This document shows, in pieces, positions 1-64,000 of a stretch of DNA of 64,000 nt (positions are counted from its first letter, which is position 1; each line of letters opens with the position of its first letter). The translations under genes were made by a program, and so were the position numbers. Below the pieces are notes generated by a model, which did no database searches, had not been told where the DNA came from, and saw only the letters and a list, made by a program, of their open reading frames with translations. The stretch is from Arthrobacter ipis (GTDB lineage: Bacteria; Actinomycetota; Actinomycetes; Actinomycetales; Micrococcaceae), in the NCBI RefSeq assembly GCF_014694315.1, contig NZ_JAAOXD010000009.1, forward strand, positions 320,575 through 384,574, read 5' to 3'.

Positions 1-91
1 TGCCGGTCACGCCGTCCTCCGTAGTAATACGAAGGGTCACGAAGTTACGGGAGGGGCTTGTCACGAAGACTTCCGCGGCAATGATTTTCAC
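1..91 (-). CDS. manD: D-mannonate dehydratase, N-terminal end (partial)
   Basis: Only the first 30 codons are inside the window; the gene runs off the left edge. The start is GTG at 89-91, preceded by a good ribosome site (GAAAGGACC, about 6 nt upstream). The translation begins VKIIAAEVFVTSPSRNFVTL and continues with LRITTEDGVTG, which is the characteristic beginning of enolase-superfamily mannonate/gluconate dehydratases (ManD, RspA-like). In this family the enzyme dehydrates D-mannonate to 2-keto-3-deoxygluconate, which is the step after the UxaC and UxuB reactions encoded at 3.6-6.5 kb. It lies 32 nt downstream of the symporter gene on the same strand. The call rests on a short N-terminus plus pathway context; the catalytic residues are not visible. 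Confidence 0.75.
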   Translation of the reverse strand, partial: MKIIAAEVFVTSPSRNFVTLRITTEDGVTG

Positions 92-123
92 AACAGGTCC
101 TTTCGGATGGACTGGTTCAGGGG

Positions 124-1560
124 TCAGTTGGTGGGCGCCGGGTGCGGCTGGGTGGCTGTTTCGGTGGTGCCGGCCGTGTCGTCCTCGGAGGGCTCGGCGG
201 CGATATCGGCCTTTTTGGGGGCATCGACGCTTTCGCGGCGGGCCCGGATCTCTGTGAGGATCTCGGCGTGCTTGGCATCGGTCAGCGTGTACCTGCTCAT
301 GACCAATACCGCGAGGATTGTCAGTACGGCAGGCAGTGCACCCGCGGCGATCTGAATGCCGAACACGGCGTCCGGGGTCTGGGCGACCCCGCCAGACTTG
401 TAACCGCCCAATGCGAGTGCGTACGCGGCGAGGGCTCCGCCCACGGCCTGGCCGGTCTTGCGGGTGAAGGAGAACAGCGCATAGGTGATGCCTTCGGTGC
501 GGACGCCGGTCTTCCATTCGCCGTATTCCACGGTGTCGGCCTCGAGGGCCCACACCACGATGCTCATTGCGAGGACACCCACGAGGCTGAGCACCAGGCC
601 GGCAAAGCCGATCATGATCTGGCTTGCCGGCGTGAAGAAAATAACCACACCGCCGGCGACAGTGATCAGGGAGGAGTAAATGTAGACGTGCTTCTTGCCG
701 ATGTTGCGGACCAACTTGGGCATAAACGCGGCCAGGACGAAGGTCAGGACAAGCTGGATGATGGACAGCACCGGGTACAGGTCCAGGCGGCCGAGGACGT
801 CGCGCAGGTAGTACAGCTGCACGGAAGTTAATGCCAGGTAGCCGGAGAGGAAGAGGAACGAGCTGATGCAGAGCATCAGGAGGGGCTTGTTGCCCTTCAG
901 GGTTTCCATGCTCTGTTTGAGGGAAACGTTCGGTACGGCGCGGTGAACGCGTTCCTTGGCGGTGAGGACGGTGAAGAAGTAGAGGACGGCGCCGATCCCG
1001 ACGAATACAAGGGTGATGGTGGTGAAGGTTGCCTGCAGGTCAGCGCCCGGCTTGATGAGGGGTGCCACGAAGATGCCGAGCGCCGAACCCACCAGCAGAC
1101 CGCCCACCATACGGGCCGATCCCAGCTTGGCCCGGTCGCCCGGATCCTGGGTCATGGCGCCCGCGAGTGAGCCGTAGGGGATGTTTACCAAGCTGTAGGC
1201 CAGGCCAAGGGCTGCGTAGGTGACGTAGGCGTAGAGCAGGGTTCCGGACTCACCCAACTGCGGGACAGAGAAGGTTGCCACGCTCAGGAGCAGCAGCGGG
1301 ATGGAGCCGAACATGATGAACGGACGGAACTTCCCGAAGCGTTTGCTGTAGTTTCGGTCCACCATGCGGCCGGCAAAGACATCGGCGAACGCATCGAAGA
1401 TCCTGACGACCAGCAGGAGTGTGCCTGCGGCTGCCGCGGAAATACCCGCAACGTCGGTGTAGTAGACCAGCAGGAACATGGTGGCGGTGGTGAAGGCCAG
1501 GTTGTTGGCGGCATCGCCGGCGCCGTAGCCGATGATGCTGAGCTTGTTCAGCTTTTTCAT
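124..1560 (-). CDS. GPH-family sugar:cation symporter (probable glucuronide/glucuronate importer)
   Basis: A 478-residue membrane protein with about 12 hydrophobic segments. The start (MKKLNKLSIIGYGAGDAANN) and the RIFDAFADVFAGRMVDR motif near residue 65-80 are typical of the glycoside-pentoside-hexuronide:cation symporter family (UidB/MelB/YihO relatives). The C-terminal tail after about residue 440 is hydrophilic and rich in E, A and T. ATG at 1560 was chosen because GGAG lies 8 nt upstream; an in-frame TTG 7 codons earlier would overlap that site. The gene lies 59 nt downstream of the beta-glucuronidase gene on the same strand and 32 nt before the mannonate dehydratase gene, so the three probably form one transcript. 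Uptake of beta-glucuronides or free glucuronate is inferred from this context and not from residues. Confidence 0.85.
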   Translation of the reverse strand: MKKLNKLSIIGYGAGDAANNLAFTTATMFLLVYYTDVAGISAAAAGTLLLVVRIFDAFADVFAGRMVDRNYSKRFGKFRPFIMFGSIPLLLLSVATFSVPQLGESGTLLYAYVTYAALGLAYSLVNIPYGSLAGAMTQDPGDRAKLGSARMVGGLLVGSALGIFVAPLIKPGADLQATFTTITLVFVGIGAVLYFFTVLTAKERVHRAVPNVSLKQSMETLKGNKPLLMLCISSFLFLSGYLALTSVQLYYLRDVLGRLDLYPVLSIIQLVLTFVLAAFMPKLVRNIGKKHVYIYSSLITVAGGVVIFFTPASQIMIGFAGLVLSLVGVLAMSIVVWALEADTVEYGEWKTGVRTEGITYALFSFTRKTGQAVGGALAAYALALGGYKSGGVAQTPDAVFGIQIAAGALPAVLTILAVLVMSRYTLTDAKHAEILTEIRARRESVDAPKKADIAAEPSEDDTAGTTETATQPHPAPTN

Positions 1561-1619
1561 GAGGTGGGCTCCTTTACCCAAGTGTCTGCCCAGGGGGCAG
1601 CCAAAAATAGTGAAAAATG

Positions 1620-3443
1620 CTACGGGTTGGTGATCGTCTTGTCGCTGCCGTTTTTGACGCCGGCCAGTGCGGTCCAGCGCTGGCGGAGGGCATACGCTGC
1701 GGGTTTGGGCCGGCGGTCCCGGGTGAACACGCCCTTCTTGTTGCCGTCCACGCGCATGATGCCGTTGGACGTTTGGAAGTCCGCGAAGTTCCAGACCTGC
1801 TCGCCCACCATGGCATCCACGCGGTCAAAGACCCGGTGGTACATAGCCAGGAACGCGGCCTGGTATTCCTCGCTCCAGGGTTGCTCATAGATGGAGTGGA
1901 AGCCCGGCATGGTGTCCGGCCCGTACTCGGTCATGATCATGGGCTTCCCGTACTTGGCTTCCCATTCGCGCAGTTCCTTTTCCAGAACCTGCTCGGCGGT
2001 TTCGAGGTCCCCGTTGTTCAGGTACCAGCCGTAGTAGCGGTTGAGCATGATGACGTCGAAAAGGTCGCCCAGCAGTTCCTTGTCCGGGGTGTCGAACATG
2101 ACGTTGACGTAGCCTACGGGACGGGTTGGGTCCAACTGCCGGGTGAGTTCGGCCAGGGGCTGGAAGTATTCCCGGGCGCCTTCCTCGGAGCCGTTGGGTT
2201 CGTTGGCGATGGACCAGATCACGACCGAGGGATGATTCTTGTCCCGGGCCACAAGCTCGGTGATGGCCTGGCGGTGGTTTGCCGCGGTGTTGGCGTCCAC
2301 TCCGCCCTCGACATACGTCTTTTTTGCGATGCCGCCGAACACGGCCCCGAAGCCCAGGTGCAGCCCGACGGCCGCCGTTTCGTCGATCACCACGATGCCG
2401 TGCCGGTCGGCAAACTCCATGACTTCTTCTGCGTAGGGGTAGTGGGAGGTGCGGAAGGAGTTGGCGCCAACCCAGTCCAGGAGCTGGAAGTCGTTGACCA
2501 TCTGGGCGTTGCTGTGGCCCTTGCCGATGGCCACGTGGTCCTCGTGCATGCCGAAGCCGGTGAAGTAGAAGGGTTCGCCGTTGATGAGGAATTCCTTGCC
2601 GCTGACCTCGACTGTCCGGACTCCCACGGGGAGGGTGTAGCTGTCCACCAGCCGGCCGCCGTCGTGGATCTCAGCGGTGAGGCTGTACAGGTAGGCCGCC
2701 CCGGGTTTCCAGAGCACGACGCCGTCAATTACCAGGGTGCCCTCGGCGCCTTCTGTTGCGGCGACTTCGGCGCCGTCCGCATTGCGCAGGGTGACCCGGA
2801 TGGCCTCGATTCCCGTGCCGTTCGCGGTGGCGATCGTGTAGTCGACGGTGCCGGTGGTGCCTTCGAAGCCGGTCACCACCGTGATGTCATCCACGGTGAC
2901 GGAAGGGGTGCTGTAAAGCCAGAGGCTGCGGTGCAGCCCGGCATAGTTATAGAAATCGTGCAGGTAGCTCTGCTGCCGGCGTCCGTCCTCGCTGACGGTG
3001 ATGCTGCCTGGCGGAATGGTGGCCTGGGTGAGTTCGTTGTTCACGGAGATGGTCAGCCGGGAGATCTGGCCAGGGGTCACGTGCTCGGTGATGTCGGCAC
3101 TGAACGGCATGTACCCGCCGGTGTGTTCGGCCACCAGCACGTCGTTGACCCAGACCATGCCCTCGTGCGTGGCGGAGTCGAGACGGAGGTGGATTCGCTC
3201 CCCTGCCCAGCCGCGGGGAACGCGCACCTCGCGCTGGTACCAGACGTAGCCCACGTGGTTGCGGACTGCCTTGTCCGGGAAGACATCGTTGTAGCTGGCC
3301 GGGACACCCATTTCGAGGTCGGTCTCCAGCGCCGTCTTGAACCATTCCTGGCGGTGGCCCGCACGGTCGAAGTCCACCTTGAAGCGGTAGACGCCGTCGA
3401 GGTTTACCAACTCGCGGGTTTCGCTGGCCTGGGGCTTGAGCAT
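1620..3443 (-). CDS. uidA: Beta-glucuronidase (GH2)
   Basis: A 607-residue glycoside hydrolase family 2 enzyme of full length with no signal peptide, so it acts in the cytosol on imported glucuronides and releases D-glucuronate. The sugar-binding, immunoglobulin-like and TIM-barrel domains follow in order. The acid/base Glu415 sits in SIANEPN and the nucleophile Glu506 in MTEYG. The Asn568-x-Lys570 pair in DGNKKGVFTRDRRP is the glucuronate-carboxylate recognition motif that separates beta-glucuronidases from beta-galactosidases, so the substrate call is strong. ATG at 3443 is preceded by AGGAC. A LacI-type operator lies 113 nt upstream (3556-3571), and the symporter and mannonate dehydratase genes follow on the same strand. 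Confidence 0.95.
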   Translation of the reverse strand: MLKPQASETRELVNLDGVYRFKVDFDRAGHRQEWFKTALETDLEMGVPASYNDVFPDKAVRNHVGYVWYQREVRVPRGWAGERIHLRLDSATHEGMVWVNDVLVAEHTGGYMPFSADITEHVTPGQISRLTISVNNELTQATIPPGSITVSEDGRRQQSYLHDFYNYAGLHRSLWLYSTPSVTVDDITVVTGFEGTTGTVDYTIATANGTGIEAIRVTLRNADGAEVAATEGAEGTLVIDGVVLWKPGAAYLYSLTAEIHDGGRLVDSYTLPVGVRTVEVSGKEFLINGEPFYFTGFGMHEDHVAIGKGHSNAQMVNDFQLLDWVGANSFRTSHYPYAEEVMEFADRHGIVVIDETAAVGLHLGFGAVFGGIAKKTYVEGGVDANTAANHRQAITELVARDKNHPSVVIWSIANEPNGSEEGAREYFQPLAELTRQLDPTRPVGYVNVMFDTPDKELLGDLFDVIMLNRYYGWYLNNGDLETAEQVLEKELREWEAKYGKPMIMTEYGPDTMPGFHSIYEQPWSEEYQAAFLAMYHRVFDRVDAMVGEQVWNFADFQTSNGIMRVDGNKKGVFTRDRRPKPAAYALRQRWTALAGVKNGSDKTITNP

Positions 3444-3555
3444 TCTGGGGGTCCTAACGCGTCTTTGCGGGCTGAGCCGGAGGGGGATTCTTGGGAAGAC
3501 CGGCAGTGCGCCGGGTTTCTGCTCGTACTGTAATCCTAGTCACTTGGCAATCAAA

Positions 3556-3571
3556 TGGCAAGCGGTTGCCA
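3556..3571. promoter_or_regulatory. LacI-type operator upstream of uidA
   Basis: TGGCAAGCGGTTGCCA is a perfect TGGCAA/TTGCCA inverted repeat with a 4-nt centre, the form recognised by LacI/GalR repressors. It matches three other sites in the locus (6525, 15219 and 17287). It lies between the uxaC-uxuB terminator and the uidA start, where the uidA promoter must be. Immediately adjacent (3572-3590) is a second inverted repeat, GAAGTTT-5 nt-AAACTTC, of unknown role. Confidence 0.75.
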
Positions 3572-3596
3572 GAAGTTTACTTGAAACTTCATGAAA

Positions 3597-3641
3597 CACG
3601 GCTGCCCGGCTCCTAATGGCAAGCGGAACCGGGCAGCCGTG
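3597..3641 (-). terminator. Rho-independent-type terminator after uxuB
   Basis: CACGGCTGCCCGG (3597-3609) and CCGGGCAGCCGTG (3629-3641) form a perfect 13-bp GC-rich stem with a 19-nt loop. It begins 16 nt beyond the uxuB stop codon and, read on the minus strand, is followed by a short T-rich stretch (TGTTTCATG). It would separate the uxaC-uxuB transcript from the uidA promoter. The loop is longer than usual. Confidence 0.65.
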
Positions 3642-3657
3642 CGTGTGCGGATAGTCG

Positions 3658-5091
3658 CTACCGGGATACAGACCGCTTCCCGAACGTTCCGCACAAGCCT
3701 TCAACCAGGTCGACGACGCCGCCGTCGGCGGCCAGGACGGGGTCCACCAGCTCCAAAAGGGCCTGGATCCGTTCCGCGCCGCTCAGCCGGTTGGCGGCAG
3801 CAACGCCGTCGGCCAGCGGATCCCGGACCTCGGCGACGGCCGCGCTGTAGTCCATCCACGCGGCAATCATGAGCGCGGCGGCGGCACCTGACCGGCCCGC
3901 GGCGCGCTCGGCCCGCAACACCGGAACAGCGCGCATCCGCAGCTTGGTGCTGCCGTCCATGGCGATCTGCGCAAGATGGTGGGCAATGCGGGCGTTGCTG
4001 AAGCGTGCCAACAGCGCAGCTCGGTACGCCGGGATCTGCAGGTCAGCGGCAGCGCCCTCCGCTCCGGCGAGGTTGGCCTGGGCCTCGTCCCAGAACGCTT
4101 CAACAGCCCCCAGGCACACCGGATCGGCCAGTGCCTGGGCCACCGTGGAGTGTCCCCGAAGCTGGCCAGCGTAGGCCAGCAGGGAGTGCGCGCCATTCAG
4201 GAGCCACAGCTTGCGGTTCTCATACGGTTCAATGACGTCTACGAAGACAGCACCCGCATCTTCCCAGTGCGGCCGGCCGGCCGGGAAGTCCCCGCTGAGC
4301 ACCCAGTTGGTGAAGGGTTCGGCTACCACGGGGAAATTGTCGCGGTAGCCGCAGCCGGCTTCCACGGCAGCAAGGTCCGCCTCCGTGGTGCGCGGAGTGA
4401 TGCGGTCAACGGAGGTGCTGACGAAGCTGATGGTGGCGTCGATCCATTCGGCCACGCTTTCGTCCCACGCCCCGGCCATACCCACCAGGGCGTTGTGCGC
4501 TACGGTGCCGTTGTTGGAGAGGTTGTCGCAGCAGACCACGGCGAGCGGGCCGGAACCGGCGGTCCGGCGGGCGGCGAGGGCCAGCACCAGCCGGCCCAGC
4601 GGCGTCGTCGGGGTTCCGTTGCCGGCCTCCAGCAGTGCCAGGTCTGCCACAACGTCGGCGGCCGTGCGGTCGAGCTTCCCGTCGGCGCCGAGCCGGTATG
4701 CCGCCTCGGTGATCGTGAGGGTGACAACGGCGGTAGCGGGGGCCGCTATCAGTTCCGCCAGACGCTGCATGTCGGCGCCGTCTACCGCTTCAACAATGCT
4801 GCTGACTACGGTAAACGAGTCGCCGCCATCGGCGCGTTCCACCACGGTGTACAGGCCGTCCTGCTCCGCCAGGGCCAGCGCGGCGTCGGGGCGGCGGCCG
4901 GTGAAGGCGGCGATGCCCCAGTCCGCGGCGTCGCCCGCCTGGTGCGTGTACCAGGCCTGGTGTGAGCGGTGGAAGGCACCCAGCCCCAGGTGGACGATGC
5001 GGACCGGGGGCTTGGCGGCAGGCCGCAGGCTGCGGCTTAGTTGGGGAAGGTCGACGGCGGATGTGGCCGCGGAGGGCAGTTCGGTACTCAC
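3658..5091 (-). CDS. uxuB: D-fructuronate reductase (mannitol dehydrogenase family)
   Basis: A 477-residue member of the polyol dehydrogenase/mannonate oxidoreductase family, which reduces D-fructuronate to D-mannonate with NADH. The N-terminal nucleotide-binding region has VRIVHLGLGAFHRSHQAWY (about residues 29-47). The conserved CCDNLSNNG, DRITP and LWLLNGAHS motifs follow; the last contains the catalytic-region Asn and His. The start is GTG at 5091, and the TGA stop of uxaC overlaps it by 4 nt (GTGA), so the two genes are translationally coupled. The direct partner UxaC, the beta-glucuronidase and ManD support fructuronate rather than mannitol or tagaturonate as substrate. A terminator hairpin follows at 3597-3641. 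Confidence 0.88.
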   Translation of the reverse strand: MSTELPSAATSAVDLPQLSRSLRPAAKPPVRIVHLGLGAFHRSHQAWYTHQAGDAADWGIAAFTGRRPDAALALAEQDGLYTVVERADGGDSFTVVSSIVEAVDGADMQRLAELIAAPATAVVTLTITEAAYRLGADGKLDRTAADVVADLALLEAGNGTPTTPLGRLVLALAARRTAGSGPLAVVCCDNLSNNGTVAHNALVGMAGAWDESVAEWIDATISFVSTSVDRITPRTTEADLAAVEAGCGYRDNFPVVAEPFTNWVLSGDFPAGRPHWEDAGAVFVDVIEPYENRKLWLLNGAHSLLAYAGQLRGHSTVAQALADPVCLGAVEAFWDEAQANLAGAEGAAADLQIPAYRAALLARFSNARIAHHLAQIAMDGSTKLRMRAVPVLRAERAAGRSGAAAALMIAAWMDYSAAVAEVRDPLADGVAAANRLSGAERIQALLELVDPVLAADGGVVDLVEGLCGTFGKRSVSR

Positions 5092-6494
5092 AGCTTGAAG
5101 ACCCTTCTGGGCGAGCCATCGACGATGTCGACGATCAGTTCATGGGCGCGTTCCTCGCTGACGCGGTGCTCCGCCACAAGCCGGGCCAGGAAGGAGGCCT
5201 CGATCCGGCGGGAGGCATCGTGGCGCGCGGGGATGGAGCAGAACGCGCGGGTGTCGTCGATGAAGCCGGACGAGCGGGAGAAACCGGCGGTTTCGGTAAC
5301 GGCCGAACGGAAGCGCAGCATGGCGTCCGGCGCATCCAGGAACCACCACGGGGCTCCGAGGAACACGGACGGGTAGAAGCCCGCAAGGGGCGCGAGTTCG
5401 CGGGAAAACACGGTCTCGTCCAGCGTGAAGAGCACCAGGTGGAAGTCCTTGGCGGTGCCGAAGTCCTGCAGCAGCGGGCGGATGGCCTCGGTGTAGTTGA
5501 CGGCGAACGGGATGTCGTGGCCGGTGTCTGCACCGTACGCGTTGAACGTTGGTTCATGGTGATTCCGGTAGGAGCCGGGGTGGATGGTCATGACCAGGCC
5601 GTCCTCAACGGACATCCGGGCCATCTGGTACATCATGTGGGCCTCGAAGTCGTCGCGGTCCTGCGCCGTGGCCTGGCCGGAGCGGGCACGGTCGAAGAGT
5701 TTCGCCGCGGCCCCGTCGTCGAGCTTGAGCGTTGCAGGAGTGCGGACGCCGTGGTCAGCGGAGACTGCGCCGTGTTCCACGAAATAACGACGCCGGTTTC
5801 CAAGGGCGGTGAGATAGCCGGCATAGCCTGTGCCGCCGTCGCCTGCTGCCGCGATGAGGCGGTCCACGTTGGCCTGCCATTCCGGGTGGGCGATGTTCAG
5901 GTAGGCGTCCGGGCGGAAGGTGGGCAGGACGCGGCCGTGGAACGTGGGATCCTGGGCGATCGCCTTGTGGCTGGACAGGCTGTCCAGTGGATCGTCGGTA
6001 GTGGCCAGCACCTCGATGTTGAAGTCTTTGAAGAGCTGGCGGGGCCGGAAGCCGGGCTCGAGCAGCTTGGCGGAAATCGCGTCGTAGCTGGCGTCGGCGG
6101 TCTCGGCGCTGATCTCCTGCGGGAGGCCGAAGACGCTGCTGAACTGGGTTCGGAGCCAGTAGCCGGAGGCAGTGCCTTCGAACAGCGGCCAGGCCTTGCA
6201 GAACTCGTGCCAGACGGCGCGGGAATCCGGTTCCGCGGCCTTCGAGCCGCGCACCCGGTCCAGTGGAACACCGCTGGCATGGATCAGCCGGGTGACGTAG
6301 TGGTCCGGACTGACCAGCAGCGCCGCCGGGTCCGGGAAGGGGCTGTTGTGCTCGATGACTGCGGCGTCAACGTGCCCGTGCGGGGAAATGATGGGGAGGT
6401 CCTGGACGCGCTGCAGGAGGTCCCGCGCAATGCTGCGCGTTCCGGGATCCGCGGGCAGGAGCCGGTCTGGGCTGGCGGCAATCGACTGTGACAT
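5088..6494 (-). CDS. uxaC: Glucuronate isomerase
   Basis: A 468-residue uronate isomerase of the amidohydrolase-like superfamily that converts D-glucuronate to D-fructuronate (or galacturonate to tagaturonate). The early metal-binding HGHVD motif (about residue 38), the HYVTRLIHASGVPL segment and the C-terminal SRSSGFIDDTRAFCSIPARHD region are typical, and length equals the family norm. The open frame extends upstream, but ATG at 6494 (MSQSIAASPDRLLPADPGT) matches the family N-terminus; the ribosome site there is weak (GGACC). It is the first gene of a two-gene operon with uxuB, and a LacI-type operator lies 31 nt upstream. It links the glucuronidase product to the mannonate branch. Confidence 0.93.
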   Translation of the reverse strand: MSQSIAASPDRLLPADPGTRSIARDLLQRVQDLPIISPHGHVDAAVIEHNSPFPDPAALLVSPDHYVTRLIHASGVPLDRVRGSKAAEPDSRAVWHEFCKAWPLFEGTASGYWLRTQFSSVFGLPQEISAETADASYDAISAKLLEPGFRPRQLFKDFNIEVLATTDDPLDSLSSHKAIAQDPTFHGRVLPTFRPDAYLNIAHPEWQANVDRLIAAAGDGGTGYAGYLTALGNRRRYFVEHGAVSADHGVRTPATLKLDDGAAAKLFDRARSGQATAQDRDDFEAHMMYQMARMSVEDGLVMTIHPGSYRNHHEPTFNAYGADTGHDIPFAVNYTEAIRPLLQDFGTAKDFHLVLFTLDETVFSRELAPLAGFYPSVFLGAPWWFLDAPDAMLRFRSAVTETAGFSRSSGFIDDTRAFCSIPARHDASRRIEASFLARLVAEHRVSEERAHELIVDIVDGSPRRVFKL

Positions 6495-6524
6495 AGCTCT
6501 ATGGTCCGGCTTTTGCGTCGCTTT

Positions 6525-6540
6525 TGTCAACCGGTTGCCA
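6525..6540. promoter_or_regulatory. LacI-type operator upstream of uxaC
   Basis: TGTCAACCGGTTGCCA matches the TGNCAA-N4-TTGNCA pattern seen at three other promoters of this locus, with a CCGG centre. It lies 31 nt before the uxaC start and 40 nt past the stop of the leftward lacI gene. Repression or catabolite-type control of the uxaC-uxuB operon is inferred. Confidence 0.75.
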
Positions 6541-6579
6541 TAGATTGCCAAAACCCGCGGTTTGGCCCTGCAGCCGGAC

Positions 6580-7641
6580 CTAGCGTGCGGGCAGCAGCCG
6601 GCCGCTTGAGCCGCGCAGCACCAGCTCCGTCTCCACACGCAGGGTGCCGGCAGGTTCCCCCATGCCGTGCAGGAGGTCAAGCAACAGGGTGGCCGCGCCC
6701 GCGCCGCACTCCCCCAGCGGGGAGCGCACGGTGGTCAGCGGCGGCGTTGTGAAGTCGGCGCCGAAGATGTCGTCGAAGCCCACGATGCTGATCTGGTCCG
6801 GCACCACGATGCCGGCGGCCTGGAGTTCCTGCATGAGTCCGATGGCCAGGAGATCGTTGTAGGTCAGCACGGCAGTGACGCCGCTGGCCCGGACGTCGCG
6901 CGCCACCTGCCTGCCGCCGTCGACCGTGGGTTTGGTGGAATCCAGCCTCACGGCCTCCAGTCGTGACCATTCGCAGGCCGCCCGGACGCCTTCCCAGCGA
7001 CGGGCGGACATCCAGGACTGCGACGGCCCGGCAACAAAGGCAACCTTGGTGTGCCCGTTGGCGGCGAGGCTGCGCACAGCCTCGCTGATGCCCTTGTTCA
7101 CATCCGGAACCACGCAGGGCACGCCCTCGACCTCGCGGTTGATGACCACCACCGGTTTGTCGCGGGCAAGTGCGCGGATGTTGTCGTCGTCCGTGCGGGG
7201 GCTTGCGAGGATGAGGCCGTCCACGGTAGCCATGAGCCGGCGGGCCGCGGTCAGTTCGGTGACGGCGGACTCAGCGGACTCGGCCAGCACGAGTGTGTAG
7301 TCCCGCAGCGTGGCCGTGGTCTCTGCCCCGCGGATGATGTCGAAAAACGTGGGGTTGGTGATATCCGCGACGATCAGCCCGAAGGTGTTGGTCCGCCCGG
7401 TGGGCAGGGCCCGCGCGAAGGGGTTGACCTGGTAGTTGAGCTCGGCGGCGGCATCCTCAATGAGCTTCTGGGTCTTGGCGCTGACTCTGCCGGGTTTGCT
7501 GAGGGCCCGTGACACGGTGGAAGGGTTCACGCCGGCAACCTTGGCAATGTCGTAGATGGTGGGGTTGGATTTCCCGTCCCGGGCGTGTTTATTGGCCCGG
7601 CCCGTTGCTGCGGGCGCGTCCGGCTTCTTGGGTTCAGTCAC
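6580..7641 (-). CDS. LacI-family transcriptional regulator
   Basis: A 353-residue regulator. The N-terminal HTH and hinge helix are clear (about residues 28-80: TIYDIAKVAGVNPSTVSRAL, LNYQVNPFARAL), followed by a periplasmic-binding-like sugar sensor with GLIVADITNPTFFDIIRG and VPDQISIVGFDDIFGADFTTP. A basic 25-residue tail precedes the HTH. The start is GTG at 7641 with AGGA upstream. It reads in the same direction as uxaC-uxuB and is probably one of two LacI proteins that act on the four shared operators. Its effector would be a uronate or glucuronide by context. The nested palindromic repeat (7662-7735) covers its immediate upstream region. Confidence 0.92.
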   Translation of the reverse strand: MTEPKKPDAPAATGRANKHARDGKSNPTIYDIAKVAGVNPSTVSRALSKPGRVSAKTQKLIEDAAAELNYQVNPFARALPTGRTNTFGLIVADITNPTFFDIIRGAETTATLRDYTLVLAESAESAVTELTAARRLMATVDGLILASPRTDDDNIRALARDKPVVVINREVEGVPCVVPDVNKGISEAVRSLAANGHTKVAFVAGPSQSWMSARRWEGVRAACEWSRLEAVRLDSTKPTVDGGRQVARDVRASGVTAVLTYNDLLAIGLMQELQAAGIVVPDQISIVGFDDIFGADFTTPPLTTVRSPLGECGAGAATLLLDLLHGMGEPAGTLRVETELVLRGSSGRLLPAR

Positions 7642-7661
7642 CGCCCCATCCTAACGACGAA

Positions 7662-7735
7662 CCCGCCCAACCGACTGGCAATAGTTGTCGTTTTGAACGC
7701 TCAAAACGACATTATGTGCGAGTCAGTTGGGCGGG
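7662..7735. repeat. Nested inverted repeat in the gap upstream of lacI
   Basis: Two concentric palindromes. The outer arms are CCCGCCCAACCGACT (7662-7676) and AGTCAGTTGGGCGGG (7721-7735), 15 nt with one mismatch. The inner arms GTCGTTTTGA and TCAAAACGAC (7687-7696 and 7701-7710) are a perfect 10-bp stem around ACGC. The two intervening 10-nt spacers do not pair. This fills the 146-nt gap between the Gfo/Idh stop and the lacI start. It could be a transcript-boundary hairpin, a REP/BIME-like element or a binding site; copy number elsewhere in the genome cannot be seen here. Confidence 0.75.
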
Positions 7736-7787
7736 AGTTGCCCCACGGGTGGCCAGCGGTTGCCGGGTCTGGCCAGATGGCGCCGGC

Positions 7788-8954
7788 CTACGAGCGCTCG
7801 GGGAACTTGCCTTCCTCGGCGATGCGCTTGTTGAGCTCGGCGAGGAATACGTCCTCGTCGAAGTCCAAGCCTACTTCCCTGCCGGTCCAGCTGGAGAGGT
7901 GAATGGCGTTGGCCAGGCGGACGCCGTTGATGCCGTCAGACCCCGGTGCCAGCAGCGGGGTGCCGTCCAGGATGTTGGCGGCGAAGTTCGCCAGGACGCC
8001 GGAGTGCTGGGCGCCCCAGGCGGATTCGAACTCCACTACTTCGGTGGCGTAGTACTCCTCGGGGTTCAGCTCGCCCATGAAGAGCTTGCGGACATCGTCC
8101 ATGTCCATGCCGTCGCTGAGTTCGCGCTCAGGCTTGACCAGGCGGGTCACGGTGGCAGTCTTGGAGCCTTCCACGACGATCTTGCCCTGGTCGCCCAGGA
8201 TCTCGAAGCGGTCCGTGCCGGTCAGGTCGTGGGTAGCGGTGACGAAAACGCCGGTAGCGCCGTTGCCGTAGTCCACCACCGCTGTGACTTCATCTTCGAC
8301 GGCGATGTCGCGGCGGAAGCCGTAGGCCACCTTCGCGTAGACAGACTTCGGCACGCCGCAGATCCACTGCCACAGGTCCAGCTGGTGTGGTGCCTGGTTG
8401 ACCAGGACGCCGCCGCCCTCGCCGCCCCAGGTGGCCCGCCATTCGCTGGAGTTGTAGTACCCCTGCGGCCGCCACCAGTTGGTGATGATCCAGTTGGTGC
8501 GGCGGATGGCGCCGATCTCGCCGTTCTCGACGATTTCCTTGAGCTTCTGGTACAGCGGGTTGTTGCGCTGGTTGAACATGATCGCAAAGGACAGCTCGGG
8601 CTTGCTTGCGGCAAACTCGTTGAGTTCCTTGACCTGCTTGGTGTAGACGCCGGCCGGTTTCTCGACGAGTGCGTGGATGTTGCGCTTGAGCGTTTCGATG
8701 CCCATTTCGGGGTGGAGGAAGTGCGGGACGCACGTGACTACTGCGTCGACGTCGCCGCTTTCGAGCATGGCGATGTAGTCCTCGTAGAAGGGTGCGTCCG
8801 GGTACTGGGAAGCCGCGAGTTCCTTCTTGGCGGGGTCCGTGTCGCAGATGGCGCCGATTTCCATGTTGGGAACCAGTCCGTCGGTGATGAATTTGGCGTA
8901 GGCGCCGCCCTGCTGGCCCAGGCCGATGATGCCGAGGCGTACTTTCTTACTCAC
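7788..8954 (-). CDS. Gfo/Idh/MocA-family NAD(P)-dependent sugar oxidoreductase
   Basis: A 388-residue oxidoreductase. The Rossmann motif GIIGLGQQGGAYAK (about residues 8-21) is followed by the family EKP motif (VEKPAGVYTKQ) and the C-terminal substrate domain with GGGVLVNQAPHQLDLWQW, whose H and D residues belong to the usual catalytic set. These enzymes oxidise or reduce a ring hydroxyl of a sugar, inositol or glycoside. The GTG start at 8954 has AAGGAAAC upstream. It is the last gene of the leftward importer operon, 59 nt after a sugar phosphate isomerase/epimerase gene. The exact substrate is not readable from sequence. Confidence 0.85.
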   Translation of the reverse strand: MSKKVRLGIIGLGQQGGAYAKFITDGLVPNMEIGAICDTDPAKKELAASQYPDAPFYEDYIAMLESGDVDAVVTCVPHFLHPEMGIETLKRNIHALVEKPAGVYTKQVKELNEFAASKPELSFAIMFNQRNNPLYQKLKEIVENGEIGAIRRTNWIITNWWRPQGYYNSSEWRATWGGEGGGVLVNQAPHQLDLWQWICGVPKSVYAKVAYGFRRDIAVEDEVTAVVDYGNGATGVFVTATHDLTGTDRFEILGDQGKIVVEGSKTATVTRLVKPERELSDGMDMDDVRKLFMGELNPEEYYATEVVEFESAWGAQHSGVLANFAANILDGTPLLAPGSDGINGVRLANAIHLSSWTGREVGLDFDEDVFLAELNKRIAEEGKFPERS

Positions 8955-9013
8955 AGTTTGTTTCCTTTTTCTTTGGTTGAGCTTGCCGAAAGCCGGATGG
9001 TGGAGATTCAGGG

Positions 9014-9883
9014 TTAGAAAAGGTCGGCGTGGCCCATGGCCACCAGGTTGTCGTGGGAGGTCTGCAGCGCGTCCCAGACGGTGCGGCCGTACAGCTGGTC
9101 CTGCTCCACGAGCATGTACTGTGCGCCGGCGGCCTGGGCGGCCGGGATGATGGCCGGAAAGTCCAGGTTGCCTTCGCCCACTTCGGCGAACTGGACCACG
9201 TCCTTGAACTCGGCCATGAAGCCGGTGACGTCCCCCGATTCAAGGAGCCCGAAGGCCGATTGGGGCAGCTCGCCGATGCGGTAGTCCTTCAGGTGCACCA
9301 TGGCGGTGCGTCCGGCGTACTTCGCGAGGGTCCGGACGGGGTCAAGTCCGCCGCGCTGCACCCAGTGGACGTCGATTTCCATGCCCATGGCCGGGGAGTT
9401 CTCGGCGATGATGTCCAGCATGTATTTGCCGTCGAACTTCGCGAACTCGATGTGGTGGTTGTGGTAGTACAGGCCGATGCCGTGCTGCTGCAGGCGCTCG
9501 GCGTACCCGTTGGCTTCTTTGGCGAAGTCCACCACGGCGCCGATCGACTTCATGGCCGGGAAGGGAAGCATCCCGATCCGCAGGAGCCTGGTGTCGAGTC
9601 GTTTCGCGTCGTCAACGATCTTGTCGAAATGGTCCTTGAGCGAATCGCCGGGCATGCCCTTGGGGGTTTCCATCGCGACCGACAACGCCGCAATGTCCAT
9701 GCCCAGTTCATTGCGGGACCGGTCCAGTTCGGTGACGTTCTCCGCTGTCATCGGGATCTGGGAGATTTCGACGGCGTTGTAGCCGATCGCGCTGACCTTC
9801 CGGAGCGTCTCGAACGCCCCGAGTTCCGTGAAGCTCTCTTTGAGCATCATCGCTTGTACGCCAATTGTGGCTGTGTTGGCCAT
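9014..9883 (-). CDS. Sugar phosphate isomerase/epimerase (AP_endonuc_2 TIM barrel)
   Basis: A 289-residue xylose-isomerase-like TIM barrel. Metal-binding positions expected for the family appear in YYHNHHIEF, MEIDVHWVQRGG, MVHLKDYR and EVGEGNLDF. No signal peptide. ATG at 9883 is preceded by GAAAGGACC. It begins 28 nt after the dppF-like ATPase gene and ends 59 nt before a Gfo/Idh gene, so it is in the same operon as the importer. Proteins of this family often act together with Gfo/Idh dehydrogenases, as ketose isomerases or as lyases on oxidised glycosides. The real substrate is unknown. Confidence 0.82.
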   Translation of the reverse strand: MANTATIGVQAMMLKESFTELGAFETLRKVSAIGYNAVEISQIPMTAENVTELDRSRNELGMDIAALSVAMETPKGMPGDSLKDHFDKIVDDAKRLDTRLLRIGMLPFPAMKSIGAVVDFAKEANGYAERLQQHGIGLYYHNHHIEFAKFDGKYMLDIIAENSPAMGMEIDVHWVQRGGLDPVRTLAKYAGRTAMVHLKDYRIGELPQSAFGLLESGDVTGFMAEFKDVVQFAEVGEGNLDFPAIIPAAQAAGAQYMLVEQDQLYGRTVWDALQTSHDNLVAMGHADLF

Positions 9884-9911
9884 GGTGGTCCTTTCAGTTT
9901 TGACGGTGCCC

Positions 9912-10796
9912 TCAGGCGACGGCGCCGGCCTGTTCGTGCTGATGCCGCTGGCTGTCGAGCAGCCGGTGACGATCGGCCCGGCGCTGTTCCTGCCGGTCCG
10001 GATCGGGTACTGGGGAGGCCAGCAGGAGACGCTGGGTGTAGGGGTGCTCGGGGTCGCGGGTTACCACCGCGGCCGGTCCCTGTTCGACGATTTCGCCGTG
10101 GTACATGACGGCCACGCGGTGGCTGATGTGCCGCACGACGTCCAGATCGTGGGAGACGAAGAGGTAGGAAACTCCGGTGTCCTTCTGGATCTGCAGGAAC
10201 AGGTCAAGGACACGTGCCTGGGTGGACAGGTCAAGTGCACTGACGGGTTCATCGCAGACGATGAGTTTCGGTGAGAGCGCGAGTGCCCGGGCGATGGCGA
10301 CGCGCTGGCGCTGGCCGCCGCTGAACTCCCGTGGCAGGCGGTGGATGGCGTCCGAGGGCAGCCCCACCTGGTCAAGCAGTTCCTTGACGCGCTTCCTGGC
10401 CGCTGTCTGCTCCAGGCCCTGCACTCCGAGGGGTTCGGCGAGGATGGCGCCGATCTCGAGGGCCGGGTTCAGGGAGGTGTACGGGTCCTGGAAGACCACT
10501 TGGAGGTCCCGGCTCAGGGTCCGCCGCTGCTTGCGGGTGGCGTGGCTGATGTCGCGGCCTTCGAACGTGATCCTTCCGTCCGTCACGGGGGCCAGGCCGA
10601 GGACGGCACGGCCAAGGGTTGTCTTTCCCGAACCGGACTCCCCCACCAGGCCAAGGGTCTCGCCCTGGCCGATGGAGATGTTGATGTCCGTGAGTGCCCG
10701 GAACGGCTTGGCGCGGAACTTCTTGCTGGGGTACTCAACCACCAGGTTCTCTACTGTCAGGAGCGGGGCGCTTTCTTCAGCTTCCATAGTGCTCAT
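9912..10796 (-). CDS. Dpp/Opp-type ABC importer, second ATPase
   Basis: A 294-residue ABC ATPase of the peptide/nickel importer class. Walker A GESGSGKTT (about residue 54), Q-loop VVFQDPYTSLNP, signature FSGGQRQRVAIARAL, Walker B LIVCDEPVSALD and the H-loop SHDLDVV are intact. The C-terminal HPYTQRLLLASPVPDP motif marks the DppF/OppF branch. The tail after it is basic and lacks a recognisable domain. Its ATG overlaps the stop of the permease-ATPase fusion by 4 nt (ATGA). It supplies one of the two ATP sites for the transporter encoded at 9.9-15.1 kb. Confidence 0.9.
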   Translation of the reverse strand: MSTMEAEESAPLLTVENLVVEYPSKKFRAKPFRALTDINISIGQGETLGLVGESGSGKTTLGRAVLGLAPVTDGRITFEGRDISHATRKQRRTLSRDLQVVFQDPYTSLNPALEIGAILAEPLGVQGLEQTAARKRVKELLDQVGLPSDAIHRLPREFSGGQRQRVAIARALALSPKLIVCDEPVSALDLSTQARVLDLFLQIQKDTGVSYLFVSHDLDVVRHISHRVAVMYHGEIVEQGPAAVVTRDPEHPYTQRLLLASPVPDPDRQEQRRADRHRLLDSQRHQHEQAGAVA

Positions 10797-12646
10797 GCGG
10801 CTGGCTCCTTCTGGCTGGATACAAGCATGGACATAGGGGTTTTGCCTTCGAGCATGGATGCCAGCAGGGTCCGGGTGTACTGCTCTTTGGGGTTGCGGAG
10901 GATGTCGCGGACGGATCCTTCCTCAACCAGGCGGCCGTTCTGCATGACAGCCACTCGGTCGCAGAGGTCTGCCACCACGCCGAAGTTGTGGGTCACCAGG
11001 ATGACGCCGATGTTCAGCCGCTGCTGGAGCTCGCGCAGGAGGTCGAGCACGTCGGCCTGCACGGTGACGTCCAGAGCCGTGGTGGGCTCATCGGCGATCA
11101 CCAGGTCCGGTTCGCAGCTGATGGCACCGGCGATCAGCACACGCTGGGCCATACCCCCGGAGACTTCGTGGGGGTAGGCGCTGAAGGTCCGTTCGGGGTT
11201 GGCGATTCCGACGTCGGCCAGGAGCTTCAGCGCGCGCTTGCGGGCTTCTTCCTTGGGGATTCCCAGGACGCGCACCATCGGCGTCACGAGCTGGTAGCCG
11301 ATGGTGAAAGCGGGGTCCAGGTTGCTCATGGGTTCCTGCGGAATGTAGGAGATCCTCTTGCCGCGAAGCCTGGACAGCCGTGCCTGATCGACGCGTTCCT
11401 CACCCGGGGCGACCGTGTAGTTGCCGTCGAACTGAATGGAGCCCGCCACAATGCGGGCGTTATCCGGAAGCAATCCCAGGATGGAGAACGCCGTCTGGGA
11501 CTTGCCTGAACCGGATTCACCCACGATGCCGAGGATTTCCCCGCGGTCCACGTGGAAGGAAACGTCGTCCACCACCTTTTTGACGGAACCGTCGGCCTGC
11601 GGGTATCCGACGCCGAGGTTGGTCACCTTCACGAGGTGGTGCTCCGTGCCAAGCTCGACGGCGGCCATGGACTGGCGCTGCTGGCCCGCCCTGGCGGGTG
11701 CCGCCGTCGTGCCCTTCTGCTGGGCCGCTTTCTTGCGGTGCTTGATCTTTTCGCCGTCTTCAAGGGCGTCGCGGATGGCATTGCCCAGCAGGACCAGCCC
11801 GCCGATCGTCAACGCCATGGCGAGTGCCGGCCAGAAGAGCAGGGTCGGGTTCAGGTAGACGTTCTTGAAGCCCTCTGAGAGCATGACGCCCCAGGTTGCC
11901 TTGGTGGGATCGCCCAGGCCCAGGAATTCCAGCCCGGATTGGATGGCGATGGCCACGCCGGCAATGGCCGCCGTCTGGATGATGATGGGTGCCCGGACCA
12001 CGGAGAAGATGTGGCGGGCGATGATGCTCAGGTCCGAAAGCCCGGAAACCCTGGCGGCGTCAACGTACAGCTCGTTGCGCACAGACTGGACGGCGGTGCG
12101 GGTCAACCGGAAATAGGACGGGCTGATGAGGATGCCGAACGCGATCATGGAAATCCATACCGAGGGGCCGAAAGCCGCCCGGATGGTCAGCAGCACAATC
12201 AGGCCCGGCAGGCTCATGAGGATGCTGACCATCCAGTTGGAAACTGCCTCGAACTTGCCGGCGTAATAACCGGCGATCAGTCCTGCCGGCAGCCCGATGG
12301 CAATGGCGACGCCGGCACAGAGCAAGGCGGAAAGCAGCGTCAGCTGCGCACCGAACAGCAGGCGGCTCCAGACATCGCGCCCGGCGCTGTCCGTTCCCAA
12401 AATATTTACCGAGTCGGGGGCGGCCAGCGTTTTGGCGATGTTGGAATAGTTCTCCTGGAACGGTGCCAGAACCGGAGCCAGGATGGCCAGCAGCGAGATC
12501 GCCAGCAAGATGGCCATGGCAATGATGCCCAGCGGGTTCCTGAGCAGGCGCCGGATCACGGTGGAGCGGACCACTGTGCCGCTCTGCCCGGTATTAAGGG
12601 AGGGCGCAGGTGCGGCAACTGCCGCCGTTTCTACAGAGTCACTCAT
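10793..12646 (-). CDS. ABC importer permease-ATPase fusion (DppC-DppD type)
   Basis: A 617-residue fusion. Residues about 1-265 are a DppC-like inner-membrane permease with the N-terminal RNPLGIIAMAILLAIS helix, LGTDSAGRDVWSRLLFGAQ and the EAA-like segment YVDAARVSGLSDLSIIARHI. A charged linker (about 265-300) leads to a complete DppD-like ATPase with Walker A GESGSGKSQT, ISYIPQEPMSNLDP, signature VSGGMAQRVLIAGAI and Walker B LVIADEPTTALD. ATG at 12646 overlaps the upstream permease stop (ATGA), which fixes the start; the open frame continues far upstream but reads in the wrong frame of that permease. Fused permease-ATPase importers are known in actinobacteria. With DppB-, DppF- and binding-protein genes it makes a full transporter. 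Confidence 0.9.
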   Translation of the reverse strand: MSDSVETAAVAAPAPSLNTGQSGTVVRSTVIRRLLRNPLGIIAMAILLAISLLAILAPVLAPFQENYSNIAKTLAAPDSVNILGTDSAGRDVWSRLLFGAQLTLLSALLCAGVAIAIGLPAGLIAGYYAGKFEAVSNWMVSILMSLPGLIVLLTIRAAFGPSVWISMIAFGILISPSYFRLTRTAVQSVRNELYVDAARVSGLSDLSIIARHIFSVVRAPIIIQTAAIAGVAIAIQSGLEFLGLGDPTKATWGVMLSEGFKNVYLNPTLLFWPALAMALTIGGLVLLGNAIRDALEDGEKIKHRKKAAQQKGTTAAPARAGQQRQSMAAVELGTEHHLVKVTNLGVGYPQADGSVKKVVDDVSFHVDRGEILGIVGESGSGKSQTAFSILGLLPDNARIVAGSIQFDGNYTVAPGEERVDQARLSRLRGKRISYIPQEPMSNLDPAFTIGYQLVTPMVRVLGIPKEEARKRALKLLADVGIANPERTFSAYPHEVSGGMAQRVLIAGAISCEPDLVIADEPTTALDVTVQADVLDLLRELQQRLNIGVILVTHNFGVVADLCDRVAVMQNGRLVEEGSVRDILRNPKEQYTRTLLASMLEGKTPMSMLVSSQKEPAA

Positions 12647-13584
12647 GACACACGTACCTTCGGGTTGAGCCAGCCATTGAGAATGTCCACCAGCAGGTTC
12701 ACCACTATGACGACCACCACCGTGTACATCACGACGCCCATCACCACCGGGAGATCTGACTGGCCGGTGGCAGCGACCGCCAGAGGACCCATGCCCGGCA
12801 GAGCGAAGATTTGCTCGATGATGACCACACCTCCAAGCATGCCGACCAGCTGCAGACTGAGGACCGTCAGGCCGGCCGGGGCGGCACTGCGCAGCACGTG
12901 CTTGAACAGGATCTCCCGCTCGCCGATGCCGCGGCTGCGCAGGGTGCGGACGTAGTCCCGCTCGAGCTGTTTGATGACGGCGCTGCGGATCTGCTGCGCG
13001 CCGCCTGTGACGCCGTTGACCAACAGGGCGATCACCGGAAGGGCCATGGAATAGACCCACGCCTCTGGTCCGGATTCCGGCGAGATGGTGCTGGTTGCCG
13101 GGAAGAGGCCCAGCTGGATGGCCAGGATGGTGACCAGGATGACGCCGATCACAAACCCCGGTATGGAGTCTCCGATGATGGCGCCAACCTGGACCACCCT
13201 GTCCACCCAGCCGCGCTTGACGGCAGCGACCACACCAATGAGAGCGGCACAGACTGCGATCAGGATCATTGCGGCGAAGACCATGGTCATGGTCACCGGA
13301 ATCCGGGTGGCGAGCGAGTTGGCCACCGGCTCGGACGTGAACCACGAGGCACCAAGGTTTCCGCTCAGCGCGTCGGCTACCCAGGAGAAATAGCGGACCA
13401 CCAGCGGCTGGTCCAACCCCAGCTCGTGTTCTTTCATCGCCACCTGCTCCGCAGTGGCCTGGTCGCCAAGGATGTTCCTGGCGATGCTCCCGCTGGAGAC
13501 GTACAGCAGGAAGAACGTGAGGGCCGAGACAACGAACAGCACCACCAGCCCGCTGCCCAGCCTTTTCGCAATGAACCTGATCAT
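12643..13584 (-). CDS. ABC importer permease (DppB type)
   Basis: A 313-residue integral membrane permease with about six helices, opening with the DppB-type segment RFIAKRLGSGLVVLFVVSALTFF. The conserved LGLDQPLVVRYFSWV loop and the EAA motif near the C-terminus (DYVRTLRSRGIGEREILFKH) are present. It pairs with the fused DppC-DppD protein to form the membrane channel. ATG at 13584 lies 6 nt after the binding-protein gene stop, and its stop overlaps the next start by 4 nt. Ligand is presumed to be a glycoside or oligosaccharide, given the glucuronide enzymes, although the family is best known for peptides. Confidence 0.9.
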   Translation of the reverse strand: MIRFIAKRLGSGLVVLFVVSALTFFLLYVSSGSIARNILGDQATAEQVAMKEHELGLDQPLVVRYFSWVADALSGNLGASWFTSEPVANSLATRIPVTMTMVFAAMILIAVCAALIGVVAAVKRGWVDRVVQVGAIIGDSIPGFVIGVILVTILAIQLGLFPATSTISPESGPEAWVYSMALPVIALLVNGVTGGAQQIRSAVIKQLERDYVRTLRSRGIGEREILFKHVLRSAAPAGLTVLSLQLVGMLGGVVIIEQIFALPGMGPLAVAATGQSDLPVVMGVVMYTVVVVIVVNLLVDILNGWLNPKVRVS

Positions 13585-13590
13585 GGTGTC

Positions 13591-15114
13591 CTACTTGGCC
13601 GGGGAGTAGTTGTAGATGGACGGAACGGCCTGCTGGATCTGCGGAGTCACGTTCACCTTGGAGTTGTGGTAGTACATCTGGTTGACCCGGAACAGCGGAG
13701 CGAACCACGCCTGTTCAACGACGTACTTGTTCACTTCCTGCGCCAGTTTGCCTGCATCGGCGCCGCCGTTGCGCACGGCCGCGATCTTGGCGTCCAGCTC
13801 CGGCGTCGAGTTCTTGAAGGGGTTGTAGAGCGCCTTGGTGGAGACGATCTGGTCCATGGCAACCGTGGGCTGGCCCTGGAAAAGCGAGAAGAAAATGGTG
13901 GTGAACTTCTGCGCGGCAATATCGGCCGTATACGTGTTGGTCAGCGCCGCGCCGACCTTCAGGGTGATACCGACATCTGCCAGCTGCTGCGTGATGACGG
14001 AAATCTGGGTTTCGAACCCGGGCACGCTCGGGATCTCCAGGGTGACGCCCTTTTCAAAGCCTGTTTCCTTCAGGAGCTGCTTGGCCTTGGCCGGATCGTA
14101 GGTGTAGTAGTTTTCCAGCTCTTCCGTCCAGGCGCCGCTGGCCTTGCCGAACGGCTGCGACGTCGGGGTGCCCTGACCCAGCATTACCTGGTCCAGGATG
14201 GTCTTGCGGTCAAATGCATAGTTGATGGCCTGGCGGACTTTGACGTTTGCCAGCGCCGGGTTCTTGGCGCCTTCACGGTCCAGGAGGAGCAGCCCCTGCC
14301 AGTCAACCTCGTTGGCAGCCAGTTTCATTTTGGCGCCCTCGGCCTGCTTGCCGTTCTTGGGGTCCAGGATGGTAGCGTCCACCTGCCCGGAGACCAGGGC
14401 GTTGGTGCGGGCGGTGAGGTCGGTCAGGACCTTGAACGTCAGTTTCTGGTACTTCTGCAGGTCCTTGTTCCAGTAATCCTTGCGGGCGCTGAAAACCGTC
14501 TGTGAGTCCTTGACCGACGCCGCCTTGTCCATCACGTACGGGCCGGAGCCGACCGGTTCGGTCTTGATGCCTTCGGTGTCCAGGGCCTTCGGGCTGCCCA
14601 TCAGGCCGGCGGCCTGGCTCAGAAAGTATTCCAGCGCGGGGTCCGGCGCCGTGAGGTTGACGTCGATGGTGTCGGCGTCCACCACAGTCACGTCCCTGAC
14701 CGAAGCGAGCTGCGCCATCTGTGGACCGTTGGCTTTTTTGAAGTGGTCCATGTTGGCCTTGACAGCCTCGGCGTCGAACTTGGCGCCGTCGCTGAAGGTC
14801 ACATCCGTGCGCAGGTCCAGGGTGAGCTTGGTGTTGCCGGCGTTGTACTTCCACGCCGTGGCCAGCATCGGGCTGAGTTTGCCGTCCGGTTCGCGCAGGA
14901 TCAGCGTGTCGTACACCGCCTGGTACGGCTGCAGAACATGGCCGACGTGCGCCTGGGCGGGATCCCACGAACGCACGTCCTGGACAGTGCCAAGGGTCAA
15001 TGCTGTGGCAGCACCGGCGGCCGAACCGGAGTTGGCAGCACCGCCGCAACCGCTCAGCGCGAGGGATGCGCTGAGAACAAGGGCGGCTGCTGCCGCCTTG
15101 GGACCTAACTTCAT
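13591..15114 (-). CDS. Extracellular solute-binding lipoprotein (SBP family 5)
   Basis: A 507-residue binding protein. The signal peptide MKLGPKAAAAALVLSASLA ends in a lipobox (LSGC), so the mature protein is anchored outside the membrane by a lipidated cysteine. The family-5 pattern RSWDPAQAHVGHVLQPYQAVYDTLI, the EPVGSGPYVM segment and VRQAINYAFDR are present. ATG at 15114 was chosen over an upstream frame extension because AGGAG sits about 8 nt before it and the signal peptide starts there. It opens the importer operon, behind a LacI-type operator (15219-15234) and an 11-bp leader hairpin (15157-15184). Confidence 0.9.
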   Translation of the reverse strand: MKLGPKAAAAALVLSASLALSGCGGAANSGSAAGAATALTLGTVQDVRSWDPAQAHVGHVLQPYQAVYDTLILREPDGKLSPMLATAWKYNAGNTKLTLDLRTDVTFSDGAKFDAEAVKANMDHFKKANGPQMAQLASVRDVTVVDADTIDVNLTAPDPALEYFLSQAAGLMGSPKALDTEGIKTEPVGSGPYVMDKAASVKDSQTVFSARKDYWNKDLQKYQKLTFKVLTDLTARTNALVSGQVDATILDPKNGKQAEGAKMKLAANEVDWQGLLLLDREGAKNPALANVKVRQAINYAFDRKTILDQVMLGQGTPTSQPFGKASGAWTEELENYYTYDPAKAKQLLKETGFEKGVTLEIPSVPGFETQISVITQQLADVGITLKVGAALTNTYTADIAAQKFTTIFFSLFQGQPTVAMDQIVSTKALYNPFKNSTPELDAKIAAVRNGGADAGKLAQEVNKYVVEQAWFAPLFRVNQMYYHNSKVNVTPQIQQAVPSIYNYSPAK

Positions 15115-15156
15115 TGTTGGCTCCTGAATCTGTGGAACGTGATACTTGCAGACGAA

Positions 15157-15184
15157 GGCCGGTGTGGCGTGGACCACACCGGCC
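15157..15184 (-). promoter_or_regulatory. Leader hairpin before the binding-protein gene
   Basis: GGCCGGTGTGG (15157-15167) and CCACACCGGCC (15174-15184) form a perfect 11-bp stem with a 6-nt loop. It lies between the LacI operator and the ribosome site, 43 nt before the start codon, so it would be in the 5' leader of the importer mRNA. No U-run follows, so it is more likely a stabiliser or binding site than an intrinsic terminator. Confidence 0.6.
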
Positions 15185-15218
15185 GGGTCACATTCAGAAT
15201 ACGGATTGTTGCCGCGTT

Positions 15219-15234
15219 TGGCAACCGATTGTCA
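15219..15234. promoter_or_regulatory. LacI-type operator upstream of the importer operon
   Basis: TGGCAACCGATTGTCA matches the TGNCAA-N4-TTGNCA pattern. It lies 105 nt before the binding-protein start and 85 nt after the end of the preceding Gfo/Idh gene, which argues for a separate promoter for the importer operon here. Confidence 0.75.
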
Positions 15235-15318
15235 AAAAAGCAGCAACAACCTCGTATTGGCCGGCTGGGCAGCACCCGGTCAGGTCAGTGGACGCGGCGC
15301 GGTTGCTCCATGACGGGC

Positions 15319-16329
15319 TCAGGAGACCGCATGGGTGGACTCCGGGTAGCTTTGCCGGTAGATCTCCTTGATGATGCGCAGCGAATTTTCCGCTTCGGCA
15401 GGGCTGATCCAAAACGGATCGCCGTCGTGCAGGCGGGCGTAGAAGTCGCTGACCAGCAGTTCGTGGGAAACGCCCCAGTAGGACCGGCCGCCGGAGCCGC
15501 TCGCGCGCTCGGGAACGATGTCCACGCGTCCGTCAGAGTACTTTACTGTGAGGTCGCCCCGGAGGCTCAGGACCGCCTTCTCGGTGACCACGTCGAGCGT
15601 TACCGGGGCGTTGAAGGCATTGGCCAGGGTGGCATAGAACGCGCTTCGGGCGCCGCCGGCATGCTCTGCCACGAACTCCGCGGTGTCTTCTACTTCTATG
15701 GCCTCGCCCAGGAAGCGGGTTGACGCGTTGCCGGTGACCGCGACGACGTCGCCTACCAGCCATTGGAGCAGGTCGACGGTATGGATGGCCTGGTTCATCA
15801 GCAGGCCTCCCCCGCCGCCGGCCCAGGTCCCCCGCCACGGCCGGTTTTGGTAGTACTCGGCGGAGCGCTGCCACATCACTGTTGCCGACGCTCCCGTCAC
15901 GGCCCCCAGTTCGCCCGTTGACAGCAGGGCGTGCATGGCCTGCGACGTCGCGTTGTACCGGTTCTGGAAGCACACGGCGATTTTGGCCCGGCCGGCCGAG
16001 GCGGCTTCGACCAGGCGCCGACCTTCCGCAAGGGTGTGGGCCAGCGGCTTCTCCACGATGACGTTGACGCCGCGCTCCAGGCAGTCGACTGCCACTGCCG
16101 CGTGGTGGTCATGCGGAGTGCAAATGTGCACCACGTCAGGCTTAACGGCCTCTATGAGGGCCAGATGGTCGGCGTAGCCGGGGACGCCCCACGTGGCCAT
16201 CGCGGAGGCCAGCCGCTGCGGGTCCGCGTCGCACACCGCAACGAGCGCGGCGCCGTCGAGCTTTGCCACCGCTTCGAAGTGCACGGTGGAAACGTCGCCG
16301 CAGCCGATGACAGCCGCCGTTGTCCTCAA
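15319..16329 (-). CDS. Gfo/Idh/MocA-family oxidoreductase (second copy)
   Basis: A 336-residue dehydrogenase distinct in sequence from the one at 7.8 kb. The Rossmann start is AAVIGCGDVSTVHFEAV, the EKP motif is VEKPLAHTLAEG, and the substrate domain has GGGGLLMNQAIHTVDLLQWL. The TTG start at 16329 overlaps the TGA stop of the upstream isomerase (TTGA), so the two are translationally coupled; no better start is in range. The pairing with a sugar isomerase/epimerase repeats the arrangement at 7.8-9.9 kb. Substrate is unknown; an oxidised uronate or glycoside intermediate is an inference from context. Confidence 0.84.
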   Translation of the reverse strand: MRTTAAVIGCGDVSTVHFEAVAKLDGAALVAVCDADPQRLASAMATWGVPGYADHLALIEAVKPDVVHICTPHDHHAAVAVDCLERGVNVIVEKPLAHTLAEGRRLVEAASAGRAKIAVCFQNRYNATSQAMHALLSTGELGAVTGASATVMWQRSAEYYQNRPWRGTWAGGGGGLLMNQAIHTVDLLQWLVGDVVAVTGNASTRFLGEAIEVEDTAEFVAEHAGGARSAFYATLANAFNAPVTLDVVTEKAVLSLRGDLTVKYSDGRVDIVPERASGSGGRSYWGVSHELLVSDFYARLHDGDPFWISPAEAENSLRIIKEIYRQSYPESTHAVS

Positions 16330-17174
16330 GAGAGTTCAATCCCGTTTTTCGTGGCCAGCGCTGCGAAGGCGCGGGCTGCGGCGCCGAAGGCGGCCGGCCC
16401 CGAGAAGCCGCCGAGCTCGTGGGCGCTGGCCAGGTGGGGCTCCAGTGAGGCGAAGCCGGTGAAGCCGTCCGCTTTCAGGGCGGCGATGGTGGCATCCAGT
16501 TCGCCGTCGCCCTCGCCTGAGGGCACCACCTCCCCGCTGGCAGCGAGTGCGTCCTTGACCTGGAAGTACTCGAGGTAGGGGCGCAGCATGGCGTAACCCT
16601 CGGTGTAGGGCTTGATGCCCACCTGAACGAAGTTTGCGTTGTCCCAGGCGATCCGCAGCGCCGGCGAGTCCACGGTCTTCATGATGTCCAGGACATGCTC
16701 CGGGGTGTCGCCGTAGATGCCTTTTTCGTTCTCATGCAGAAGCACGACGCCGGCTTCCGCGGCGAGGGCCGCAAGCGCGCCCATGCGCACCATGACGTCG
16801 TCGCGGATGTCTTCCGCGCTCTGGCCTTCGGCCCGGAAGAAGGAGAAGACGCGGATGTACTTGGTGTCCAGGCCGTTGGCTACGGAGACGATTTGGCGGA
16901 GCCTGTCCAGCTCGTGCTCGATCGGGAGGCCCACGTCCACCTTGCCAATGGGGCTGGCCACGGCCGAGACTTTCAGGCCTTGTTCATCGAGGATCTCCTT
17001 GAGCGCGGCCACCTGCTGCGGTTCCAGCTCCGAGACATTGGTGCCCCAGGCGCTGCGCACCTCGATGTGGCTTGCGCCCAACGCCAGTAATACCGCACAC
17101 TGCACCGCAGGGTCCGGATGTATCTCATCGCCGAAGCCTGAGAGCGGCCAGACTGCTGTTGTTGTTTTGCTCAC
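16326..17174 (-). CDS. Sugar phosphate isomerase/epimerase (second copy)
   Basis: A 282-residue TIM-barrel protein of the AP_endonuc_2/xylose isomerase-like family. Candidate metal ligands sit in VVLLHENEKGIYGD, RIAWDNANFVQVG and YFQVKDALAASGEV, with a final Glu in FASLEPHL. The GTG start at 17174 has AGGAGACC upstream. It is the first gene of a two-gene leftward operon with a Gfo/Idh dehydrogenase and is divergent from the second lacI gene; the operator at 17287-17302 lies in the shared promoter region. Confidence 0.82.
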   Translation of the reverse strand: MSKTTTAVWPLSGFGDEIHPDPAVQCAVLLALGASHIEVRSAWGTNVSELEPQQVAALKEILDEQGLKVSAVASPIGKVDVGLPIEHELDRLRQIVSVANGLDTKYIRVFSFFRAEGQSAEDIRDDVMVRMGALAALAAEAGVVLLHENEKGIYGDTPEHVLDIMKTVDSPALRIAWDNANFVQVGIKPYTEGYAMLRPYLEYFQVKDALAASGEVVPSGEGDGELDATIAALKADGFTGFASLEPHLASAHELGGFSGPAAFGAAARAFAALATKNGIELS

Positions 17175-17286
17175 GCGGGTCTCCTGGGTTTCGCGGCCGC
17201 CGCGCGGGCAGCTCGCGTTCCAGCTCCAGTGCGGTGAGGCAGTTTACAAACAATGTCCCCCCAGCTTAGCCAGGGCTGCGACGAAA

Positions 17287-17302
17287 TGACAACCGGTTGC
17301 CA
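17287..17302. promoter_or_regulatory. LacI-type operator in the divergent isomerase/lacI promoter region
   Basis: TGACAACCGGTTGCCA is the same motif as at 6525, with one change in the left half. It lies 113 nt before the leftward isomerase start and 108 nt before the rightward lacI start, so it could control both, including autoregulation of the lacI gene. Confidence 0.75.
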
Positions 17303-17409
17303 AATCCTTGTCAGCTGTGGCATTCTTGGCTGACAGGTTCTGTGGCGGCAGCCACAGGAGCCCATTTGACCTGGCCAGAACGGCCCGGCCGCGTTCAGAG
17401 AGGAGCGCC

Positions 17410-18435
17410 GTGGCTACGACGCAAGCAGCAGCAGTGGACCGCCCGCCCACCATCCACGACATCGCAGCCCTCTGCGGCGTGGCGGCCTCCACCGTTTCCC
17501 GGGCGCTCTCCACCCCGGACCGCGTTAATATCCGGACGCGCCAGCGGATCGAGGCGGCCGCAGCGCAACTGAACTACATCCCCAACAGCCAGGCCAAGGC
17601 GCTGAGCTCCGGGCGGACCGGTGCCGTGGGAGTGCTGGTACCCGACATCACCAACCCGTTCTACTTCGACCTCATCCGGGGTACCCAGCTCCAGCTCAAG
17701 GCCGCCGGGTACACGCAGCTGCTGGTGGATACGGAGGAATCCGATGAAGTCGAAGCCAGCGCCATGGAGCAGCTGCGCAAGAGCGCGGACGGAATCGTCG
17801 TGGCTGCCTCCCGGCTGAGTGACGAGGCCTTGCTTGCCGCTGCAGCGAAGATGCCGATGGTCACGGTCAACCGCGACGTCCCCGGGGTCCCCGCAGTCCT
17901 CATCGACACCCCATCCGCCACCACCCAGGCCCTTGACCACCTCATCTCACTCGGCCATACCGACGTCGCCTACATGGCCGGGCCGCTCACCTCACAGTCC
18001 AGCACCCGCCGCTGGACTACCCTGGCGGAGGCAGCCAAGGAGCGCGGGGTGGAAGTGCGCGCGCTCGGACCGTTCGCGCCCAAGACACAGTCCGGCGCAG
18101 TCGCCGCCGACGCCGCCGTGCACAGCGGCGTGACGGCCTGCATCGTGTTCAACGACCTCATAGCTATCGGCATGCTCCAGCGCCTCCGCGAACGCGGCAT
18201 CCGTGTCCCGGAGGACATGAGCATCGTGGGCTGCGACGACATTTTCGGCGCCGACTTCTGCAACCCGCCGCTCTCAACCATGGCATCGCCCATCGAGCAG
18301 GCAGGCCGCGTAGCGGTGTCCATGCTGCTCGCGCAGCTCAGCCCTGTGGCGGGCGGCGTTACACGCAGCCGCTCCGTGATGCCCACCCACCTCACGGTCC
18401 GGGGCTCCACGGGACCAGCGCCGGGAATGCGATAG
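17410..18435 (+). CDS. LacI-family transcriptional regulator (divergent)
   Basis: A 341-residue regulator. HTH and hinge: PTIHDIAALCGVAASTVSRAL and LNYIPNSQAKAL (about residues 13-66). The sensor domain has GVLVPDITNPFYFDLIRG and VPEDMSIVGCDDIFGADFCNP. GTG at 17410 was chosen because AGGAG lies 6 nt upstream; the frame is open further up but without a ribosome site. It resembles the LacI protein at 6.6 kb in both the HTH and the IFGADF segment, which suggests paralogues that may recognise the same operators. Sits divergent from the isomerase-dehydrogenase pair. Confidence 0.92.
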   Translation: MATTQAAAVDRPPTIHDIAALCGVAASTVSRALSTPDRVNIRTRQRIEAAAAQLNYIPNSQAKALSSGRTGAVGVLVPDITNPFYFDLIRGTQLQLKAAGYTQLLVDTEESDEVEASAMEQLRKSADGIVVAASRLSDEALLAAAAKMPMVTVNRDVPGVPAVLIDTPSATTQALDHLISLGHTDVAYMAGPLTSQSSTRRWTTLAEAAKERGVEVRALGPFAPKTQSGAVAADAAVHSGVTACIVFNDLIAIGMLQRLRERGIRVPEDMSIVGCDDIFGADFCNPPLSTMASPIEQAGRVAVSMLLAQLSPVAGGVTRSRSVMPTHLTVRGSTGPAPGMR

Positions 18436-18567
18436 GCACTCTGCTTCCGCGACGGACAGGGCGTCACCGCGGACATGGACTTTCATCAGGCTCCCGGTTC
18501 CCAGGTCTATCCTGAGCTTCACTACCAACGTCTGGCGGGCCAGCCGCCCTGATCAGGAGTGATCAAT

Positions 18568-19809
18568 GTGAGTAACGTGAGCGCAGTGTTGACCGGCATC
18601 GAGGCAGAGCTCGGTTGGGTCCGGGAAATCTACCAGAACCTTCACCGGCATCCGGAGCTGAGCCTGGAGGAACACCAAACCGCCAAACTCGTGACGGACA
18701 GGCTTCTGGCGTTCGGGTACGAAGTGAAACCCATTGGAGGTACCGGCGTTGTGGGCGTACTGGCCAGCGGGGACGGACCCGCAGTCCTGGCGCGGGCGGA
18801 CATGGACGCGCTGCCGGTCACAGAAGCCACAGGACTGCCCTACGCCTCGGAAGTGGGCGGGGTGATGCACGCCTGCGGCCACGATGTCCACGTCAGCACA
18901 CTGCTGGGTGCCGCCAAGCTCATGGCGGACGGCCGCGACGCGTGGTCCGGGACCTACATCGTGCTGTTCCAGCCAGCGGAAGAGGTAGGCGCCGGGTCCA
19001 AAGTCATGGTCGAGGACGGCCTGACCACGAAAATACCGCGGCCCGATGTCGCACTGGCCCAGCACGTGATGCCCCTTCCGGCCGGGACCATCGCCATCAA
19101 GCCGGGCCCGGTCCTTTCCGCGGCGGACTCGCTCAAGATCACCGTTTACGGGACCGGCGCGCACGGCTCCATGCCTCACATGTCCGTCGACCCGGTGGTG
19201 CTGGCCTCCTCGATCGTGCTTCGGCTGCAAACGGTCGTCTCCCGGGAGACCAGGCCGGGAGAATTCGCGGTAGTCACCGTGGGGGCCTTCAACGCCGGGG
19301 CCACAGCGAATATCATCCCGGACCGGGCCACGCTGTTGCTGAACATCCGCACCTACGACGACGCCGTCCGGTCGGCGGTCCTCGCGGCGATCGAAAGGAT
19401 CGTGAAGGGCGAATGCGTTACGGCCGGCTCCCCGCGGGAACCCGAGTTCGAGTACTACGACCGCTTCCCGCTCACTACCAATGACTCCGCCGTCACGGAC
19501 CGCGTCACGGCTGCCTTCACCTCCCACTTTGGCGCGACGGCCATTCAGCACGCCTTGCCGCAGACGGCATCCGAGGACTTCAGCCGCATTCCGGAGGCCT
19601 TCGGCGTTCCCTACACTTTCTGGCTCCTCGGTGGGGTGGAACCGGAAACCTACCGTGCCGCCGTCGCCAACGGAACCGTGTTCCAGGACATTCCTGCCAA
19701 TCACTCCCCCTCCTTCGCCCCGCTGGTCGACCCGACGCTGTCACTCGGCGTACAGGCCCACGTGGTGGCCGCGTTATCGTACCTGTCCCAGCCAACTGAT
19801 TCCCGGTGA
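18568..19809 (+). CDS. M20 family metal-dependent amidohydrolase
   Basis: A 413-residue M20D-type hydrolase (hippurate/IAA-amino acid/N-acyl-amino acid amidohydrolase group), cytosolic. The two-metal site is intact: RADMDALPV (about residues 76-84), HACGHDVH with Cys103 and His105, QPAEE with Glu138-Glu139, His166 in AQHVMP and a C-terminal His in PANHSPSF. Dimerisation-domain motif YGTGAHGSMPH follows. GTG at 18568 was taken because AGGAG ends 8 nt before it; the GTG at 18559 overlaps that site. The gene is 132 nt after lacI and unlinked to the uronate theme. Substrate among N-acyl amino acids cannot be fixed; release of benzoate from hippurate is one possibility. Confidence 0.85.
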   Translation: MSNVSAVLTGIEAELGWVREIYQNLHRHPELSLEEHQTAKLVTDRLLAFGYEVKPIGGTGVVGVLASGDGPAVLARADMDALPVTEATGLPYASEVGGVMHACGHDVHVSTLLGAAKLMADGRDAWSGTYIVLFQPAEEVGAGSKVMVEDGLTTKIPRPDVALAQHVMPLPAGTIAIKPGPVLSAADSLKITVYGTGAHGSMPHMSVDPVVLASSIVLRLQTVVSRETRPGEFAVVTVGAFNAGATANIIPDRATLLLNIRTYDDAVRSAVLAAIERIVKGECVTAGSPREPEFEYYDRFPLTTNDSAVTDRVTAAFTSHFGATAIQHALPQTASEDFSRIPEAFGVPYTFWLLGGVEPETYRAAVANGTVFQDIPANHSPSFAPLVDPTLSLGVQAHVVAALSYLSQPTDSR

Positions 19810-19869
19810 ACGCCGCGGGACGATGTCCTGACCCGCTGTTGCCGGACCGTTCTGCATCTAGACCGCGTT

Positions 19870-20863
19870 TTACAGATGAACTGCGGGGGCGTCGGGGGAA
19901 GCAGTGCCGCTGAAGGTTTTGCGGCTGATGTTGATCAGCCGCAACGCGATGGGAGCAATCAGGATGGCATCTCCTGCCGCCCAGATGAAGAGAGGCCCGA
20001 CAGCGGTGGGAATTTTTCGCGCCGAGTACCGGCAGGTGCTTGGCCACGATGCCTCCCGTGGCAATCAGCACCACCGTCATGGGCAGTGACGCCACCCCTG
20101 CAGCGAACGGTGCGAAGCCCAGCACGATCTGGATGTAGAAGTTGATGAAAAGGATACCGCCAATGAGAACGGCTCCGGCCAGGAAAGATGCCAGGAAGGC
20201 AGCTGCACGGTTGCGTTCGGTGGCAACCCGCAGAGGCAGCAAGGGCTGCTTGACCCGCCTTTCGACCACCCCGAACAGCACCATCAGCACGGCGCCGGCC
20301 AGGATAAATCCCCAGGCTTCCGGCGCGGCCCAGCCATGTTCGGCATTGGTGAAGCCGTAGACCAGCGAGCCTAGCCCCAGTGCCGCCAGGGCCACACCGG
20401 GCCAGTCGTAGTCGGTGGCTCCGCCGGCCTTGCTCTCCTGCACGCGCTTCCACACGCCGACCAGTGCTATTGCTGCGATAGGGACGTTGACGAAGAAGCA
20501 CCAGCGCCAGGATACGTAGTCGGTGAGGAAGCCGCCCAGCAGGACGCCGGCCGCGGCACCCACGCCGCTGATGGAGCCGAAGATTGCAAATGCCGTGCCC
20601 CGTTCCTTTCCGCCCGGAAAGGAGACTGTGAGGAGGGCGAGTGCGGCCGGAGCCAGCAACGCCGCGAAGAGGCCCTGGAGGGCGCGGGCGCCGATGAGTT
20701 CCCAAGGCGCCTGGGCGAGTCCGCCCGCCAGGGAGGCCACTGCAAAACCGGCGGACGCTGTCATGAAAGCGCGCTTTCGCCCCCAGAAGTCCGCGATGCG
20801 GCCGTCCAGCAGCAGGAAAGCTCCGAGCGCCAGGCACAGGGCGGGGGGCTGTCCATCCCACAA
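19870..20863 (-). pseudogene. Broken MFS drug-efflux-type transporter (DHA2-like)
   Basis: The remnant begins inside the second helix (ALGAFLLLDGRIADFWGRKRAF), so the usual first 50 or so residues are missing, and runs through helices typical of 14-TM DHA2 exporters (GARALQGLFAALLAPAALALL, YVSWRWCFFVNVPI). At about 20013-20017 a run of five T on the plus strand appears to have gained one base: the frame reads IVAKHLPVLGAK and then the matching family sequence IPTAVGPLFIWAAGDAIL continues in another frame. It ends at a stop at 19870, well short of the usual C-terminus. Three lesions (5' truncation, frameshift, 3' truncation) make it non-functional. It is convergent with the M20 gene. Confidence 0.8.
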
Positions 20864-20885
20864 TCATATGAGAGCTTCGTAACGG

Positions 20886-21030
20886 CTACTTCCCCTTGCC
20901 TCCGCCGAGCGTAAAGGGCAGAACCAGTCGGGACCGGTGATGCGCGTCGCGGTAGATCTTGTGCCTGACCGGCCGGCCCACCGGCAGGTGGAAGGCGTTG
21001 GGAGGGAGGTCCCCGGTACCGTAAGAAGTC
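20886..21030 (-). other. Short coding-like fragment, family not recognised; rest of the gap empty
   Basis: Read on the minus strand, 48 codons between stops end in HRSRLVLPFTLGGGKGK, with no start codon and codon use like real genes of this window. It looks like the 3' end of a lost gene adjoining the broken MFS transporter. The remaining gap up to the MarR gene (21031-21258) shows no gene or clear hairpin. The family is not recognised. Confidence 0.3.
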
Positions 21031-21258
21031 TACCTATTTCCAGCTGGTACTGGGCGGTCGATTGAATCCCGCACGCTCGCTCAAGCTGAAAGTAGCATTG
21101 CTAATTTGCTCGACATCTAGTAACTTGTTGAGTGATGAGGTTCCGCTACTTGCGCCCGAGCTGTTAGTGGGGCTGGATGCAGCCTCGAGAACATAGACAA
21201 GTAAAGGGACAGCGAGGAGCGCGAAGCGTGGATCACTCTAGGAGCTTTGACTGAAGCG

Positions 21259-21804
21259 ATGGACGAATCGACCACCCCACAGGATGCGCGACTCAGTGGC
21301 GCCGCGTTCGAAAAGCTGGCGAACGACTCCATGAGGGAGATGTTTCCTGAGTACGACGAGGGCGCGATGGCCCTTTGCTTCAACCTGATACGTCTCGCTA
21401 ACAGGATCACCGCCGACCTGGAAGTCAGCGTCCACCGCCCCGGAAGCCTCAGCTTTTCTGCTTTCAGGCTTCTTTTCGCCATTCGGGCGGTTGGAGCAGG
21501 CTATCCCAATGAGCTGGCAAGGCTATCGAGCATTTCAAGCGCCTCTATGTCGAGCCTGCTCAACACCTTGGAAAAGTACGGGTTGGTGACCCGGGAGGCA
21601 GACGCTTTTGACAAGCGCAAAACGCTTGTTCGGCTCACGCCACTTGGGGAGGGGCGTGTAACAGAGCTTGCGCGTAAGAACAGCCTGCGCGAAAGCGACT
21701 GGGCAGAAGGTCTTACGAGGACCGAAGCGACCATCCTGACTGAACTGTTACGGAAGCTTCTACTACACCACCCGCCTCGTCCCCAGAACTTTGAGGCACC
21801 TTAA
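21259..21804 (+). CDS. MarR-family transcriptional regulator (MobR-like by context)
   Basis: A 181-residue winged-helix regulator. The HTH region reads LSFSAFRLLFAIRAVG through LARLSSISSASMSSLLNTLEKYGLV, and the wing is TREADAFDKRKTLVRLTPLGEG. ATG at 21259 is preferred, with AGGAG 14 nt upstream; a TTG at 21247 is nearer to that site but too close. It lies 181 nt upstream of and co-oriented with a 3-hydroxybenzoate 4-monooxygenase gene. MarR-type MobR controls mobA in Comamonas, so a similar aromatic-acid-responsive role is inferred. Confidence 0.85.
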   Translation: MDESTTPQDARLSGAAFEKLANDSMREMFPEYDEGAMALCFNLIRLANRITADLEVSVHRPGSLSFSAFRLLFAIRAVGAGYPNELARLSSISSASMSSLLNTLEKYGLVTREADAFDKRKTLVRLTPLGEGRVTELARKNSLRESDWAEGLTRTEATILTELLRKLLLHHPPRPQNFEAP

Positions 21805-21985
21805 ATCCGTCGCCCCTGATAAAGCACGGTCGCGGTGAAACCCGGCAACAAGCAGGAGTAGCCGGGACGGATCCCTGAACAGTCCGCACAACCTTTGGGC
21901 AAGGGCAAGTAGTTACATTTCAAATATCAGGCGTCGCGTTCCGTCGAGCTTCGACGCTGAGCGCTTACAACGAAGTGAGGAATCC

Positions 21986-23941
21986 GTGCAGTTTCACCAT
22001 CATGGTTATGTGTCCGGGGACCCGTGTGTCCAGCCCGCTGCAGGGGTCGGCATTAACAGGCCGGCTGAGCTTCCGGACGAGGTCGATGTGTTGATTGTCG
22101 GCACGGGGCCCGCAGGAATGCTTGCCGCTGCGCAACTGTCGCAGTTCCCGAACATCACCACCCGCATCATCGAGCGACGCCCCGGCAGGCTCGCTATTGG
22201 CCAGGCCGATGGAATCCAGTGTCGCACAGTCGAAACCTTCCAGGCTTTCGGGTTTGCCGAGCGAATCACTGCCGAGGCATACCGGATCACCGAGACGGCG
22301 TTCTGGAAACCGGACCCTGCAGACCCCTCCCGCATCATCCGCACGGCCCGCACCCCGGATGACCCCGCCGAAATCAGCGAGTTCCCCCACCTCGTCGTTA
22401 ACCAGGCCCGCGTGCTGGACTACTTCGCCGAATACATGGCCAACTCGCCCACACGAATGAAGCCCGATTACGGCTACGAGTTCCAAGGACTGAAGGTGGC
22501 GGGCCAGGGTGAATACCCGGTTACGGTTACGCTGCTTTCCACTGCGGGCCCGAACGAGGGCCAGGCGCGGATCGTCAAGGCGAAGTACGTTGTTGGCGCG
22601 GACGGTGCGCGCAGCAAGGTGCGCCAGGCGATCGGATGCACGCTCGCCGGCGATCAGGCCAACCATGCCTGGGGCGTCATGGATGTACTGGCGGCCACAG
22701 ACTTTCCCGATGTTCGCGTGAAGTGCGCCATCCAGGGTGAAAAAGGCAGCATCCTTTTGATCCCCCGCGAGGGTGGACACCTGTTCCGCATGTACGTTGA
22801 CCTGGGCGAGGTAGACCCGCACAACAAGGGGGCAGTGCGCAGCACCAGCATCGAGGAGATCATTTCCAAGGCGAATGAGATCCTGCACCCCTACACGGTG
22901 GACGTGCGCAACGTGGCCTGGCACAGCGTCTACGAGGTGGGCCACCGACTCACGGACCGGTTCGACGACGTCCTGCCGGAGGAGCGCGGTACCCGAACGC
23001 CGCGCGTGTTCATCACCGGCGACGCCTGCCACACCCACAGCGCCAAGGCCGGGCAGGGCATGAATGTCTCCATGCAGGATGGCTTCAACATCGCGTGGAA
23101 GTTGGGGCACGTCCTCGAGGGCCGCAGCCCGGAAGGCCTCCTCTCCACCTACTCGGAGGAACGCCAGGTGGTGGCCAAGAACCTGATCGACTTCGACAAG
23201 GAATGGTCAACCCTGATGGCCAAAAAGCGTGAGGAATTCGAGGATCCTGCGGAGCTGGAGGACTTTTACGTGCGGACCGCCGAGTTCCCCGCGGGTTTCA
23301 TGACCCAGTACGCACCGTCCATGCTGGTAGGCAAGGCTGAGCACCAGGACCTGGCCACGGGGTTCCCGGTGGGCAAGCGCTTCAAGTCCGCGCCGGTGAT
23401 GCGGGTGGCGGACGCCAACCCTGTGCACCTGGGCCACCACGCTAAAGCTGACGGTCGCTGGCGGATCTATGTCTTCGCCGACCCGGCCCAGCCCGGAACC
23501 GCCTCAGCCACGAACCAACTCGCCGAATGGTTCGCAGCCTCACTGGAGTCCCCCCTTGCCATCACCCCGGCAGGGGCCGACCCCGATGCCTGGTTCGACC
23601 TGAAGGTGATCTACCAGCAGAGCCACCACGACATCGACTTCGGTGCCGTTCCCGCCGTCTTCAAGCCCGAGGTGGGCCCGTTCAGGTTGACGGACTACGA
23701 AAAGGTTTACGCCGCAGACCAAAAGGCGGACATCTTCGACCTCCGCGGGCTCAACCGCGGCGGCGTCGTCGTGGTGGTCCGCCCGGACCAGTACGTGGCA
23801 AACGTCCTGCCACTGACCGCAACGGCCGAGCTCGCCGCGTTCTTTGCACCCCTTCTGCAGCCACAGCAACAGAGGGAGCTTCTTTCCGCGGATCTGCCCG
23901 GTGGGCCCGCCACGGCTCCCGTTATTTCGTTCTCCGTCTGA
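21986..23941 (+). CDS. mobA: 3-hydroxybenzoate 4-monooxygenase-type FAD hydroxylase
   Basis: A 651-residue class A flavoprotein monooxygenase of the phenol-hydroxylase size class, which adds one oxygen to an aromatic ring using NADPH and O2. The FAD motif is VDVLIVGTGPAGMLAA (about residues 33-48), the DG motif is VVGADGARSKVR, and the FAD-ribityl motif is GDACHTHSAKAGQGMN. The C-terminal thioredoxin-like domain (from about residue 440) is present, as in MobA and phenol 2-monooxygenase. GTG at 21986 has GTGAGGA upstream. The closest family I recognise is MobA, giving protocatechuate; phenol 2-monooxygenase is the alternative. No protocatechuate ring-cleavage genes occur in the window. Neighbours are a MarR regulator and a symporter. 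Confidence 0.82.
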   Translation: MQFHHHGYVSGDPCVQPAAGVGINRPAELPDEVDVLIVGTGPAGMLAAAQLSQFPNITTRIIERRPGRLAIGQADGIQCRTVETFQAFGFAERITAEAYRITETAFWKPDPADPSRIIRTARTPDDPAEISEFPHLVVNQARVLDYFAEYMANSPTRMKPDYGYEFQGLKVAGQGEYPVTVTLLSTAGPNEGQARIVKAKYVVGADGARSKVRQAIGCTLAGDQANHAWGVMDVLAATDFPDVRVKCAIQGEKGSILLIPREGGHLFRMYVDLGEVDPHNKGAVRSTSIEEIISKANEILHPYTVDVRNVAWHSVYEVGHRLTDRFDDVLPEERGTRTPRVFITGDACHTHSAKAGQGMNVSMQDGFNIAWKLGHVLEGRSPEGLLSTYSEERQVVAKNLIDFDKEWSTLMAKKREEFEDPAELEDFYVRTAEFPAGFMTQYAPSMLVGKAEHQDLATGFPVGKRFKSAPVMRVADANPVHLGHHAKADGRWRIYVFADPAQPGTASATNQLAEWFAASLESPLAITPAGADPDAWFDLKVIYQQSHHDIDFGAVPAVFKPEVGPFRLTDYEKVYAADQKADIFDLRGLNRGGVVVVVRPDQYVANVLPLTATAELAAFFAPLLQPQQQRELLSADLPGGPATAPVISFSV

Positions 23942-24022
23942 CCAAGCCTGTCAGGTTTCACCGGCAAATACTCCACCTCATCCGCCTCCCCGGATTACAC
24001 CGCTCCCACCAACTGGAGAACC

Positions 24023-25408
24023 ATGAGCATGTCCACCCACAGTTCGAAGACGAACCAACGCCGGGTCGCCTTCGCCACCGTCATCGGCACCACCGTCGAA
24101 TGGTACGACTTCTTCATCTACGCCACGGCCGCCGGCCTGGTGTTCGCGCAATTATTCTTCGAACCGGCCGGGGCCTCCATCGGTCTCCTGTTGTCATTTG
24201 CATCCGTCGGGATCAGCTTCCTCTTTCGGCCCCTCGGCGCCTTTCTGGCCGGCCACTACGGCGATAGAATCGGCCGCCGAGCCATGCTCGTTCTGACACT
24301 GGTCCTCATGGGTTCGGCAACTACCTTGATCGGCTTCCTGCCGACTTACGCGACCGCTGGCGTTATCGCCCCAGTCATGCTCCTCATGCTGAGGATCCTG
24401 CAAGGTATCTCCGCGGGCGGTGAATGGGGAGGTGCTGTCCTGATGGCAGTCGAGCACGCTCCCCGTGACCGCCGCGGACGGGCCGGCGCGTTCCCCCAGC
24501 TGGGCGTTCCGCTCGGGTTGCTCCTGGCATCCGGTGTTACGGCGCTCATGACCGGTGTAGTCTCCCCCGGAGCGGCGTTCCTCGAGTGGGGATGGCGGGT
24601 TCCCTTCCTGCTAAGCATCGTGCTGATTGTCGTGGGCTACTTTGTCCGCCGGGCGGTGGACGAATCCCCCGTCTTCCAGGAAATCGCCGCAGCCAAGAAG
24701 CAGCCCAGAATACCGATCGTCGAGCTGTTCCGGCGCCACGGACTGCTCGTGATCATCGCGGCCTTGATCTTCGCAGGCAACAACGCTGCAGGCTACATGG
24801 CAACCGGGGGTTTCATCCCCAGCTACGCCTCCAGCCCCGCGGTTGGTCACGGACGCACCGATGTGCTCGTCGGAATCGCTTATGGCGCTGCCGTCTGGCT
24901 CGCCTGCACTTACCTCGCCGGGTACCTCTCTGACAGAATCGGCCGTAAGCGGACCTATTTGGTTGGATTCAGCGCTCAACTGCTGGCTTGCTTTCCGCTC
25001 TTCTGGTTGATCAACACCGGATCCCTGCCGATGCTCTATCTCGCACTGACCATCTTCAGCTTCGGGTTGGGATTGGCTTACGGCCCTCAGGCCGCGCTGT
25101 ACTCAGAAATGTTTCCCGCCTCGGTGCGTTTCTCCGGCGTCTCCATCTCCTACGCACTTGGTGCGATCCTCGGCGGCGCTTTCGCCCCGACAATTGCCAC
25201 AGCTCTGGTCCAGGCCACAGGCGGAACCGAAGCCGTCTCCCTGTATCTGGTCGGGATGACCCTTGTATCCCTCGTGGCCGTCTCCTTGGTCCGCGACCGC
25301 TCAGGCCTGGACCTTTCCATCCGCAACCAAGCCGAACAGGAAGTCGGGGCACTCATCTTTGACCGCCGAACCGCCACCCCCTCGAACGAGGCCGCCCGGA
25401 CCAACTGA
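24023..25408 (+). CDS. MHS-family major facilitator (aromatic or organic acid:H+ symporter)
   Basis: A 461-residue, 12-helix transporter. The start RRVAFATVIGTTVEWYDFFIYATAA and the loop motif GHYGDRIGRRAMLV are hallmarks of the metabolite:H+ symporter branch (ShiA, ProP, citrate and alpha-ketoglutarate permease relatives). LSDRIGRKRTYLVG repeats the motif in the second half. ATG at 24023 has GGAG 5 nt upstream. It follows the mobA-like gene by 81 nt on the same strand, so uptake of 3-hydroxybenzoate is the simplest guess. The family also carries many aliphatic acids. Confidence 0.85.
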   Translation: MSMSTHSSKTNQRRVAFATVIGTTVEWYDFFIYATAAGLVFAQLFFEPAGASIGLLLSFASVGISFLFRPLGAFLAGHYGDRIGRRAMLVLTLVLMGSATTLIGFLPTYATAGVIAPVMLLMLRILQGISAGGEWGGAVLMAVEHAPRDRRGRAGAFPQLGVPLGLLLASGVTALMTGVVSPGAAFLEWGWRVPFLLSIVLIVVGYFVRRAVDESPVFQEIAAAKKQPRIPIVELFRRHGLLVIIAALIFAGNNAAGYMATGGFIPSYASSPAVGHGRTDVLVGIAYGAAVWLACTYLAGYLSDRIGRKRTYLVGFSAQLLACFPLFWLINTGSLPMLYLALTIFSFGLGLAYGPQAALYSEMFPASVRFSGVSISYALGAILGGAFAPTIATALVQATGGTEAVSLYLVGMTLVSLVAVSLVRDRSGLDLSIRNQAEQEVGALIFDRRTATPSNEAARTN

Positions 25409-25733
25409 TCACTCCCCGTCCTCGCACGGCGATCCGTTTAAGCCGGCGAGGGAGTTGACGCACAACAGAAGAGGACTCCACGCCCGTCACGGCTTAGCGT
25501 TGAGCCTCTGGATGACTCGTCAGCCTGGGCAAGGTTGCGGGCCATCTTGGCCCCGGCGGACCGCTTTCTCCTGGAACTCGGAGAGGGACTGGCATGCGCG
25601 CCATCAGGGCATAGAGGTGAAGATCATCGGACTCAGTCACATGCCAGCGTCCGGATCCGCCAACGCCTCGGTGGGGAACTTGGTGCCTGCCGCTGATTCC
25701 GCGGAAGCGATAAAGATGGAGGGCCGGATCCGG
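25409..25733. other. Intergenic stretch between convergent genes, no gene recognised
   Basis: 325 nt between the MHS symporter and nhaA, whose 3' ends face each other. No frame has both a ribosome site and a recognisable protein. One plus-strand frame contains DRFLLELGEGLA, faintly like a nuclease-domain segment, but with stops around it. No strong terminator hairpin was noticed. Confidence 0.5.
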
Positions 25734-27077
25734 TCATAGGTGGCGGTCTTCTTCGTAGACGTCCGGGATGCCGTCCCTGTCAGTGTCGATTGCCTCTTCA
25801 GCCTCCACGGCGCGGTACTGACGGTTCCGCGTGATCAGAACTGCCGATGCCAGGAGCGCGGCCAGCAGTGACGCGGCGAGGATCCCTACCTTGGCGTGGT
25901 CATCGTGGGCGCTGCCCTGTGCGAAGCTCAGCTCCGCTACGAGGAGCGAAACCGTGAAGCCGATCCCCGCCAAGAGGGACATCCCGAACACATCGATCCA
26001 CTTCAGGGAGCGGTCCAGGGATGCTCTGGTGGCCTTGGTGAGGAGCCAGGTGGTCCCGAGGATCCCTGCCGGTTTGCCCAGCACCAACGCCACGATGATG
26101 CCGATGGCCACCGGGTCGGTCACGGCCGAGATCAGACCGTCCCAGCCGCCCACGGCGACACCGGCGGAGAAGAACGCGAAGACCGGGACCGCGATGCCGG
26201 CGGAAATAGGCCGGAACCGGTGTTCGAATATCTCAGAGAGGCCAGGACCCGCGGAGGGGCCGCCGCTGGCCTGCGATCGGATCACCGGGATGGCGAACCC
26301 CAGCAGCACACCGGCGACAGTGGCGTGGATGCCGGATGCGTGCACCAGCGCCCAGGTGACCACGCCGAGAGGAAGCAAGATGACCCATGCCGCGACGGGT
26401 TTGGTCCTGAAAAAACGGCGGTACTTTTGGGCCAGGAACGTATAAACAGCCAGCGGGATGAGCGCCAGCAGCAACGGGCCGGCCTGGATGTCGCTGGAGT
26501 AGAAGATGGCGATGATGCTAATCGCGATCAGGTCATCGACCACTGCCAACGTCAGTAGGAAGATCCGCAGCGCGCTCGGCAGGTGCGAACCGATGATGGC
26601 CAACACGGCCACAGCAAAAGCAATGTCCGTTGCCGTGGGGATGGCCCAGCCCCGGAGGGTCTCGGGACTGGTGAGGTTGATCAGCGCATAGATAACTGCC
26701 GGGACCGCCACGCCTCCGACGGCCGCCGCGACGGGCACGACGGATTTACTGATTTGGCGGAGGTCTCCGGCGACGAACTCCCGTTTGAGTTCCAGGCCCA
26801 CGAGGAAGAAGAAGATCGCCAACAATCCGTCGGCAGCCCAGGCCCCGAGGCTTAGCTCCAGATGCCACGGCTCATAGCCGATGCGGAAGTCGCGCAGCGC
26901 GAAGTAGCTGTCGGCAACCGGGGAATTTGCCCAGATCAGGGCGATGACTGCTGCAGCGACCAGCAGGATGCCGCCAACGGTTTCCTTCCGCAGGATCGCG
27001 CCGATGCGCAGCACTTCGCCGTAGCTGCCCCGCCCCAAAACGGACGAGCGCGGAGGAGCAGACGGATGGTCATTCAT
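25734..27077 (-). CDS. nhaA: Na+/H+ antiporter NhaA
   Basis: A 447-residue inner-membrane antiporter that exports Na+ or Li+ in exchange for protons. The NhaA core is complete: [37 protein letters not shown], the [12 protein letters not shown] segment and [10 protein letters not shown] with the paired aspartates of the ion site, plus GKPAGILG and [24 protein letters not shown]. The last 20 residues ([17 protein letters not shown]) form a DxDxDGxxD calcium-loop-like motif not found in E. coli NhaA. ATG at 27077. It is convergent with the symporter gene and has no operon partner. Confidence 0.95.
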
Positions 27078-27235
27078 GAAGGTGTCCTAAACATGGGGTC
27101 GACAAAGAACATGCCGACCAGACTTCCCGGCTCACCTTCAGCCAGTCTACCCACTTAACGTCACCCCATCGCTCGTGGACGGCATCCCAGACGTCTCGGG
27201 CGAGATCTGGTCGCCGTGGGTCGACGACGGTCGGG

Positions 27236-27295
27236 CAGGGAGCTTGCGCGCCAAAGTCGCTCCGATCGAGCCCATGCCGATTATGCCATTTTCAT
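27236..27295 (-). pseudogene. N-terminal fragment of an F420-dependent NADP oxidoreductase-like gene
   Basis: On the minus strand ATGAAAAT is followed, after loss of a single base, by codons for GIIGMGSIGATLARKL, the GxGxxG Rossmann start of the COG2085/NADPH-dependent F420 reductase family. Homology stops after ARKL. The matching C-terminal piece lies on the opposite strand about 75 nt to the right. This pairing is what makes the short fragment credible. Confidence 0.6.
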
Positions 27296-27367
27296 GATTT
27301 GTCCCTTGCAAGGCTGCGCCACCCACTGATGGCGGCAGGATGTGATGATGGTGGGGTGAGGGCCACG

Positions 27368-27691
27368 GGCGCCGCGGCGGGAACCCCCCGGGCCGCATCC
27401 CCATCCCGGTCGGCGCCGACTGCGATGAGGCACAGCGCGTGGCCAGGCACCTCGTGGACGAGCCGGTTTCGACCCCTTCGACTACTCCGGCGTACTCGCC
27501 GACTCCTGGCGCCAGCAGCCGGGCTCACCCGCATACTGCACCGACCTCGGCCTCGAGGACCTGGAGCCGGCACTGGCTGCGGCGGACCGGACCGATGCCC
27601 CGCGCACGCGCGACTGTCTGATGGATCATTTCGGTTCCCGCATCTCCGCGCCCTCACTGGAGGACGTCGTCGACATAAAACCGCTCCGTCC
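27368..27691 (+). pseudogene. C-terminal fragment of an F420-dependent NADP oxidoreductase-like gene
   Basis: Plus-strand codons read PGRIPIPVGADCDEAQRVARHLVDE and then, after a one-base deletion near 27463, FDPFDYSGVLADSWRQQPGSPAYC and a following Ala-rich helix (DLEPALAAADRTDAPRTRD). This is the C-terminal pattern of COG2085 dinucleotide-binding oxidoreductases (GFDPVDAG...ESWRQQPGTPAYC). With the divergent N-terminal piece at 27236-27295 it shows that one gene was broken, part was lost, and one part was inverted. The middle hundred or so residues are absent. Confidence 0.65.
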
Positions 27692-27783
27692 ACCACTGAC
27701 ACCCTCGCTCGCGTACGGGGCGGCACACCGGCGCCTTTGCCGCGGCGGCCCCTGAACAGTGGCCGCACCAGAACGCTAAGCTG

Positions 27784-27981
27784 GTGGGCATAAGCGCCAA
27801 CTTTGTCCGCTACGCCCGGGGGTTCGCCTACGGGCAGAAGCTCCCCGCCCGAGGGAACCGATTCGTCGCCGTCGGGGTGCCTGACGACCGTATTTACCTC
27901 GATCGCAGACTGACCGGAACGAACGGCGCCCGCCCCCTTTCTGGCGCCAGGGACACCGGCTCGGGGATTCTAGTGTCGTAG
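27784..27981 (+). pseudogene. Serine recombinase (resolvase/invertase) N-terminal fragment
   Basis: A 65-codon frame contains RYARGFAYGQKLPARGNRF followed by VAVGVPDDRIYLDRRLTGTNGARP. This matches the resolvase N-terminus pattern in which a YARVST-type strand is followed by the ERIYxDxGLTGTNRARP segment. The catalytic serine of YARVS is not preserved (YARGF), and the protein stops before the rest of the catalytic domain. It is a decayed mobile-element relic and lies next to the split oxidoreductase gene. The stretch 27982-28044 holds only the upstream region of the next gene. Confidence 0.6.
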
Positions 27982-28044
27982 ATACCCTAGAGATTCGAGC
28001 ACGGGCGCTTCACGCTGCCCAAGCGTCAAGAAAGTCAGGTACTA

Positions 28045-29127
28045 ATGACCTCCCCCACCATCAATCACAACAGGACTGCGCTGGTTGTCGGCGCAAGCGG
28101 CATCGCCGGCTCGGCCATTGTCGAGCAACTGGATCGGAGCGGTGGCTGGACGGTTCTAGCGCTCTCCAGGAATCCGGTCGAAGGTTCGCCCGCCAGGCAC
28201 ATCTCCGCGGATCTGTTGTCAGCGGACAGCCTCACCCTGGCACTTAGCGATGAGAAACCCACACACGTCTTTTTCACCGCCTGGGCGAGGCAGGACAGCG
28301 AGCAAGAGAACATCGCCGTCAACACAGCGATGCTTCGCAACCTGCTCAGCGCCCTGAACGGTGCCCCCGTCCAACACGTGGCACTGATGACGGGACTGAA
28401 GCACTACCTGGGCCCGTTCGAGTCATACGGGGCCGGCCCAGTTCCCGACACGCCCTTCCGCGAGGAAGAGCCCCGGCTGCCGGCGCCGAACTTTTATTAC
28501 ACCCAAGAAGACGAGCTCTGGGCGTCAGCAGAACGGCAGGGGTTCCGCTGGTCCGTGCACCGTTCACACACCGTGATCGGCCATGCCGTGGGTAACGCGA
28601 TGAACATGGGCCTGACCTTGGCGGCCCAGGCAACCTTATGCAGGGAACTGGGCAAGGCCTTCGTCTTCCCCGGCTCCGAGACGCAATGGAACAGTCTTAC
28701 GGACATGACCGACGGCGAACTCCTTGCTGAGCACATGCTCTGGGCCGCTACCACAGAAAACGCGGGCAACCAGGCCTACAACGTGGTCAACGGCGACGTC
28801 TTCAGGTGGCGCTGGATGTGGCCGAAGCTGGCTGCTTACTTTGGCGTAATAGCCGAAGGCTACGAGGGCTCGCCACGGCCGCTCGAGGAACAGATGCACG
28901 GCATGAGCCAAGAATGGGGCAAAATTGCCGCCACTCACGGTCTCGCCGAGGCCGACTTGTCACGCGTGGCATCATGGTGGCACACGGACGCCGACCTGGG
29001 ACGCAACATGGAGGTTCTCGCGGACATGAGCAAGAGCCGCCTTGCCGGCTTTACCGGCTACAGGCGCACCGAAGACTCCTTCCGGCGGCTTTTCGACCGT
29101 TACCGCGCCGAGAAGATAATCCCCTGA
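28045..29127 (+). CDS. PRISE-type SDR reductase (progesterone 5-beta-reductase/iridoid synthase-like)
   Basis: A 360-residue extended short-chain dehydrogenase. The N-terminal nucleotide motif is ALVVGASGIAGSAIVEQL. The family-specific motifs TGLKHYLGPFE (with the conserved Lys) and PNFYYTQEDEL (with the conserved Tyr) place it in the PRISE group, which reduces activated C=C bonds of enones with NADPH; plant 5-beta-reductases belong here and many bacterial members have no known substrate. Length is as expected. ATG at 28045 has only a weak AGG upstream. It stands alone, so no pathway can be assigned. Confidence 0.82.
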   Translation: MTSPTINHNRTALVVGASGIAGSAIVEQLDRSGGWTVLALSRNPVEGSPARHISADLLSADSLTLALSDEKPTHVFFTAWARQDSEQENIAVNTAMLRNLLSALNGAPVQHVALMTGLKHYLGPFESYGAGPVPDTPFREEEPRLPAPNFYYTQEDELWASAERQGFRWSVHRSHTVIGHAVGNAMNMGLTLAAQATLCRELGKAFVFPGSETQWNSLTDMTDGELLAEHMLWAATTENAGNQAYNVVNGDVFRWRWMWPKLAAYFGVIAEGYEGSPRPLEEQMHGMSQEWGKIAATHGLAEADLSRVASWWHTDADLGRNMEVLADMSKSRLAGFTGYRRTEDSFRRLFDRYRAEKIIP

Positions 29128-29391
29128 CCGCCAACGAGCCGGTTGCTGCGATCACGGTTCACCCTTCGACTTAAAGCCTGCTCATCCGATTCGCCCGATC
29201 CCTGCTCTCGCGGTCGGATCCGATCATTATCCTCGCAGGCCTGCCCGTAAGCCGGTCCCCCAACGCGTCACACATTGGAGCCGCGGACAGCCAAAAGGCC
29301 CACTGCGTTCCCAGGCTGACGAGATGTCGGCTATCGGCATCTTGAAGCGGCGAAGGGAGATTCCCCTGGGTCGACCCCGGTGCCCCCTGGC

Positions 29392-29724
29392 CTATTCCTC
29401 TCGGTCGATCTCCAAGTAGCTAAGCCCGCTCAAATCCAACCAGTATCGCGTTGGCGTTTCCACCAATCTCAGCAGCACGCCCTGGCAGTCGCGGCACCGC
29501 ACCACAATGCCGGGCGCGTCGGTGAAGACCATGGCCTCGCCAAAAGCCCTGGCTGAGCCGCAATGCCTACAGCGTCCGAGCGCCGCGATGATGTCGATGC
29601 GGAACACTTCGGACAGGGCCCCAGCCGTGGCGTTCCCGTCCACATACGGAATCGGGTCATGGGGAGATGCTGCAATGTCCTGATCTTCCGAGTCGGGGAC
29701 AGCGAAGTCGTCGGCGCCGTTCAC
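29392..29724 (-). CDS. DUF6510 family protein with a zinc-ribbon-like region
   Basis: A 110-residue protein. The core YVDGNATAGALSEVFRIDI, the CRHCG...CRDCQ cysteine pairs (possible metal knuckles) and LDLSGLSYLEI fit the DUF6510 pattern. GTG at 29724 overlaps the stop of the flavin reductase gene (GTGA) and has GGAGGT 5 nt upstream, so the longer open frame is not used. It is the last gene of a three-gene leftward operon after a sulfite-oxidase-fold molybdoenzyme and its reductase, an order I recognise from other actinobacteria. Function is unknown; maturation or regulation of the molybdoenzyme is a guess. Confidence 0.75.
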   Translation of the reverse strand: MNGADDFAVPDSEDQDIAASPHDPIPYVDGNATAGALSEVFRIDIIAALGRCRHCGSARAFGEAMVFTDAPGIVVRCRDCQGVLLRLVETPTRYWLDLSGLSYLEIDREE

Positions 29725-30458
29725 CGGATACCTCCCGTCCCGCCAAACCGTTCGGTCTTTATCGACTCCGGCGAATAGCCGGCCATCACAAGCCAGTCCG
29801 CAACGGTCTCCACGAAAACTGTTTGACCGCAAACGAACACATCAGGATTCACCTCAGCAGGGAAGATCTTGCCCAAAAGGGTGTCCGCAGTAAGGCGCGC
29901 CGGCGTGGCCGGCCAGCCCTCCGGCGTCGAACGCGTATAGACGTAGTCGACCATCAGCTTGGCTGATTCCTGGTCCAATCGACGCAGCTCGTCGCTGTAA
30001 ATCGAAGCGTCCGGGGACCTGAGGGAATAGAGCAACCTGAAAGGGGACCCATTATTGGAAGCCTGATGCGCGCGGATCATCGACATCAGCGGCACCACAC
30101 CTGACCCTCCCCCGATCAGCTGCACCCGGTGCCCATTGCTTGGCCGCCAGACAAACCAGCCGCCCACTGGCCCCCGGATTTCCAACTGGTCCCCAACGGA
30201 CAACTCCCGGACAAGGTAAGGCGACACTTCGCCGTCGGGCAGCTCGTCAACGGTGATTTCCAGGTGCTCACCCGTACTTGCGGATGCCACCGAGTAAGAG
30301 CGGATGGCGGTGTATCCGTCCTCGGCGGTGAGGCGGATGTCAATGTGCTGGCCGGCCAGATGTCCCATCAAGCCATCCACGCGCATCCGAATGGTCCGGG
30401 TTGTGGCGTTTTCAGGTACCACGCCCACCACCTCAGCGACATGCCATACGGAGCTCAC
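29721..30458 (-). CDS. Ferredoxin/flavin-type oxidoreductase (FNR family)
   Basis: A 245-residue FAD/NAD(P)-binding reductase without a fused ferredoxin domain. FAD-binding motif RSYSVAS (about residue 53), then GPVGGWF, the NAD-binding GGGSGVVPLMSM and the C-terminal DVFVCGQTVFVETV and ERFGGTGG. It would pass electrons between NAD(P)H and a redox partner, most likely the molybdopterin protein encoded just upstream (10 nt gap). GTG at 30458 has GAGG upstream. Its stop overlaps the DUF6510 start. Confidence 0.85.
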   Translation of the reverse strand: MSSVWHVAEVVGVVPENATTRTIRMRVDGLMGHLAGQHIDIRLTAEDGYTAIRSYSVASASTGEHLEITVDELPDGEVSPYLVRELSVGDQLEIRGPVGGWFVWRPSNGHRVQLIGGGSGVVPLMSMIRAHQASNNGSPFRLLYSLRSPDASIYSDELRRLDQESAKLMVDYVYTRSTPEGWPATPARLTADTLLGKIFPAEVNPDVFVCGQTVFVETVADWLVMAGYSPESIKTERFGGTGGIR

Positions 30459-30468
30459 GGCAAGAGCC

Positions 30469-31058
30469 TCACGCGTACCGCTCCTCGCGCCACGGATTGC
30501 CGTGAAGATGATAGCCGTTCGATTCCCAGAAACCGGGAACGTCTTCCCCTGTCAGTTCCAAACCATGAATCCACTTGGCGCTTTTCCAGAAATACAAATG
30601 CGGCACCAACAGCCGTGCCGGACCGCCGTGGGCCCGTTCAAGAGGTTCGCCATCGAACTCCCAGGCCACCCATGCCTTGCCGCCCAGGAGGTCCCAAAGC
30701 GGAACATTGGTTGTGTAGCCGCCGAACGAATGCGCCGTCGCGAAGTCGCTAGGCGTTTCCACGTTTTCGAAGAGCGTGTCCAACGAAACTCCACGCCACA
30801 CCATTCCGAGTTTTGACCAGCTGGTCACACAGTGAATGTCTTTAGTGATTTCCTCCTGTGGCGAGGCCAAGAATTCATCCCAAGACCAGGAGAGCCGCAG
30901 GCCATTCTCCGTGGTGATGAAAAACTCCCATTCGTCGATGGGTATAAGCGGAGCGGGCCCCGCCGTCAGGACGGGAAAGTCCTGCGTTTCATGCTGCCCA
31001 GGAGGCAGTGCAGGATCTCGGACCGCCGTCCACGGAAACCGGAAGAAATAATACCCAT
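30469..31058 (-). CDS. Sulfite-oxidase-fold molybdopterin-dependent oxidoreductase, apparent frameshift near the start
   Basis: From codon VRDPALPPGQ onward the frame is an intact SUOX-fold protein: WEFFITTENG, DIHCVTSWSK with the molybdenum-ligand Cys, HSFGGYTTNVPLWDLLGG, GGPARLLVPHLYFWKSAKWI and a final ESNGYHLHGNPWREERY. The family N-terminus, MGIISSGFRGRR, is present at 31058 with an ideal GGAGGT site 5 nt upstream, but in a different frame; one base seems to be missing around 31020-31031. Either the gene is broken, it uses a poor GTG at about 31063 in the downstream frame, or there is a base-call error. It heads an operon with a flavin reductase and DUF6510. Confidence 0.75.
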
Positions 31059-31274
31059 GATGCACCTCCGCAGTGGAGCTCCACCCGGCCCAACGGCCGT
31101 TGTTGCCCCAACCATAGGGCAACGTCTGGGCGTGGTCTAGGCATCAACGGGACTCGGCCGGAGCGTCAAGCAAAACCAATGCCTGGTTGAAGGGAACAAG
31201 CTGTCGGCGGGCGAGTGGCGCCCCGCCAGGAGGGGGCCGGGGTTTGGGCTTTCTGCCCTGGTTAGAGTGAATGC

Positions 31275-32036
31275 GTGAAGACACTGGGGATTGATCTGGC
31301 TGCGGATCCGAAGAGAACCGCTGCCGGGGTCATTGAATGGCATAAAGGACAGGCGCAGCTTGTCCACTTGGCACTCGGCGTCACCGACGAAACCGTCGTC
31401 GAGCTTTTCGGAGCATCAGACGTGACCGGCATCGACTGTCCTCTTGGTTGGCCCCGCCCCTTCCTGCTATTCCTGCTCGGTCTTTCCCGCGACGATCCGG
31501 ATGCCATTCTCCGTCATGACGGGTTGGCCGGGCGTCGCGAGCTTGCCTACCGGGCCACCGACCTGTTCGTCACGCACCAAACGGGCCTGATCCCGTTAAG
31601 CGTCTCGGCGGACCGGCTAGCGCACCCGGCCATGCGCTGCGCCGTGATTCAAGCCAAAATAGCCCGTGCCTCGGGCATTCAACCCCGGGACGGTACAGGA
31701 CGTCTTATCGAGGTCTACCCTGCTGCCTCCCTGAGGATATGGGGTATCTCCGCCCGCAGGTACAAAGGCCGCGGCACGCCGGAGTCCGAAATCCGCGAGA
31801 ACATTCTCGGGCAGCTCACCGCCGCAGCCCCTTGGCTGGACCTTGACGCATACCGCGACCAGCTGATCGCCTCGGATGATCTGCTCGATTCGGTCATCGC
31901 ATCCCTCACAGCCCGCTGCCGCCAGCCAGGCCACCCTGCTGCCCGGCTTGCCCACCGGTTCGCTCAGCGAGCTGAACAAATTAGGCCGACTCCTGTAAAA
32001 GTCGGTGAATGTCGTGGACAGCGCCATGCCCGTTGA
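31275..32036 (+). CDS. DUF429 family protein (predicted RNase H-like nuclease fold)
   Basis: A 253-residue protein. The opening GIDLAADPKRTAAGVIEW and GIDCPLGWPRPF give two acidic positions typical of the RNase H-like fold predicted for DUF429. Further conserved segments are YRATDLFV, GRLIEVYPAASLRIWG and SDDLLDSVIASLTARC. GTG at 31275. The last 25 residues are basic and do not resemble the usual end of the family, so a small 3' change is possible. It is monocistronic, and no biochemical role is established. Confidence 0.75.
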   Translation: MKTLGIDLAADPKRTAAGVIEWHKGQAQLVHLALGVTDETVVELFGASDVTGIDCPLGWPRPFLLFLLGLSRDDPDAILRHDGLAGRRELAYRATDLFVTHQTGLIPLSVSADRLAHPAMRCAVIQAKIARASGIQPRDGTGRLIEVYPAASLRIWGISARRYKGRGTPESEIRENILGQLTAAAPWLDLDAYRDQLIASDDLLDSVIASLTARCRQPGHPAARLAHRFAQRAEQIRPTPVKVGECRGQRHAR

Positions 32037-32249
32037 TCGATCTCCTATCACCCGTGGGCAAAGTCGTGTCGCCCTCCCCCGTCTCTAGCGGGCACCGTCA
32101 ATTTCACTCCCCTCATACGCATTGACGATTTACCTCCTTGGACATTTCATGAGCGCACGGATGGAAACGGACATGACGAGGCCCTGCGCTCAAGGAACGC
32201 CGGCGGCCAGAATCAATCGAATGACACCTAGCATCGTCATTCCTCCGGG

Positions 32250-33173
32250 TTAGCGGGTCAGCGCGATCGCGACTTCGCCGCCGAGGGACACGTTGCTTCG
32301 GTACACATCGACATTTACATCCACGCTGCGGCCATTCGTATCGCTCTGGATGAAGTCCAAAAGGAACGGTGTGGTGTCCTTGCCGCTGATCCCGTTCTTC
32401 TCTGCCTGCGCCCACGCCCGGGAGAGAATGTCGTCGAGTTCGGCCGGAGGGAACTGCTTGTCCTCTGCGATCGGGTTTGCCAACAGGATGGCAGATTCGA
32501 TGTGCAGGTCATCGCGTGCGCTGCAGATTGCTGCAACTTCGTCCGGGGTGCTGACCGCGTACTCGATCGCAAACCCCGAGTCGGAAACGTAGAAGCCGGG
32601 GTACTTCTTGGTCTTGTAACCGACGACCGGGATGTTCAGCGTTTCGAACCGTTCGAGGGTGGCCGCGACGTCCAGGATGGATTTCACACCGGCGCTGACG
32701 ACGATGATCGGGGTGGCCGCCAGGGTAGTCATGTCGGCAGATTCATCGAAGGATGTTGCCGCACCGTGGTGAACTCCACCCAAGCCGCCGGTTGAGAACA
32801 CTCTGATGCCGGCGCGGTGTGCCAGGAACGCCGTTGCTGCTACGGTGGTGCCGCCGTGGAGCTGAAGAGCAGCGGCTACGGGAAGATCGCGGAGGCTTAC
32901 TTTCTTCACTGCCCCGTCGTTGGAGAGCGAGGTGATCTGCTCAAGATCGAGTCCTACCGTCGGAGCGCCTGCGAAGACACCGATCGTTGCAGGAACCACC
33001 CCTTGACTGCGGAGGCATTCCTCGGCTTCCAAAGCAACTTCGAGATTGCGAGGACGCGGAAGGCCGTGCGTGAAAATGGTCGATTCTAAAGCGACGACAG
33101 GGCGCCCTCCAGCAACGGCCGCGGCCACTTGCTCTGAGACGTGGAATGCGACCCTGCTGCGGGTGGATGACAC
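32250..33173 (-). CDS. psuG: Pseudouridine-5'-phosphate glycosidase
   Basis: A 307-residue enzyme that splits the C-C glycosidic bond of pseudouridine 5'-phosphate into uracil and ribose 5-phosphate. Family motifs are ALESTIFTHGLPRPRN, PATIGVFAGAPTVGL, KVSLRDLPVA (with the catalytic Lys), STGGLGGVHHGAATSFDESADM and ILDVAATLERFETLNIPVVGY. GTG at 33173 was chosen because GGGAG lies 6 nt upstream and family members begin nearby; the open frame extends another 23 codons. No pseudouridine kinase gene (psuK) is adjacent, which is unusual. A 213-nt gap to the DUF429 gene is empty. Confidence 0.92.
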   Translation of the reverse strand: MSSTRSRVAFHVSEQVAAAVAGGRPVVALESTIFTHGLPRPRNLEVALEAEECLRSQGVVPATIGVFAGAPTVGLDLEQITSLSNDGAVKKVSLRDLPVAAALQLHGGTTVAATAFLAHRAGIRVFSTGGLGGVHHGAATSFDESADMTTLAATPIIVVSAGVKSILDVAATLERFETLNIPVVGYKTKKYPGFYVSDSGFAIEYAVSTPDEVAAICSARDDLHIESAILLANPIAEDKQFPPAELDDILSRAWAQAEKNGISGKDTTPFLLDFIQSDTNGRSVDVNVDVYRSNVSLGGEVAIALTR

Positions 33174-33232
33174 GGTGGTCTCCCGGTAGAACGTGATCTG
33201 ACCTGACTCACCAAGGTTCCCGCACGCGAGAA

Positions 33233-33490
33233 CTAACAACAAGACATCGCCTCCCTGGCGACGGCGTCTTCCAGCGGCGCCGGACCGAACGTCATAGCGT
33301 TTTCTGCGGGGCGATCGGCCCGGCCCAGACCCGCGTATTGATGAGCTCTCTCGTACTCAGCCATGCTGGCCAGCAAAGTCAGTTGGAGCTTCCCCTGAGG
33401 ACTGGAAGGATCCAACCGGTACACGATCGAGTGCAGCCGGATCCCCTTGGACCTGAAACCGCTGACCGTGCTCAGGACGTCGAGAACATA
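33233..33490 (-). pseudogene. Serine recombinase, middle fragment
   Basis: Minus-strand codons give VLSTVSGFRSKGIRLHSI followed by DPSSPQGKLQLTLLASMAEYERA, the C-terminal part of a resolvase/invertase catalytic domain (normally iDtstPtGrl...lLaalAEfERe). After that it drifts (HQYAGLGRADRPAE, a decayed RTxAGLAxARA) and stops at 33233. There is no N-terminus or DNA-binding HTH. A relic of a mobile element; the rest of the gap to 33567 holds no gene. Confidence 0.7.
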
Positions 33491-33567
33491 GGAGCATCGC
33501 TTCGCATCCCGACTTCATGGCGGGAGCGTGACGCGGCATTACTCCTGAGCTCCGATAGTGTGGGCCC

Positions 33568-34317
33568 ATGCCCATCGAAATCCCTGCCGCAGAAGGCACC
33601 GCTGAGGCCATCGTCACCCGGCCGTCCAGCGCAACCGGCCCTGTTCCCGGCGTCATCCTCTACATGGACGCCTTCGGCCTGCGCCCCCGAATCCAGGAGA
33701 TGGCCCAGCGCATCGCCGACTGGGGCTACGTCGTGCTAGCGCCGAACGTTTTCTACCGTGAAGGATCCATGGCCGAGCTCGCCCCGGCCATGGACATGTC
33801 CACCCAGGAGGGCAGGGAAGCCGCAGGCAAGGCTGCCTTCCCCCGGGTTGGCCGCCTGACGCCGGACAAGGCGCTGCCGGACATCGATGCGTGGGTGTCC
33901 GCGCTGGCCGGGCTCGACGGCGTGGCTCCCGGCCCGATCGGGACCACCGGTTACTGCATGGGCGCCCGGCTGGCTGTACGCACCGCAACCTCCCACCCGG
34001 ATGTGGTGGCAGCGTGCGGCGGCTTCCACGGCGGCGGACTGGCCACGGACGAGCCTGACAGCCCGCACCTCAAGCTTGGCAACGCACGCGCCCGGTTCGT
34101 ATTCGGCCACGCGGACCACGACCGCAGCATGGCTCCGGACGCCGTCGCCCGGCTCGGTGAAGCCCTACAGACCGCAGGGCTTGAGGCGTCCAACGAAATC
34201 TATGCAGGGGCGCCCCACGGGTACACCATGGGCGACACCCCCGTCTTCGACCCTCAAGCCACGGAGCGGCACTTCCAGGAGCTGCAGGCTTTGCTCGACG
34301 GGACGCTCAAGGGCTGA
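33568..34317 (+). CDS. Dienelactone hydrolase family protein
   Basis: A 249-residue alpha/beta hydrolase. Motifs are VPGVILYMDAFGLRPRIQEMA near the start, the nucleophile elbow GTTGYCMGARL with a cysteine nucleophile (about residue 132), the acid in FGHADHDRSM and the catalytic His in GAPHGYTM. The Cys-Asp-His triad is typical of dienelactone hydrolases, which open lactones in chlorocatechol or related pathways; many members act on other esters. ATG at 33568. It is not linked to the cat genes at 52-55 kb, so the substrate is open. Confidence 0.85.
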   Translation: MPIEIPAAEGTAEAIVTRPSSATGPVPGVILYMDAFGLRPRIQEMAQRIADWGYVVLAPNVFYREGSMAELAPAMDMSTQEGREAAGKAAFPRVGRLTPDKALPDIDAWVSALAGLDGVAPGPIGTTGYCMGARLAVRTATSHPDVVAACGGFHGGGLATDEPDSPHLKLGNARARFVFGHADHDRSMAPDAVARLGEALQTAGLEASNEIYAGAPHGYTMGDTPVFDPQATERHFQELQALLDGTLKG

Positions 34318-34619
34318 GCACCCCGCGGTTACCGCCCCCGGCCGGACTGCCAATTCGAATCGCTGGCCGGTCAGGGCCGACCATACAGCCAGCCGTCCAA
34401 CGACCCCGAACCGGCACTGCAGACGCGGGAGATAGGTGCAGCCATCATCATCCGTCGCTCTCCTCCGTCGGGCCGGCGGCCGCCGCGGGCATGGATGAGC
34501 TGACCCTGTTCACCGGAAAGCCTCGTCGCGGCCGTCGCAGGCTTCCTAAAGGGACAGGCCCCACCAATGCCTGGCTTATGGGTTCCCGGACGTGGTGATG
34601 GCCGCGACAACCTTGCCCA
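34318..34619. other. Intergenic stretch, no gene recognised
   Basis: About 300 nt between the dienelactone hydrolase stop and the 3' end of the RibD-like gene. A short plus-strand frame (MDELTLFTGKPRRGRRR...) exists but has no convincing ribosome site and no family was recognised. No repeat or clear terminator was seen. Confidence 0.5.
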
Positions 34620-35222
34620 TCAGGCGCCCGGCATGTCCTGCGTCTCCACGCTGCCCGCGCGCTCGTAGACCAGCGACACTGCCCCCTTCGGGAAGGTGCG
34701 CGCCGGCTCGGCGAGGCGGAAGGAGGCGGGGACGGTCCCGGCGTCGAAGATGCGCTTGCCCTGCCCGAGGGTGATGGGATAGAGCCAGAGGTGGAGGCGG
34801 TCGAGCACGTCCGCCGCCAGCAGCGACCGGATGAGGACGCCGCTGCCGAACATGTGCACCTCGTCGAACTCTTCACGGAGCCGGCCCGCTGCCGCCGCGT
34901 TTGGCAGCACCTTGGTGCCCGCCCACGCCGGATCAACCAGTGAATTGGAGACGACGAACTTGGGCACCCGGTTGAGCGTGCCGCCGATCTCGCCGGACTG
35001 GTGCGGCCAATAGGCCGCGAAAATGTCGTAGGTCTTCCGACCGAGGAGCAGGGCGTCGATGCGGCCAATTTCCTCGCCGATGGCAGCGCCGGCCTCGTCA
35101 TCGGACACCGGCGCCTGCCAGCCACCGAAGGCGAATCCGCCCGCGGTATCTTCTTCGCTGCCGCCCGGCGCCTGATAGACGCCGTCGAGGGTGACAAACA
35201 GGTTGGCGACGATGATTCCCAC
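34620..35222 (-). CDS. Dihydrofolate reductase/RibD C-terminal domain family reductase
   Basis: A 200-residue protein. IIVANLFVTLDGVYQAPGG, LLLGRKTYDIFAAYWP, KFVVSNSL, HMFGSGVLIRSLLAADVLDRLHLWLYP and TLGQGKRIF are the usual motifs of the RibD_C/YwjB-like group, which share the DHFR fold and bind NADPH. Their physiological substrates are mostly unknown. GTG at 35222 with a weak GGGC site. It is divergent from the DNA ligase gene across 63 nt. Confidence 0.85.
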   Translation of the reverse strand: MGIIVANLFVTLDGVYQAPGGSEEDTAGGFAFGGWQAPVSDDEAGAAIGEEIGRIDALLLGRKTYDIFAAYWPHQSGEIGGTLNRVPKFVVSNSLVDPAWAGTKVLPNAAAAGRLREEFDEVHMFGSGVLIRSLLAADVLDRLHLWLYPITLGQGKRIFDAGTVPASFRLAEPARTFPKGAVSLVYERAGSVETQDMPGA

Positions 35223-35285
35223 GCGCCCATTCTGGAACAGGGTCTAATCAGTGTCCATAGCCAGCGGCCGTGACAGACTGGTGCC

Positions 35286-36875
35286 ATGCTGCTCGACGAG
35301 CTCGTGAGGACCTCGGAATCCGTCGCGGCCACCCGCTCCCGGCTCGCCAAGGTCAACGAACTGGCAGGTCTCCTGCTCCGGCTCGACCCCGCCGACATCC
35401 CGACGGCGGTCGGCTTGCTCACCGCCAAGCCTCGCCAGGGCAGAGTCGGGATCGGCTGGAGCGGCATGAGGGCGGCCAGGGGCGAGCCGGCTCTTGAGCC
35501 AAATCTCACTATCGCCCACCTCGACGCTGCGTTGGACCGGCTGCTGGCAGCCGAAGGCGCTGGCTCGACCGCGGAACGCGCCACCACCCTTCGGACTCTG
35601 ATGGCGGAAGCCACGGAGCGGGAGCAGGCCTTCATCGCCGGCGTGCTGCTCGGAGAACTCCGCACCGGTGCACTCGAAGGCGTACTGACGGAGGCGGTCG
35701 CCCGCGCCGCCGGCCGGCCGGTCGAGGCCGTACGCCGCGCAGCGATGCTCTCCGGCGATCTCGGCGGGACCGCCCTGCTGGCGATCACGGGCACCGCGGC
35801 CCAGCTTGACGCGGTCGGCCTCGTCGTTGGGCGTCCCGTGCAGCCCATGCTCGCCGCAACCGCGGCCAGTGCCGGCGAGGCGCTGGAGGCGACGGGGGAA
35901 GCGTCGGTGGAATACAAGCTCGACGGCGCACGCATCCAGGTGCACCGTGCCGGCGACGATGTGCGCATCTACACCCGCACCCTGGCCGAGGTGACACACC
36001 GGCTGCCTGAGGTGGTGGAGGTGGTGCGTGGACTGCCCGTGCGCGATGTGATCCTCGACGGAGAGACCCTGGCCCTCGATGAGGACGGCGGCCCCAGGCC
36101 GTTCCAGGAGACCATGTCCCGGTTCGGGGCGGATGCGGTGCGCACCACGCTGCTGCATCCGTGGTTTTTCGACGTGCTGCACATCGACGGGCGCGACCTG
36201 CTCGACGAGCCGCTGTCCACGCGCGTCGGCGTGCTCGAGCGCATCGCCCCCGGGCACCGCATCCCGGGGAAAATCACTGCGGATGCGGCTGTTGCCGAGA
36301 GAGTGTCGCGCGATGCGCTTGCCGCGGGCCATGAGGGTGTGGTGGTGAAGGCGGTGGGCTCGGCCTACGCCGCCGGACGGCGGGGTTCGAACTGGATCAA
36401 GGTGAAGCCGGTGCTCACCTACGACCTCGTGGTGCTCGCCTGCGAATGGGGGTCAGGACGGCGCACCGGGCTGCTGTCGAACCTGCACCTCGGAGCCCTG
36501 GACCCTGTCGGCGAGTTCGGCGAACCCGGCGGCTACGTGATGGTGGGCAAGACCTTCAAGGGCCTCACCGACGCGCTGCTGCGATGGCAGACCGAAAGGT
36601 TCCAGGAGTTGGAGGTGCGGCGTACGGCGGGCACGGTCTGGACCGAGCCGGTCACCGTGGTCGAGATCGCCATCGACGGCGTCCAGCAGTCTCCCCGCTA
36701 TCCGGGTCGAATCGCCCTTCGGTTCGCACGCGTTAAGCGCTACCGTGACGACAAGACGGCCGCGGAGGCCGACACCATCCAGACGTTGCGCGCCCTGCTG
36801 CGTACCCCACCGGCCGGAAAGGCATCGCCCGCGCCGGCGGAGCCAGATTCGGGAGGAGACGCCACACTTGCGTAA
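35286..36875 (+). CDS. ATP-dependent DNA ligase
   Basis: A 529-residue ligase. The N-terminal DNA-binding domain (about residues 1-190) is followed by the adenylation domain with motif I EYKLDGARIQVH, in which Lys211 is the adenylated residue, ILDGETLALDEDG, RPFQETMSRFG, HEGVVVKAVGSAY and the final NWIKVKPVLTYDLVVLACEWGSGRR. The OB-fold ends in PRYPGRIALRFARVKRYRDDK. The organisation matches the LigB-type ligases of actinobacteria, which are additional to the NAD-dependent replicative LigA and probably serve repair. ATG at 35286. No Ku or polymerase-domain gene is nearby. Confidence 0.93.
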   Translation: MLLDELVRTSESVAATRSRLAKVNELAGLLLRLDPADIPTAVGLLTAKPRQGRVGIGWSGMRAARGEPALEPNLTIAHLDAALDRLLAAEGAGSTAERATTLRTLMAEATEREQAFIAGVLLGELRTGALEGVLTEAVARAAGRPVEAVRRAAMLSGDLGGTALLAITGTAAQLDAVGLVVGRPVQPMLAATAASAGEALEATGEASVEYKLDGARIQVHRAGDDVRIYTRTLAEVTHRLPEVVEVVRGLPVRDVILDGETLALDEDGGPRPFQETMSRFGADAVRTTLLHPWFFDVLHIDGRDLLDEPLSTRVGVLERIAPGHRIPGKITADAAVAERVSRDALAAGHEGVVVKAVGSAYAAGRRGSNWIKVKPVLTYDLVVLACEWGSGRRTGLLSNLHLGALDPVGEFGEPGGYVMVGKTFKGLTDALLRWQTERFQELEVRRTAGTVWTEPVTVVEIAIDGVQQSPRYPGRIALRFARVKRYRDDKTAAEADTIQTLRALLRTPPAGKASPAPAEPDSGGDATLA

Positions 36876-37029
36876 ATTGATGGTTTAGCGTTATCGGTGC
36901 CGGCGCGTGCAGGAACTTCAGGTCCAAGCAGCGGCGAAGGTCATGGTAGCCGGCGATCGTCACGTGCCGAGTTCTCCGGGCCCTGGCTGAGGATCCTTAT
37001 TAGGAAGTTGCTTTGATGGAGGGAGGCCA

Positions 37030-37604
<575 letters not shown>

Positions 37605-37617
<13 letters not shown>

Positions 37618-38040
37618 CCTTCGACTAATTCCCGCGGGTCCGGTACGACAGGAGGAGGTAGCTGGGTGCGGGAGGTCGAAGGGAAGATGTGCAGGCCGAG
37701 TTCGCCGGGGGCGAGCCACCGGCGCTTGGCTTCTTGATTGTCCTCATGGGTTCGGGCTGCGGCGGCAACCTCGGCTGCGCGTGCGACTGGGACGACTATC
37801 ACGACGCCGTCGACGTCACCGATCACGACGCCGGGGTTGATGAGGGCGTTGGCGCAAGCGACGGAAACGTTGACCGATCCGATGGTGGCTTTGACGGTGC
37901 CTTTGGAGTTGATGGTGCGGCTGAAGACGGGAAAGTCCATCTGCTGGAGCGTCTCTACGTCGCGGCAGCCGCCGTCGATGATAGGTCCTTCTGCGCCTTG
38001 GCGCGGAGCGAGGTGACGGCAGCCGCAAGGAGGCGAGTAT
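37605..38040 (-). pseudogene. RraA-like 4-hydroxy-4-methyl-2-oxoglutarate aldolase, C-terminal remnant
   Basis: From about 37985 leftward the frame is a good RraA-type C-terminal half: GPIIDGGCRDVETLQQMDFPVFSRTI, GTVKATIGSVNVSVACANAL, NPGVVIGDVDGVVIVVP and EEAKRRWLAPGELGLHI-like ending. The preceding residues (LLAAAVTSLRAKAQ) are in a different frame, and everything before is lost, so the gene is frameshifted and truncated at its 5' end. Intact relatives cleave 4-carboxy-4-hydroxy-2-oxoadipate or HMG to pyruvate in protocatechuate/gallate meta-cleavage pathways. Confidence 0.75.
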
Positions 38041-38220
38041 GATTTGCGGGATTTTCTAGCCGCGAGCGCATGCGACCCCCTCCGCGCGGCGTCGTTGAAC
38101 GCTTCCGGACAGATCACATGGGGGGGAGATCTGCAAAGCGGAAAAGAGTTCGCAGAATGGACCGATCGGCCAAAGCGCGGCTGTTCAGTGAAATTTCAAC
38201 CCACGATCAGCTTCCGCTGT

Positions 38221-38241
38221 CTAATATATTAGTCCTATACT
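38221..38241 (+). promoter_or_regulatory. Palindromic operator and -10-like box before the aminotransferase gene
   Basis: CTAATATATTAG (38221-38232) is a perfect 12-bp AT-rich palindrome, unusual in this GC-rich sequence, and is followed directly by TATACT (38236-38241), a good -10 box, 48 nt before the start codon. The palindrome would sit in the promoter spacer, as a repressor site would. The regulator is unknown; none is adjacent. Confidence 0.5.
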
Positions 38242-38289
38242 AGATGTGGTCAATAAAGATCGAACGCCAACTCGATGAGGAGTGGAAAT

Positions 38290-39489
38290 ATGCAGCAACT
38301 CGCGCACCGGCTTGAACGCCTAGGCACCGAAACCGCCTTCAGCGTGGCCCAAGCCGCGGCCGCTTGGAAGGCTAAGGGGAACCTGGTTTACCCCTTCCAT
38401 CTCGGCGACATCAACATCCCCACCGCCCCGAACATCGTGGAGGCGATGAACCGGGCGATCGCTGACGGCTACACCGGCTACTGCCCCGGCCCCGGCATCC
38501 CGCAGCTGCGTGAAGCCCTTGCCGACGATATCGGCTCGCGCCGCGGTATTGAGTTCTCCCCCGAGAATGTGGTGGTGATGACCGGCGGCAAGCCCGTCAT
38601 CACGAAGTTCCTGCAGGCTGTCATGAACCCCGGCCAGGAAGTGCTCTACCCCAACCCCGGCTTCCCGATCTATGAATCGCAGATCGAGTACCTCGGCGGA
38701 ACGGCGGTGCCGTACCGCTACGTGCCCACGAGCACGGGCTTCGCGATCGACCTCGAGCAGATCCGCGCGTCGATCACCCCGAACACGGTCGCAATCATCT
38801 ACAACGACCTGCAGAACCCCATCTCAGCCGAGTCGACTGCCGCTGAGCGCGAGGCCGTCGCGCAGCTCGCGATCGAACACGACCTGTGGGTACTCTCCGA
38901 CGAGGCTTACTTCGAGACCCGCTATGAGGGTCTCTCAAGCTCGATCACCTCGATTCCCGGCATGGCCGAGCGTACTGTCATCCTCTACACGTTCAGCAAA
39001 AAGTTCGCCATGACCGGCTCACGCCTCGGCTGCGCCGTCGCCCCGCGTGAAATCGCCCAGGTGCTCAGCACTCTCAACACCAACGACGAGTCCTGCACCA
39101 CCCACTACGTGCAGTGGGCCGGCGTCGAAGCGCTCCGCGGCCCCCAGGATTCTGTGCAGCAGATGCTCGACACCTTGCAGACGCGCCGCGACACCGCGTG
39201 CGAGCTCGTCAATTCCATCCCCGGCATGCACGTCGCCGTGCCGCAATCAACGTTCTACCTGTTCCCCGACGTCACCGAGGTCATGGAGCGTATGGGTTAC
39301 GCAGCAGTCGGCGACTTCGCCTCTGACGCCCTGTACAAGACCGGCGTCTCCTTCTGCACGCGGGAGCACTTCGGCCGGCGACTGCCCGGCGAGGACCGGC
39401 AGTACATCCGGCTCGCCTATTCGGGCATCGAGGCGGCAGCTATCCGCGAGGGCCTCGGACGCCTGCGCGAATGGATCGTGACGGCATGA
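38290..39489 (+). CDS. PLP-dependent class I/II aminotransferase
   Basis: A 399-residue fold-type I enzyme. Motifs: FHLGDINIPTAPNIVEAMN, GYTGYCPGPGIPQLREALA, VVVMTGGKPVITKFL, YPNPGFPIYESQIEYLGG, the cofactor-binding NDLQNPISAEST, LSDEAYFETRY and YTFSKKFAMTGSRLG with the Schiff-base Lys. ATG at 38290 has GAGGAG 8 nt upstream, better than the ATG at 38275. Its stop overlaps the start of a 2-hydroxyacid dehydrogenase gene (ATGA), so the two work together: deamination of an amino acid to a 2-oxo acid and reduction of that product to a 2-hydroxy acid is the plain reading. The amino acid is unknown. Confidence 0.88.
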   Translation: MQQLAHRLERLGTETAFSVAQAAAAWKAKGNLVYPFHLGDINIPTAPNIVEAMNRAIADGYTGYCPGPGIPQLREALADDIGSRRGIEFSPENVVVMTGGKPVITKFLQAVMNPGQEVLYPNPGFPIYESQIEYLGGTAVPYRYVPTSTGFAIDLEQIRASITPNTVAIIYNDLQNPISAESTAAEREAVAQLAIEHDLWVLSDEAYFETRYEGLSSSITSIPGMAERTVILYTFSKKFAMTGSRLGCAVAPREIAQVLSTLNTNDESCTTHYVQWAGVEALRGPQDSVQQMLDTLQTRRDTACELVNSIPGMHVAVPQSTFYLFPDVTEVMERMGYAAVGDFASDALYKTGVSFCTREHFGRRLPGEDRQYIRLAYSGIEAAAIREGLGRLREWIVTA

Positions 39490-40445
39490 GCCGGGTAGTC
39501 GTTACGGGCAGGGTGCCCGACGCCGCGCTCGAAAAGCTTCGTGCCGAGCACGAGGTCGATGCCTGGGCCGGTCCCGAGTCGATTGGCCGCGAGGAGCTCC
39601 TGCGCCGCGTGGCGGGTGCCGATGCCATCGTGAGCCTGCTCACCGAACGCGTCGACGGCGAACTGCTCGACGCCGCGGGCCCCCAGCTCAAGGTTGTCTC
39701 TAATGTCGCCGTCGGCTATGACAACATCAACGTGCCGGCCTGCACGGAACGGGGTATCGTCGCCACCAACACACCCGGTGTTCTCACCGAGGCGACGGCC
39801 GACATCGCGTTCGGGCTCATCCTCATGGCAACCCGCCGGCTCGGTGAGGGCGAACGGCTCATCCGCGCCGGCCAGGCGTGGAAGTGGGGCATGTTCTTCC
39901 TGCTCGGCAGCAGCCTGCAGGGCAAGACCCTTGGTGTCGTCGGGATGGGCGGCATTGGCCAGGCGACAGCACGCCGGGCCAAGGCGTTCGGTATGGACAT
40001 CGTCTACCAGTCGCGCAGCGAGATCGACCCCGCCATCGCCGCGGAACTGGGCGCCCGGCGGGTCGACCTCGACGAGTTGCTGACTGTTTCCGATGTCATT
40101 TCGCTGCACTGCCCTTACGGACCGGCAACGCACCACCTCATCGGCGCTGAGCAGCTTTCAGCGATGAAGAGCTCCACCTATCTCGTCAACACGGCACGCG
40201 GACCCATCGTCGACGAAGCAGCGCTCGCGGCCGCGCTGCGCGAGGGCGTCATCGCCGGTGCCGGGCTGGACGTCTTCGAGCACGAGCCTAAGGTCCACCC
40301 CGAACTGCTGGACCTGGAGAATGTGACGCTCGTGCCGCACCTCGGCTCGGCCACCGTCGAGACGCGCACCGCCATGGCAGTACTCGCCGCCGACAACGCC
40401 CTCGCCGTGCTCCGGGGCGAGCAGCCGCCCACACCGATCGGTTAG
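39486..40445 (+). CDS. D-isomer-specific 2-hydroxyacid dehydrogenase (glyoxylate/hydroxypyruvate reductase type)
   Basis: A 319-residue NAD(P)-dependent dehydrogenase. The substrate domain carries VVSNVAVGYDNINV; the Rossmann motif is TLGVVGMGGIGQATARRAKAFGM; catalytic residues are in NTARGPIVDE (Arg), GLDVFEHEP (Glu) and LVPHLGSATVETR (His). The DVFEHEP and VGYDNIN segments point to the GyaR/GhrB group. ATG at 39486 overlaps the aminotransferase stop by 4 nt. A 14-bp hairpin lies 130 nt downstream (40576-40607). Confidence 0.9.
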   Translation: MSRVVVTGRVPDAALEKLRAEHEVDAWAGPESIGREELLRRVAGADAIVSLLTERVDGELLDAAGPQLKVVSNVAVGYDNINVPACTERGIVATNTPGVLTEATADIAFGLILMATRRLGEGERLIRAGQAWKWGMFFLLGSSLQGKTLGVVGMGGIGQATARRAKAFGMDIVYQSRSEIDPAIAAELGARRVDLDELLTVSDVISLHCPYGPATHHLIGAEQLSAMKSSTYLVNTARGPIVDEAALAAALREGVIAGAGLDVFEHEPKVHPELLDLENVTLVPHLGSATVETRTAMAVLAADNALAVLRGEQPPTPIG

Positions 40446-40575
40446 TAAGGACGGACAAGTAGTACCGGTGGGCCTGGATGAAGCGCCGGTCCTGGAGGCG
40501 AGATAATGGGCCAGCTTTCGCATCCTCCGACTCACTTATCGTGTCTACTTCGGGGTTTGTGCCCTCAGTAACAAA

Positions 40576-40607
40576 GTTGGCGCCGGACTTGGGAGTCCGG
40601 CGCCAAC
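40576..40607. terminator. Strong perfect hairpin, terminator-like
   Basis: GTTGGCGCCGGACT and AGTCCGGCGCCAAC form a perfect 14-bp stem with a TGGG loop. Read on the minus strand it is followed by TTTGTT, so it would best end leftward transcription from the 40.7-41.8 kb side; it could also stop the rightward dehydrogenase transcript. It is the strongest simple hairpin noticed in the window. Confidence 0.65.
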
Positions 40608-40650
40608 TGATTGACCGGATTGCAACGGCAACGACGGGTGAGGGCATCAC

Positions 40651-40848
40651 CTATGGGGGCAACGCCGTCGTTGGTGTGAGTTCAGGCAGGGGACCCGCAC
40701 GCTTCGAACCGGTCCGCCCGCCCGACTCCACAACAACTGTCTCCCAGTGCCGCAGCCGCCATGCTGCCGACGGGCTAGCGAGTCCAGCCCCGACGATGAC
40801 CACATCCGCCACGGGGCTTATCGGCCAACGGGCGATTCGACGTCTCAC
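40651..40848 (-). pseudogene. Flavin amine oxidase-like N-terminal fragment
   Basis: Starting at GTG 40848 the frame reads VADVVIVGAGLASPSAAWRL and then WETVVVESGGRTG, the FAD-binding Rossmann start of flavin monoamine oxidases (normally VIVGAGLAGLSAAWRL...VLE...GGRxGGR). It loses similarity after about 50 residues and stops at 40651. The catalytic body is missing. It overlaps the left copy of the 80-bp repeat. Between 40849 and 41085 no other gene was recognised. Confidence 0.6.
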
Positions 40849-40895
40849 CAGTCCGCCATGTAGTCATCCAGCAGGGATGGCATGAACAGATATGA
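40817..40895. repeat. Imperfect direct repeat, left copy
   Basis: Roughly three-quarters identical to 56589-56669 and in the same orientation, with a 2-nt length difference. The best-conserved blocks are CTTATCGG, ACGTCTC, TCCGCCATGTAGTC and ATGAACAGATATGA. On the minus strand both encode the end of a protein reading SYLF(M/I)xSLL(D/G)DYMA, so they are likely matching ends of paralogous gene remnants. Confidence 0.6.
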
Positions 40896-41085
40896 AGGAT
40901 CGACCTGGTGGCAGGGCCGGACACATCCCGACACCTGCTCTACACGAATTCCGAGGAGCGCGTCGTCGCGGCTGAGCAGCAGTGCCCGTTAGCAATCGAC
41001 GCCGAGGCAGCTGAGCCACACTAAGAAGTAAGAGAAACGGTGCTAAGCGTGCCTGCACACTGCGCCGTTCCCTTACTTGCTCCGG

Positions 41086-41784
41086 TTACCAGGACGGCAG
41101 GTTCGGCAGGGGGCCGTCAGCCTCGACGTTTTCGGCAGCGCCGCGAGCCAGCCACTCGAGCAGTCCCTCGCGGTCGGACGAGACGCGCAGGGCACCATCC
41201 CCGATCACCCACTCGTCGCGTTCCTCCGTCACCAAGGTCATTCCCGGCGCTCCTTTGGCGCGCATCGTGCGCACGGCAGCCTCAATGGCGTTGAGCACCG
41301 AGTCCGGGTCAGCCTCTTCGATGGTCCAGGCGGTGTCGAGGTCGTGATGGTGGACGACGACCTCGGCGATCCGCAACGCCACGATTGATGTCGCGGGGAT
41401 CTGCTTGCCGTGAAGGTGCACCTCCTCGACCGCGAGCTCCCCTCCCAGCTGCTGGGCCTGCTCCGCAAAGTATTGAGCGGACTCGCGCAGCCGGCCAAGC
41501 AGTTCCTCACGGGGCAAATTGGCAAGGTCCGAAATGTCCTGGGCGCGTGCCTCCTTCGAGGCGTACAGCTGCTGCTCTTCGCCAGTGAGTGCCCAGCTAA
41601 TGAGGTTGACCAAGGCGCGGCCGTTCGAGGCGAGGTGGGCAATGACGTGGGCCCGTGTCCACCCTTCGCACAGGGAAGGGACAGTCATTTCATCGGCGGA
41701 CAGTGACTCGACGGTGGCCATTAACATGTCGGTCTCCCTGCCGAGGCGGGACAGGTCCGAGTGCAGGCGTGCGGGGTTGATCAT
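41086..41784 (-). CDS. Mycothiol-dependent maleylpyruvate isomerase family protein
   Basis: A 232-residue member of the DinB-like MDMPI family. The N-terminal four-helix bundle has EMTVPSLCEGWTRAHVIAHLASNGRALVNL with a metal-site His, and the second metal-site His cluster is in RIAEVVVHHHDLDTAW. In gentisate catabolism such enzymes convert maleylpyruvate to fumarylpyruvate with mycothiol as cofactor. No gentisate dioxygenase or fumarylpyruvate hydrolase gene is in the window, so this may be an isolated or differently used copy. ATG at 41784. Mycothiol use fits an actinobacterial host. Confidence 0.82.
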   Translation of the reverse strand: MINPARLHSDLSRLGRETDMLMATVESLSADEMTVPSLCEGWTRAHVIAHLASNGRALVNLISWALTGEEQQLYASKEARAQDISDLANLPREELLGRLRESAQYFAEQAQQLGGELAVEEVHLHGKQIPATSIVALRIAEVVVHHHDLDTAWTIEEADPDSVLNAIEAAVRTMRAKGAPGMTLVTEERDEWVIGDGALRVSSDREGLLEWLARGAAENVEADGPLPNLPSW

Positions 41785-42247
41785 CTATTCACCCTATCGA
41801 TTGGCACGGCGCGCCAACCAGCGGTCCACGCCTCATATCCATACTGAATTCGTACCGATTCGGACGAGTCGGGTACTTGTGTAAGTCGCAGACGGCATTG
41901 CCCCGCCGCAGCACGCAAGTTGTGAACTCCTCGATAGCCAGTCGCCGTTGAACCGGAAGAGCTCCCAGGCTCTGCACGCCGCGGTCTAGGTTCTGGTGGA
42001 TACTGAGCTGGAGAGCCCGAAGTCGCTCGCGTTGGCCAACTCCAGTGCCGGCCTCCTCGCTCCTATTTTTATGCAGCGACTGTCGTGCCCTCTTCATTGA
42101 TATGGCCAATGTATAGATCACCCCCCGGCCCGAACCCGGGTAATTTCCTCATATGGCGAGCCTCACAGCGCTGCCACACTGGACGACGGGTGCAACCTGC
42201 GTACCCCTACCGCATTACTTTCATGCTCCGTCAGAGAGGACAGGCAT
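41785..42247. other. Intergenic region between divergent genes, no gene recognised
   Basis: 463 nt between the leftward isomerase and the rightward aromatic acid symporter. A minus-strand frame of 110 codons (41789-42121) has no recognisable family, and its ribosome site is poor. The AT-richer stretch around 42060-42130 is the probable symporter promoter region. GAGAGGACAGG at about 42234 is the symporter ribosome site. Confidence 0.5.
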
Positions 42248-43639
42248 ATGGCAAAGTCGCGTGACGTCGTCGCCGAAGATCCGCGCACAGAGGCGCGCAC
42301 TGCAAACTGGGTGGCGTTCGTCATCTGCGCCGCACTCTTATTCGATGGGTACGACCTCGTCGTGTACGGCACCGTCCTGCCGGGGCTGCTCGCCGACCCA
42401 ACCCAGATTGGCGCCTTCGATGCCGCCGCAGCCGGCCTCCTGGGCTCGTGGGCACTTATTGGGGTGCTGGTCGGGTCGCTGATCTGCGGCGCCGTCGGTG
42501 ACTTTTTCGGCCGCCGCCGGCCCATGCTTTTGGGCATCACCTGGTTCTCGGTAGGCATGTTCATCACGGCGCTCACCACGACCGTAGAGGCCTTCGGCGC
42601 CATGCGGTTCATAACCGGGGTGGGACTAGGCATTGTCCTTGCCAGCGCGGGTGCGACCATGGCGGAGTTCGCACCGGCAGGCAGGCGCCAGTTTTACAAC
42701 GCTATCGTCTACTCGGGCATCCCGGCCGGTGGCGTCTTCGCTTCCATCATGGGCATCCTGTTCCTCAATAACATCGGTTGGCGAGGACTGTTCATGATCG
42801 GCGCCCTCCCCCTGGTCCTGCTCGTGCCCATTGCGTGGTTCAGGCTTCCCGAATCCCCGCGCTGGCTGCTGGCGCGCGGCCGTGAGGAGGAGGCTCAGGC
42901 AGCCGCCAGACGGACGGGCGTTCCGCTTATGGAAGAGCGGCTTATTCGGCAATTGGGCGCGGCCCCCCAGAAGGCCGGCTTCGCGGCTGTGTTCTCCAGT
43001 CAGTTCGCCCTGCCCTCGATCCTCTTGGGCATGATGTCCTTTTCCGGCCTGCTGCTGACCTACGGCTTGAACACGTGGCTGCCGAAGATCATGGAGGGTT
43101 ACGGCTACGGGCGAACGTACGCCCTGTTCTTCCCGCTGGCGCTGAACCTCGGGGCTGTGGCGGGAGGCCTGCTGCTCTCACGTTTCGCCGATAAGCGCGG
43201 TCCACAGCGAGTCATAGCCTTCACCTTCGTAGTGGCCACCATCTCCTTGGTTCTGATGACCTTTGGCTTCCCGCTGCCCTTGCTGTTCCTGTGCATCGCC
43301 ATCGCCGGAGTAGGTACGCTGGGCACCCAGGTGCTGGTTTACGGTTTCCAGTCCAACTACTACACCACCAATGCCCGGGCCGCCGGCGTCGCATGGTGCG
43401 CAAGCGTAGGCCGCTGCGGCGGCATACTGGGACCGATCATCGGTGGCTGGTTGGCTGTTGCAGGCATCGGCGGGGCTACCGCGTTCTACATCTTTGGTGG
43501 CGTGGCCCTGGTGGGGGCCGTGGTGACGGTTCTGGTCCCCCACCAGCGGAAGCTGGAAGAGGCCGAGCACAAAGTCGAGGAGATGACGGAGCACCCATCA
43601 GAAGACCACATCGCCGCTACTTCCACAACCCATCACTGA
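42248..43639 (+). CDS. Aromatic acid:H+ symporter (AAHS family, BenK/PcaK-like)
   Basis: A 463-residue, 12-helix MFS protein. The first-helix motif LLFDGYDLVVYGTVLPGLL contains the DGxD-like acid pair essential in PcaK/BenK relatives; GAVGDFFGRRRPMLLG is the MFS loop motif; RLPESPRWLLARGR closes the first half. The C-terminal tail is hydrophilic (HQRKLEEAEHKVEEMTEH). It is next to a LysR gene and the ben-cat cluster, so benzoate uptake is likely. A second, unrelated transporter (BenE type) is encoded at 55 kb, giving the cluster two uptake routes. Confidence 0.88.
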   Translation: MAKSRDVVAEDPRTEARTANWVAFVICAALLFDGYDLVVYGTVLPGLLADPTQIGAFDAAAAGLLGSWALIGVLVGSLICGAVGDFFGRRRPMLLGITWFSVGMFITALTTTVEAFGAMRFITGVGLGIVLASAGATMAEFAPAGRRQFYNAIVYSGIPAGGVFASIMGILFLNNIGWRGLFMIGALPLVLLVPIAWFRLPESPRWLLARGREEEAQAAARRTGVPLMEERLIRQLGAAPQKAGFAAVFSSQFALPSILLGMMSFSGLLLTYGLNTWLPKIMEGYGYGRTYALFFPLALNLGAVAGGLLLSRFADKRGPQRVIAFTFVVATISLVLMTFGFPLPLLFLCIAIAGVGTLGTQVLVYGFQSNYYTTNARAAGVAWCASVGRCGGILGPIIGGWLAVAGIGGATAFYIFGGVALVGAVVTVLVPHQRKLEEAEHKVEEMTEHPSEDHIAATSTTHH

Positions 43640-43787
43640 CCGCACCGCTGGCAGCTGCCGCCCTGGTGCGCGACCACTCCGCTATTAGGTCTGACGCATG
43701 TACTAGTTGTCCATTTTATGGTTACTCTGTGAATTAATGGCGTTCGGTCCTGGACCGGATACACCGGGCGGAGGAAAGGCATCCACA

Positions 43788-44705
43788 ATGGAGATACGGC
43801 AGCTGAACTACTTCATCGCCGTAGCGGAGGAGCGCCACTTCGGCCGGGCCGCTGAGCGCCTCCACATGGCTCAGCCGCCCCTCTCGCAGCAAATCCGCCA
43901 GCTGGAGGAGCAGTTGGGTGTGCGCCTGCTCAACCGCACTACCCGTAGGGTAGAGCTCACGGCGGCCGGGCAGGAGCTGCTGACCCGGGGGCGGCAGATT
44001 GTCAACGCCGTCGGAACCCTCCGGGCGGACGTGTACCAGGTCGGACAGGGTGCTGCCGGGGTGTTGCGCGTGGGCTTCTCCGGCTCGGCGACCTATGGGG
44101 TTATGCCCCCGATCGTCCGCCGGGCCAAGCAGGAACTTCCGGGACTGTCGCTCACCCTGCATGGCGAGATGCTGACCCCGGCAATGGAGGAAGGACTGCG
44201 GGATGGCACCCTCGATGCGGCGCTGTTGCGTCCACCTGTCGCCTCGCAGGAGATCGAGTACCACGTGGTGACGCGTGAGCCGCTAATCGTGGCGCTGCCC
44301 TCCTTCAGTCCCCTTGCGGTGGACCGGCCAGTGTCAGTGCACGAACTTCAAGACCAAGCGTTCATTGCCTATCCCCCGGATTCTGTTCTCTACCGGACCA
44401 CCTCAGGCATTTGCCGCAAGGCCGGTTTCCAGCCGCGCATCTCCCAAGTGATCAGTGAGACCTCCACGATGCTCTCCCTGGTGGCCGCCGGTGGTGGTGT
44501 AGCCATCATTCCAGCAAGCATCCGTGCCCTTCAGCTTGAGGGCGTGGTGTATCGGGACATTGAGGAAGCCCCCGAAGTTGAACTCGCCGTCGCTTGGCGG
44601 CGTGAGGACCGATCCGCGCTGCTCCACAATTTTCTCGGCGTCGTGCGCACAGCGACGACAGATCTTCCCAGTAGTCACGTTTCCTCCCCTCCCGGAACGC
44701 GATAA
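43788..44705 (+). CDS. LysR-family transcriptional regulator (BenM/CatR-like)
   Basis: A 305-residue regulator. HTH: MEIRQLNYFIAVAEERHFGRAAERLHMAQPPLSQQIRQLEEQLG, with the AQPPLSQQI recognition helix common to BenM, CatM and CatR. The effector domain carries VLRVGFSGSATYGVMP and ETSTMLSLVAAGGGVAIIP. ATG at 43788 has GGAGGAAAGG upstream; the frame extends another 27 codons without support. It is downstream of the symporter on the same strand and convergent with the LuxR gene. Muconate or benzoate as effector is inferred from family and context. Confidence 0.88.
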   Translation: MEIRQLNYFIAVAEERHFGRAAERLHMAQPPLSQQIRQLEEQLGVRLLNRTTRRVELTAAGQELLTRGRQIVNAVGTLRADVYQVGQGAAGVLRVGFSGSATYGVMPPIVRRAKQELPGLSLTLHGEMLTPAMEEGLRDGTLDAALLRPPVASQEIEYHVVTREPLIVALPSFSPLAVDRPVSVHELQDQAFIAYPPDSVLYRTTSGICRKAGFQPRISQVISETSTMLSLVAAGGGVAIIPASIRALQLEGVVYRDIEEAPEVELAVAWRREDRSALLHNFLGVVRTATTDLPSSHVSSPPGTR

Positions 44706-44732
44706 CGGTTGCCTCATGGACATGACCTGTCC

Positions 44733-47591
44733 TCAGTCCGCGGCCCGAAACCGTGCCGCCAGTTCACTCCGGGAGCGGATCCCCAACTTCCCGTAGATGC
44801 GCGTCAGGTGGTACTGCACGGTCTTCTCGGCCAGAAACAGGCTACGGGCAGCCTCCTTGTTGGTTGCGCCCGCGGCCACTAGCTCGGCCACAGCCTGCTC
44901 CTGGGCCGTGAGCTGGACCTGCGGGCGGGTCACGGCGGCGAGCACGGCGTCAGAAGGGTCGGGCAGGTTGCCGACATCAAGCCCTGTCGCCTTCAGCTCC
45001 CGGTCGCATCTGTCCACGTACGTGACAGCGCCCAGGGAATCGTAGAGATCCCTTGCCACGCGAAGCACTGAGGATGCCAGGCGTCTCTTACCGGCCCGTC
45101 GCATGCTCTGCCCGAAGGCAAAGCTCACCCTTGCGCGCAGGTACGGCCGGTTAAGCCCGCGCAAATGTCCCAGTGCCGCCTCGAAGTGCTCCCGGGCCGT
45201 GTCGGGATCCCCTTGGGCGGCAACGAGCCGGCCCCTGGCCCACGCCATGCGTGCCAGGTCAGAGGGCACTGCCCGCTCCCGCCGCACCTGCTCGAAGGCT
45301 GTGAGGAACGTGTCGGCGAGGTCAAGCTGGTCCGTCATGACCAGGGCGTTGACGTAGGTGTCTTGCCAGGGCCAGAAGGACACCCGGTTCTCTGTCCAAG
45401 GATCCAGCTCCGTGAGGGGCTGCAGTACGGCCAGAGCGCTTTCATAGTCCGCACGTGCTTCATGGAAACGCGCCCGGGCGAGACTGGCCGGTACCTGCAT
45501 GGCACGGTAAGTGCCCGGCTGCACGGCCGCTTGGGAGACGTAGTACCGCGCCCGGTCCCAATCCCCACGCATGGACCACAGTTCAGCGGCGGTCCAGTAC
45601 AACAAAGGGCGGATCAGCGGCATCCGCGAGGTCTCGAGCCGCACCGAAGCATGGGCAACGGTGGCGGCGGCCGCATCCCAGTTACCGAGCACGAGGTGGG
45701 TGCGGGCCAGCCACGCCTCGGCCCACAGGGAGATCCGCAATGATCCGCCCCGGAACTCAGTCGGGGCAGCGGCTTCGAAGTTTACAAGCGCTGTCTCGGC
45801 GTCGTCCAGGCGCAAGGCCAGCCAGCCGGCACCCATCTGCACACGCTGCTTCTGGGCATTCTCGGAGGCGTGCTCGAAGGCCCTGCGATAGGAACCCTCT
45901 GCTTCGGACAGCCGGCCCTGGGCGTAAAGGCCCAGCCCGTAGATGGCCTCGGATTCGATGTGGGCCGGGGTGCCTGGCTTCGTGAGGGTCATTGCCTGCT
46001 CCGCCCAACGGGTGATGAGCCGGCCGTCCCACGAAGCCACCCCGTGCAGAACCAGGCGTTGGGCCACCTGCGCGGCGGCCACCGGGTCCCGCTCCGGATT
46101 GCTCGTTCTCCAGGCCATTTCCAACTGGGTCTGGGCACTGTGGTTCTGTCCCGACGCCGTGGAGAGGTAGCCAAGCACGGAGGAGCGCAGCGGTGAGGGC
46201 GCCATGGCGTCGACTGCCGCGGCCCACATCTGCGCCTGCGCCATGTTGCCGGAACCCACGAGGGCGTCTACTGCTCTAAGGAGCCGATCATGGATGGTGC
46301 GGGGGTCCGCGGAGAGCCTCGACGCGGAGAACAGTGCCGTCGAGACATCGCCCCAGGCTCCCACGACAGCCTGTTGGCGGGCGTACTCTTCCAGCTCCGC
46401 GGCCAATTCTTCGTCAGCGCCTGGTGTAGCGGACACGCGGTGGCCCAGGCGATCGCCCTCAAGCTGCACGGTTTTCGCAGCCCGTCGGTGCAGGTCCATC
46501 CGCCGGCTGGGTACGATCTGCTCATAGACGGACTCCGTGGTGCCAGCCTCAAAGAATGTCACCACCGAGCGTGACTGTTCTACTGAAAGGCCCAGCAATC
46601 CGGCTCGATGGCCCTCGTCGAGTGCATCCATCACAGACGCGACTCCGCTGACATAGGCAACCTCAGCTATGCCCGCGCTGCTTCTAAGCACAGACGCGGC
46701 CTCCGCCACGGCGACCAGCTCCGGAGACGCTGCGTGGAGGAGACTGCGCACTCGGGCGCGCACGCGGGAACTAGGCGGCAGGGACGAAAACCACGTCTGC
46801 CAGGTTTCCGGCGGAAGCTCAGCCAGGAGCTCCACAACCGTCTGGGGCAAACCACCGGTATGCTGCACTACGCCGTGGGCCGCCGTCGCGCTCATGTCGA
46901 TGCCGAACTGGCGCAGGGCGAGCTCCTGAACCTGCTCCGGTGACAGTGGTTCCAGCGGAAGGCGGGAAACTTGATGTCCGGTGAGGAAGGCGAGCACGCC
47001 GGCGGGTACGAACTGTGCTTGAGTGGGGTCCAGAGTGACTACGAAAAGGATTCGCTTGGAGCGGAGCCGTCGCATAACGAACACGAGGACGTGCAGGCTT
47101 TCTGCATCCAGGTGCTGGATGTCGTCGACGGCAACGACCACGCTCCCGTGCGATTGAAGCCCATCGAGGTGCGCATTGAGAGTCGAGGCGTAGTTGGCCA
47201 CTTGGGCAGGGCTAAGAGCACCGGCCAGATCCGATGCCGGCGCCGCGGCCCGATCATGGTCCTTGGCCGAGCGCAGGGGCGGGGTGACCATGAGCTGGGA
47301 GTAGCCAGCGAGGGGGAACTGCGCCTCCCACTCGTCGCCGGTAGCGGACAGCACCCGCACACCACGTGCCACGGCGCGGCAGTGCTCCAGGAAGTGATCC
47401 AGCACAGCAGTCTTGCCGGATCCCCGTGGGCCGCTGAGCACCACTGAACGTACGGCCCCCTTGCGCACGGTGCGCAGCGCCTCCAGCAACTTCTCCAAGA
47501 CCTCAGCCCTGCCGAGGAGCGCCAGATCTTCCTCGCTGTCGCCGTGGTGAGGGCCGGGGATCATGCTGGCAAGCTTACTCGAGCGCGGCAT
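44733..47591 (-). CDS. LuxR-family ATP-binding regulator (LAL type, BenR-like)
   Basis: A protein of about 952 residues. Near the N-terminus is an AAA/STAND ATPase with Walker A LSGPRGSGKTAVLDHFLEH and Walker B VVVAVDDIQHLD; a long TPR-like helical middle follows (AQGRLSEAEGSYRRAFEHA and similar); the last 65 residues are a LuxR HTH (LTAQEQAVAELVAAGATNKEAARSLF...YHLTRIYGKLG). The start is uncertain among GTG 47618, ATG 47591 (GCGGGGGC upstream) and ATG 47564. It follows benD on the same strand within 34-61 nt. LuxR-type regulators control benzoate clusters in Corynebacterium and relatives, so a role as activator of benABCD is likely. Confidence 0.88.
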   Translation of the reverse strand: MPRSSKLASMIPGPHHGDSEEDLALLGRAEVLEKLLEALRTVRKGAVRSVVLSGPRGSGKTAVLDHFLEHCRAVARGVRVLSATGDEWEAQFPLAGYSQLMVTPPLRSAKDHDRAAAPASDLAGALSPAQVANYASTLNAHLDGLQSHGSVVVAVDDIQHLDAESLHVLVFVMRRLRSKRILFVVTLDPTQAQFVPAGVLAFLTGHQVSRLPLEPLSPEQVQELALRQFGIDMSATAAHGVVQHTGGLPQTVVELLAELPPETWQTWFSSLPPSSRVRARVRSLLHAASPELVAVAEAASVLRSSAGIAEVAYVSGVASVMDALDEGHRAGLLGLSVEQSRSVVTFFEAGTTESVYEQIVPSRRMDLHRRAAKTVQLEGDRLGHRVSATPGADEELAAELEEYARQQAVVGAWGDVSTALFSASRLSADPRTIHDRLLRAVDALVGSGNMAQAQMWAAAVDAMAPSPLRSSVLGYLSTASGQNHSAQTQLEMAWRTSNPERDPVAAAQVAQRLVLHGVASWDGRLITRWAEQAMTLTKPGTPAHIESEAIYGLGLYAQGRLSEAEGSYRRAFEHASENAQKQRVQMGAGWLALRLDDAETALVNFEAAAPTEFRGGSLRISLWAEAWLARTHLVLGNWDAAAATVAHASVRLETSRMPLIRPLLYWTAAELWSMRGDWDRARYYVSQAAVQPGTYRAMQVPASLARARFHEARADYESALAVLQPLTELDPWTENRVSFWPWQDTYVNALVMTDQLDLADTFLTAFEQVRRERAVPSDLARMAWARGRLVAAQGDPDTAREHFEAALGHLRGLNRPYLRARVSFAFGQSMRRAGKRRLASSVLRVARDLYDSLGAVTYVDRCDRELKATGLDVGNLPDPSDAVLAAVTRPQVQLTAQEQAVAELVAAGATNKEAARSLFLAEKTVQYHLTRIYGKLGIRSRSELAARFRAAD

Positions 47592-47625
47592 TTGCCCCCG
47601 CCAGCGCGTTCCCGTCACGGCATAC

Positions 47626-48453
47626 TCAACCGAGGTCCCCGCCTGCCACCGGGAGGATGCTGCCCGTCACATACGACGCTTCGTCGGATGCCATGAACAC
47701 GATCGGCGCAGCCTGTTCGTCCAGGGTGCCGTATCGCTTCAGAAGGGAGGACTCCACGGTCTGATCCACGATGGTCTGGTACCACGCCTTTTCGGTCGAC
47801 GACTGTGCTTCCGGTCCGCGCTTGACCTTTCTGGGCGGGGCTTCCGTGCCACCGGGGGCGGTAGCGACAACGCGGATACCGTGCGCGGCGACCTCCATGG
47901 CCAAGGACTGGGTCAGGGCGTTGACGCCGCCCTTCGCCGCGGCGTAGGGGACGCGGTGCATCCCGCGGGTGGCGACTGAGGAGACGTTGACGATGGTGCC
48001 CGCCCCCTGCTCGAGCATGGCCGGGAGCACGGCGCGGCAGGACCATAGGGTCGGGAAAAGCGAACGCCGGATCTCCCTCTCGATCTTCTCCTCGTCGTAC
48101 TCTTCGTAGGGGCGGGCCCAGATGGTTCCCCCCACGTTGTTGACGAGTACGTCAATCCTGCCGTGAAGGTCCAGCGCCGCGCTCACGGCCTGTTGTGCGC
48201 CCGTGAAGGTTTCCAGGTCCACGGTCACGGCGATGGCGGACCCTCCGGACCCTGACCTGTTCGCGGCTTCCCGGATCTCCTGGGCGACCTCGTGAACGAT
48301 GTCGGCGCGGTCCACAAGGACGACGGCGCCCCCTTCTGCCCCGATCCGCTCGGCGACCTTTTGGCCGATACCTTGGGCTGAACCGGTTACAACCGCCACC
48401 TTGCCGGCGAAGCGGCCGGGCGTGACGAACTGTCCGGCGTAGGTCGTAACCAT
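47626..48453 (-). CDS. benD: Benzoate cis-diol dehydrogenase
   Basis: A 275-residue SDR that oxidises and decarboxylates 1,6-dihydroxycyclohexa-2,4-diene-1-carboxylate to catechol with NAD. VAVVTGSAQGIGQKVAERI is the cofactor motif; NNVGG, SSVATRG (catalytic Ser) and the YAAAKGG motif (catalytic Tyr and Lys) are intact. The WARPYEEYDEEKIEREIRRSLFPTLW segment is typical of BenD. Its ATG overlaps the benC stop by one base (TGATG), so it is coupled to benC. It completes benzoate-to-catechol conversion with BenABC. Confidence 0.94.
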   Translation of the reverse strand: MVTTYAGQFVTPGRFAGKVAVVTGSAQGIGQKVAERIGAEGGAVVLVDRADIVHEVAQEIREAANRSGSGGSAIAVTVDLETFTGAQQAVSAALDLHGRIDVLVNNVGGTIWARPYEEYDEEKIEREIRRSLFPTLWSCRAVLPAMLEQGAGTIVNVSSVATRGMHRVPYAAAKGGVNALTQSLAMEVAAHGIRVVATAPGGTEAPPRKVKRGPEAQSSTEKAWYQTIVDQTVESSLLKRYGTLDEQAAPIVFMASDEASYVTGSILPVAGGDLG

Positions 48454-50027
48454 CAGGAAACTTTGCCTTTGGCGTCGATAGCCCCGGACATAGTGCCCTT
48501 GGCGTCGCGGGCGTGAGCCATAATGACTTCCCGGGCGCGCTCCTTGTCCTGGAGCTCGAATGCGGCCACGAGTTCGAGGTGGTCCTGGGCGACCCGCTCG
48601 AAGATTTCTGTGCCCTTCACGAAGGTCGCTGCCATCTGTGCGTGAACGTCGAGCCGTCGGTATGACTCCAGCAGCATCGGGTTATCGCAGATCGTGAAGA
48701 GGTACTCGTGGAACTCTTCGTTGGTCCTTACGTACTGTTCCGGGTCGAGGACCCTGCCCAAGTCGACGGCGCGTGTGGTCGCCTCGGCGAGGCGGCGGAA
48801 CTGGTTCAGCTGCTCCTCGCTGAGGCGGCCCACCATCAGTTCGGTCACCGCAAGTTCAAGGCCCATCCGCGCTTCCAGGTGGGCGAAACTGTCCTCCTTA
48901 CGGAATTCAAGCCGGCCGGTCTCCAGTGAAGAAATCGCCTGGACGCGACTGACCGTGTCTCCTTCGGTCTCCAGCTTCTCCACCGGCGCCGGCGCGCCTG
49001 TCTCGTCGTCGCCGCCAGTGGTTTCCTTCGGGGCGAAACGCTCGAAATAGAAGTTGGCCGGCCGGATGTCCTCGGTGTCCAGCCACTTGGAAACGGCGTT
49101 CACCATGGGCGGCGGACCGCACAGGTAAATATCGACGTCGCCGTCGTTCAGGTGGGACGGCTGAATGATCTGGGTGACATATCCCGTGTGCGGGGCGGAG
49201 GTACCGGCCTCGGAGGCGATGTAGTCCCAGGTGAAGCCCGGCAGCTTCGCTTCGTAGGTGCGCAGCCAGTCGAGCCCGACGATGTCGGCCTCACGGGAGA
49301 CGCCGTAAATCAGGTGGACCGCGGTGGCCGGCGGGTCTTCGGAGAGCTTTTCCAGGATTGACAGGAGGGGCGCGAGTCCGGTGCCGCCTGCGAGCAGAAG
49401 GAGGGGGCGCTTTGGTTCGCGGAGGAAGAATGAACCGTAGGGGCCGGTGAACTCAATTGTGTCCCCGACTGCGGCCCGGTCACGCAGGTACTCAGACATC
49501 GCGCCCTGCGGGGTTATGCGCACCATGAAGGACGCGTCCGCCCCCTCGGGACCATTGCTGAAGGAGTACGAGCGCTCGGCGTCGGCGCCCGGGACCTTGA
49601 TGTTGACGTACTGGCCGGGCAGGAACGCCAGGGCGTCCCGGTTCTGCACCTCCAGGGCGAAGGAGATCGTGGACTCCGAGTGCCTGTCCAGCTCTTTGAG
49701 GGTCGAGGTGAACGTGGCGGCGGAGGTCTTGGCGGATTCCGAAGTGGCTGGGATCTGGATGGCGAGGTCTGATTCCGGGACGGCCTGGCACGTGAGCAGG
49801 TAACCCTTCTCGAGCTCCTCCTCGGTCATGGCGTCGTCAATGTAGTCCCCAGGGTCAAACGAGCCTGAGTCGCAAAAGGCCTTACATGTACCGCAGGCGC
49901 CGTCGCGGCAGTCTGAGGGGATGTTGATGCGCGCCTTGTATGCGGCGTCCATGACGGTCTCATAGTCGCCGACCTTGATGACCTTGGTGACGCCGTCCTC
50001 GAAGCTGAGGGCTACCTGATGGCCCAT
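48453..50027 (-). CDS. benC: Benzoate 1,2-dioxygenase reductase with C-terminal FCD-like domain
   Basis: A 524-residue protein against about 340 for gamma-proteobacterial BenC. Residues 1-95 are a plant-type [2Fe-2S] ferredoxin (Cys40, Cys45, Cys48, Cys80); 105-205 bind FAD (RSYSFSNGP); 208-335 bind NADH (LLAGGTGLAPLLS, YLCGPPPMV). This part passes electrons from NADH to BenAB. After a linker (336-380), residues 380-515 form an all-helical region like the FCD domain of GntR/FadR regulators: LEARMGLELAVTEL, NEEFHEYLFTICDNPMLLE, QDHLELVAAFELQDKERAREVIMAH, with candidate metal ligands Asn436, His440, His483 and His505. There is no DNA-binding domain. Rhodococcus BopZ is known to have a long C-terminal extension. 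ATG at 50027 has AGGAGG upstream. Confidence 0.93.
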   Translation of the reverse strand: MGHQVALSFEDGVTKVIKVGDYETVMDAAYKARINIPSDCRDGACGTCKAFCDSGSFDPGDYIDDAMTEEELEKGYLLTCQAVPESDLAIQIPATSESAKTSAATFTSTLKELDRHSESTISFALEVQNRDALAFLPGQYVNIKVPGADAERSYSFSNGPEGADASFMVRITPQGAMSEYLRDRAAVGDTIEFTGPYGSFFLREPKRPLLLLAGGTGLAPLLSILEKLSEDPPATAVHLIYGVSREADIVGLDWLRTYEAKLPGFTWDYIASEAGTSAPHTGYVTQIIQPSHLNDGDVDIYLCGPPPMVNAVSKWLDTEDIRPANFYFERFAPKETTGGDDETGAPAPVEKLETEGDTVSRVQAISSLETGRLEFRKEDSFAHLEARMGLELAVTELMVGRLSEEQLNQFRRLAEATTRAVDLGRVLDPEQYVRTNEEFHEYLFTICDNPMLLESYRRLDVHAQMAATFVKGTEIFERVAQDHLELVAAFELQDKERAREVIMAHARDAKGTMSGAIDAKGKVS

Positions 50028-50157
50028 GATTTCCTCCTGGCTGGGGCTGCGTCCTCGCAACCCCGAAAGTTAGTGCTGTTATCTCGTTGACGGTGATGCC
50101 GGTCAGGATGCTCCTGACTGTGGCCGTGCCATCGGCCACGGCCGGCACGGCATGGCC

Positions 50158-50694
50158 TCAGACCATGTAGACATCCACGACGTGGTGGATGTAATCGTTC
50201 TTCAAGACAACCTTCTTCTTCATGATCACCGGCTCTTCGCCGGAGAGATCGATGGTGTAGAAGCTCGTGCCGAAATATGTGTCTGTGGTGTTGTAGCGGA
50301 AGTACAGGGTGAACCAGTTGAAGCGAACCTTCACCTGGTCGCCGTCGTGCTCCAGGATCTCAATATTCGTGATGTTGTGCCCGGTGCGGGGCTCGGGCAG
50401 TGACGTCGCCGAGGAACGGTCCGTTTTGATCCGGAACACCCGGTCCTCGATGCCGCCACGGTTGTCGTAGTAGATCAGCGAGATCTCGTTCTGAGGATCC
50501 TCTGTGAGCCGATCATCGACATCCCATGCCGGCATCCAGTATTCGGAGTCCGGGTGGTAGCACTGGAGCCACTCGTCGAAATGGCGGTCGTCGAGGAGGC
50601 GGGCCTCCTTGTACAGGAACGCACGCACGGTCTCGAGGGCGGCGATGTCCTCCGCGCTTTTCAGCGCGGGCAGGGGGTTAAGTAGGTTGACCAT
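50158..50694 (-). CDS. benB: Benzoate 1,2-dioxygenase small (beta) subunit
   Basis: A 178-residue ring-hydroxylating dioxygenase beta subunit with the NTF2-like fold. EARLLDDRHFDEWLQCYHPDSEYWMPAW, RTGHNITNIEIL and the closing YIHHVVDVYMV match BenB/XylY. It has a structural role in the alpha3-beta3 oxygenase. It lies 38 nt after benA and 130 nt before benC, in the order benABCD. ATG at 50694; the ribosome site (GAGAG) is weak, which may reflect coupling to benA. Confidence 0.94.
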   Translation of the reverse strand: MVNLLNPLPALKSAEDIAALETVRAFLYKEARLLDDRHFDEWLQCYHPDSEYWMPAWDVDDRLTEDPQNEISLIYYDNRGGIEDRVFRIKTDRSSATSLPEPRTGHNITNIEILEHDGDQVKVRFNWFTLYFRYNTTDTYFGTSFYTIDLSGEEPVIMKKKVVLKNDYIHHVVDVYMV

Positions 50695-50732
50695 TAATGT
50701 TCTGCAATCTCTCTGTGAGTCGGGGCGCTTTG

Positions 50733-52115
50733 TTAGACAGTGACCGACACGGTTTCGTTGGTGGACGCTTCCGCCTCCGTGAGAGCCTTGTCCATAACTT
50801 CCTTCCAGTACCCGTGCTGGATCGGGTAGAGCCCTTCGTCCTCAGTGCGAACGCCAGAGGCGATTACCCGTGTCATGCCCAGCGCCGTGGCCTGTTCGTC
50901 AGGGCCGGTGATCTCGTGGGTGGAGCCGCGCGACATGTCGTTCCACGGCGCCGACGTGGCCCAGTAGGTCTTGTTGCAGGAGCGGAACTCCTCGAGGTCG
51001 TCCGGTGTCGCCATACCGGTCGCGTTGAAGAAGTCCTCGTACTGGCGAATGCGCTTTGAGCGGTTCTCCTGGGACTCCCCCTTGGGGGCAATGCAGTAGA
51101 TCGTGACCTCGGTCTGGTCAGCGGAGATCGGCCGGAAGTGACGGATCTGCGAGGAGAACTGGTCCATGATGTAGACGTTGGGGTACAGGCAAAGGTTGCG
51201 CGAGATGTTGATCATGAAGTTCGCCATCTCCTCGCCGTACTTCTCGACGAGCTCGTCGCGGCGGTCCCAGAGGGGACGGTCCTGGGGGTTGGTCCACTCC
51301 TGCCAGAGCAGCAGGTGTCCGTGGTCGTAGGAATAGAAGCCGCCCTTGACCTTCCCCCATTTACCGGCGTCCATGGCTTTGGTCTTGTTGGCGGAGTCAC
51401 CGGCACTGCGGCGGGCTGTGGTCGCGGCGTAGTTCCAGTGCACAGCGGTGACATGGTAGCCGTCGGCGCCGTTTTCTGCCTGCACCTTCCAGTTGCCGTC
51501 GTAGGTGTAAGTGGAAGACCCGCGCAGTACTTCGAGTCCCTCCGGAGACTGGTCCACGATTGAGTCGATCACCTTAGTCGCGTCTCCCAGGTGTTCCTCG
51601 AGCGGAAGGACGTCCGCATTCAGGGAACCAAACAGGAATCCGCGGTACGAGTCAAAGCGGGCGACCTTGGTGAGGTCGTGCGAGCCCTCCTTGTTGAAGG
51701 TCTCCGGGTATCCGGCATTGCGGGAATCCTTAACCTTCAGCAGCTCCCCTGAATTTTTGAAGGTCCAGCCGTGGAACGGGCAGGTGAAGGTGGTTCTGTT
51801 GTCAGTTTTGCGGCGGCACAGCATCGCGCCCCGGTGCGAGCAGGCGTTGACGATGCAGTTGATTTTCTCGTCCTTGTCCCGGGTGATCATCACCGGAGTC
51901 CGCCCAATGTAGGTAGTGAAGTAGTCGCCCACGTTGGGAATCTGGGATTCATGTGCGAGGTAGACCCAATTGCCCTCGAAGATGTGCTTCATCTCGAGTT
52001 CGAATATCTCCTGGTCAGTGAAGATTTCGCGTTTTGCGCGGATGACTCCGTTCTCACGATCATCAATCACGGCGTCGGCAAGGACCTCACGGACACGGGT
52101 CAGGTTCTCGGTCAT
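50733..52115 (-). CDS. benA: Benzoate 1,2-dioxygenase large (alpha) subunit
   Basis: A 460-residue Rieske non-heme iron oxygenase subunit that dihydroxylates benzoate to the cis-diol. The Rieske cluster ligands are Cys92-x-His94 (ACSHRG) and Cys112-x2-His115 (CPFHGW). The mononuclear iron site is in [13 protein letters not shown], with His221 and His226 and the bridging Asp218. [14 protein letters not shown] and the [16 protein letters not shown] segment are BenA/XylX-like. ATG at 52115 was chosen for its GGAGC ribosome site; the upstream extension has none. It is the first gene of benABCD and divergent from catA. Confidence 0.95.
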
Positions 52116-52240
52116 CACGTGCTCCTTCTTCGGAGATTGGGGGCGGCAAGCGGCGTCCCGGGGGAACAGGGCTTCTGCCCTCTGAGGAAAAGGTATGTGA
52201 GCCATTCTTGCCCAGCGTGACAGCTCTCACATCAGGTAAA

Positions 52241-52260
52241 CCCCTAGGTTCGACCAAGGG
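52241..52260. promoter_or_regulatory. Inverted repeat in the benA-catA divergent promoter region
   Basis: The 331-nt region between the benA and catA start codons holds the promoters of both operons. An inverted repeat CCCTAGG-N5-CCAAGGG (arms 7 nt, one mismatch) lies 126 nt from the benA start and 187 nt from the catA start. It is a candidate site for the LuxR or LysR regulator of the cluster. Clear -35/-10 pairs could not be assigned. Confidence 0.4.
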
Positions 52261-52446
52261 TCCTTTTATGTAAGTTTTGATACCGAAAGGAGCGCTAATA
52301 GATACTTGTTTCGTCCTTATCCCGCACGTAACCTGAGATGGACGTCACGTGAAGCCGATGGCCCGGCGGGCCCAGCCTGCGCCGGCACGTCGCGGCGGGA
52401 TAGGAGCCCCTCCTGTCCCGGATTCAAGGATGATATGGAGATCACC

Positions 52447-53331
52447 ATGACCGAGATTCAGGCGGACATCCGCAAAGAGAATGAGGGCACTGCCGTAGAG
52501 GCCGGGTCGAAGGCCACCGAGCGCTTCGCCGCCTCGGGCAAGATCGCCGGCCTGGGCGTACCCAAGGAGCGTGTGAGCCTGCTCGCCGGAGCCCTGATCA
52601 AGGCTGCCAACGACATCGTCGTTGAGCACCAAGTCACCTATGAGGAGTACAACGCGCTCAAGGCGTGGCTGATCAAGGTCGGCACCGATGGGGAATGGCC
52701 CCTGTTCCTCGACGTGTGGCTCGAACACACGGTGGAAGATGTCAATTCCCAGGACCGCCCCGGCACCCGAGGCACCATCGAGGGCCCCTACTACGTACCG
52801 AACTCGCCGGTGCTCGAGTCCCCGGCTACTGTGGAAATGCGTGAGGGCGAGGAGGGCACACCGCTGCGCTTCAGCGGCCGCTTCACCGACACCGACGGCA
52901 ACCCGATCCAGGGCGCACAGGTCGAGATCTGGCACGCGGACGCGGCCGGGTTCTACTCCCAGTACGCTCCGGGCCTGCCGGAGTGGCTCTTCCGCGCTAC
53001 CGTGAAGGCGGATGACGATGGGCAGTTCACTATCCACACAATGCGACCGGCCCCCTACCAGATTCCCACTGACGGAGCCTGCGGGCAGCTGATCAATGCC
53101 GCTGGGTGGCACGCGTGGCGCCCGGCCCATATCCACATCAAGGTCTCCGCGCCCGGATACCGGCCGGTGACGCAGCAGCTTTACTTCCCCGGTGACCCGC
53201 ACAACGCCGATGACATCGCTTCGGCAGTCAAGCCCGAGCTGATGCTCGACCCCAAGCCGCGCCCCGATGGCGCGGCCGGCGAGGAAGCCGTTTACGACTA
53301 CGTCCTCGCCAAGGTAGGGCAGTCCAAGTAG
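52447..53331 (+). CDS. catA: Catechol 1,2-dioxygenase
   Basis: A 294-residue intradiol dioxygenase that opens catechol to cis,cis-muconate. The four Fe(III) ligands are Tyr170 (GFYSQY), Tyr204 (PAPYQIPTDG), His228 and His230 (AHIHIK). The N-terminal helical dimer domain precedes GPYYVPNSP and the VEIWHADAAG beta-sandwich start. ATG at 52447 has GGAG 6 nt upstream; the longer open frame is not needed. It is the first gene of catABC-benE, in the order catA-catB-catC. A hairpin lies 48 nt after its stop. Confidence 0.95.
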   Translation: MTEIQADIRKENEGTAVEAGSKATERFAASGKIAGLGVPKERVSLLAGALIKAANDIVVEHQVTYEEYNALKAWLIKVGTDGEWPLFLDVWLEHTVEDVNSQDRPGTRGTIEGPYYVPNSPVLESPATVEMREGEEGTPLRFSGRFTDTDGNPIQGAQVEIWHADAAGFYSQYAPGLPEWLFRATVKADDDGQFTIHTMRPAPYQIPTDGACGQLINAAGWHAWRPAHIHIKVSAPGYRPVTQQLYFPGDPHNADDIASAVKPELMLDPKPRPDGAAGEEAVYDYVLAKVGQSK

Positions 53332-53378
53332 CGGACTCCCGTATGCCTTGGCCATGGCGGCCACGGCCAAAGAAGCGT

Positions 53379-53398
53379 CCCAGAGCAAAAGCTCTGGG
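53379..53398 (+). terminator. Hairpin between catA and catB
   Basis: CCCAGAGC-AAAA-GCTCTGGG is a perfect 8-bp stem with a 4-nt loop, followed by CGTTTCT. It could act as a partial terminator that lowers catBC expression relative to catA, or as an mRNA processing and stability element. Confidence 0.6.
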
Positions 53399-53458
53399 CG
53401 TTTCTAACGTCTTCCGCCAATAGGCTTCGCCTCGTCTGACCCGAAAGGAAACGCGCCG

Positions 53459-54559
53459 TTGAAAATCGAACGGATTGAAGTGATTCCCTACTCCATCCCC
53501 TACACGCATCCCCTAAAGTTCGCGAGCGGCGAGGTGGCAAATGCCGACCACGTGCTGATCCGGCTGTACACGGACGACGGCGTCGTGGGAGTTGCAGACG
53601 CCCCTCCCCGCCCTTACACCTACGGCGAGACGCAGGAGTCCATCGGGACGATCATCGAGAAGACTTTTGCCCCGCAGCTGATCGGCCTCGAGATATTAGA
53701 CCGCGAGCAGATTCATGCGGTGCTGCGCCGCACGATCCACAACCAGGTAGCGAAGGGCGCCGTCGACATTGCCGTATGGGACGCGCTCGGCAAGACACTC
53801 GGCACACCGGTGCATAAGCTGCTCGGAGGGTACACGGACAGGATGCGGGTCAGCCATATGCTCGGCTTCCTGCCCGCGCAGGAACTCCTCGAGGAAGCCT
53901 TGCGCTTTGGAGAGGAATACGGCATCACCACCTTCAAGCTGAAGGTGGGCCGCCGGCCGCTGTCACTGGACGTGGAGGCATGCCGTGTGCTGCGCGAGGG
54001 GCTGGGTGACGATGTGGAGATCTACCTGGACGCGAACCGCGGCTGGACCGCAAACGAAGCCCTTGAGGTGCTGCGGCGGACCGAGGGTTTCGGGCTCACC
54101 CTGCTCGAGGAGCCATGTGACGCAAAGGAAGCGATGGGTCGCCGCCGCCTCGTCGACAAATCCCCAATCCCGGTAGTGGGCGACGAATCCGTCCCGACGG
54201 CCGGTGACGCGTCACGGGAACTGCTCTCCGGCGGCTGCAATGCCATCTGCATCAAGACCGCACGCTCTGGCTTCACGGAGGCCACGGAGATCCTCGGGCT
54301 GTGCACCGGGCTCGGCGTGGATGTGACCATGGGTAACCAGATCGACACACAGGTCGGCTCGCTTGCGACCATCGCCTTCGGTGCTGCCCACGAGGCCACC
54401 AGCCGCCGCGCTGGCGAACTGTCCAACTTCCTCGACATGGCCGATGATCTGCTGGCCGACCCACTCCGCATAAGCAACGGCACGATTGCGGTACGGGATC
54501 TGCCGGGCGTCGGAGCAGAGATCGACGACGACAAGCTCGCGAAGTACCGCCAGTCGTAG
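53459..54559 (+). CDS. catB: Muconate cycloisomerase
   Basis: A 366-residue enolase-superfamily enzyme that cyclises cis,cis-muconate to muconolactone. The KxK motif is Lys160-x-Lys162 (FKLKVG). Metal ligands are Asp191 (YLDANRGW), Glu217 (LLEEPC) and Asp242 (GDES), and the second general base Lys266 is in CIKTARSG. Length and motifs fit CatB; dipeptide epimerase and o-succinylbenzoate synthase are excluded by context. The TTG start at 53459 has AAAGGAA upstream. It is 25 nt before catC. Confidence 0.93.
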   Translation: MKIERIEVIPYSIPYTHPLKFASGEVANADHVLIRLYTDDGVVGVADAPPRPYTYGETQESIGTIIEKTFAPQLIGLEILDREQIHAVLRRTIHNQVAKGAVDIAVWDALGKTLGTPVHKLLGGYTDRMRVSHMLGFLPAQELLEEALRFGEEYGITTFKLKVGRRPLSLDVEACRVLREGLGDDVEIYLDANRGWTANEALEVLRRTEGFGLTLLEEPCDAKEAMGRRRLVDKSPIPVVGDESVPTAGDASRELLSGGCNAICIKTARSGFTEATEILGLCTGLGVDVTMGNQIDTQVGSLATIAFGAAHEATSRRAGELSNFLDMADDLLADPLRISNGTIAVRDLPGVGAEIDDDKLAKYRQS

Positions 54560-54584
54560 CCCCCAACCACCAAGGAGAAAAGTA

Positions 54585-54863
54585 GTGTTGTTTTTGGCCC
54601 GGATGGACGTGCAATTCCCATCGCATCTCTCCCCCGAGGACGTCACCCGCATGCAGGGGCTGGAGAAGGAGTACTCCCAGGCGCTGCAACAGAAAGGCCG
54701 CCTCACCTCGATCTGGCGGGTGGTCGGCGAGTACGCAAACTATTCGGTGTTCGACGTCGCGTCCAACGACGAGCTCCACGGTGTCCTCAGCGGCTTCCCG
54801 ATGTACCCCTACATGAAGATCAAGGTCACACCGCTCGCCAAACATCCCAACTCCGTCCGCTAA
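54585..54863 (+). CDS. catC: Muconolactone delta-isomerase
   Basis: A 92-residue protein that moves the double bond of muconolactone to give 3-oxoadipate enol-lactone. VLFLARMDVQFPSHLS at the start and YSVFDVASNDELHGVLSGFPMYPYMKIKVTPLAKHP at the end are diagnostic for CatC. GTG at 54585 has AAGGAG 8 nt upstream. Genes for the following beta-ketoadipate steps (enol-lactone hydrolase, CoA transferase, thiolase) are not in this window and must be elsewhere. Confidence 0.95.
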   Translation: MLFLARMDVQFPSHLSPEDVTRMQGLEKEYSQALQQKGRLTSIWRVVGEYANYSVFDVASNDELHGVLSGFPMYPYMKIKVTPLAKHPNSVR

Positions 54864-55001
54864 CGGATCTCAGCGGGATCTTCAGCGACTCTTGTTTCAT
54901 GGGCTTTGGAGGGAGCCAGGCCGTGCGTTTTGGGATGCTAGAACCTGCTCCCCCATGCTTTGCCATCCTTCTGCACTCTTTTCATCGCCTCAGGAGCAAC
55001 C

Positions 55002-56282
55002 ATGCCCCAACCCGCGAAGGCCCAGTCCACGACCAACAAGGGACCGGGTCCGGCCCACGGAGCCCAACCGCTTTTCGAGCGGCCCGGGGTTGGCCCGGCC
55101 GGGATACGCGACTTTCTCCGGGACATCGGCGCCCATTACGCCTCGAACGGGGTCGTCGGACTGGCGTTTTCCGCCTCCGGGCCGATCGCGGTCACCCTCA
55201 CTGTTGGTTCGCTCGGCGGACTGACGCAGGCCCAACTCGCCTCCTGGGTCTTCGCCATTTTCCTATCGGCCGGCGCGGCGACCCTGCTCATGTCACTGAT
55301 TTATCGCCAGCCGCTGGGCTTCGCCTGGTCCATACCGGGGACCGTACTGCTAGGGCCGTCCCTGCAGCATTTGTCCTTCCCGGAGGTGGTCGGGGCGTTT
55401 TTCTCTGCGGGAGTGCTGATCCTGGCCCTCGGTGCCACCGGAGCAGTCCGCCCGATCATGGCCGCGATTCCCGTACCGATTGTCATGGCAATGGTTGCGG
55501 CCGTGTTCCTCCGGTTCGGAACGGACATCGTCTCCTCCACCCGGACCGACCCCGCAGTGGCGGCACCGATGGTGGTGGCGTTCCTCGTGCTCGCCGCCGT
55601 GCCCGCACTGGGGAGGCATCTCCCTCCGGTAATCGGCACCCTGGCGGCGGGCGTCGTCGCCGTCGCGCTCAGCGGCCGGTTCGCAATGAAGGGTGGAGGA
55701 CCGATCCTCGCCGCCCCCGTGTTCACTGCCCCCGAGTTCACTTGGGCCGCCCAGTTGGAACTGGTAATTCCTCTGGCGCTCACCGTACTGGTGGTACAGA
55801 ACGGACAGGGGGCGGCTGTGCTCAAGGCCGCAGGCCACCGCCCTCCGATCAACGTTTTTGCGGTGAGCTCCGGGGTGTTCTCCCTGCTCAATGCCGCCCT
55901 CGGCGCTGTCTCGGCCTGTGTCACTGGACCGACCAACGCGTTGCTGACCTCCTCCGGCGAGAAACAGCGCCAGTACACCGCCGCGGTGGTCTATGGTCTG
56001 CTTTCTCTGGTCTGCGCCCTGATGGCACCCACACTCACGCGCCTCATGCTCGCCACCCCCGAAGCATTCATCCTGGCTTTGGGCGGCATCGCCATGCTGC
56101 GGGCCCTCCAACAAGCCTTCATCACCGCCTTTGCCACGAACTTCACCTTGGGAGCATTGGTGACTTTCGTCGTCACGATTTCCGGTCTGGACCTCTTCAA
56201 CATCCATGCCGCGTTCTGGGGCGTGGTCATCGGCTACGGCGCATCCCGCCTGCTCGAGCGCCAGGACCACGCTACGAACTGA
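55002..56282 (+). CDS. benE: Benzoate transporter, BenE family
   Basis: A 426-residue membrane protein of the BenE branch of the nucleobase/ascorbate-like (NCS2-fold) transporters, with about 12-14 hydrophobic segments. GFAWSIPGTVLLGPSLQHLSFPEVVGAF and VVQNGQGAAVLKAAGHRPPINVF are characteristic. ATG at 55002 has AGGAG 5 nt upstream. It follows catC by 138 nt on the same strand. Together with the AAHS symporter it gives the cluster two unrelated benzoate import proteins, as in other ben clusters that have both benK and benE. Confidence 0.92.
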   Translation: MPQPAKAQSTTNKGPGPAHGAQPLFERPGVGPAGIRDFLRDIGAHYASNGVVGLAFSASGPIAVTLTVGSLGGLTQAQLASWVFAIFLSAGAATLLMSLIYRQPLGFAWSIPGTVLLGPSLQHLSFPEVVGAFFSAGVLILALGATGAVRPIMAAIPVPIVMAMVAAVFLRFGTDIVSSTRTDPAVAAPMVVAFLVLAAVPALGRHLPPVIGTLAAGVVAVALSGRFAMKGGGPILAAPVFTAPEFTWAAQLELVIPLALTVLVVQNGQGAAVLKAAGHRPPINVFAVSSGVFSLLNAALGAVSACVTGPTNALLTSSGEKQRQYTAAVVYGLLSLVCALMAPTLTRLMLATPEAFILALGGIAMLRALQQAFITAFATNFTLGALVTFVVTISGLDLFNIHAAFWGVVIGYGASRLLERQDHATN

Positions 56283-56470
56283 CGCCGCCGTGCCTGATGC
56301 AATAGCCCCACCAGTGCCGGCCCTCGCTGCACGAGTAAAAAGCACTGATGATCGCCCCCCCTGCACGCCAGTCAGACGGCCGGCCGGGAAGAGTTAGAAC
56401 TCGTTTCTGACTGAGCGATCTCACTAGGTTCTGATGGTGCGAGGACCCTGCTCGTCGGGGGACTTTCATC

Positions 56471-56560
56471 ATGGTGAAGCCCGACCCGAATCGGGACCGT
56501 GCGCGGTGCCGTCTCTGTATTCGGAGCCACGCAGCCTGGCCTAACTGGCAGCTCTGGCTG
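56471..56560 (+). pseudogene. Possible transposase N-terminal remnant
   Basis: From ATG 56471 the frame MVKPDPNRDRARCRLCIRSHA, preceded in frame by RRGTFI, resembles the zinc-ribbon start of several transposases (C..C...MVKNGxxxxGxxRWRCxxCG). The first cysteine pair is not preserved and the match breaks off after 25 residues. The rest of 56283-57266 holds only the repeat copy and a recombinase fragment, with no intact gene. Confidence 0.3.
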
Positions 56561-56588
56561 CCCAGCTCACCAAGCCGTCATATGGGTT

Positions 56589-56669
56589 CTTATCGGCTCA
56601 CGGGTGCTCCGGGACGTCTCTGCGTTCCGCCATGTAGTCGCCCAACAGGCTGGCGATGAACAGATATGA
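56589..56669. repeat. Imperfect direct repeat, right copy
   Basis: The counterpart of 40817-40895, in the same orientation. The minus strand encodes LSYLFIASLLGDYMAERRD and stops a few codons later. The coding difference from the left copy (SYLFMPSLLDDYMADW) shows divergence at the protein level, so this is not a recent duplication. Confidence 0.6.
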
Positions 56670-56959
56670 CAGTGTCAACACCCTCTTTTTTTGGGCATTT
56701 TGAGCCCCACCATTCGAGTGGGACGGGCCTTTTGGGTGTTGTGATTCCCTCGCCGTCACCGGCCGTCGCGTTGTCCACTTGTGCCGACGTTCCCGGGCTC
56801 GCGCTGAATCCGGCGCGGCACTTCTGTCCCGAGCAAGCCGAGGGACCGGATTCAATGAACGTCATAGCCTTGCGACCTCCTTCCAACATCTCATGGGCGG
56901 AGACCACAGCAGAAGGCATGGCGCGCACGCCGCCCCAGAGAGCGCGCCCGACAGGGAAG

Positions 56960-57055
56960 GGGTTCGGCGCGTTCCAGCATGATTTCGGCAGAGCCGGCTT
57001 CCGTGAGCGCTCAGATCTGCATCGAGGCGTCCTGACGATTGGTGCTGATCCTCAT
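56960..57055 (-). pseudogene. Serine recombinase, N-terminal fragment
   Basis: Minus-strand codons from ATG 57055 read MRISTNRQDASMQI, a TGA stop, then ALTEAGSAEIMLERA. Resolvases and invertases begin (Y)aRVSTddQdl..Q..aL..aG.e.if.e, so the match covers the catalytic Ser strand and first helix, interrupted by a nonsense codon. It ends after about 35 residues. This is the third recombinase relic in the window and lies on the same strand as the one at 33.3 kb. Confidence 0.6.
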
Positions 57056-57266
57056 TGCCTTCCCTTCTGTCTGTCTCGTGTCTCCCTAACGCGTGCTGAC
57101 ACACCGCGGTGAGACCGACTTGTGGCACAGGACTGACGACGAAAAAGGTGCATTGTCGCGCTGGAGGCGGACGCTCCCTTGGAACTAGAGTTCGTGAGAC
57201 CCGCTGCCACAGGGTGAGGTGGCGTTTGGGCCGATCCTGTAGGTTCCCCAAGAAAAGGAGCAGGCG

Positions 57267-57989
57267 ATGACGACTAACGAGCCCACCAGCCAGATGTCCG
57301 GGAAGGTTGCACTCATTACCGGGGCCAGTCGCGGTATCGGTGCCGCCATCGCGACCACACTGGCAGAAGCCGGCGCGCACGTCGTACTGGCCGCACGCGA
57401 TGTGGACGCCCTGGCCCTGCAGGTCCAGACCCTTACATCCTCCGGCGGGCAAGTCACGGCCATGCGCGTTGATGTCACCGATGAGGACTCGGTGAAAACT
57501 CTGTTGACAGGGATCAAGGAGCGCTTCGGACGCCTCGACGCTGCGGTGAACAACGCCGCGGGCGGGGGACGCACTCCGGCGCCCCTGGGCGACTGGGCAA
57601 GTAAGGACTTCGACAGCGCAATAGCGGTGAACCTACGGGGAGTCTTCCTGTGCATGAAGTACGAAATCGAGCTAAGCGGCTACACAGCCAGCAAGTTCGG
57701 TGTCTCGGGCCTCACCCGCGTCGCCGCACTCGACTACGCCGCCCAAGGAATCCGGATCAACGCGATCGCTCCCGGACCGATACTCACCGACCGGCTCGCT
57801 GCGGCCGGCCAAGCCGCCCAGGAGCACGTGGCCTCAACCGTTCCGCTTGGCCGGATCGGCACCCCAGGCGATGTTGCTGCCGCCGCACTCTGGCTCTGCT
57901 GGGACCAGTCCTCGTTTGTCACCGGTACCGTTCTTACCGTCGACGGCGGCAGGCACGCGGGAACACCTGCCTTCCACGTCAGGAAGTGA
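57267..57989 (+). CDS. SDR oxidoreductase with an internal deletion removing the catalytic serine
   Basis: A 240-residue classical short-chain dehydrogenase. Cofactor motif VALITGASRGIGAAIA (residues 14-29), NNAAGG (95-100), the YxxxK pair Tyr139 and Lys143 (SGYTASKFG), and a normal C-terminus with NAIAPGPILTDR and VTGTVLTVDGG. Between VFLCMKYEIE (to residue 135) and LSGYTASKFG about 25-30 residues normally present, including the catalytic Ser and its beta strand, are missing without a frame change. The core fold and activity are probably lost, although the frame, start (ATG 57267, AGGAG upstream) and stop are sound. It could be a recent in-frame deletion derivative. Confidence 0.85.
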   Translation: MTTNEPTSQMSGKVALITGASRGIGAAIATTLAEAGAHVVLAARDVDALALQVQTLTSSGGQVTAMRVDVTDEDSVKTLLTGIKERFGRLDAAVNNAAGGGRTPAPLGDWASKDFDSAIAVNLRGVFLCMKYEIELSGYTASKFGVSGLTRVAALDYAAQGIRINAIAPGPILTDRLAAAGQAAQEHVASTVPLGRIGTPGDVAAAALWLCWDQSSFVTGTVLTVDGGRHAGTPAFHVRK

Positions 57990-58479
57990 CGGCGTCGAGG
58001 AGACGTCCGAAACGACCACCGGCCGACCTGGCGCCCATATATGCGCCCGATGACCGGCGGGTCATCCTCGCGCTCGGGGTGTGGTGCCACCAGCGGCTGG
58101 GGTCAGACGAATGATCCTCAACAAAGCGGTCACGTGCGGCCTGCACGTTCATCGGGTCGTCAGCCTCCAGGGACGGCAGGAATACGCGGCGGTGGAACGA
58201 CTTTTGCAACCGGTTCATCTCCGGCTGGTCTGAACCAACGACGAACTTAGGTACTCGACGCGGTGCACCGAAGGCCACGGTGTTGTCCTCCGTACCCTCA
58301 TCCTCTCCGGGAGTCACTCGGGCGTGACGGGTAAACCCAGGGTGTCGCATCAGATGGCGGAGTGTCGTGGCGAACGCGTGTTTCAATCTTGCTGGTCGGA
58401 GGCAACTCAAAGAATTCCCGGGAAGCATAGTGCCGGACCAGCGACCCGAATATGCGGCAGACAGGGGACATTCGCGGAA
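57990..58479. other. 490-nt region with no recognised gene
   Basis: Lies between the SDR gene and the 3' end of the leftward DoxX gene. A 149-codon minus-strand frame overlaps it (57979-58428; internal segment PKFVVGSDQPEMNRLQKSFH), but no family was recognised and it overlaps the end of the SDR gene. It may be a degraded gene. No repeat or RNA was noticed. Confidence 0.45.
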
Positions 58480-58899
58480 TTAGCTGATGTTGAAGAGTGG
58501 GCCGGTGATGCCGGGATTAGTGCCAGCGCCTAAGGCGGCGAACGCTGCAAACATCACAAGTGCGGCCCCGGCCAGTGCCAGATCCTTGTAGAAATGCACC
58601 CGTTCCATGGCGCGGTTCTGGGGTTCGCTTTCCTTCCAGAAGGGGTGCATCCAAAAGGCGGTCACCATGAGAAACAGGAAGAGTATCAACGCGCCGAGGT
58701 CCGGCCATACCCCAAGCACAACCATCAGCGAACCAACGGCCATCTGGACGCCCGTAGCGACCACGAGAAACTCCGCTGCTGGCACCCCGCGGCTAGCGGC
58801 GTAACCGGCCATCATCTTCCGCCTGGTGAGGTGCCCGTAGGCCGACACCAGAAACAGCGCCGCAAAAAGCAGCCGCCCGATTACAACCAGAATGCCCAT
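58480..58899 (-). CDS. DoxX family membrane protein
   Basis: A 139-residue protein with four hydrophobic helices. MGILVVIGRLLFAALFLVSAYGHLTRRKMMAGYAASRGVP is the typical DoxX opening, followed by GVQMAVGSLMVVLGVWPDLGALIL and a region with FWKESEPQNRAMERVHFYKDLALAGAALVM. ATG at 58899 has a perfect AGGAGGT site 5 nt upstream, so the longer frame is rejected. DoxX proteins are linked to redox and thiol stress in actinobacteria, but a specific role is not established. Monocistronic. Confidence 0.88.
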   Translation of the reverse strand: MGILVVIGRLLFAALFLVSAYGHLTRRKMMAGYAASRGVPAAEFLVVATGVQMAVGSLMVVLGVWPDLGALILFLFLMVTAFWMHPFWKESEPQNRAMERVHFYKDLALAGAALVMFAAFAALGAGTNPGITGPLFNIS

Positions 58900-59130
58900 C
58901 GGAACCTCCTGAAGAGTCTCCATTCACCGCCCAAGCGCACCGGCAGCCCGCGCCACCCCGCCGATCCGGCAGGGGTCGCAGCGCTCCCGGCGGTACCGCC
59001 GTGCCTATCAGAATCAACAGCCGGTGGGTCGCTAATGTTCCTCAGGGACTGCCCTGATCCAGAGCAGTGACTCCAGTTGGGTGACGTTGACCGGTAGATA
59101 TGCCACAAAGGGGAGTGCAATAGTGACAGG

Positions 59131-59886
59131 ATGATCAACCAGCAACAGCTCTGGGACGATGACACCGCGAAACGGTACGACACGCCAGGCGAGGGAATGT
59201 TCTCCGCGGAGGTACTTGGCCCGACGGTAGAGGTCCTGTCAAAGCTCGCGGGCGACGGTCCGGCCGTTGAGTTTGCCATTGGCACGGGTCGTGTAGCCAT
59301 CCCCCTCGCGGAGACGGGGGTCCCTGTCAGCGGTATCGAACTGTCTCACGCGATGATCGCCCGTCTCCGTCAGAAGGTCGGAGAAGCCCGCATTCCCGTG
59401 GTCCAGGGTGACATGACGGAGGCCGGTGCGGGTGGGAACTTTTCCCTTGCATTCCTTGTCTTCAACACCATCTCCAACCTCTTGACCCAGGAAGAACAGA
59501 TCCGCTGCTTCCAGAACGCCGCCCGCCACCTTGCACCTGGCGGGTGCTTCGTCGTTGAACTCTGGGTGCCACAACTGCGTTCGCTACCACCCGGACATGG
59601 CGGAACCGTCGAGGTGAGCGAGCCCGGGTATCTCCTGGTCGATACCTACGATGTGCTCCACCAGCACGTCATCTCGCATCACGTGCGTTTCGGCGCGGAG
59701 CTGTCTGATGGCCGGGATGCCCGGATCGCACGGACACCGCACAGATATATCTGGCCCAGCGAGCTCGATCTCATGGCCCGGCTGGCCGGATTTGAGCTGG
59801 AATCCAGGTGGGCAGACTGGGACCGGAGCGTATTCTCCGCGGAATCTCGCAGTCACGTGTCGGTGTACCGGCTCGCAGCGCACTAA
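59131..59886 (+). CDS. Class I SAM-dependent methyltransferase
   Basis: A 251-residue Rossmann-fold methyltransferase. The SAM motif AVEFAIGTGRVAIPLAETGVPVSGIELS (about residues 45-72) replaces the usual LELGxGTGR by EFAIGTGR; motif III/IV region reads VQGDMTEAGAGGNFSLAFLVFNTISNLLTQEEQ, and the post-motif is HLAPGGCFVVELWVP. Substrate unknown; closest in style to small-molecule methyltransferases annotated as methyltransferase domain 25. ATG at 59131. Flanked by DoxX (divergent) and a DUF3846 remnant. Confidence 0.85.
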   Translation: MINQQQLWDDDTAKRYDTPGEGMFSAEVLGPTVEVLSKLAGDGPAVEFAIGTGRVAIPLAETGVPVSGIELSHAMIARLRQKVGEARIPVVQGDMTEAGAGGNFSLAFLVFNTISNLLTQEEQIRCFQNAARHLAPGGCFVVELWVPQLRSLPPGHGGTVEVSEPGYLLVDTYDVLHQHVISHHVRFGAELSDGRDARIARTPHRYIWPSELDLMARLAGFELESRWADWDRSVFSAESRSHVSVYRLAAH

Positions 59887-59908
59887 GGGATTCTGTTGGG
59901 TTCACGAG

Positions 59909-60143
59909 CACAACGAGGATCAACACCCCGCCCGACGCACTCCAGCTCCTCGTTGGCGGCCCGCTCGAGACCGTCATCCACGGCGACTGGCAAGTCTGCC
60001 TGAACGCCGAAGGAATGATCAGCAGTCTTCCCTCAATGCTGCGGGCCGCCCAGCTACTGTACGACTGCGGCCTGAATCTGTCCGGCTTGGTAAGTGGCGC
60101 CGCGGTCTTCTGGGTATGCATTGTTCCGCCTCCCAGTGAATGA
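59909..60143 (+). pseudogene. DUF3846-like remnant
   Basis: Plus-strand codons read TRINTPPDALQLLVGGPLETV, GDWQVCLNAEGMI, then SMLRAAQLLYDCGLNLSGLVSGAAVF. This follows the DUF3846 pattern (LxALQxLVGGxIExV...MYxNEEGkl..LPxNxxAT.L.......GDxIxGxxVf). It has no proper start; the open frame runs in from the 3' end of the methyltransferase gene. DUF3846 proteins are common on plasmids and phages of actinobacteria. The gap to 60253 is otherwise empty. Confidence 0.5.
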
Positions 60144-60253
60144 GGCGTAGCAGACCTTCCTGCCGCCGGAACTGCAGGGCCTTGACTGTCTCCCCCTCCC
60201 GGGGCCACTCTGCAGGGGTCCGGCAAGTTTCATCGATGAAGAGGACCACCACC

Positions 60254-62182
60254 ATGGGCCCGGCAGACCAGGACAACTTCCGTGAGCACCTCTCAAGGGT
60301 CGCTGAACTCGCTGCGCAGCTTCGGGTGGACTCCATCCGGTCGAGCACGTCCGCTGGATCCGGCCATCCGACGTCGAGCATGTCCGCCGCCGACCTGCTG
60401 GCGGTCCTCGTCACCCGCCATCTGCGCTATGACTGGGACAACCCGGACCTGGACGCGAACGATCACCTGATCTTCTCCAAAGGCCATGCCTCTCCCCTGC
60501 TGTACTCCGTCTTTAAAGCGGTGGGTGTCGTCTCTGACGAGGAGCTCATGACGGGCTACCGCCGCTTCGGCCAGCGCCTGCAGGGGCATCCGACGCCGGT
60601 GCTCCCGTGGGTGGATGTCGCGACGGGTTCGCTGGGGCAGGGACTCCCCGACGGTGTAGGCGTCGCACTGGCCGGGAAATACCTTGACCGGATCCCCTAT
60701 CGGGTGTGGGTGTTGTGCGGTGACAGCGAATTGGCGGAAGGGTCCATCTGGGAAGCCCTGGACAAGGCTTCCCACTATGGCCTCACGAACCTGACCACCG
60801 TCGTCGACGTAAACCGGCTGGGACAGCGGGGCGAGACCGAACTCGGCTGGGACATGGAGGCATATGCCCGTCGGGTTCGGGCTTTCGGCGCCCAGCCCGC
60901 CATCGTTGATGGTCACGATCTCGGCATGATCGACGAGGCCTTCTCTACCGCGGCAGAAGCACCCGAGGACAAGCCGGTTGTCATCCTGGCCAAGACCGTC
61001 AAGGGAAAGGGTTTCGCCCAGATCGAAGACAGCCCGGACTGGCATGGAAAACCCTTCCCGCCCGATATGGCTGAGAAGGCGATCGCCGAACTCGGCGGAC
61101 AAAGAACGCTGACCCTGCGGGGGCCTCTTCCAGAAGAAGGGTCAAAAGCGAACATCGATGCTCCGGGGGCAACCCTTCCCAGCTACAAAACGGGAGAGAA
61201 GGTCGCTACGCGAAAAGCTTACGGCGACGCTCTGGCGGCCCTCGGCGCCAACGATCCCACCGTTGTTGCCTTGGACGGCGAAGTCAGCAATTCAACCCAT
61301 GCAGACGAATTCGCCAAGGCGTTTCCCGGCCGGTACTTCGAGATGTACATCGCCGAGCAGCAGCTTATCGCCGCCGCAACCGGGCTCAGCACCCGGGGAT
61401 ATAAAGCCTTCGCTTCCACCTTCGCCGCGTTCCTCACCCGCGCCTATGACTTCATCCGCATGGGTTCCATTTCCGGCGTCGATCTTCGCCTCTCCGGCTC
61501 TCACTCCGGCGTCGAGATCGGCGCCGACGGCCCCTCACAGATGGCACTGGAAGACTTGGCAATCATGCGGGCCGTGCATGGTTCCACTGTCCTCTACCCC
61601 GCCGACGCGACCAGCACAGCTGCCCTGGTGCAAAGCATGGCGGAGACGTCCGGCATCAGCTATCTCCGAACCACCCGCGGCGCTTACCCCGTCCTCTACA
61701 GCCCAGCAGAGCAGTTCCCAGTCGGCGGTTCAAAACTCCTCCGGTCCTCCGCCAACGACGACGTCACCCTCATAGGTGCGGGGGTCACCCTTCACGAAGC
61801 CCTCAAGGCGGCAGAAATCCTCAGCGAAGAAGGAATCCGGGCCCGCGTCATCGATTGCTACTCCATCAAGCCCATCGACGCAGAAACGCTGCTCACCGCC
61901 GCAGGCGAGACACAGGGGCGCGTCATCGTCGCCGAAGACCACCACCCGGAAGGCGGCCTGGGATCGGCGGTCAAGGACGCATTACTCATGGCACCACCAC
62001 CAAGTGATTTGTCCATTGCGCACCTGGCAGTCCGCGGCATGCCCGGGTCCGGAACCGGACAGGAGCTCCTCGCCTGGGCAGGCGTTGACGCCCAGCACAT
62101 CGCCGAGGCAGCCCGACACCTGGTCAAGGCAGGCATCCTCGTCGGCCCCGATGGACCGGCCCTTACTGACCAAAAGCCTTGA
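60254..62182 (+). CDS. tkt: Transketolase
   Basis: A 642-residue thiamine diphosphate enzyme that transfers two-carbon ketol units between sugar phosphates in the pentose phosphate pathway. N-terminal ThDP half: DSIRSSTSAGSGHPTSSMSAADLLAVL, FSKGHASPLLYSV, ATGSLGQGLPDGVGVALA and the GDSELAEGSIWEALDKAS...DVNRLGQ metal-site motif. The Pyr half has MYIAEQQLIAAATGLS (catalytic Glu) and RLSGSHSGVEIGADGPSQMALEDLAIMR. ATG at 60254 has GAGG about 9 nt upstream; the open frame extends further without support. This form, with a single 640-residue chain, is found as a second, often catabolic transketolase beside the housekeeping gene. No operon partners. Confidence 0.92.
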   Translation: MGPADQDNFREHLSRVAELAAQLRVDSIRSSTSAGSGHPTSSMSAADLLAVLVTRHLRYDWDNPDLDANDHLIFSKGHASPLLYSVFKAVGVVSDEELMTGYRRFGQRLQGHPTPVLPWVDVATGSLGQGLPDGVGVALAGKYLDRIPYRVWVLCGDSELAEGSIWEALDKASHYGLTNLTTVVDVNRLGQRGETELGWDMEAYARRVRAFGAQPAIVDGHDLGMIDEAFSTAAEAPEDKPVVILAKTVKGKGFAQIEDSPDWHGKPFPPDMAEKAIAELGGQRTLTLRGPLPEEGSKANIDAPGATLPSYKTGEKVATRKAYGDALAALGANDPTVVALDGEVSNSTHADEFAKAFPGRYFEMYIAEQQLIAAATGLSTRGYKAFASTFAAFLTRAYDFIRMGSISGVDLRLSGSHSGVEIGADGPSQMALEDLAIMRAVHGSTVLYPADATSTAALVQSMAETSGISYLRTTRGAYPVLYSPAEQFPVGGSKLLRSSANDDVTLIGAGVTLHEALKAAEILSEEGIRARVIDCYSIKPIDAETLLTAAGETQGRVIVAEDHHPEGGLGSAVKDALLMAPPPSDLSIAHLAVRGMPGSGTGQELLAWAGVDAQHIAEAARHLVKAGILVGPDGPALTDQKP

Positions 62183-62515
62183 ACCGTGGTCTATCGGAGA
62201 CACCGGACGGAAGCGAGAAGCTCGTCCGGCGGCCGACCTTCATGGGACAGGACCCCGCACGGGCGCCGGTTGAGGTCAGCAGCGACCGTGGCGAGATCTT
62301 CTGGGCTGTGGACACTCAAGTCTCAGCCTTTCGGGGAAGTAAGCGCCGCGAGATAACGGCCCATATATCGCTGCGCTTCACTTTTTAACCAGCGGAATTT
62401 GAGACAGGTCCTTCCCCGACGGAATGCGCGACAGTTGCTGGCCACGCAAAGCTTCAGGTTAACCAGGTCGCGGCGTGCCAACAGGTGTCTCTGCTCCCGG
62501 CGCTGATCCGGTCTA
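62183..62515. other. Intergenic region, no gene recognised
   Basis: 333 nt between the 3' ends of transketolase and the leftward SnoaL-like gene. The plus-strand frame from 62179 (69 codons) overlaps the transketolase end and resembles nothing known. No strong hairpin was noticed. Confidence 0.5.
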
Positions 62516-62917
62516 TCACTCGGTCACAGTATCGGCATGGCGATGGGCCACTTTCCACTCGCCACCCTCCCGCCGATACACCTGGGTTGACCGCAAGGTG
62601 TATCTGCTCGGCTCACCGTTGATGGAGGTCGAGGTGTGCTCCAAGCCAGCGGTGTAGGCCATGGAACCCGCCACGTCATACGCTTGAAGCTCGAACGCGT
62701 ACGACGTGCAGTCGGAGAAGCGATTTTCAAGGAAGATGAAGGTCTCTTCGATTTCGTGCAGGCCGTAGGAGTTGCGTGAGAGTGCACCTAGGATGCTGAC
62801 GGGCTCGTTGCTGGACCAGATTGCCCGTCGTGGGGCGGCATCGCCATTGTGAAGGGCAAGCTCTGCCTGATAAAGCGTTGTCTTGACCCATGCGAGAAAA
62901 TCGTCTCGGTCGGTCAT
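62516..62917 (-). CDS. SnoaL-like/DUF4440 nuclear transport factor 2-fold protein
   Basis: A 133-residue NTF2-like protein. WVKTTLYQAELALHNGDAAPRRAIWSSNEPVSILGA is the usual first helix-strand unit, and YTLRSTQVYRREGGEWKVAHRHAD is the characteristic last strand pair of ketosteroid-isomerase-like SnoaL domains. No catalytic set can be identified. ATG at 62917. It stands alone; the flanking gaps (62918-63123 to the right) contain no gene. Confidence 0.82.
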   Translation of the reverse strand: MTDRDDFLAWVKTTLYQAELALHNGDAAPRRAIWSSNEPVSILGALSRNSYGLHEIEETFIFLENRFSDCTSYAFELQAYDVAGSMAYTAGLEHTSTSINGEPSRYTLRSTQVYRREGGEWKVAHRHADTVTE

Positions 62918-63123
62918 CCCGCCAATCTACCCGCACCGCACCGCCCATGCAATGGCTTTGAAAAGCACCTGCGGCGGGGTACGGGTCTCCATTCGTCGCC
63001 AAGTTGCTCCGGAACCCCTTCAGCCCGCGCCCGGCCATCTTCTCCTCCTAGGCGATCAGAGTCTCGCAACCTTCCCGCCTTGAAACGCCGCGAGGAGCGT
63101 CGCAGTAGAGGGATGGCTGCTTT

Positions 63124-63990
63124 CTAGTGTGCTCCTCGCTCGAGATCGGCTAGTTCTGATTCGAGTTGCTGGGTCAGGTTCCTTAGGCGCCGGATGTTCT
63201 CTTGGGAGACGCGCCCGGGTTGCGTTGTGACTTGTGCATCGACGTCGAAGACGGTGTTGGGGCTATGCCAGACGTTGAACCATTCGAGACCGTGGCCGAG
63301 AGCGTCGCGGGTAACGCCTTGAAGCAGGAGCAGCGGTTCCCGGGTGTTGATGTTCAACTTCCGGGCCAGGTCATGATCTGAAGACACTGCCTGAACCTGG
63401 CGGGGTCCACCGGCGGGGTGGTATCCGTGGTCGCGCATCAGGCTTAGGAGTGACGCGTTTTCCAGCAGCTCTACAGTGAAATGCGGGAAGAAGTCGCGGG
63501 GGACCCAAGTTCGCATGAAAGCCACGGGAAGGTCATCGAGGTAGCGAACCCGCTCGATTTTCCAGGTATTGGTGGTGTTGAGGGCCTCCACGCCGGCCAG
63601 GGGCGGCTCCGATGGTTCCACGGCGAGGACGTGAGTGCGCAGGCGCTGGCCGTGTGCTGCGGCTTGTTCGTCCAAGCCGCCGGCGCGCTGCACGTGTCGG
63701 CGAAGGACTGGTGTTGCGGCTACGACGCTGCCTCGGCCGCGCTGCCGGCGAATCAGGCCGAGGTCGGCGAGGCCGGACAAAGCCTGGCGAACCACGCTGC
63801 GGGAGACGCCGAACTGCCTTTGCAGCTCCTCTTCGGTAGGCAACGAAGAGCCCGGGGACAGCCCCATATCTACGATCTGACGGTGCAGGATGTCCCGGAT
63901 TTGGGCGTGGAGAGGACCTCCGTCCTCCCGGTTCAGAGGGCTGGTGCGTCCGGCCTGCTCTGCTGTTGTTTCTGCTGGTTCCAAGCTCAC
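63124..63990 (-). CDS. GntR-family transcriptional regulator with UTRA domain
   Basis: A 288-residue regulator of the HutC subfamily. The winged helix (about residues 26-92) has PLHAQIRDILHRQIVDMGLSPGSSLPTEEELQRQFGVSRSVVRQALSGLADLGLI. The UTRA effector domain follows (about 110-270), with WKIERVRYLDDLPVAFMRTWVP, REPLLLLQGVTRDALGHGLEWFNVWHSPNTVFDV. A C-terminal helix (VSQENIRRLRNLTQQLESELADLER) may be a coiled coil. GTG at 63990 has AGGAG 5 nt upstream, at the very edge of the window. Target genes are presumably to the right, outside the window. Confidence 0.92.
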   Translation of the reverse strand: MSLEPAETTAEQAGRTSPLNREDGGPLHAQIRDILHRQIVDMGLSPGSSLPTEEELQRQFGVSRSVVRQALSGLADLGLIRRQRGRGSVVAATPVLRRHVQRAGGLDEQAAAHGQRLRTHVLAVEPSEPPLAGVEALNTTNTWKIERVRYLDDLPVAFMRTWVPRDFFPHFTVELLENASLLSLMRDHGYHPAGGPRQVQAVSSDHDLARKLNINTREPLLLLQGVTRDALGHGLEWFNVWHSPNTVFDVDAQVTTQPGRVSQENIRRLRNLTQQLESELADLERGAH

Positions 63991-64000
63991 GTTGACTCCT

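Follow-up and report, generated by a model that had tools for sequence, protein, structure and literature searches.

An FCD effector domain tethered to the benzoate dioxygenase reductase of Arthrobacter ipis: a candidate metal-dependent carboxylate-binding module

The benC product of Arthrobacter ipis is a complete benzoate dioxygenase reductase, carrying electrons from NADH through FAD to a [2Fe-2S] center, to which an FCD domain of the kind found in GntR regulators is flexibly tethered. By analogy with characterized FCD proteins and with a regulated oxygenase reductase, we propose, with a probability of about one half, that this FCD acts as a metal-dependent carboxylate-binding module that would tune or organize electron delivery. 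We know of no Rieske dioxygenase system with enzyme-level gating by such a sensor. If the proposal is correct, regulation of benzoate breakdown would shift from gene control to the enzyme, the length of many actinobacterial BenC proteins would be accounted for, and a regulator's sensor would have found a second use within an enzyme, in three different architectures.

The ben locus and the reductase half

In the window (the whole 64-kb stretch of A. ipis DNA that was analyzed), benC-FCD starts at an ATG at position 50027 of the minus strand, and benA, benB and benD are all present beside it (Table 1). The TGA stop codon of benC-FCD (48455-48453) overlaps the benD ATG by one base, the shared A of TGATG. 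The LuxR/LAL-type gene downstream of benD is likely the regulator of the ben operon. The next BenC-like domain within the window belongs to an FNR-type reductase (245 aa) that follows a sulfite-oxidase-like molybdopterin protein (217 aa, by eye) at 29721-31122 on the minus strand.

Table 1. Features of the A. ipis ben locus and of the BenC-FCD protein
Feature	Coordinates	Strand	Basis
benC-FCD gene, whole fusion, 524 aa	48453..50027	-	Translation; Pfam/NCBIfam
AGGAGG ribosome-binding site, 5 nt ahead of the benC-FCD ATG	50033..50038	-	Sequence
benA, dioxygenase large subunit (longest ORF), upstream of benC-FCD	50733..52205	-	ORF, context
benB, dioxygenase small subunit, upstream of benC-FCD	50158..50694	-	ORF; matches benB of annotated ben operons
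benD, cis-diol dehydrogenase (SDR), next gene after benC-FCD	47626..48453	-	ORF, junction, fusions
LuxR/LAL-type regulator, downstream of benD	44733..47618	-	ORF; same position in relatives
Fer2 [2Fe-2S] domain, residues 10-84	49776..50000	-	Pfam, alignment
FAD_binding_6 domain, residues 109-200, RSYS motif 152-155	49428..49703	-	Pfam, alignment
NAD_binding_1 domain, residues 211-313	49089..49397	-	Pfam
Predicted disordered linker, residues 332-374	48906..49034	-	pLDDT <50 in full-length model; fastest-changing region
FCD domain (PF07729), residues 384-507 (model 369-524, seven helices)	48507..48878	-	Pfam, AF2, Foldseek
R387, conserved ligand-carboxylate arginine position	48867..48869	-	Invariant; Arg here in McbR/CitO/DgoR (PMC4746285, PMC7674646)
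N436, putative metal ligand 1	48720..48722	-	Invariant; Asn137 of Atu1419, Asn144 of Ps5454 (PMC7797058, PMC7674646)
H440, putative metal ligand 2	48708..48710	-	Invariant; His141 of Atu1419
H483, putative metal ligand 3	48579..48581	-	Invariant; His192 of Atu1419
H505, putative metal ligand 4	48513..48515	-	Invariant; His214 of Atu1419, 22-residue spacing kept

Residues 3-333 match the NCBIfam BenC model (NF040810) at 474.6 bits against an equivalog cut-off of 430, and the reductase motifs are intact and invariant in the alignment, namely Cys40, 45, 48 and 80 of the Fer2 domain, RSYS, GGTG and CGPP. The BenC structure PDB 1krh has the same domains and motifs and aligns with residues 2-332 over nearly its whole chain (E=9e-107); at 338 aa, however, it stops before the linker and FCD of the A. 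ipis protein. The first-pass annotation of this DNA had put the excess over classical BenC at some 185 residues, in good agreement with the approximately 190 found after residue 334.

Identity and fold of the C-terminal domain

The C-terminal region was assigned to FCD by Pfam with E=5e-18 and 66.1 bits, well above the gathering cut-off of 24.3. A model of residues 369-524 produced by AlphaFold2 from a 36-sequence alignment was confident (mean pLDDT 94.5, pTM 0.89), and all 50 PDB matches listed by Foldseek were FCD-type GntR regulators or FCD domains, with query TM-scores of 0.60-0.73; the best placed among the matches listed were VanR Atu1419, McbR, DhdR and NanR. Chance similarity to FCD is ruled out by the Pfam score, the model and the Foldseek matches. 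A search of this kind with a predicted structure had been named in advance by the first-pass annotation, and its outcome, together with the Pfam score, bears out the FCD layout which that annotation had read after the NADH-binding module. The motifs it listed are all present: NEEFH spans N436 to H440, CDNP includes N449, QDH contains H483 and AHARD contains H505. It was also right that a DNA-binding winged helix is absent, as a Pfam search allowing E-values up to 10 gave no HTH family, GntR and MarR included, which argues against a DNA-binding regulator. Where a winged helix would precede the FCD in a GntR/FadR regulator, the A. ipis protein has the reductase and a disordered linker.

In the AlphaFold monomer prediction of full-length BenC-FCD, no fixed docking of the FCD onto the reductase was seen. 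Given the pTM of 0.53 and the 43-residue linker with pLDDT <50, the FCD is best described as tethered, with no direct reductase contact predicted. Linkers in the triple fusions described below measure 88-249 aa. Among 58 BenD fusions, most BenC-FCD linkers carry one to four copies of the motif aR-x-[IVL]-A-G-Q-x-[VLI]-[FLW]-P-A, the [AC]GQ of which was observed 109 times against 5.3 expected and which is absent from BenA, BenB and the regulators of the same loci. The N-terminus of A. ipis BenD (48409-48453) begins MVTTYAGQFVTPGRF and may be compared with this motif. The repeated linker motif is possibly a docking motif.

The metal and ligand site

The VanR-type regulator Atu1419 binds zinc through Asn137, His141, His192 and His214 (PMC7797058), and in Ps5454 the metal ligands are Asn144, His148, His192 and His214 (PMC7674646). 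The A. ipis FCD keeps the 4- and 22-residue spacings of these ligands (N-x3-H ... H-x21-H). R387 stands at the position of the conserved ligand arginine and Y432 at the place of the CitO F143 "gatekeeper", both equivalences being drawn by spacing and tentative (PMC4746285, PMC7674646).

N436, H440, H483, H505 and R387 are invariant in A. ipis and 36 relatives, which are family members from a whole-protein search and were chosen independently of the FCD pattern. Only 19 of the 136 FCD columns are invariant in this set and all five literature-defined site columns are among them, an overlap with a p of about 3e-5 if columns are exchangeable, a figure that ignores ancestry. T512, N449 and E391 are likewise invariant. 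The same site residues are found in the 80 loci recovered with an FCD query (see below), P450 fusions included, in counts partly biased by the search patterns. Comparison with close relatives gave an FCD dN/dS of 0.10-0.24, above that of the reductase and clearly purifying. Residue conservation thus supports an intact metal and arginine site, which argues for ligand binding. The same data bear on the notion that the FCD is a functionless relic, or that DNA-binding regulation is a second function of the protein. Some Micrococcaceae ben operons do lack the FCD, but purifying selection, the invariant site, conservation across phyla and the Pfam result given above make either version very improbable.

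Three architectures of BenC-FCD

A match running from BenC through the FCD was found in 43 of 298 genomes of the family (A. ipis included), and a further 21 have shorter BenC-like proteins only. When contigs were scanned with the FCD sequence alone, 80 loci were recovered, and in every one a single open frame places BenC ahead of the FCD. The recurrence of the layout in the 43 genomes and the 80 named loci rules out an artefactual fusion or a sequencing error. In 57 of the 80 loci, BenC-FCD runs on into BenD as one chain (Mycobacterium, Gordonia, Rhodococcus, Nocardia, Amycolatopsis, Pseudonocardia, Nocardioides, Geodermatophilus, Kribbella and others), and in 18 it runs on into a cytochrome P450 (Paraburkholderia, Burkholderia, Caballeronia, Cupriavidus, Kluyvera). 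The remaining five (Kocuria, Arthrobacter) share the A. ipis arrangement, in which the chain ends after the FCD and benD follows as a separate gene. The family therefore occurs as BenC-FCD with a separate benD in Micrococcaceae, BenC-FCD-BenD in other actinobacteria and BenC-FCD-P450 in Burkholderiaceae and Kluyvera. The domains of example fusions from Tsukamurella and Paraburkholderia were confirmed by Pfam and NCBIfam. BenD fusions are located in ben operons containing benA and benB. No benAB was found near the P450 fusions within the flanks fetched, so a ligand shared by all three types need not be benzoate or its diol.

The P450 type (L046-L063, L043 and L044, e.g., L044:8001-10787) is a 929-residue chain in reductase-first order, with an I-helix AGHDTT and the heme motif FGNGMHKCLG, and is publicly annotated as "BenC" only. 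It is possibly a new kind of one-chain P450; such a natural, reductase-first enzyme, as it appears to be, would be of practical interest for biocatalysis. The enterobacterium Kluyvera cryocrescens (L063) has a P450-type fusion whose FCD is 74% identical to that of Paraburkholderia, which suggests horizontal transfer.

The in-frame continuation of homologues into BenD or P450 was overlooked in the first-pass annotation, and because of it a scaffold role has to be taken seriously as an alternative to ligand sensing. The FCD could be mainly an assembly module that di- or tetramerizes as in GntR regulators and brings BenC beside BenD or the P450, a ligand being secondary or structural (metal only). 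In keeping with this, 75 of the 80 loci have the FCD exactly at the junction of the reductase with BenD or P450, benC and benD overlap by one base in A. ipis, and the disordered linkers are long. The same holds for the Atu1419 tetramer, in which effector domains form interfaces and zinc also stabilizes the protein (PMC7797058). In the split form, however, a pure scaffold could do without an invariant ligand arginine and a full set of four invariant metal ligands, and FadR folds without the metal residues (PMC7674646). On balance we consider a mainly assembling role rather unlikely.

Origin and loss of the FCD

The A. ipis genome encodes 29 FCD domains; that of BenC-FCD is the only one in a 538-aa frame, the frames of the other 28 measuring 142-397 aa. 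Among the FCDs in 395 class genomes, those of BenC type scored at least 217 bits. Flavin reductase-GntR-FCD proteins came next with 59-95 bits, and no other FCD protein exceeded about 62 bits. In the FCD tree, 88% of bootstraps recovered all BenC types as one group, whose earliest branch is the P450 type. In this tree, which has many long branches, the FCDs of BenC and of the flavin reductases were set apart together from those of 20 regulators of the same genome (98/93). The neighboring flavin-reductase proteins consist of a flavin reductase, a complete GntR winged helix and an FCD (L177:4187-5413, L178:3249-4478, L179:4234-5430, L180:4278-5405), and the gene for the first adjoins one for a luciferase-like monooxygenase. 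From their domain content, they may be reductases that also bind DNA.

In the BenC tree, FCD-less Micrococcaceae, some with complete ben operons, were nested among FCD-bearing ones, and an exclusive clade of FCD-bearing reductases was rejected by the AU test (p=0.0037). Given this rejection and the single FCD origin in the FCD tree, the simplest reading is a single gain of the FCD, with subsequent loss in some Micrococcaceae. The BenC part may also have been exchanged between lineages. As the FCD is missing from some complete ben operons, it would be an accessory or modulatory part. Fission of an ancestral triple fusion is disfavored, because the BenC-FCD-BenD sequences form one clade that excludes the A. 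ipis group; the BenD fusion accordingly looks derived.

Proposed function

The benzoate cis-diol, the product of BenAB and the substrate of BenD, is a 2-hydroxycarboxylate. FCD regulators of similar compounds are known: LldR responds to lactate (PMC4746285), and DhdR, which responds to 2-hydroxyglutarate, is among the PDB matches listed. We propose that the FCD of BenC would hold a divalent metal, and that this metal would bind a pathway carboxylate, either benzoate or the cis-diol, the latter being the more attractive candidate for its likeness to these known FCD ligands. Ligand binding would then alter electron delivery by the reductase or its association with BenAB and BenD, such that most NADH consumption would coincide with the presence of substrate or product. 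This would be an analogue of the substrate-relieved autoinhibition of HpaC, with FCD in place of MarR.

The first-pass annotation had read the domain as a small-molecule or metal sensor that might tune electron delivery. Its FCD identity, the absence of a DNA-binding domain and, at the level of sequence, the intact metal and carboxylate site all stand; the binding of benzoate, diol or metal and the tuning are inferred. Both are plausible in view of the invariant site, the recurrence of oxygenase reductases as partners of this FCD branch and the HpaC precedent (PMC10816480). An organizing role is favored by the placement of the FCD, which has a reductase that consumes NADH on one side and a dehydrogenase that produces it on the other. 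A related role would be metabolite holding or channeling, in which the FCD binds the BenAB-made cis-diol carboxylate via its metal and hands the diol to BenD. The ligands of the lactate and 2-hydroxyglutarate regulators and the in-frame position of the FCD ahead of BenD in 57 of 80 loci fit such a transfer, but the P450 fusions share the site residues without benAB next door, and we regard it as improbable. Returning to the carboxylate-binding module, a fuller evolutionary account, which we hold tentatively, is that a Rieske-oxygenase reductase captured an FCD once and that it became a metal-dependent carboxylate switch or holder coupling electron delivery to the next enzyme, later joined in one chain with the diol dehydrogenase or a P450.

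Comparison with known systems

No study of an FCD on BenC was found in the open-access literature, which was the part searched. A 2025 paper on Rhodococcus TG-1 labels benC "FCD domain-containing protein" and leaves the domain undiscussed (PMC11858498). The TG-1 protein is probably of the same family and its gene is up-regulated with benA, benB and benD; the name, however, comes from annotation only and the domain is unanalyzed there. Annotation thus already reveals the FCD, but the literature that could be searched seems to contain no description of what the domain means, of its intact metal site or of the three architectures.

With the VanR/FadR-group GntR regulators (Atu1419, Ps5454, TM0439, LldR, DhdR, DgoR), the A. 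ipis FCD shares the fold, the metal ligands and the ligand arginine, but it lacks a winged helix and sits on the C-terminus of an oxygenase reductase. The flavin reductase-GntR-FCD proteins are the nearest other FCD branch and also pair the domain with an oxygenase-type reductase; in contrast to BenC-FCD, they keep the GntR winged helix, their reductase is a flavin reductase rather than BenC, and Tyr replaces H505 (by eye). The closest functional parallel is HpaC (C1), the reductase of 4-hydroxyphenylacetate hydroxylase from Acinetobacter baumannii, which likewise joins an oxygenase reductase to a C-terminal regulator-derived domain. In HpaC, binding of 4-HPA to the C-terminal MarR domain relieves autoinhibition, and flavin reduction becomes at least 30-fold faster (PMC10816480). 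The A. ipis protein is similarly a reductase fused to the effector domain of a regulator, but with FCD on a BenC-type reductase instead of MarR on a flavin reductase; as the families differ on both sides, HpaC is an analogue and not a homologue.

Follow-up and report, generated by a model that had tools for sequence, protein, structure and literature searches.

Does an SDR gene of Arthrobacter ipis that has lost the segment carrying its catalytic serine, and that is otherwise open from start to stop, represent a young null allele or a shortened protein kept for cofactor binding or dimerisation? The original prediction offered these two options side by side. The gene lies in the window, that is, the whole stretch of 64,000 nucleotides that was analysed, where it begins with ATG at 57267, ends with TGA at 57989 and contains no internal stop. 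The relevant features are the following:

57267..57989, plus strand: SDR ORF of 240 amino acids, without 25 residues of the classical SDR fold; a probable young loss-of-function allele
57254..57260, plus strand: AAAGGAG, a ribosome-binding-like sequence six bases 5' of the ATG; the same site lies 5' of both orthologs of the genome G102
57318..57341, plus strand: TGASRGIG (residues 18-25), the cofactor-binding motif, intact and conforming to the TGxxxGxG of classical SDRs
57549..57560, plus strand: NNAA (residues 95-98), the NNAG-type motif expected after strand beta-4, the same in the orthologs
57668..57673, plus strand: CGAGCT, the deletion junction, at which 75 bp are absent by comparison with the homologue L006
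57681..57695, plus strand: YTASK (Y139-K143), the motif of the catalytic Tyr and Lys, intact and conforming to YxxxK

The Asn of VNLRG is also retained. The catalytic Ser that classical SDRs bear at the end of strand beta-5 is absent together with its segment: residues E135 and L136 flank the gap, and KYEIE meets LSGYTASK directly. The Pfam families adh_short_C2 (2.8e-55) and adh_short (4e-42) both match the protein, each split in two stretches. The intact reading frame, start, ribosome site and stop count against a null allele and, with the TGxxxGIG and YxxxK motifs, would suit a protein kept for another role. Nevertheless, the suggestion that an in-frame loss with intact signals is in itself unusual is not compelling, as one third of all deletion lengths preserve the frame.

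The size of the loss can be read directly from the closest homologue, that of Arthrobacter sp. Bi83 (L006, genome G027): exactly 75 bp of it are absent from the window when two shared bases are counted once, which corresponds to the low end of the 75-90 bp that had been predicted. In BLASTN comparisons, the left homology stops at position 57673 of the window (893 of L006) and the right homology begins at 57672 (967 of L006); together with the two G102 copies, they place the break at 57672-57673. The Bi83 ortholog holds the 25 residues, has lost its own 5' end and is 88-90% identical in DNA to the window on both sides of the junction. The corresponding identities are 85-87% for the full-length G102 orthologs (L086 and L102), which also hold these residues. 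The dinucleotide CT (57672-57673) is common to both flanks of the deleted part in L006 and G102; in the G102 copies, the left flank reads CGAGCT and the right one CGGGCT. Slippage or end joining at so short a repeat could account for this, although such a mechanism cannot be proved from the sequences. Between 57550 and 57800, no direct repeats longer than 10 bases were found, and two imperfect inverted repeats of 14 and 17 bases are present. The split is also visible in phmmer searches of the PDB: among the matches listed, the query is divided at the junction and 24 residues of 7djs and 25 of 1vl8 are skipped.

A search of 206 Arthrobacter genomes (E <= 1e-40) recovered matches to the SDR in 21 of them, which depicts a patchy gene family. 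Eighteen of the 21 genomes contribute 19 full-length copies (two from G102); the remaining three are the window's own genome, G109 and G027. Since G076 and G162 encode the same protein, the distinct full-length orthologs number 18. All 19 full-length copies hold the segment with IVNM(S/T)S, including the catalytic serine; it measures 25 residues in 18 of them and 31 in L097, because of a longer loop. The full-length allele is thus present in relatives, and the description of the window gene as having lost its Ser segment in frame, with KYEIE joined to LSGYTASK, is borne out. The other copies are damaged in ways of their own. The G109 ortholog (L101, 1299-1961) is independently broken, with its N-terminal part and the rest in two frames and an internal loss, and keeps the serine segment. 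So does the G027 copy, in which unrelated sequence has taken the place of about the first 50 codons, roughly 600 bases from a contig start. Including a truncated second copy in the window's own genome, on contig C15, 4 of the 23 copies (19 full-length, window, C15, G109 and G027) are damaged at this cut-off, each differently. No intact ortholog was found in the window's own genome: the C15 copy is the sole other close match, and the next of the 49 SDR matches of this genome is only 45% identical. Among 72,556 plasmid records (E <= 1e-40), the 10 matches all have less than 60% identity. In the literature passages retrieved, neither this gene nor an SDR with such a deletion is described, and those found by term in the SimC7 paper (PMC4451461) do not bear on it.

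In G021 and G106, a conserved gene of ~250-260 amino acids overlaps the start of the intact SDR (L126:8259-9044 and L130:7509-8270). The gene adjoins the SDR in some other Arthrobacter genomes too; its product is 93% identical between G021 and G106 over 240 amino acids and has no match in Pfam. It is absent from 5 of the 11 genomes searched among the 21 with an SDR match (the window's, G102, G027, G076 and G162). A link between the loss of this partner gene and the window allele was considered and rejected, since the absence from the four other genomes means that it is not specific to that allele.

The distribution of the junction itself was studied with a 23-base pattern searched in the 206 genomes with up to three mismatches, the backwards pattern serving as control. 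It occurs without mismatch in a single genome, the window's own, within a search that misses deleted alleles diverged at more than three of the 23 bases and fragments too short for the E <= 1e-40 ortholog cut-off. Twenty-one other genomes match only at three mismatches, and none of these matches lies in an ortholog from the genus search: 19 of the genomes have no ortholog, and in G042 and G027 the match is on a contig other than the ortholog's. The control pattern matches 11 of the 206 genomes. An exact junction restricted to one genome gives no sign of long maintenance and so speaks against the retention of a shortened protein.

The effect of the deletion on the protein was approached with AlphaFold2, using 29 sequences (the window protein and 28 related ones) and, for comparison, the same set led by L072, an intact Pseudarthrobacter relative that is 44% identical to the window protein and not an ortholog. 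The mean pLDDT of the window protein is 79.2 (61.9 to 79.2 over the five models) and that of L072 is 94.8. The L072 model has seven strands, with alpha-E at 108-135 and beta-5 at 139-144, whereas in the window model helix alpha-E stops at 124, beta-5 is missing from a sheet of six strands instead of the seven of the Rossmann fold, and residues 126-138, across the junction, fall below 50. The N-terminal half is confidently modelled (residues 11-90, block means 87-96). Partial folding of the window protein is therefore conceivable on the basis of this model, and NAD(P) binding by the N-terminal half would find some support in it; the loss of the central strand and the low values at the junction weigh in the other direction. 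A resemblance to solved SDRs persists in the window model, most closely to 7djs (TM 0.82, by query length); AlphaFold2 tends to return the fold of the family even for a damaged protein that would not fold. Since the C-terminal half of alpha-E, beta-5 and the catalytic serine are gone, the product is most likely unfolded or inactive.

The original prediction also held that everything around the gap is well conserved. This is largely so and slightly too strong: of the 125 compared columns in which all 18 distinct full-length orthologs agree, the window copy departs at 5. The departures, with residue numbers derived from the alignment, are V17I, A63V, A190S, S212W and L230H (alignment columns 27, 76, 234, 256 and 274). 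The last two correspond to these codons:

57900..57902, plus strand: TGG (W212); the C15 copy and all 18 distinct full-length orthologs have serine
57954..57956, plus strand: CAC (H230); the C15 copy and all 18 distinct full-length orthologs have leucine

A190S also occurs in the C15 copy, unlike S212W and L230H. The same leave-one-out count gives 0 to 6 departures of 143-149 columns for the full-length orthologs, so it is not the number of changes that is extreme in the window copy, but their kind (S to W, L to H). That W212 and H230 occupy invariant sites also argues against a maintained protein. The dN/dS ratios (NG86, 189 shared codons) between the window copy and L086, L102 and L095 are 0.17-0.18, versus 0.09-0.11 among those three; relative to L093, the window copy has 0.14, L095 0.14, and L086 and L102 0.11 each. 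The window and the C15 fragment differ over 96 codons by 12 nucleotides and 5 amino acids (ratio 0.27). Three-way counts of unique codons show no significant difference in kind (eight Fisher tests on four trios, p 0.14 to 0.55). Relaxed constraint on the window copy is at most suggested by these comparisons: either the deletion would be too recent to leave much trace, or the gene may not be under relaxed constraint. The lack of a significant excess of amino acid changes fits recency as well as retention.

The surroundings of the gene are fragmentary. Positions 57698..58093 (plus strand) have a duplicate within this genome, on contig C15 (L002:1503-1898; 396 bp, 95% identical). This copy is 5'-truncated and, because it begins 25 bases past the junction, it cannot show whether its source had the deletion. 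In the mosaic L002:1055-2091 of C15, a Beta-lactamase2-type hydrolase ORF continues out of frame into the remaining 3' part of the SDR, and a gene whose start and body are apparently in different frames follows downstream. In the window, the duplicated part is followed by a trace of that gene:

58094..58141, plus strand: 48-bp piece, 83% identical to the 5' end of the gene after the C15 copy; relative to C15, the window lacks 148 bp

The SDR flanks (56250-57266 and 57990-59100) have only short or weak matches, in 4 and 5 of 58 other genomes respectively. A sequence 5' of the SDR gene, at 56668-56943, recurs in this genome as ~70% copies (C15:72186-72479 and C17:409965-410198), and G035 has shorter matches of 83-86% to it; the only ORF of this repeat (148 amino acids) has no Pfam match. 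No Rfam family was matched in 50000-64000, and no tRNA was found in 56000-60200.

Further upstream, 42248-56282 holds an apparent benzoate/catechol cluster with ORFs for dioxygenase components, an SDR, a catechol dioxygenase, a muconate cycloisomerase-like gene, a BenE transporter, MFS and LysR proteins; some of these names are presumed from the sequence. A role of the window SDR as the dehydrogenase of this cluster, presumably BenD, was rejected: a different SDR, at 47626-48453, whose serine segment is complete, adjoins the ferredoxin-reductase component and Rieske-type oxygenase ORFs. In the reductase component (48453-50060, minus strand), Fer2 and FAD- and NAD-binding domains are combined with an FCD domain at the C terminus, a domain known from GntR regulators.

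Taken together, the window gene is very probably a classical SDR that underwent one recent 75-bp deletion, i.e., a young null allele. The gene is of the FabG or glucose-1-dehydrogenase-like type, and the deletion, for which slippage or end joining at a minimal repeat is the probable cause, left the frame open while removing half of alpha-E, beta-5 and the serine from a product that presumably misfolds and loses its function. As expected of a pseudogene, the gene carries a lesion relative to intact orthologs, namely the deletion of a core strand, which is probably disabling. Between the two initial options, the null allele is favored by a junction found in 1 of 206 genomes, the central strand gone from the model, gene remnants around and other copies broken differently; positive evidence for retention did not emerge. 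A shortened protein kept for a non-catalytic role, either to bind NAD(P) with the intact N-terminal half or to pair with another SDR (the many others of the genome would offer possible partners), thus seems unlikely, and that a classical SDR without beta-5 and its catalytic serine still folds, binds its cofactor and persists as a regulatory or dimerising partner appears highly improbable. An assembly or sequencing artefact hiding a full-length gene is very doubtful too, even if a single assembly of the species entered the analysis, given that the junction lies deep within a 434-kb contig, that its vicinity lacks longer direct repeats and that the clean loss of 75 unique bases is a rare error of assemblers.

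The null allele is an instance of ordinary gene decay, and most likely one of several differently broken copies of a gene that breaks repeatedly in Arthrobacter rather than a new kind of protein. It nevertheless calls for caution in annotation: when an active-site strand is lost in frame, the remaining ORF still obtains high scores from family profiles and would therefore be called a working dehydrogenase. Like classical SDRs (PF00106/PF13561; NCBIfam PRK06172-type, FabG, glucose 1-dehydrogenase), the window protein has the Rossmann N-terminal half, TGxxxGIG, the NNAG-type motif, the Asn, YxxxK and the C-terminal part; unlike them, it is devoid of beta-5, half of alpha-E and the catalytic Ser. 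Its best solved relative is 7djs, an isopiperitenol dehydrogenase. The best 25 NCBIfam profiles match it in two stretches and the intact orthologs L126 and L127 in one, but their cut-offs do not separate these proteins, as the window protein and L126 reach none and L127 one. The window gene resembles ordinary bacterial pseudogenes of the kind that short deletions produce in its single short deletion at a tiny microhomology and in having relatives with other broken copies. It differs from them in that its frame happens to be kept, so that automatic annotation would call it a normal SDR.
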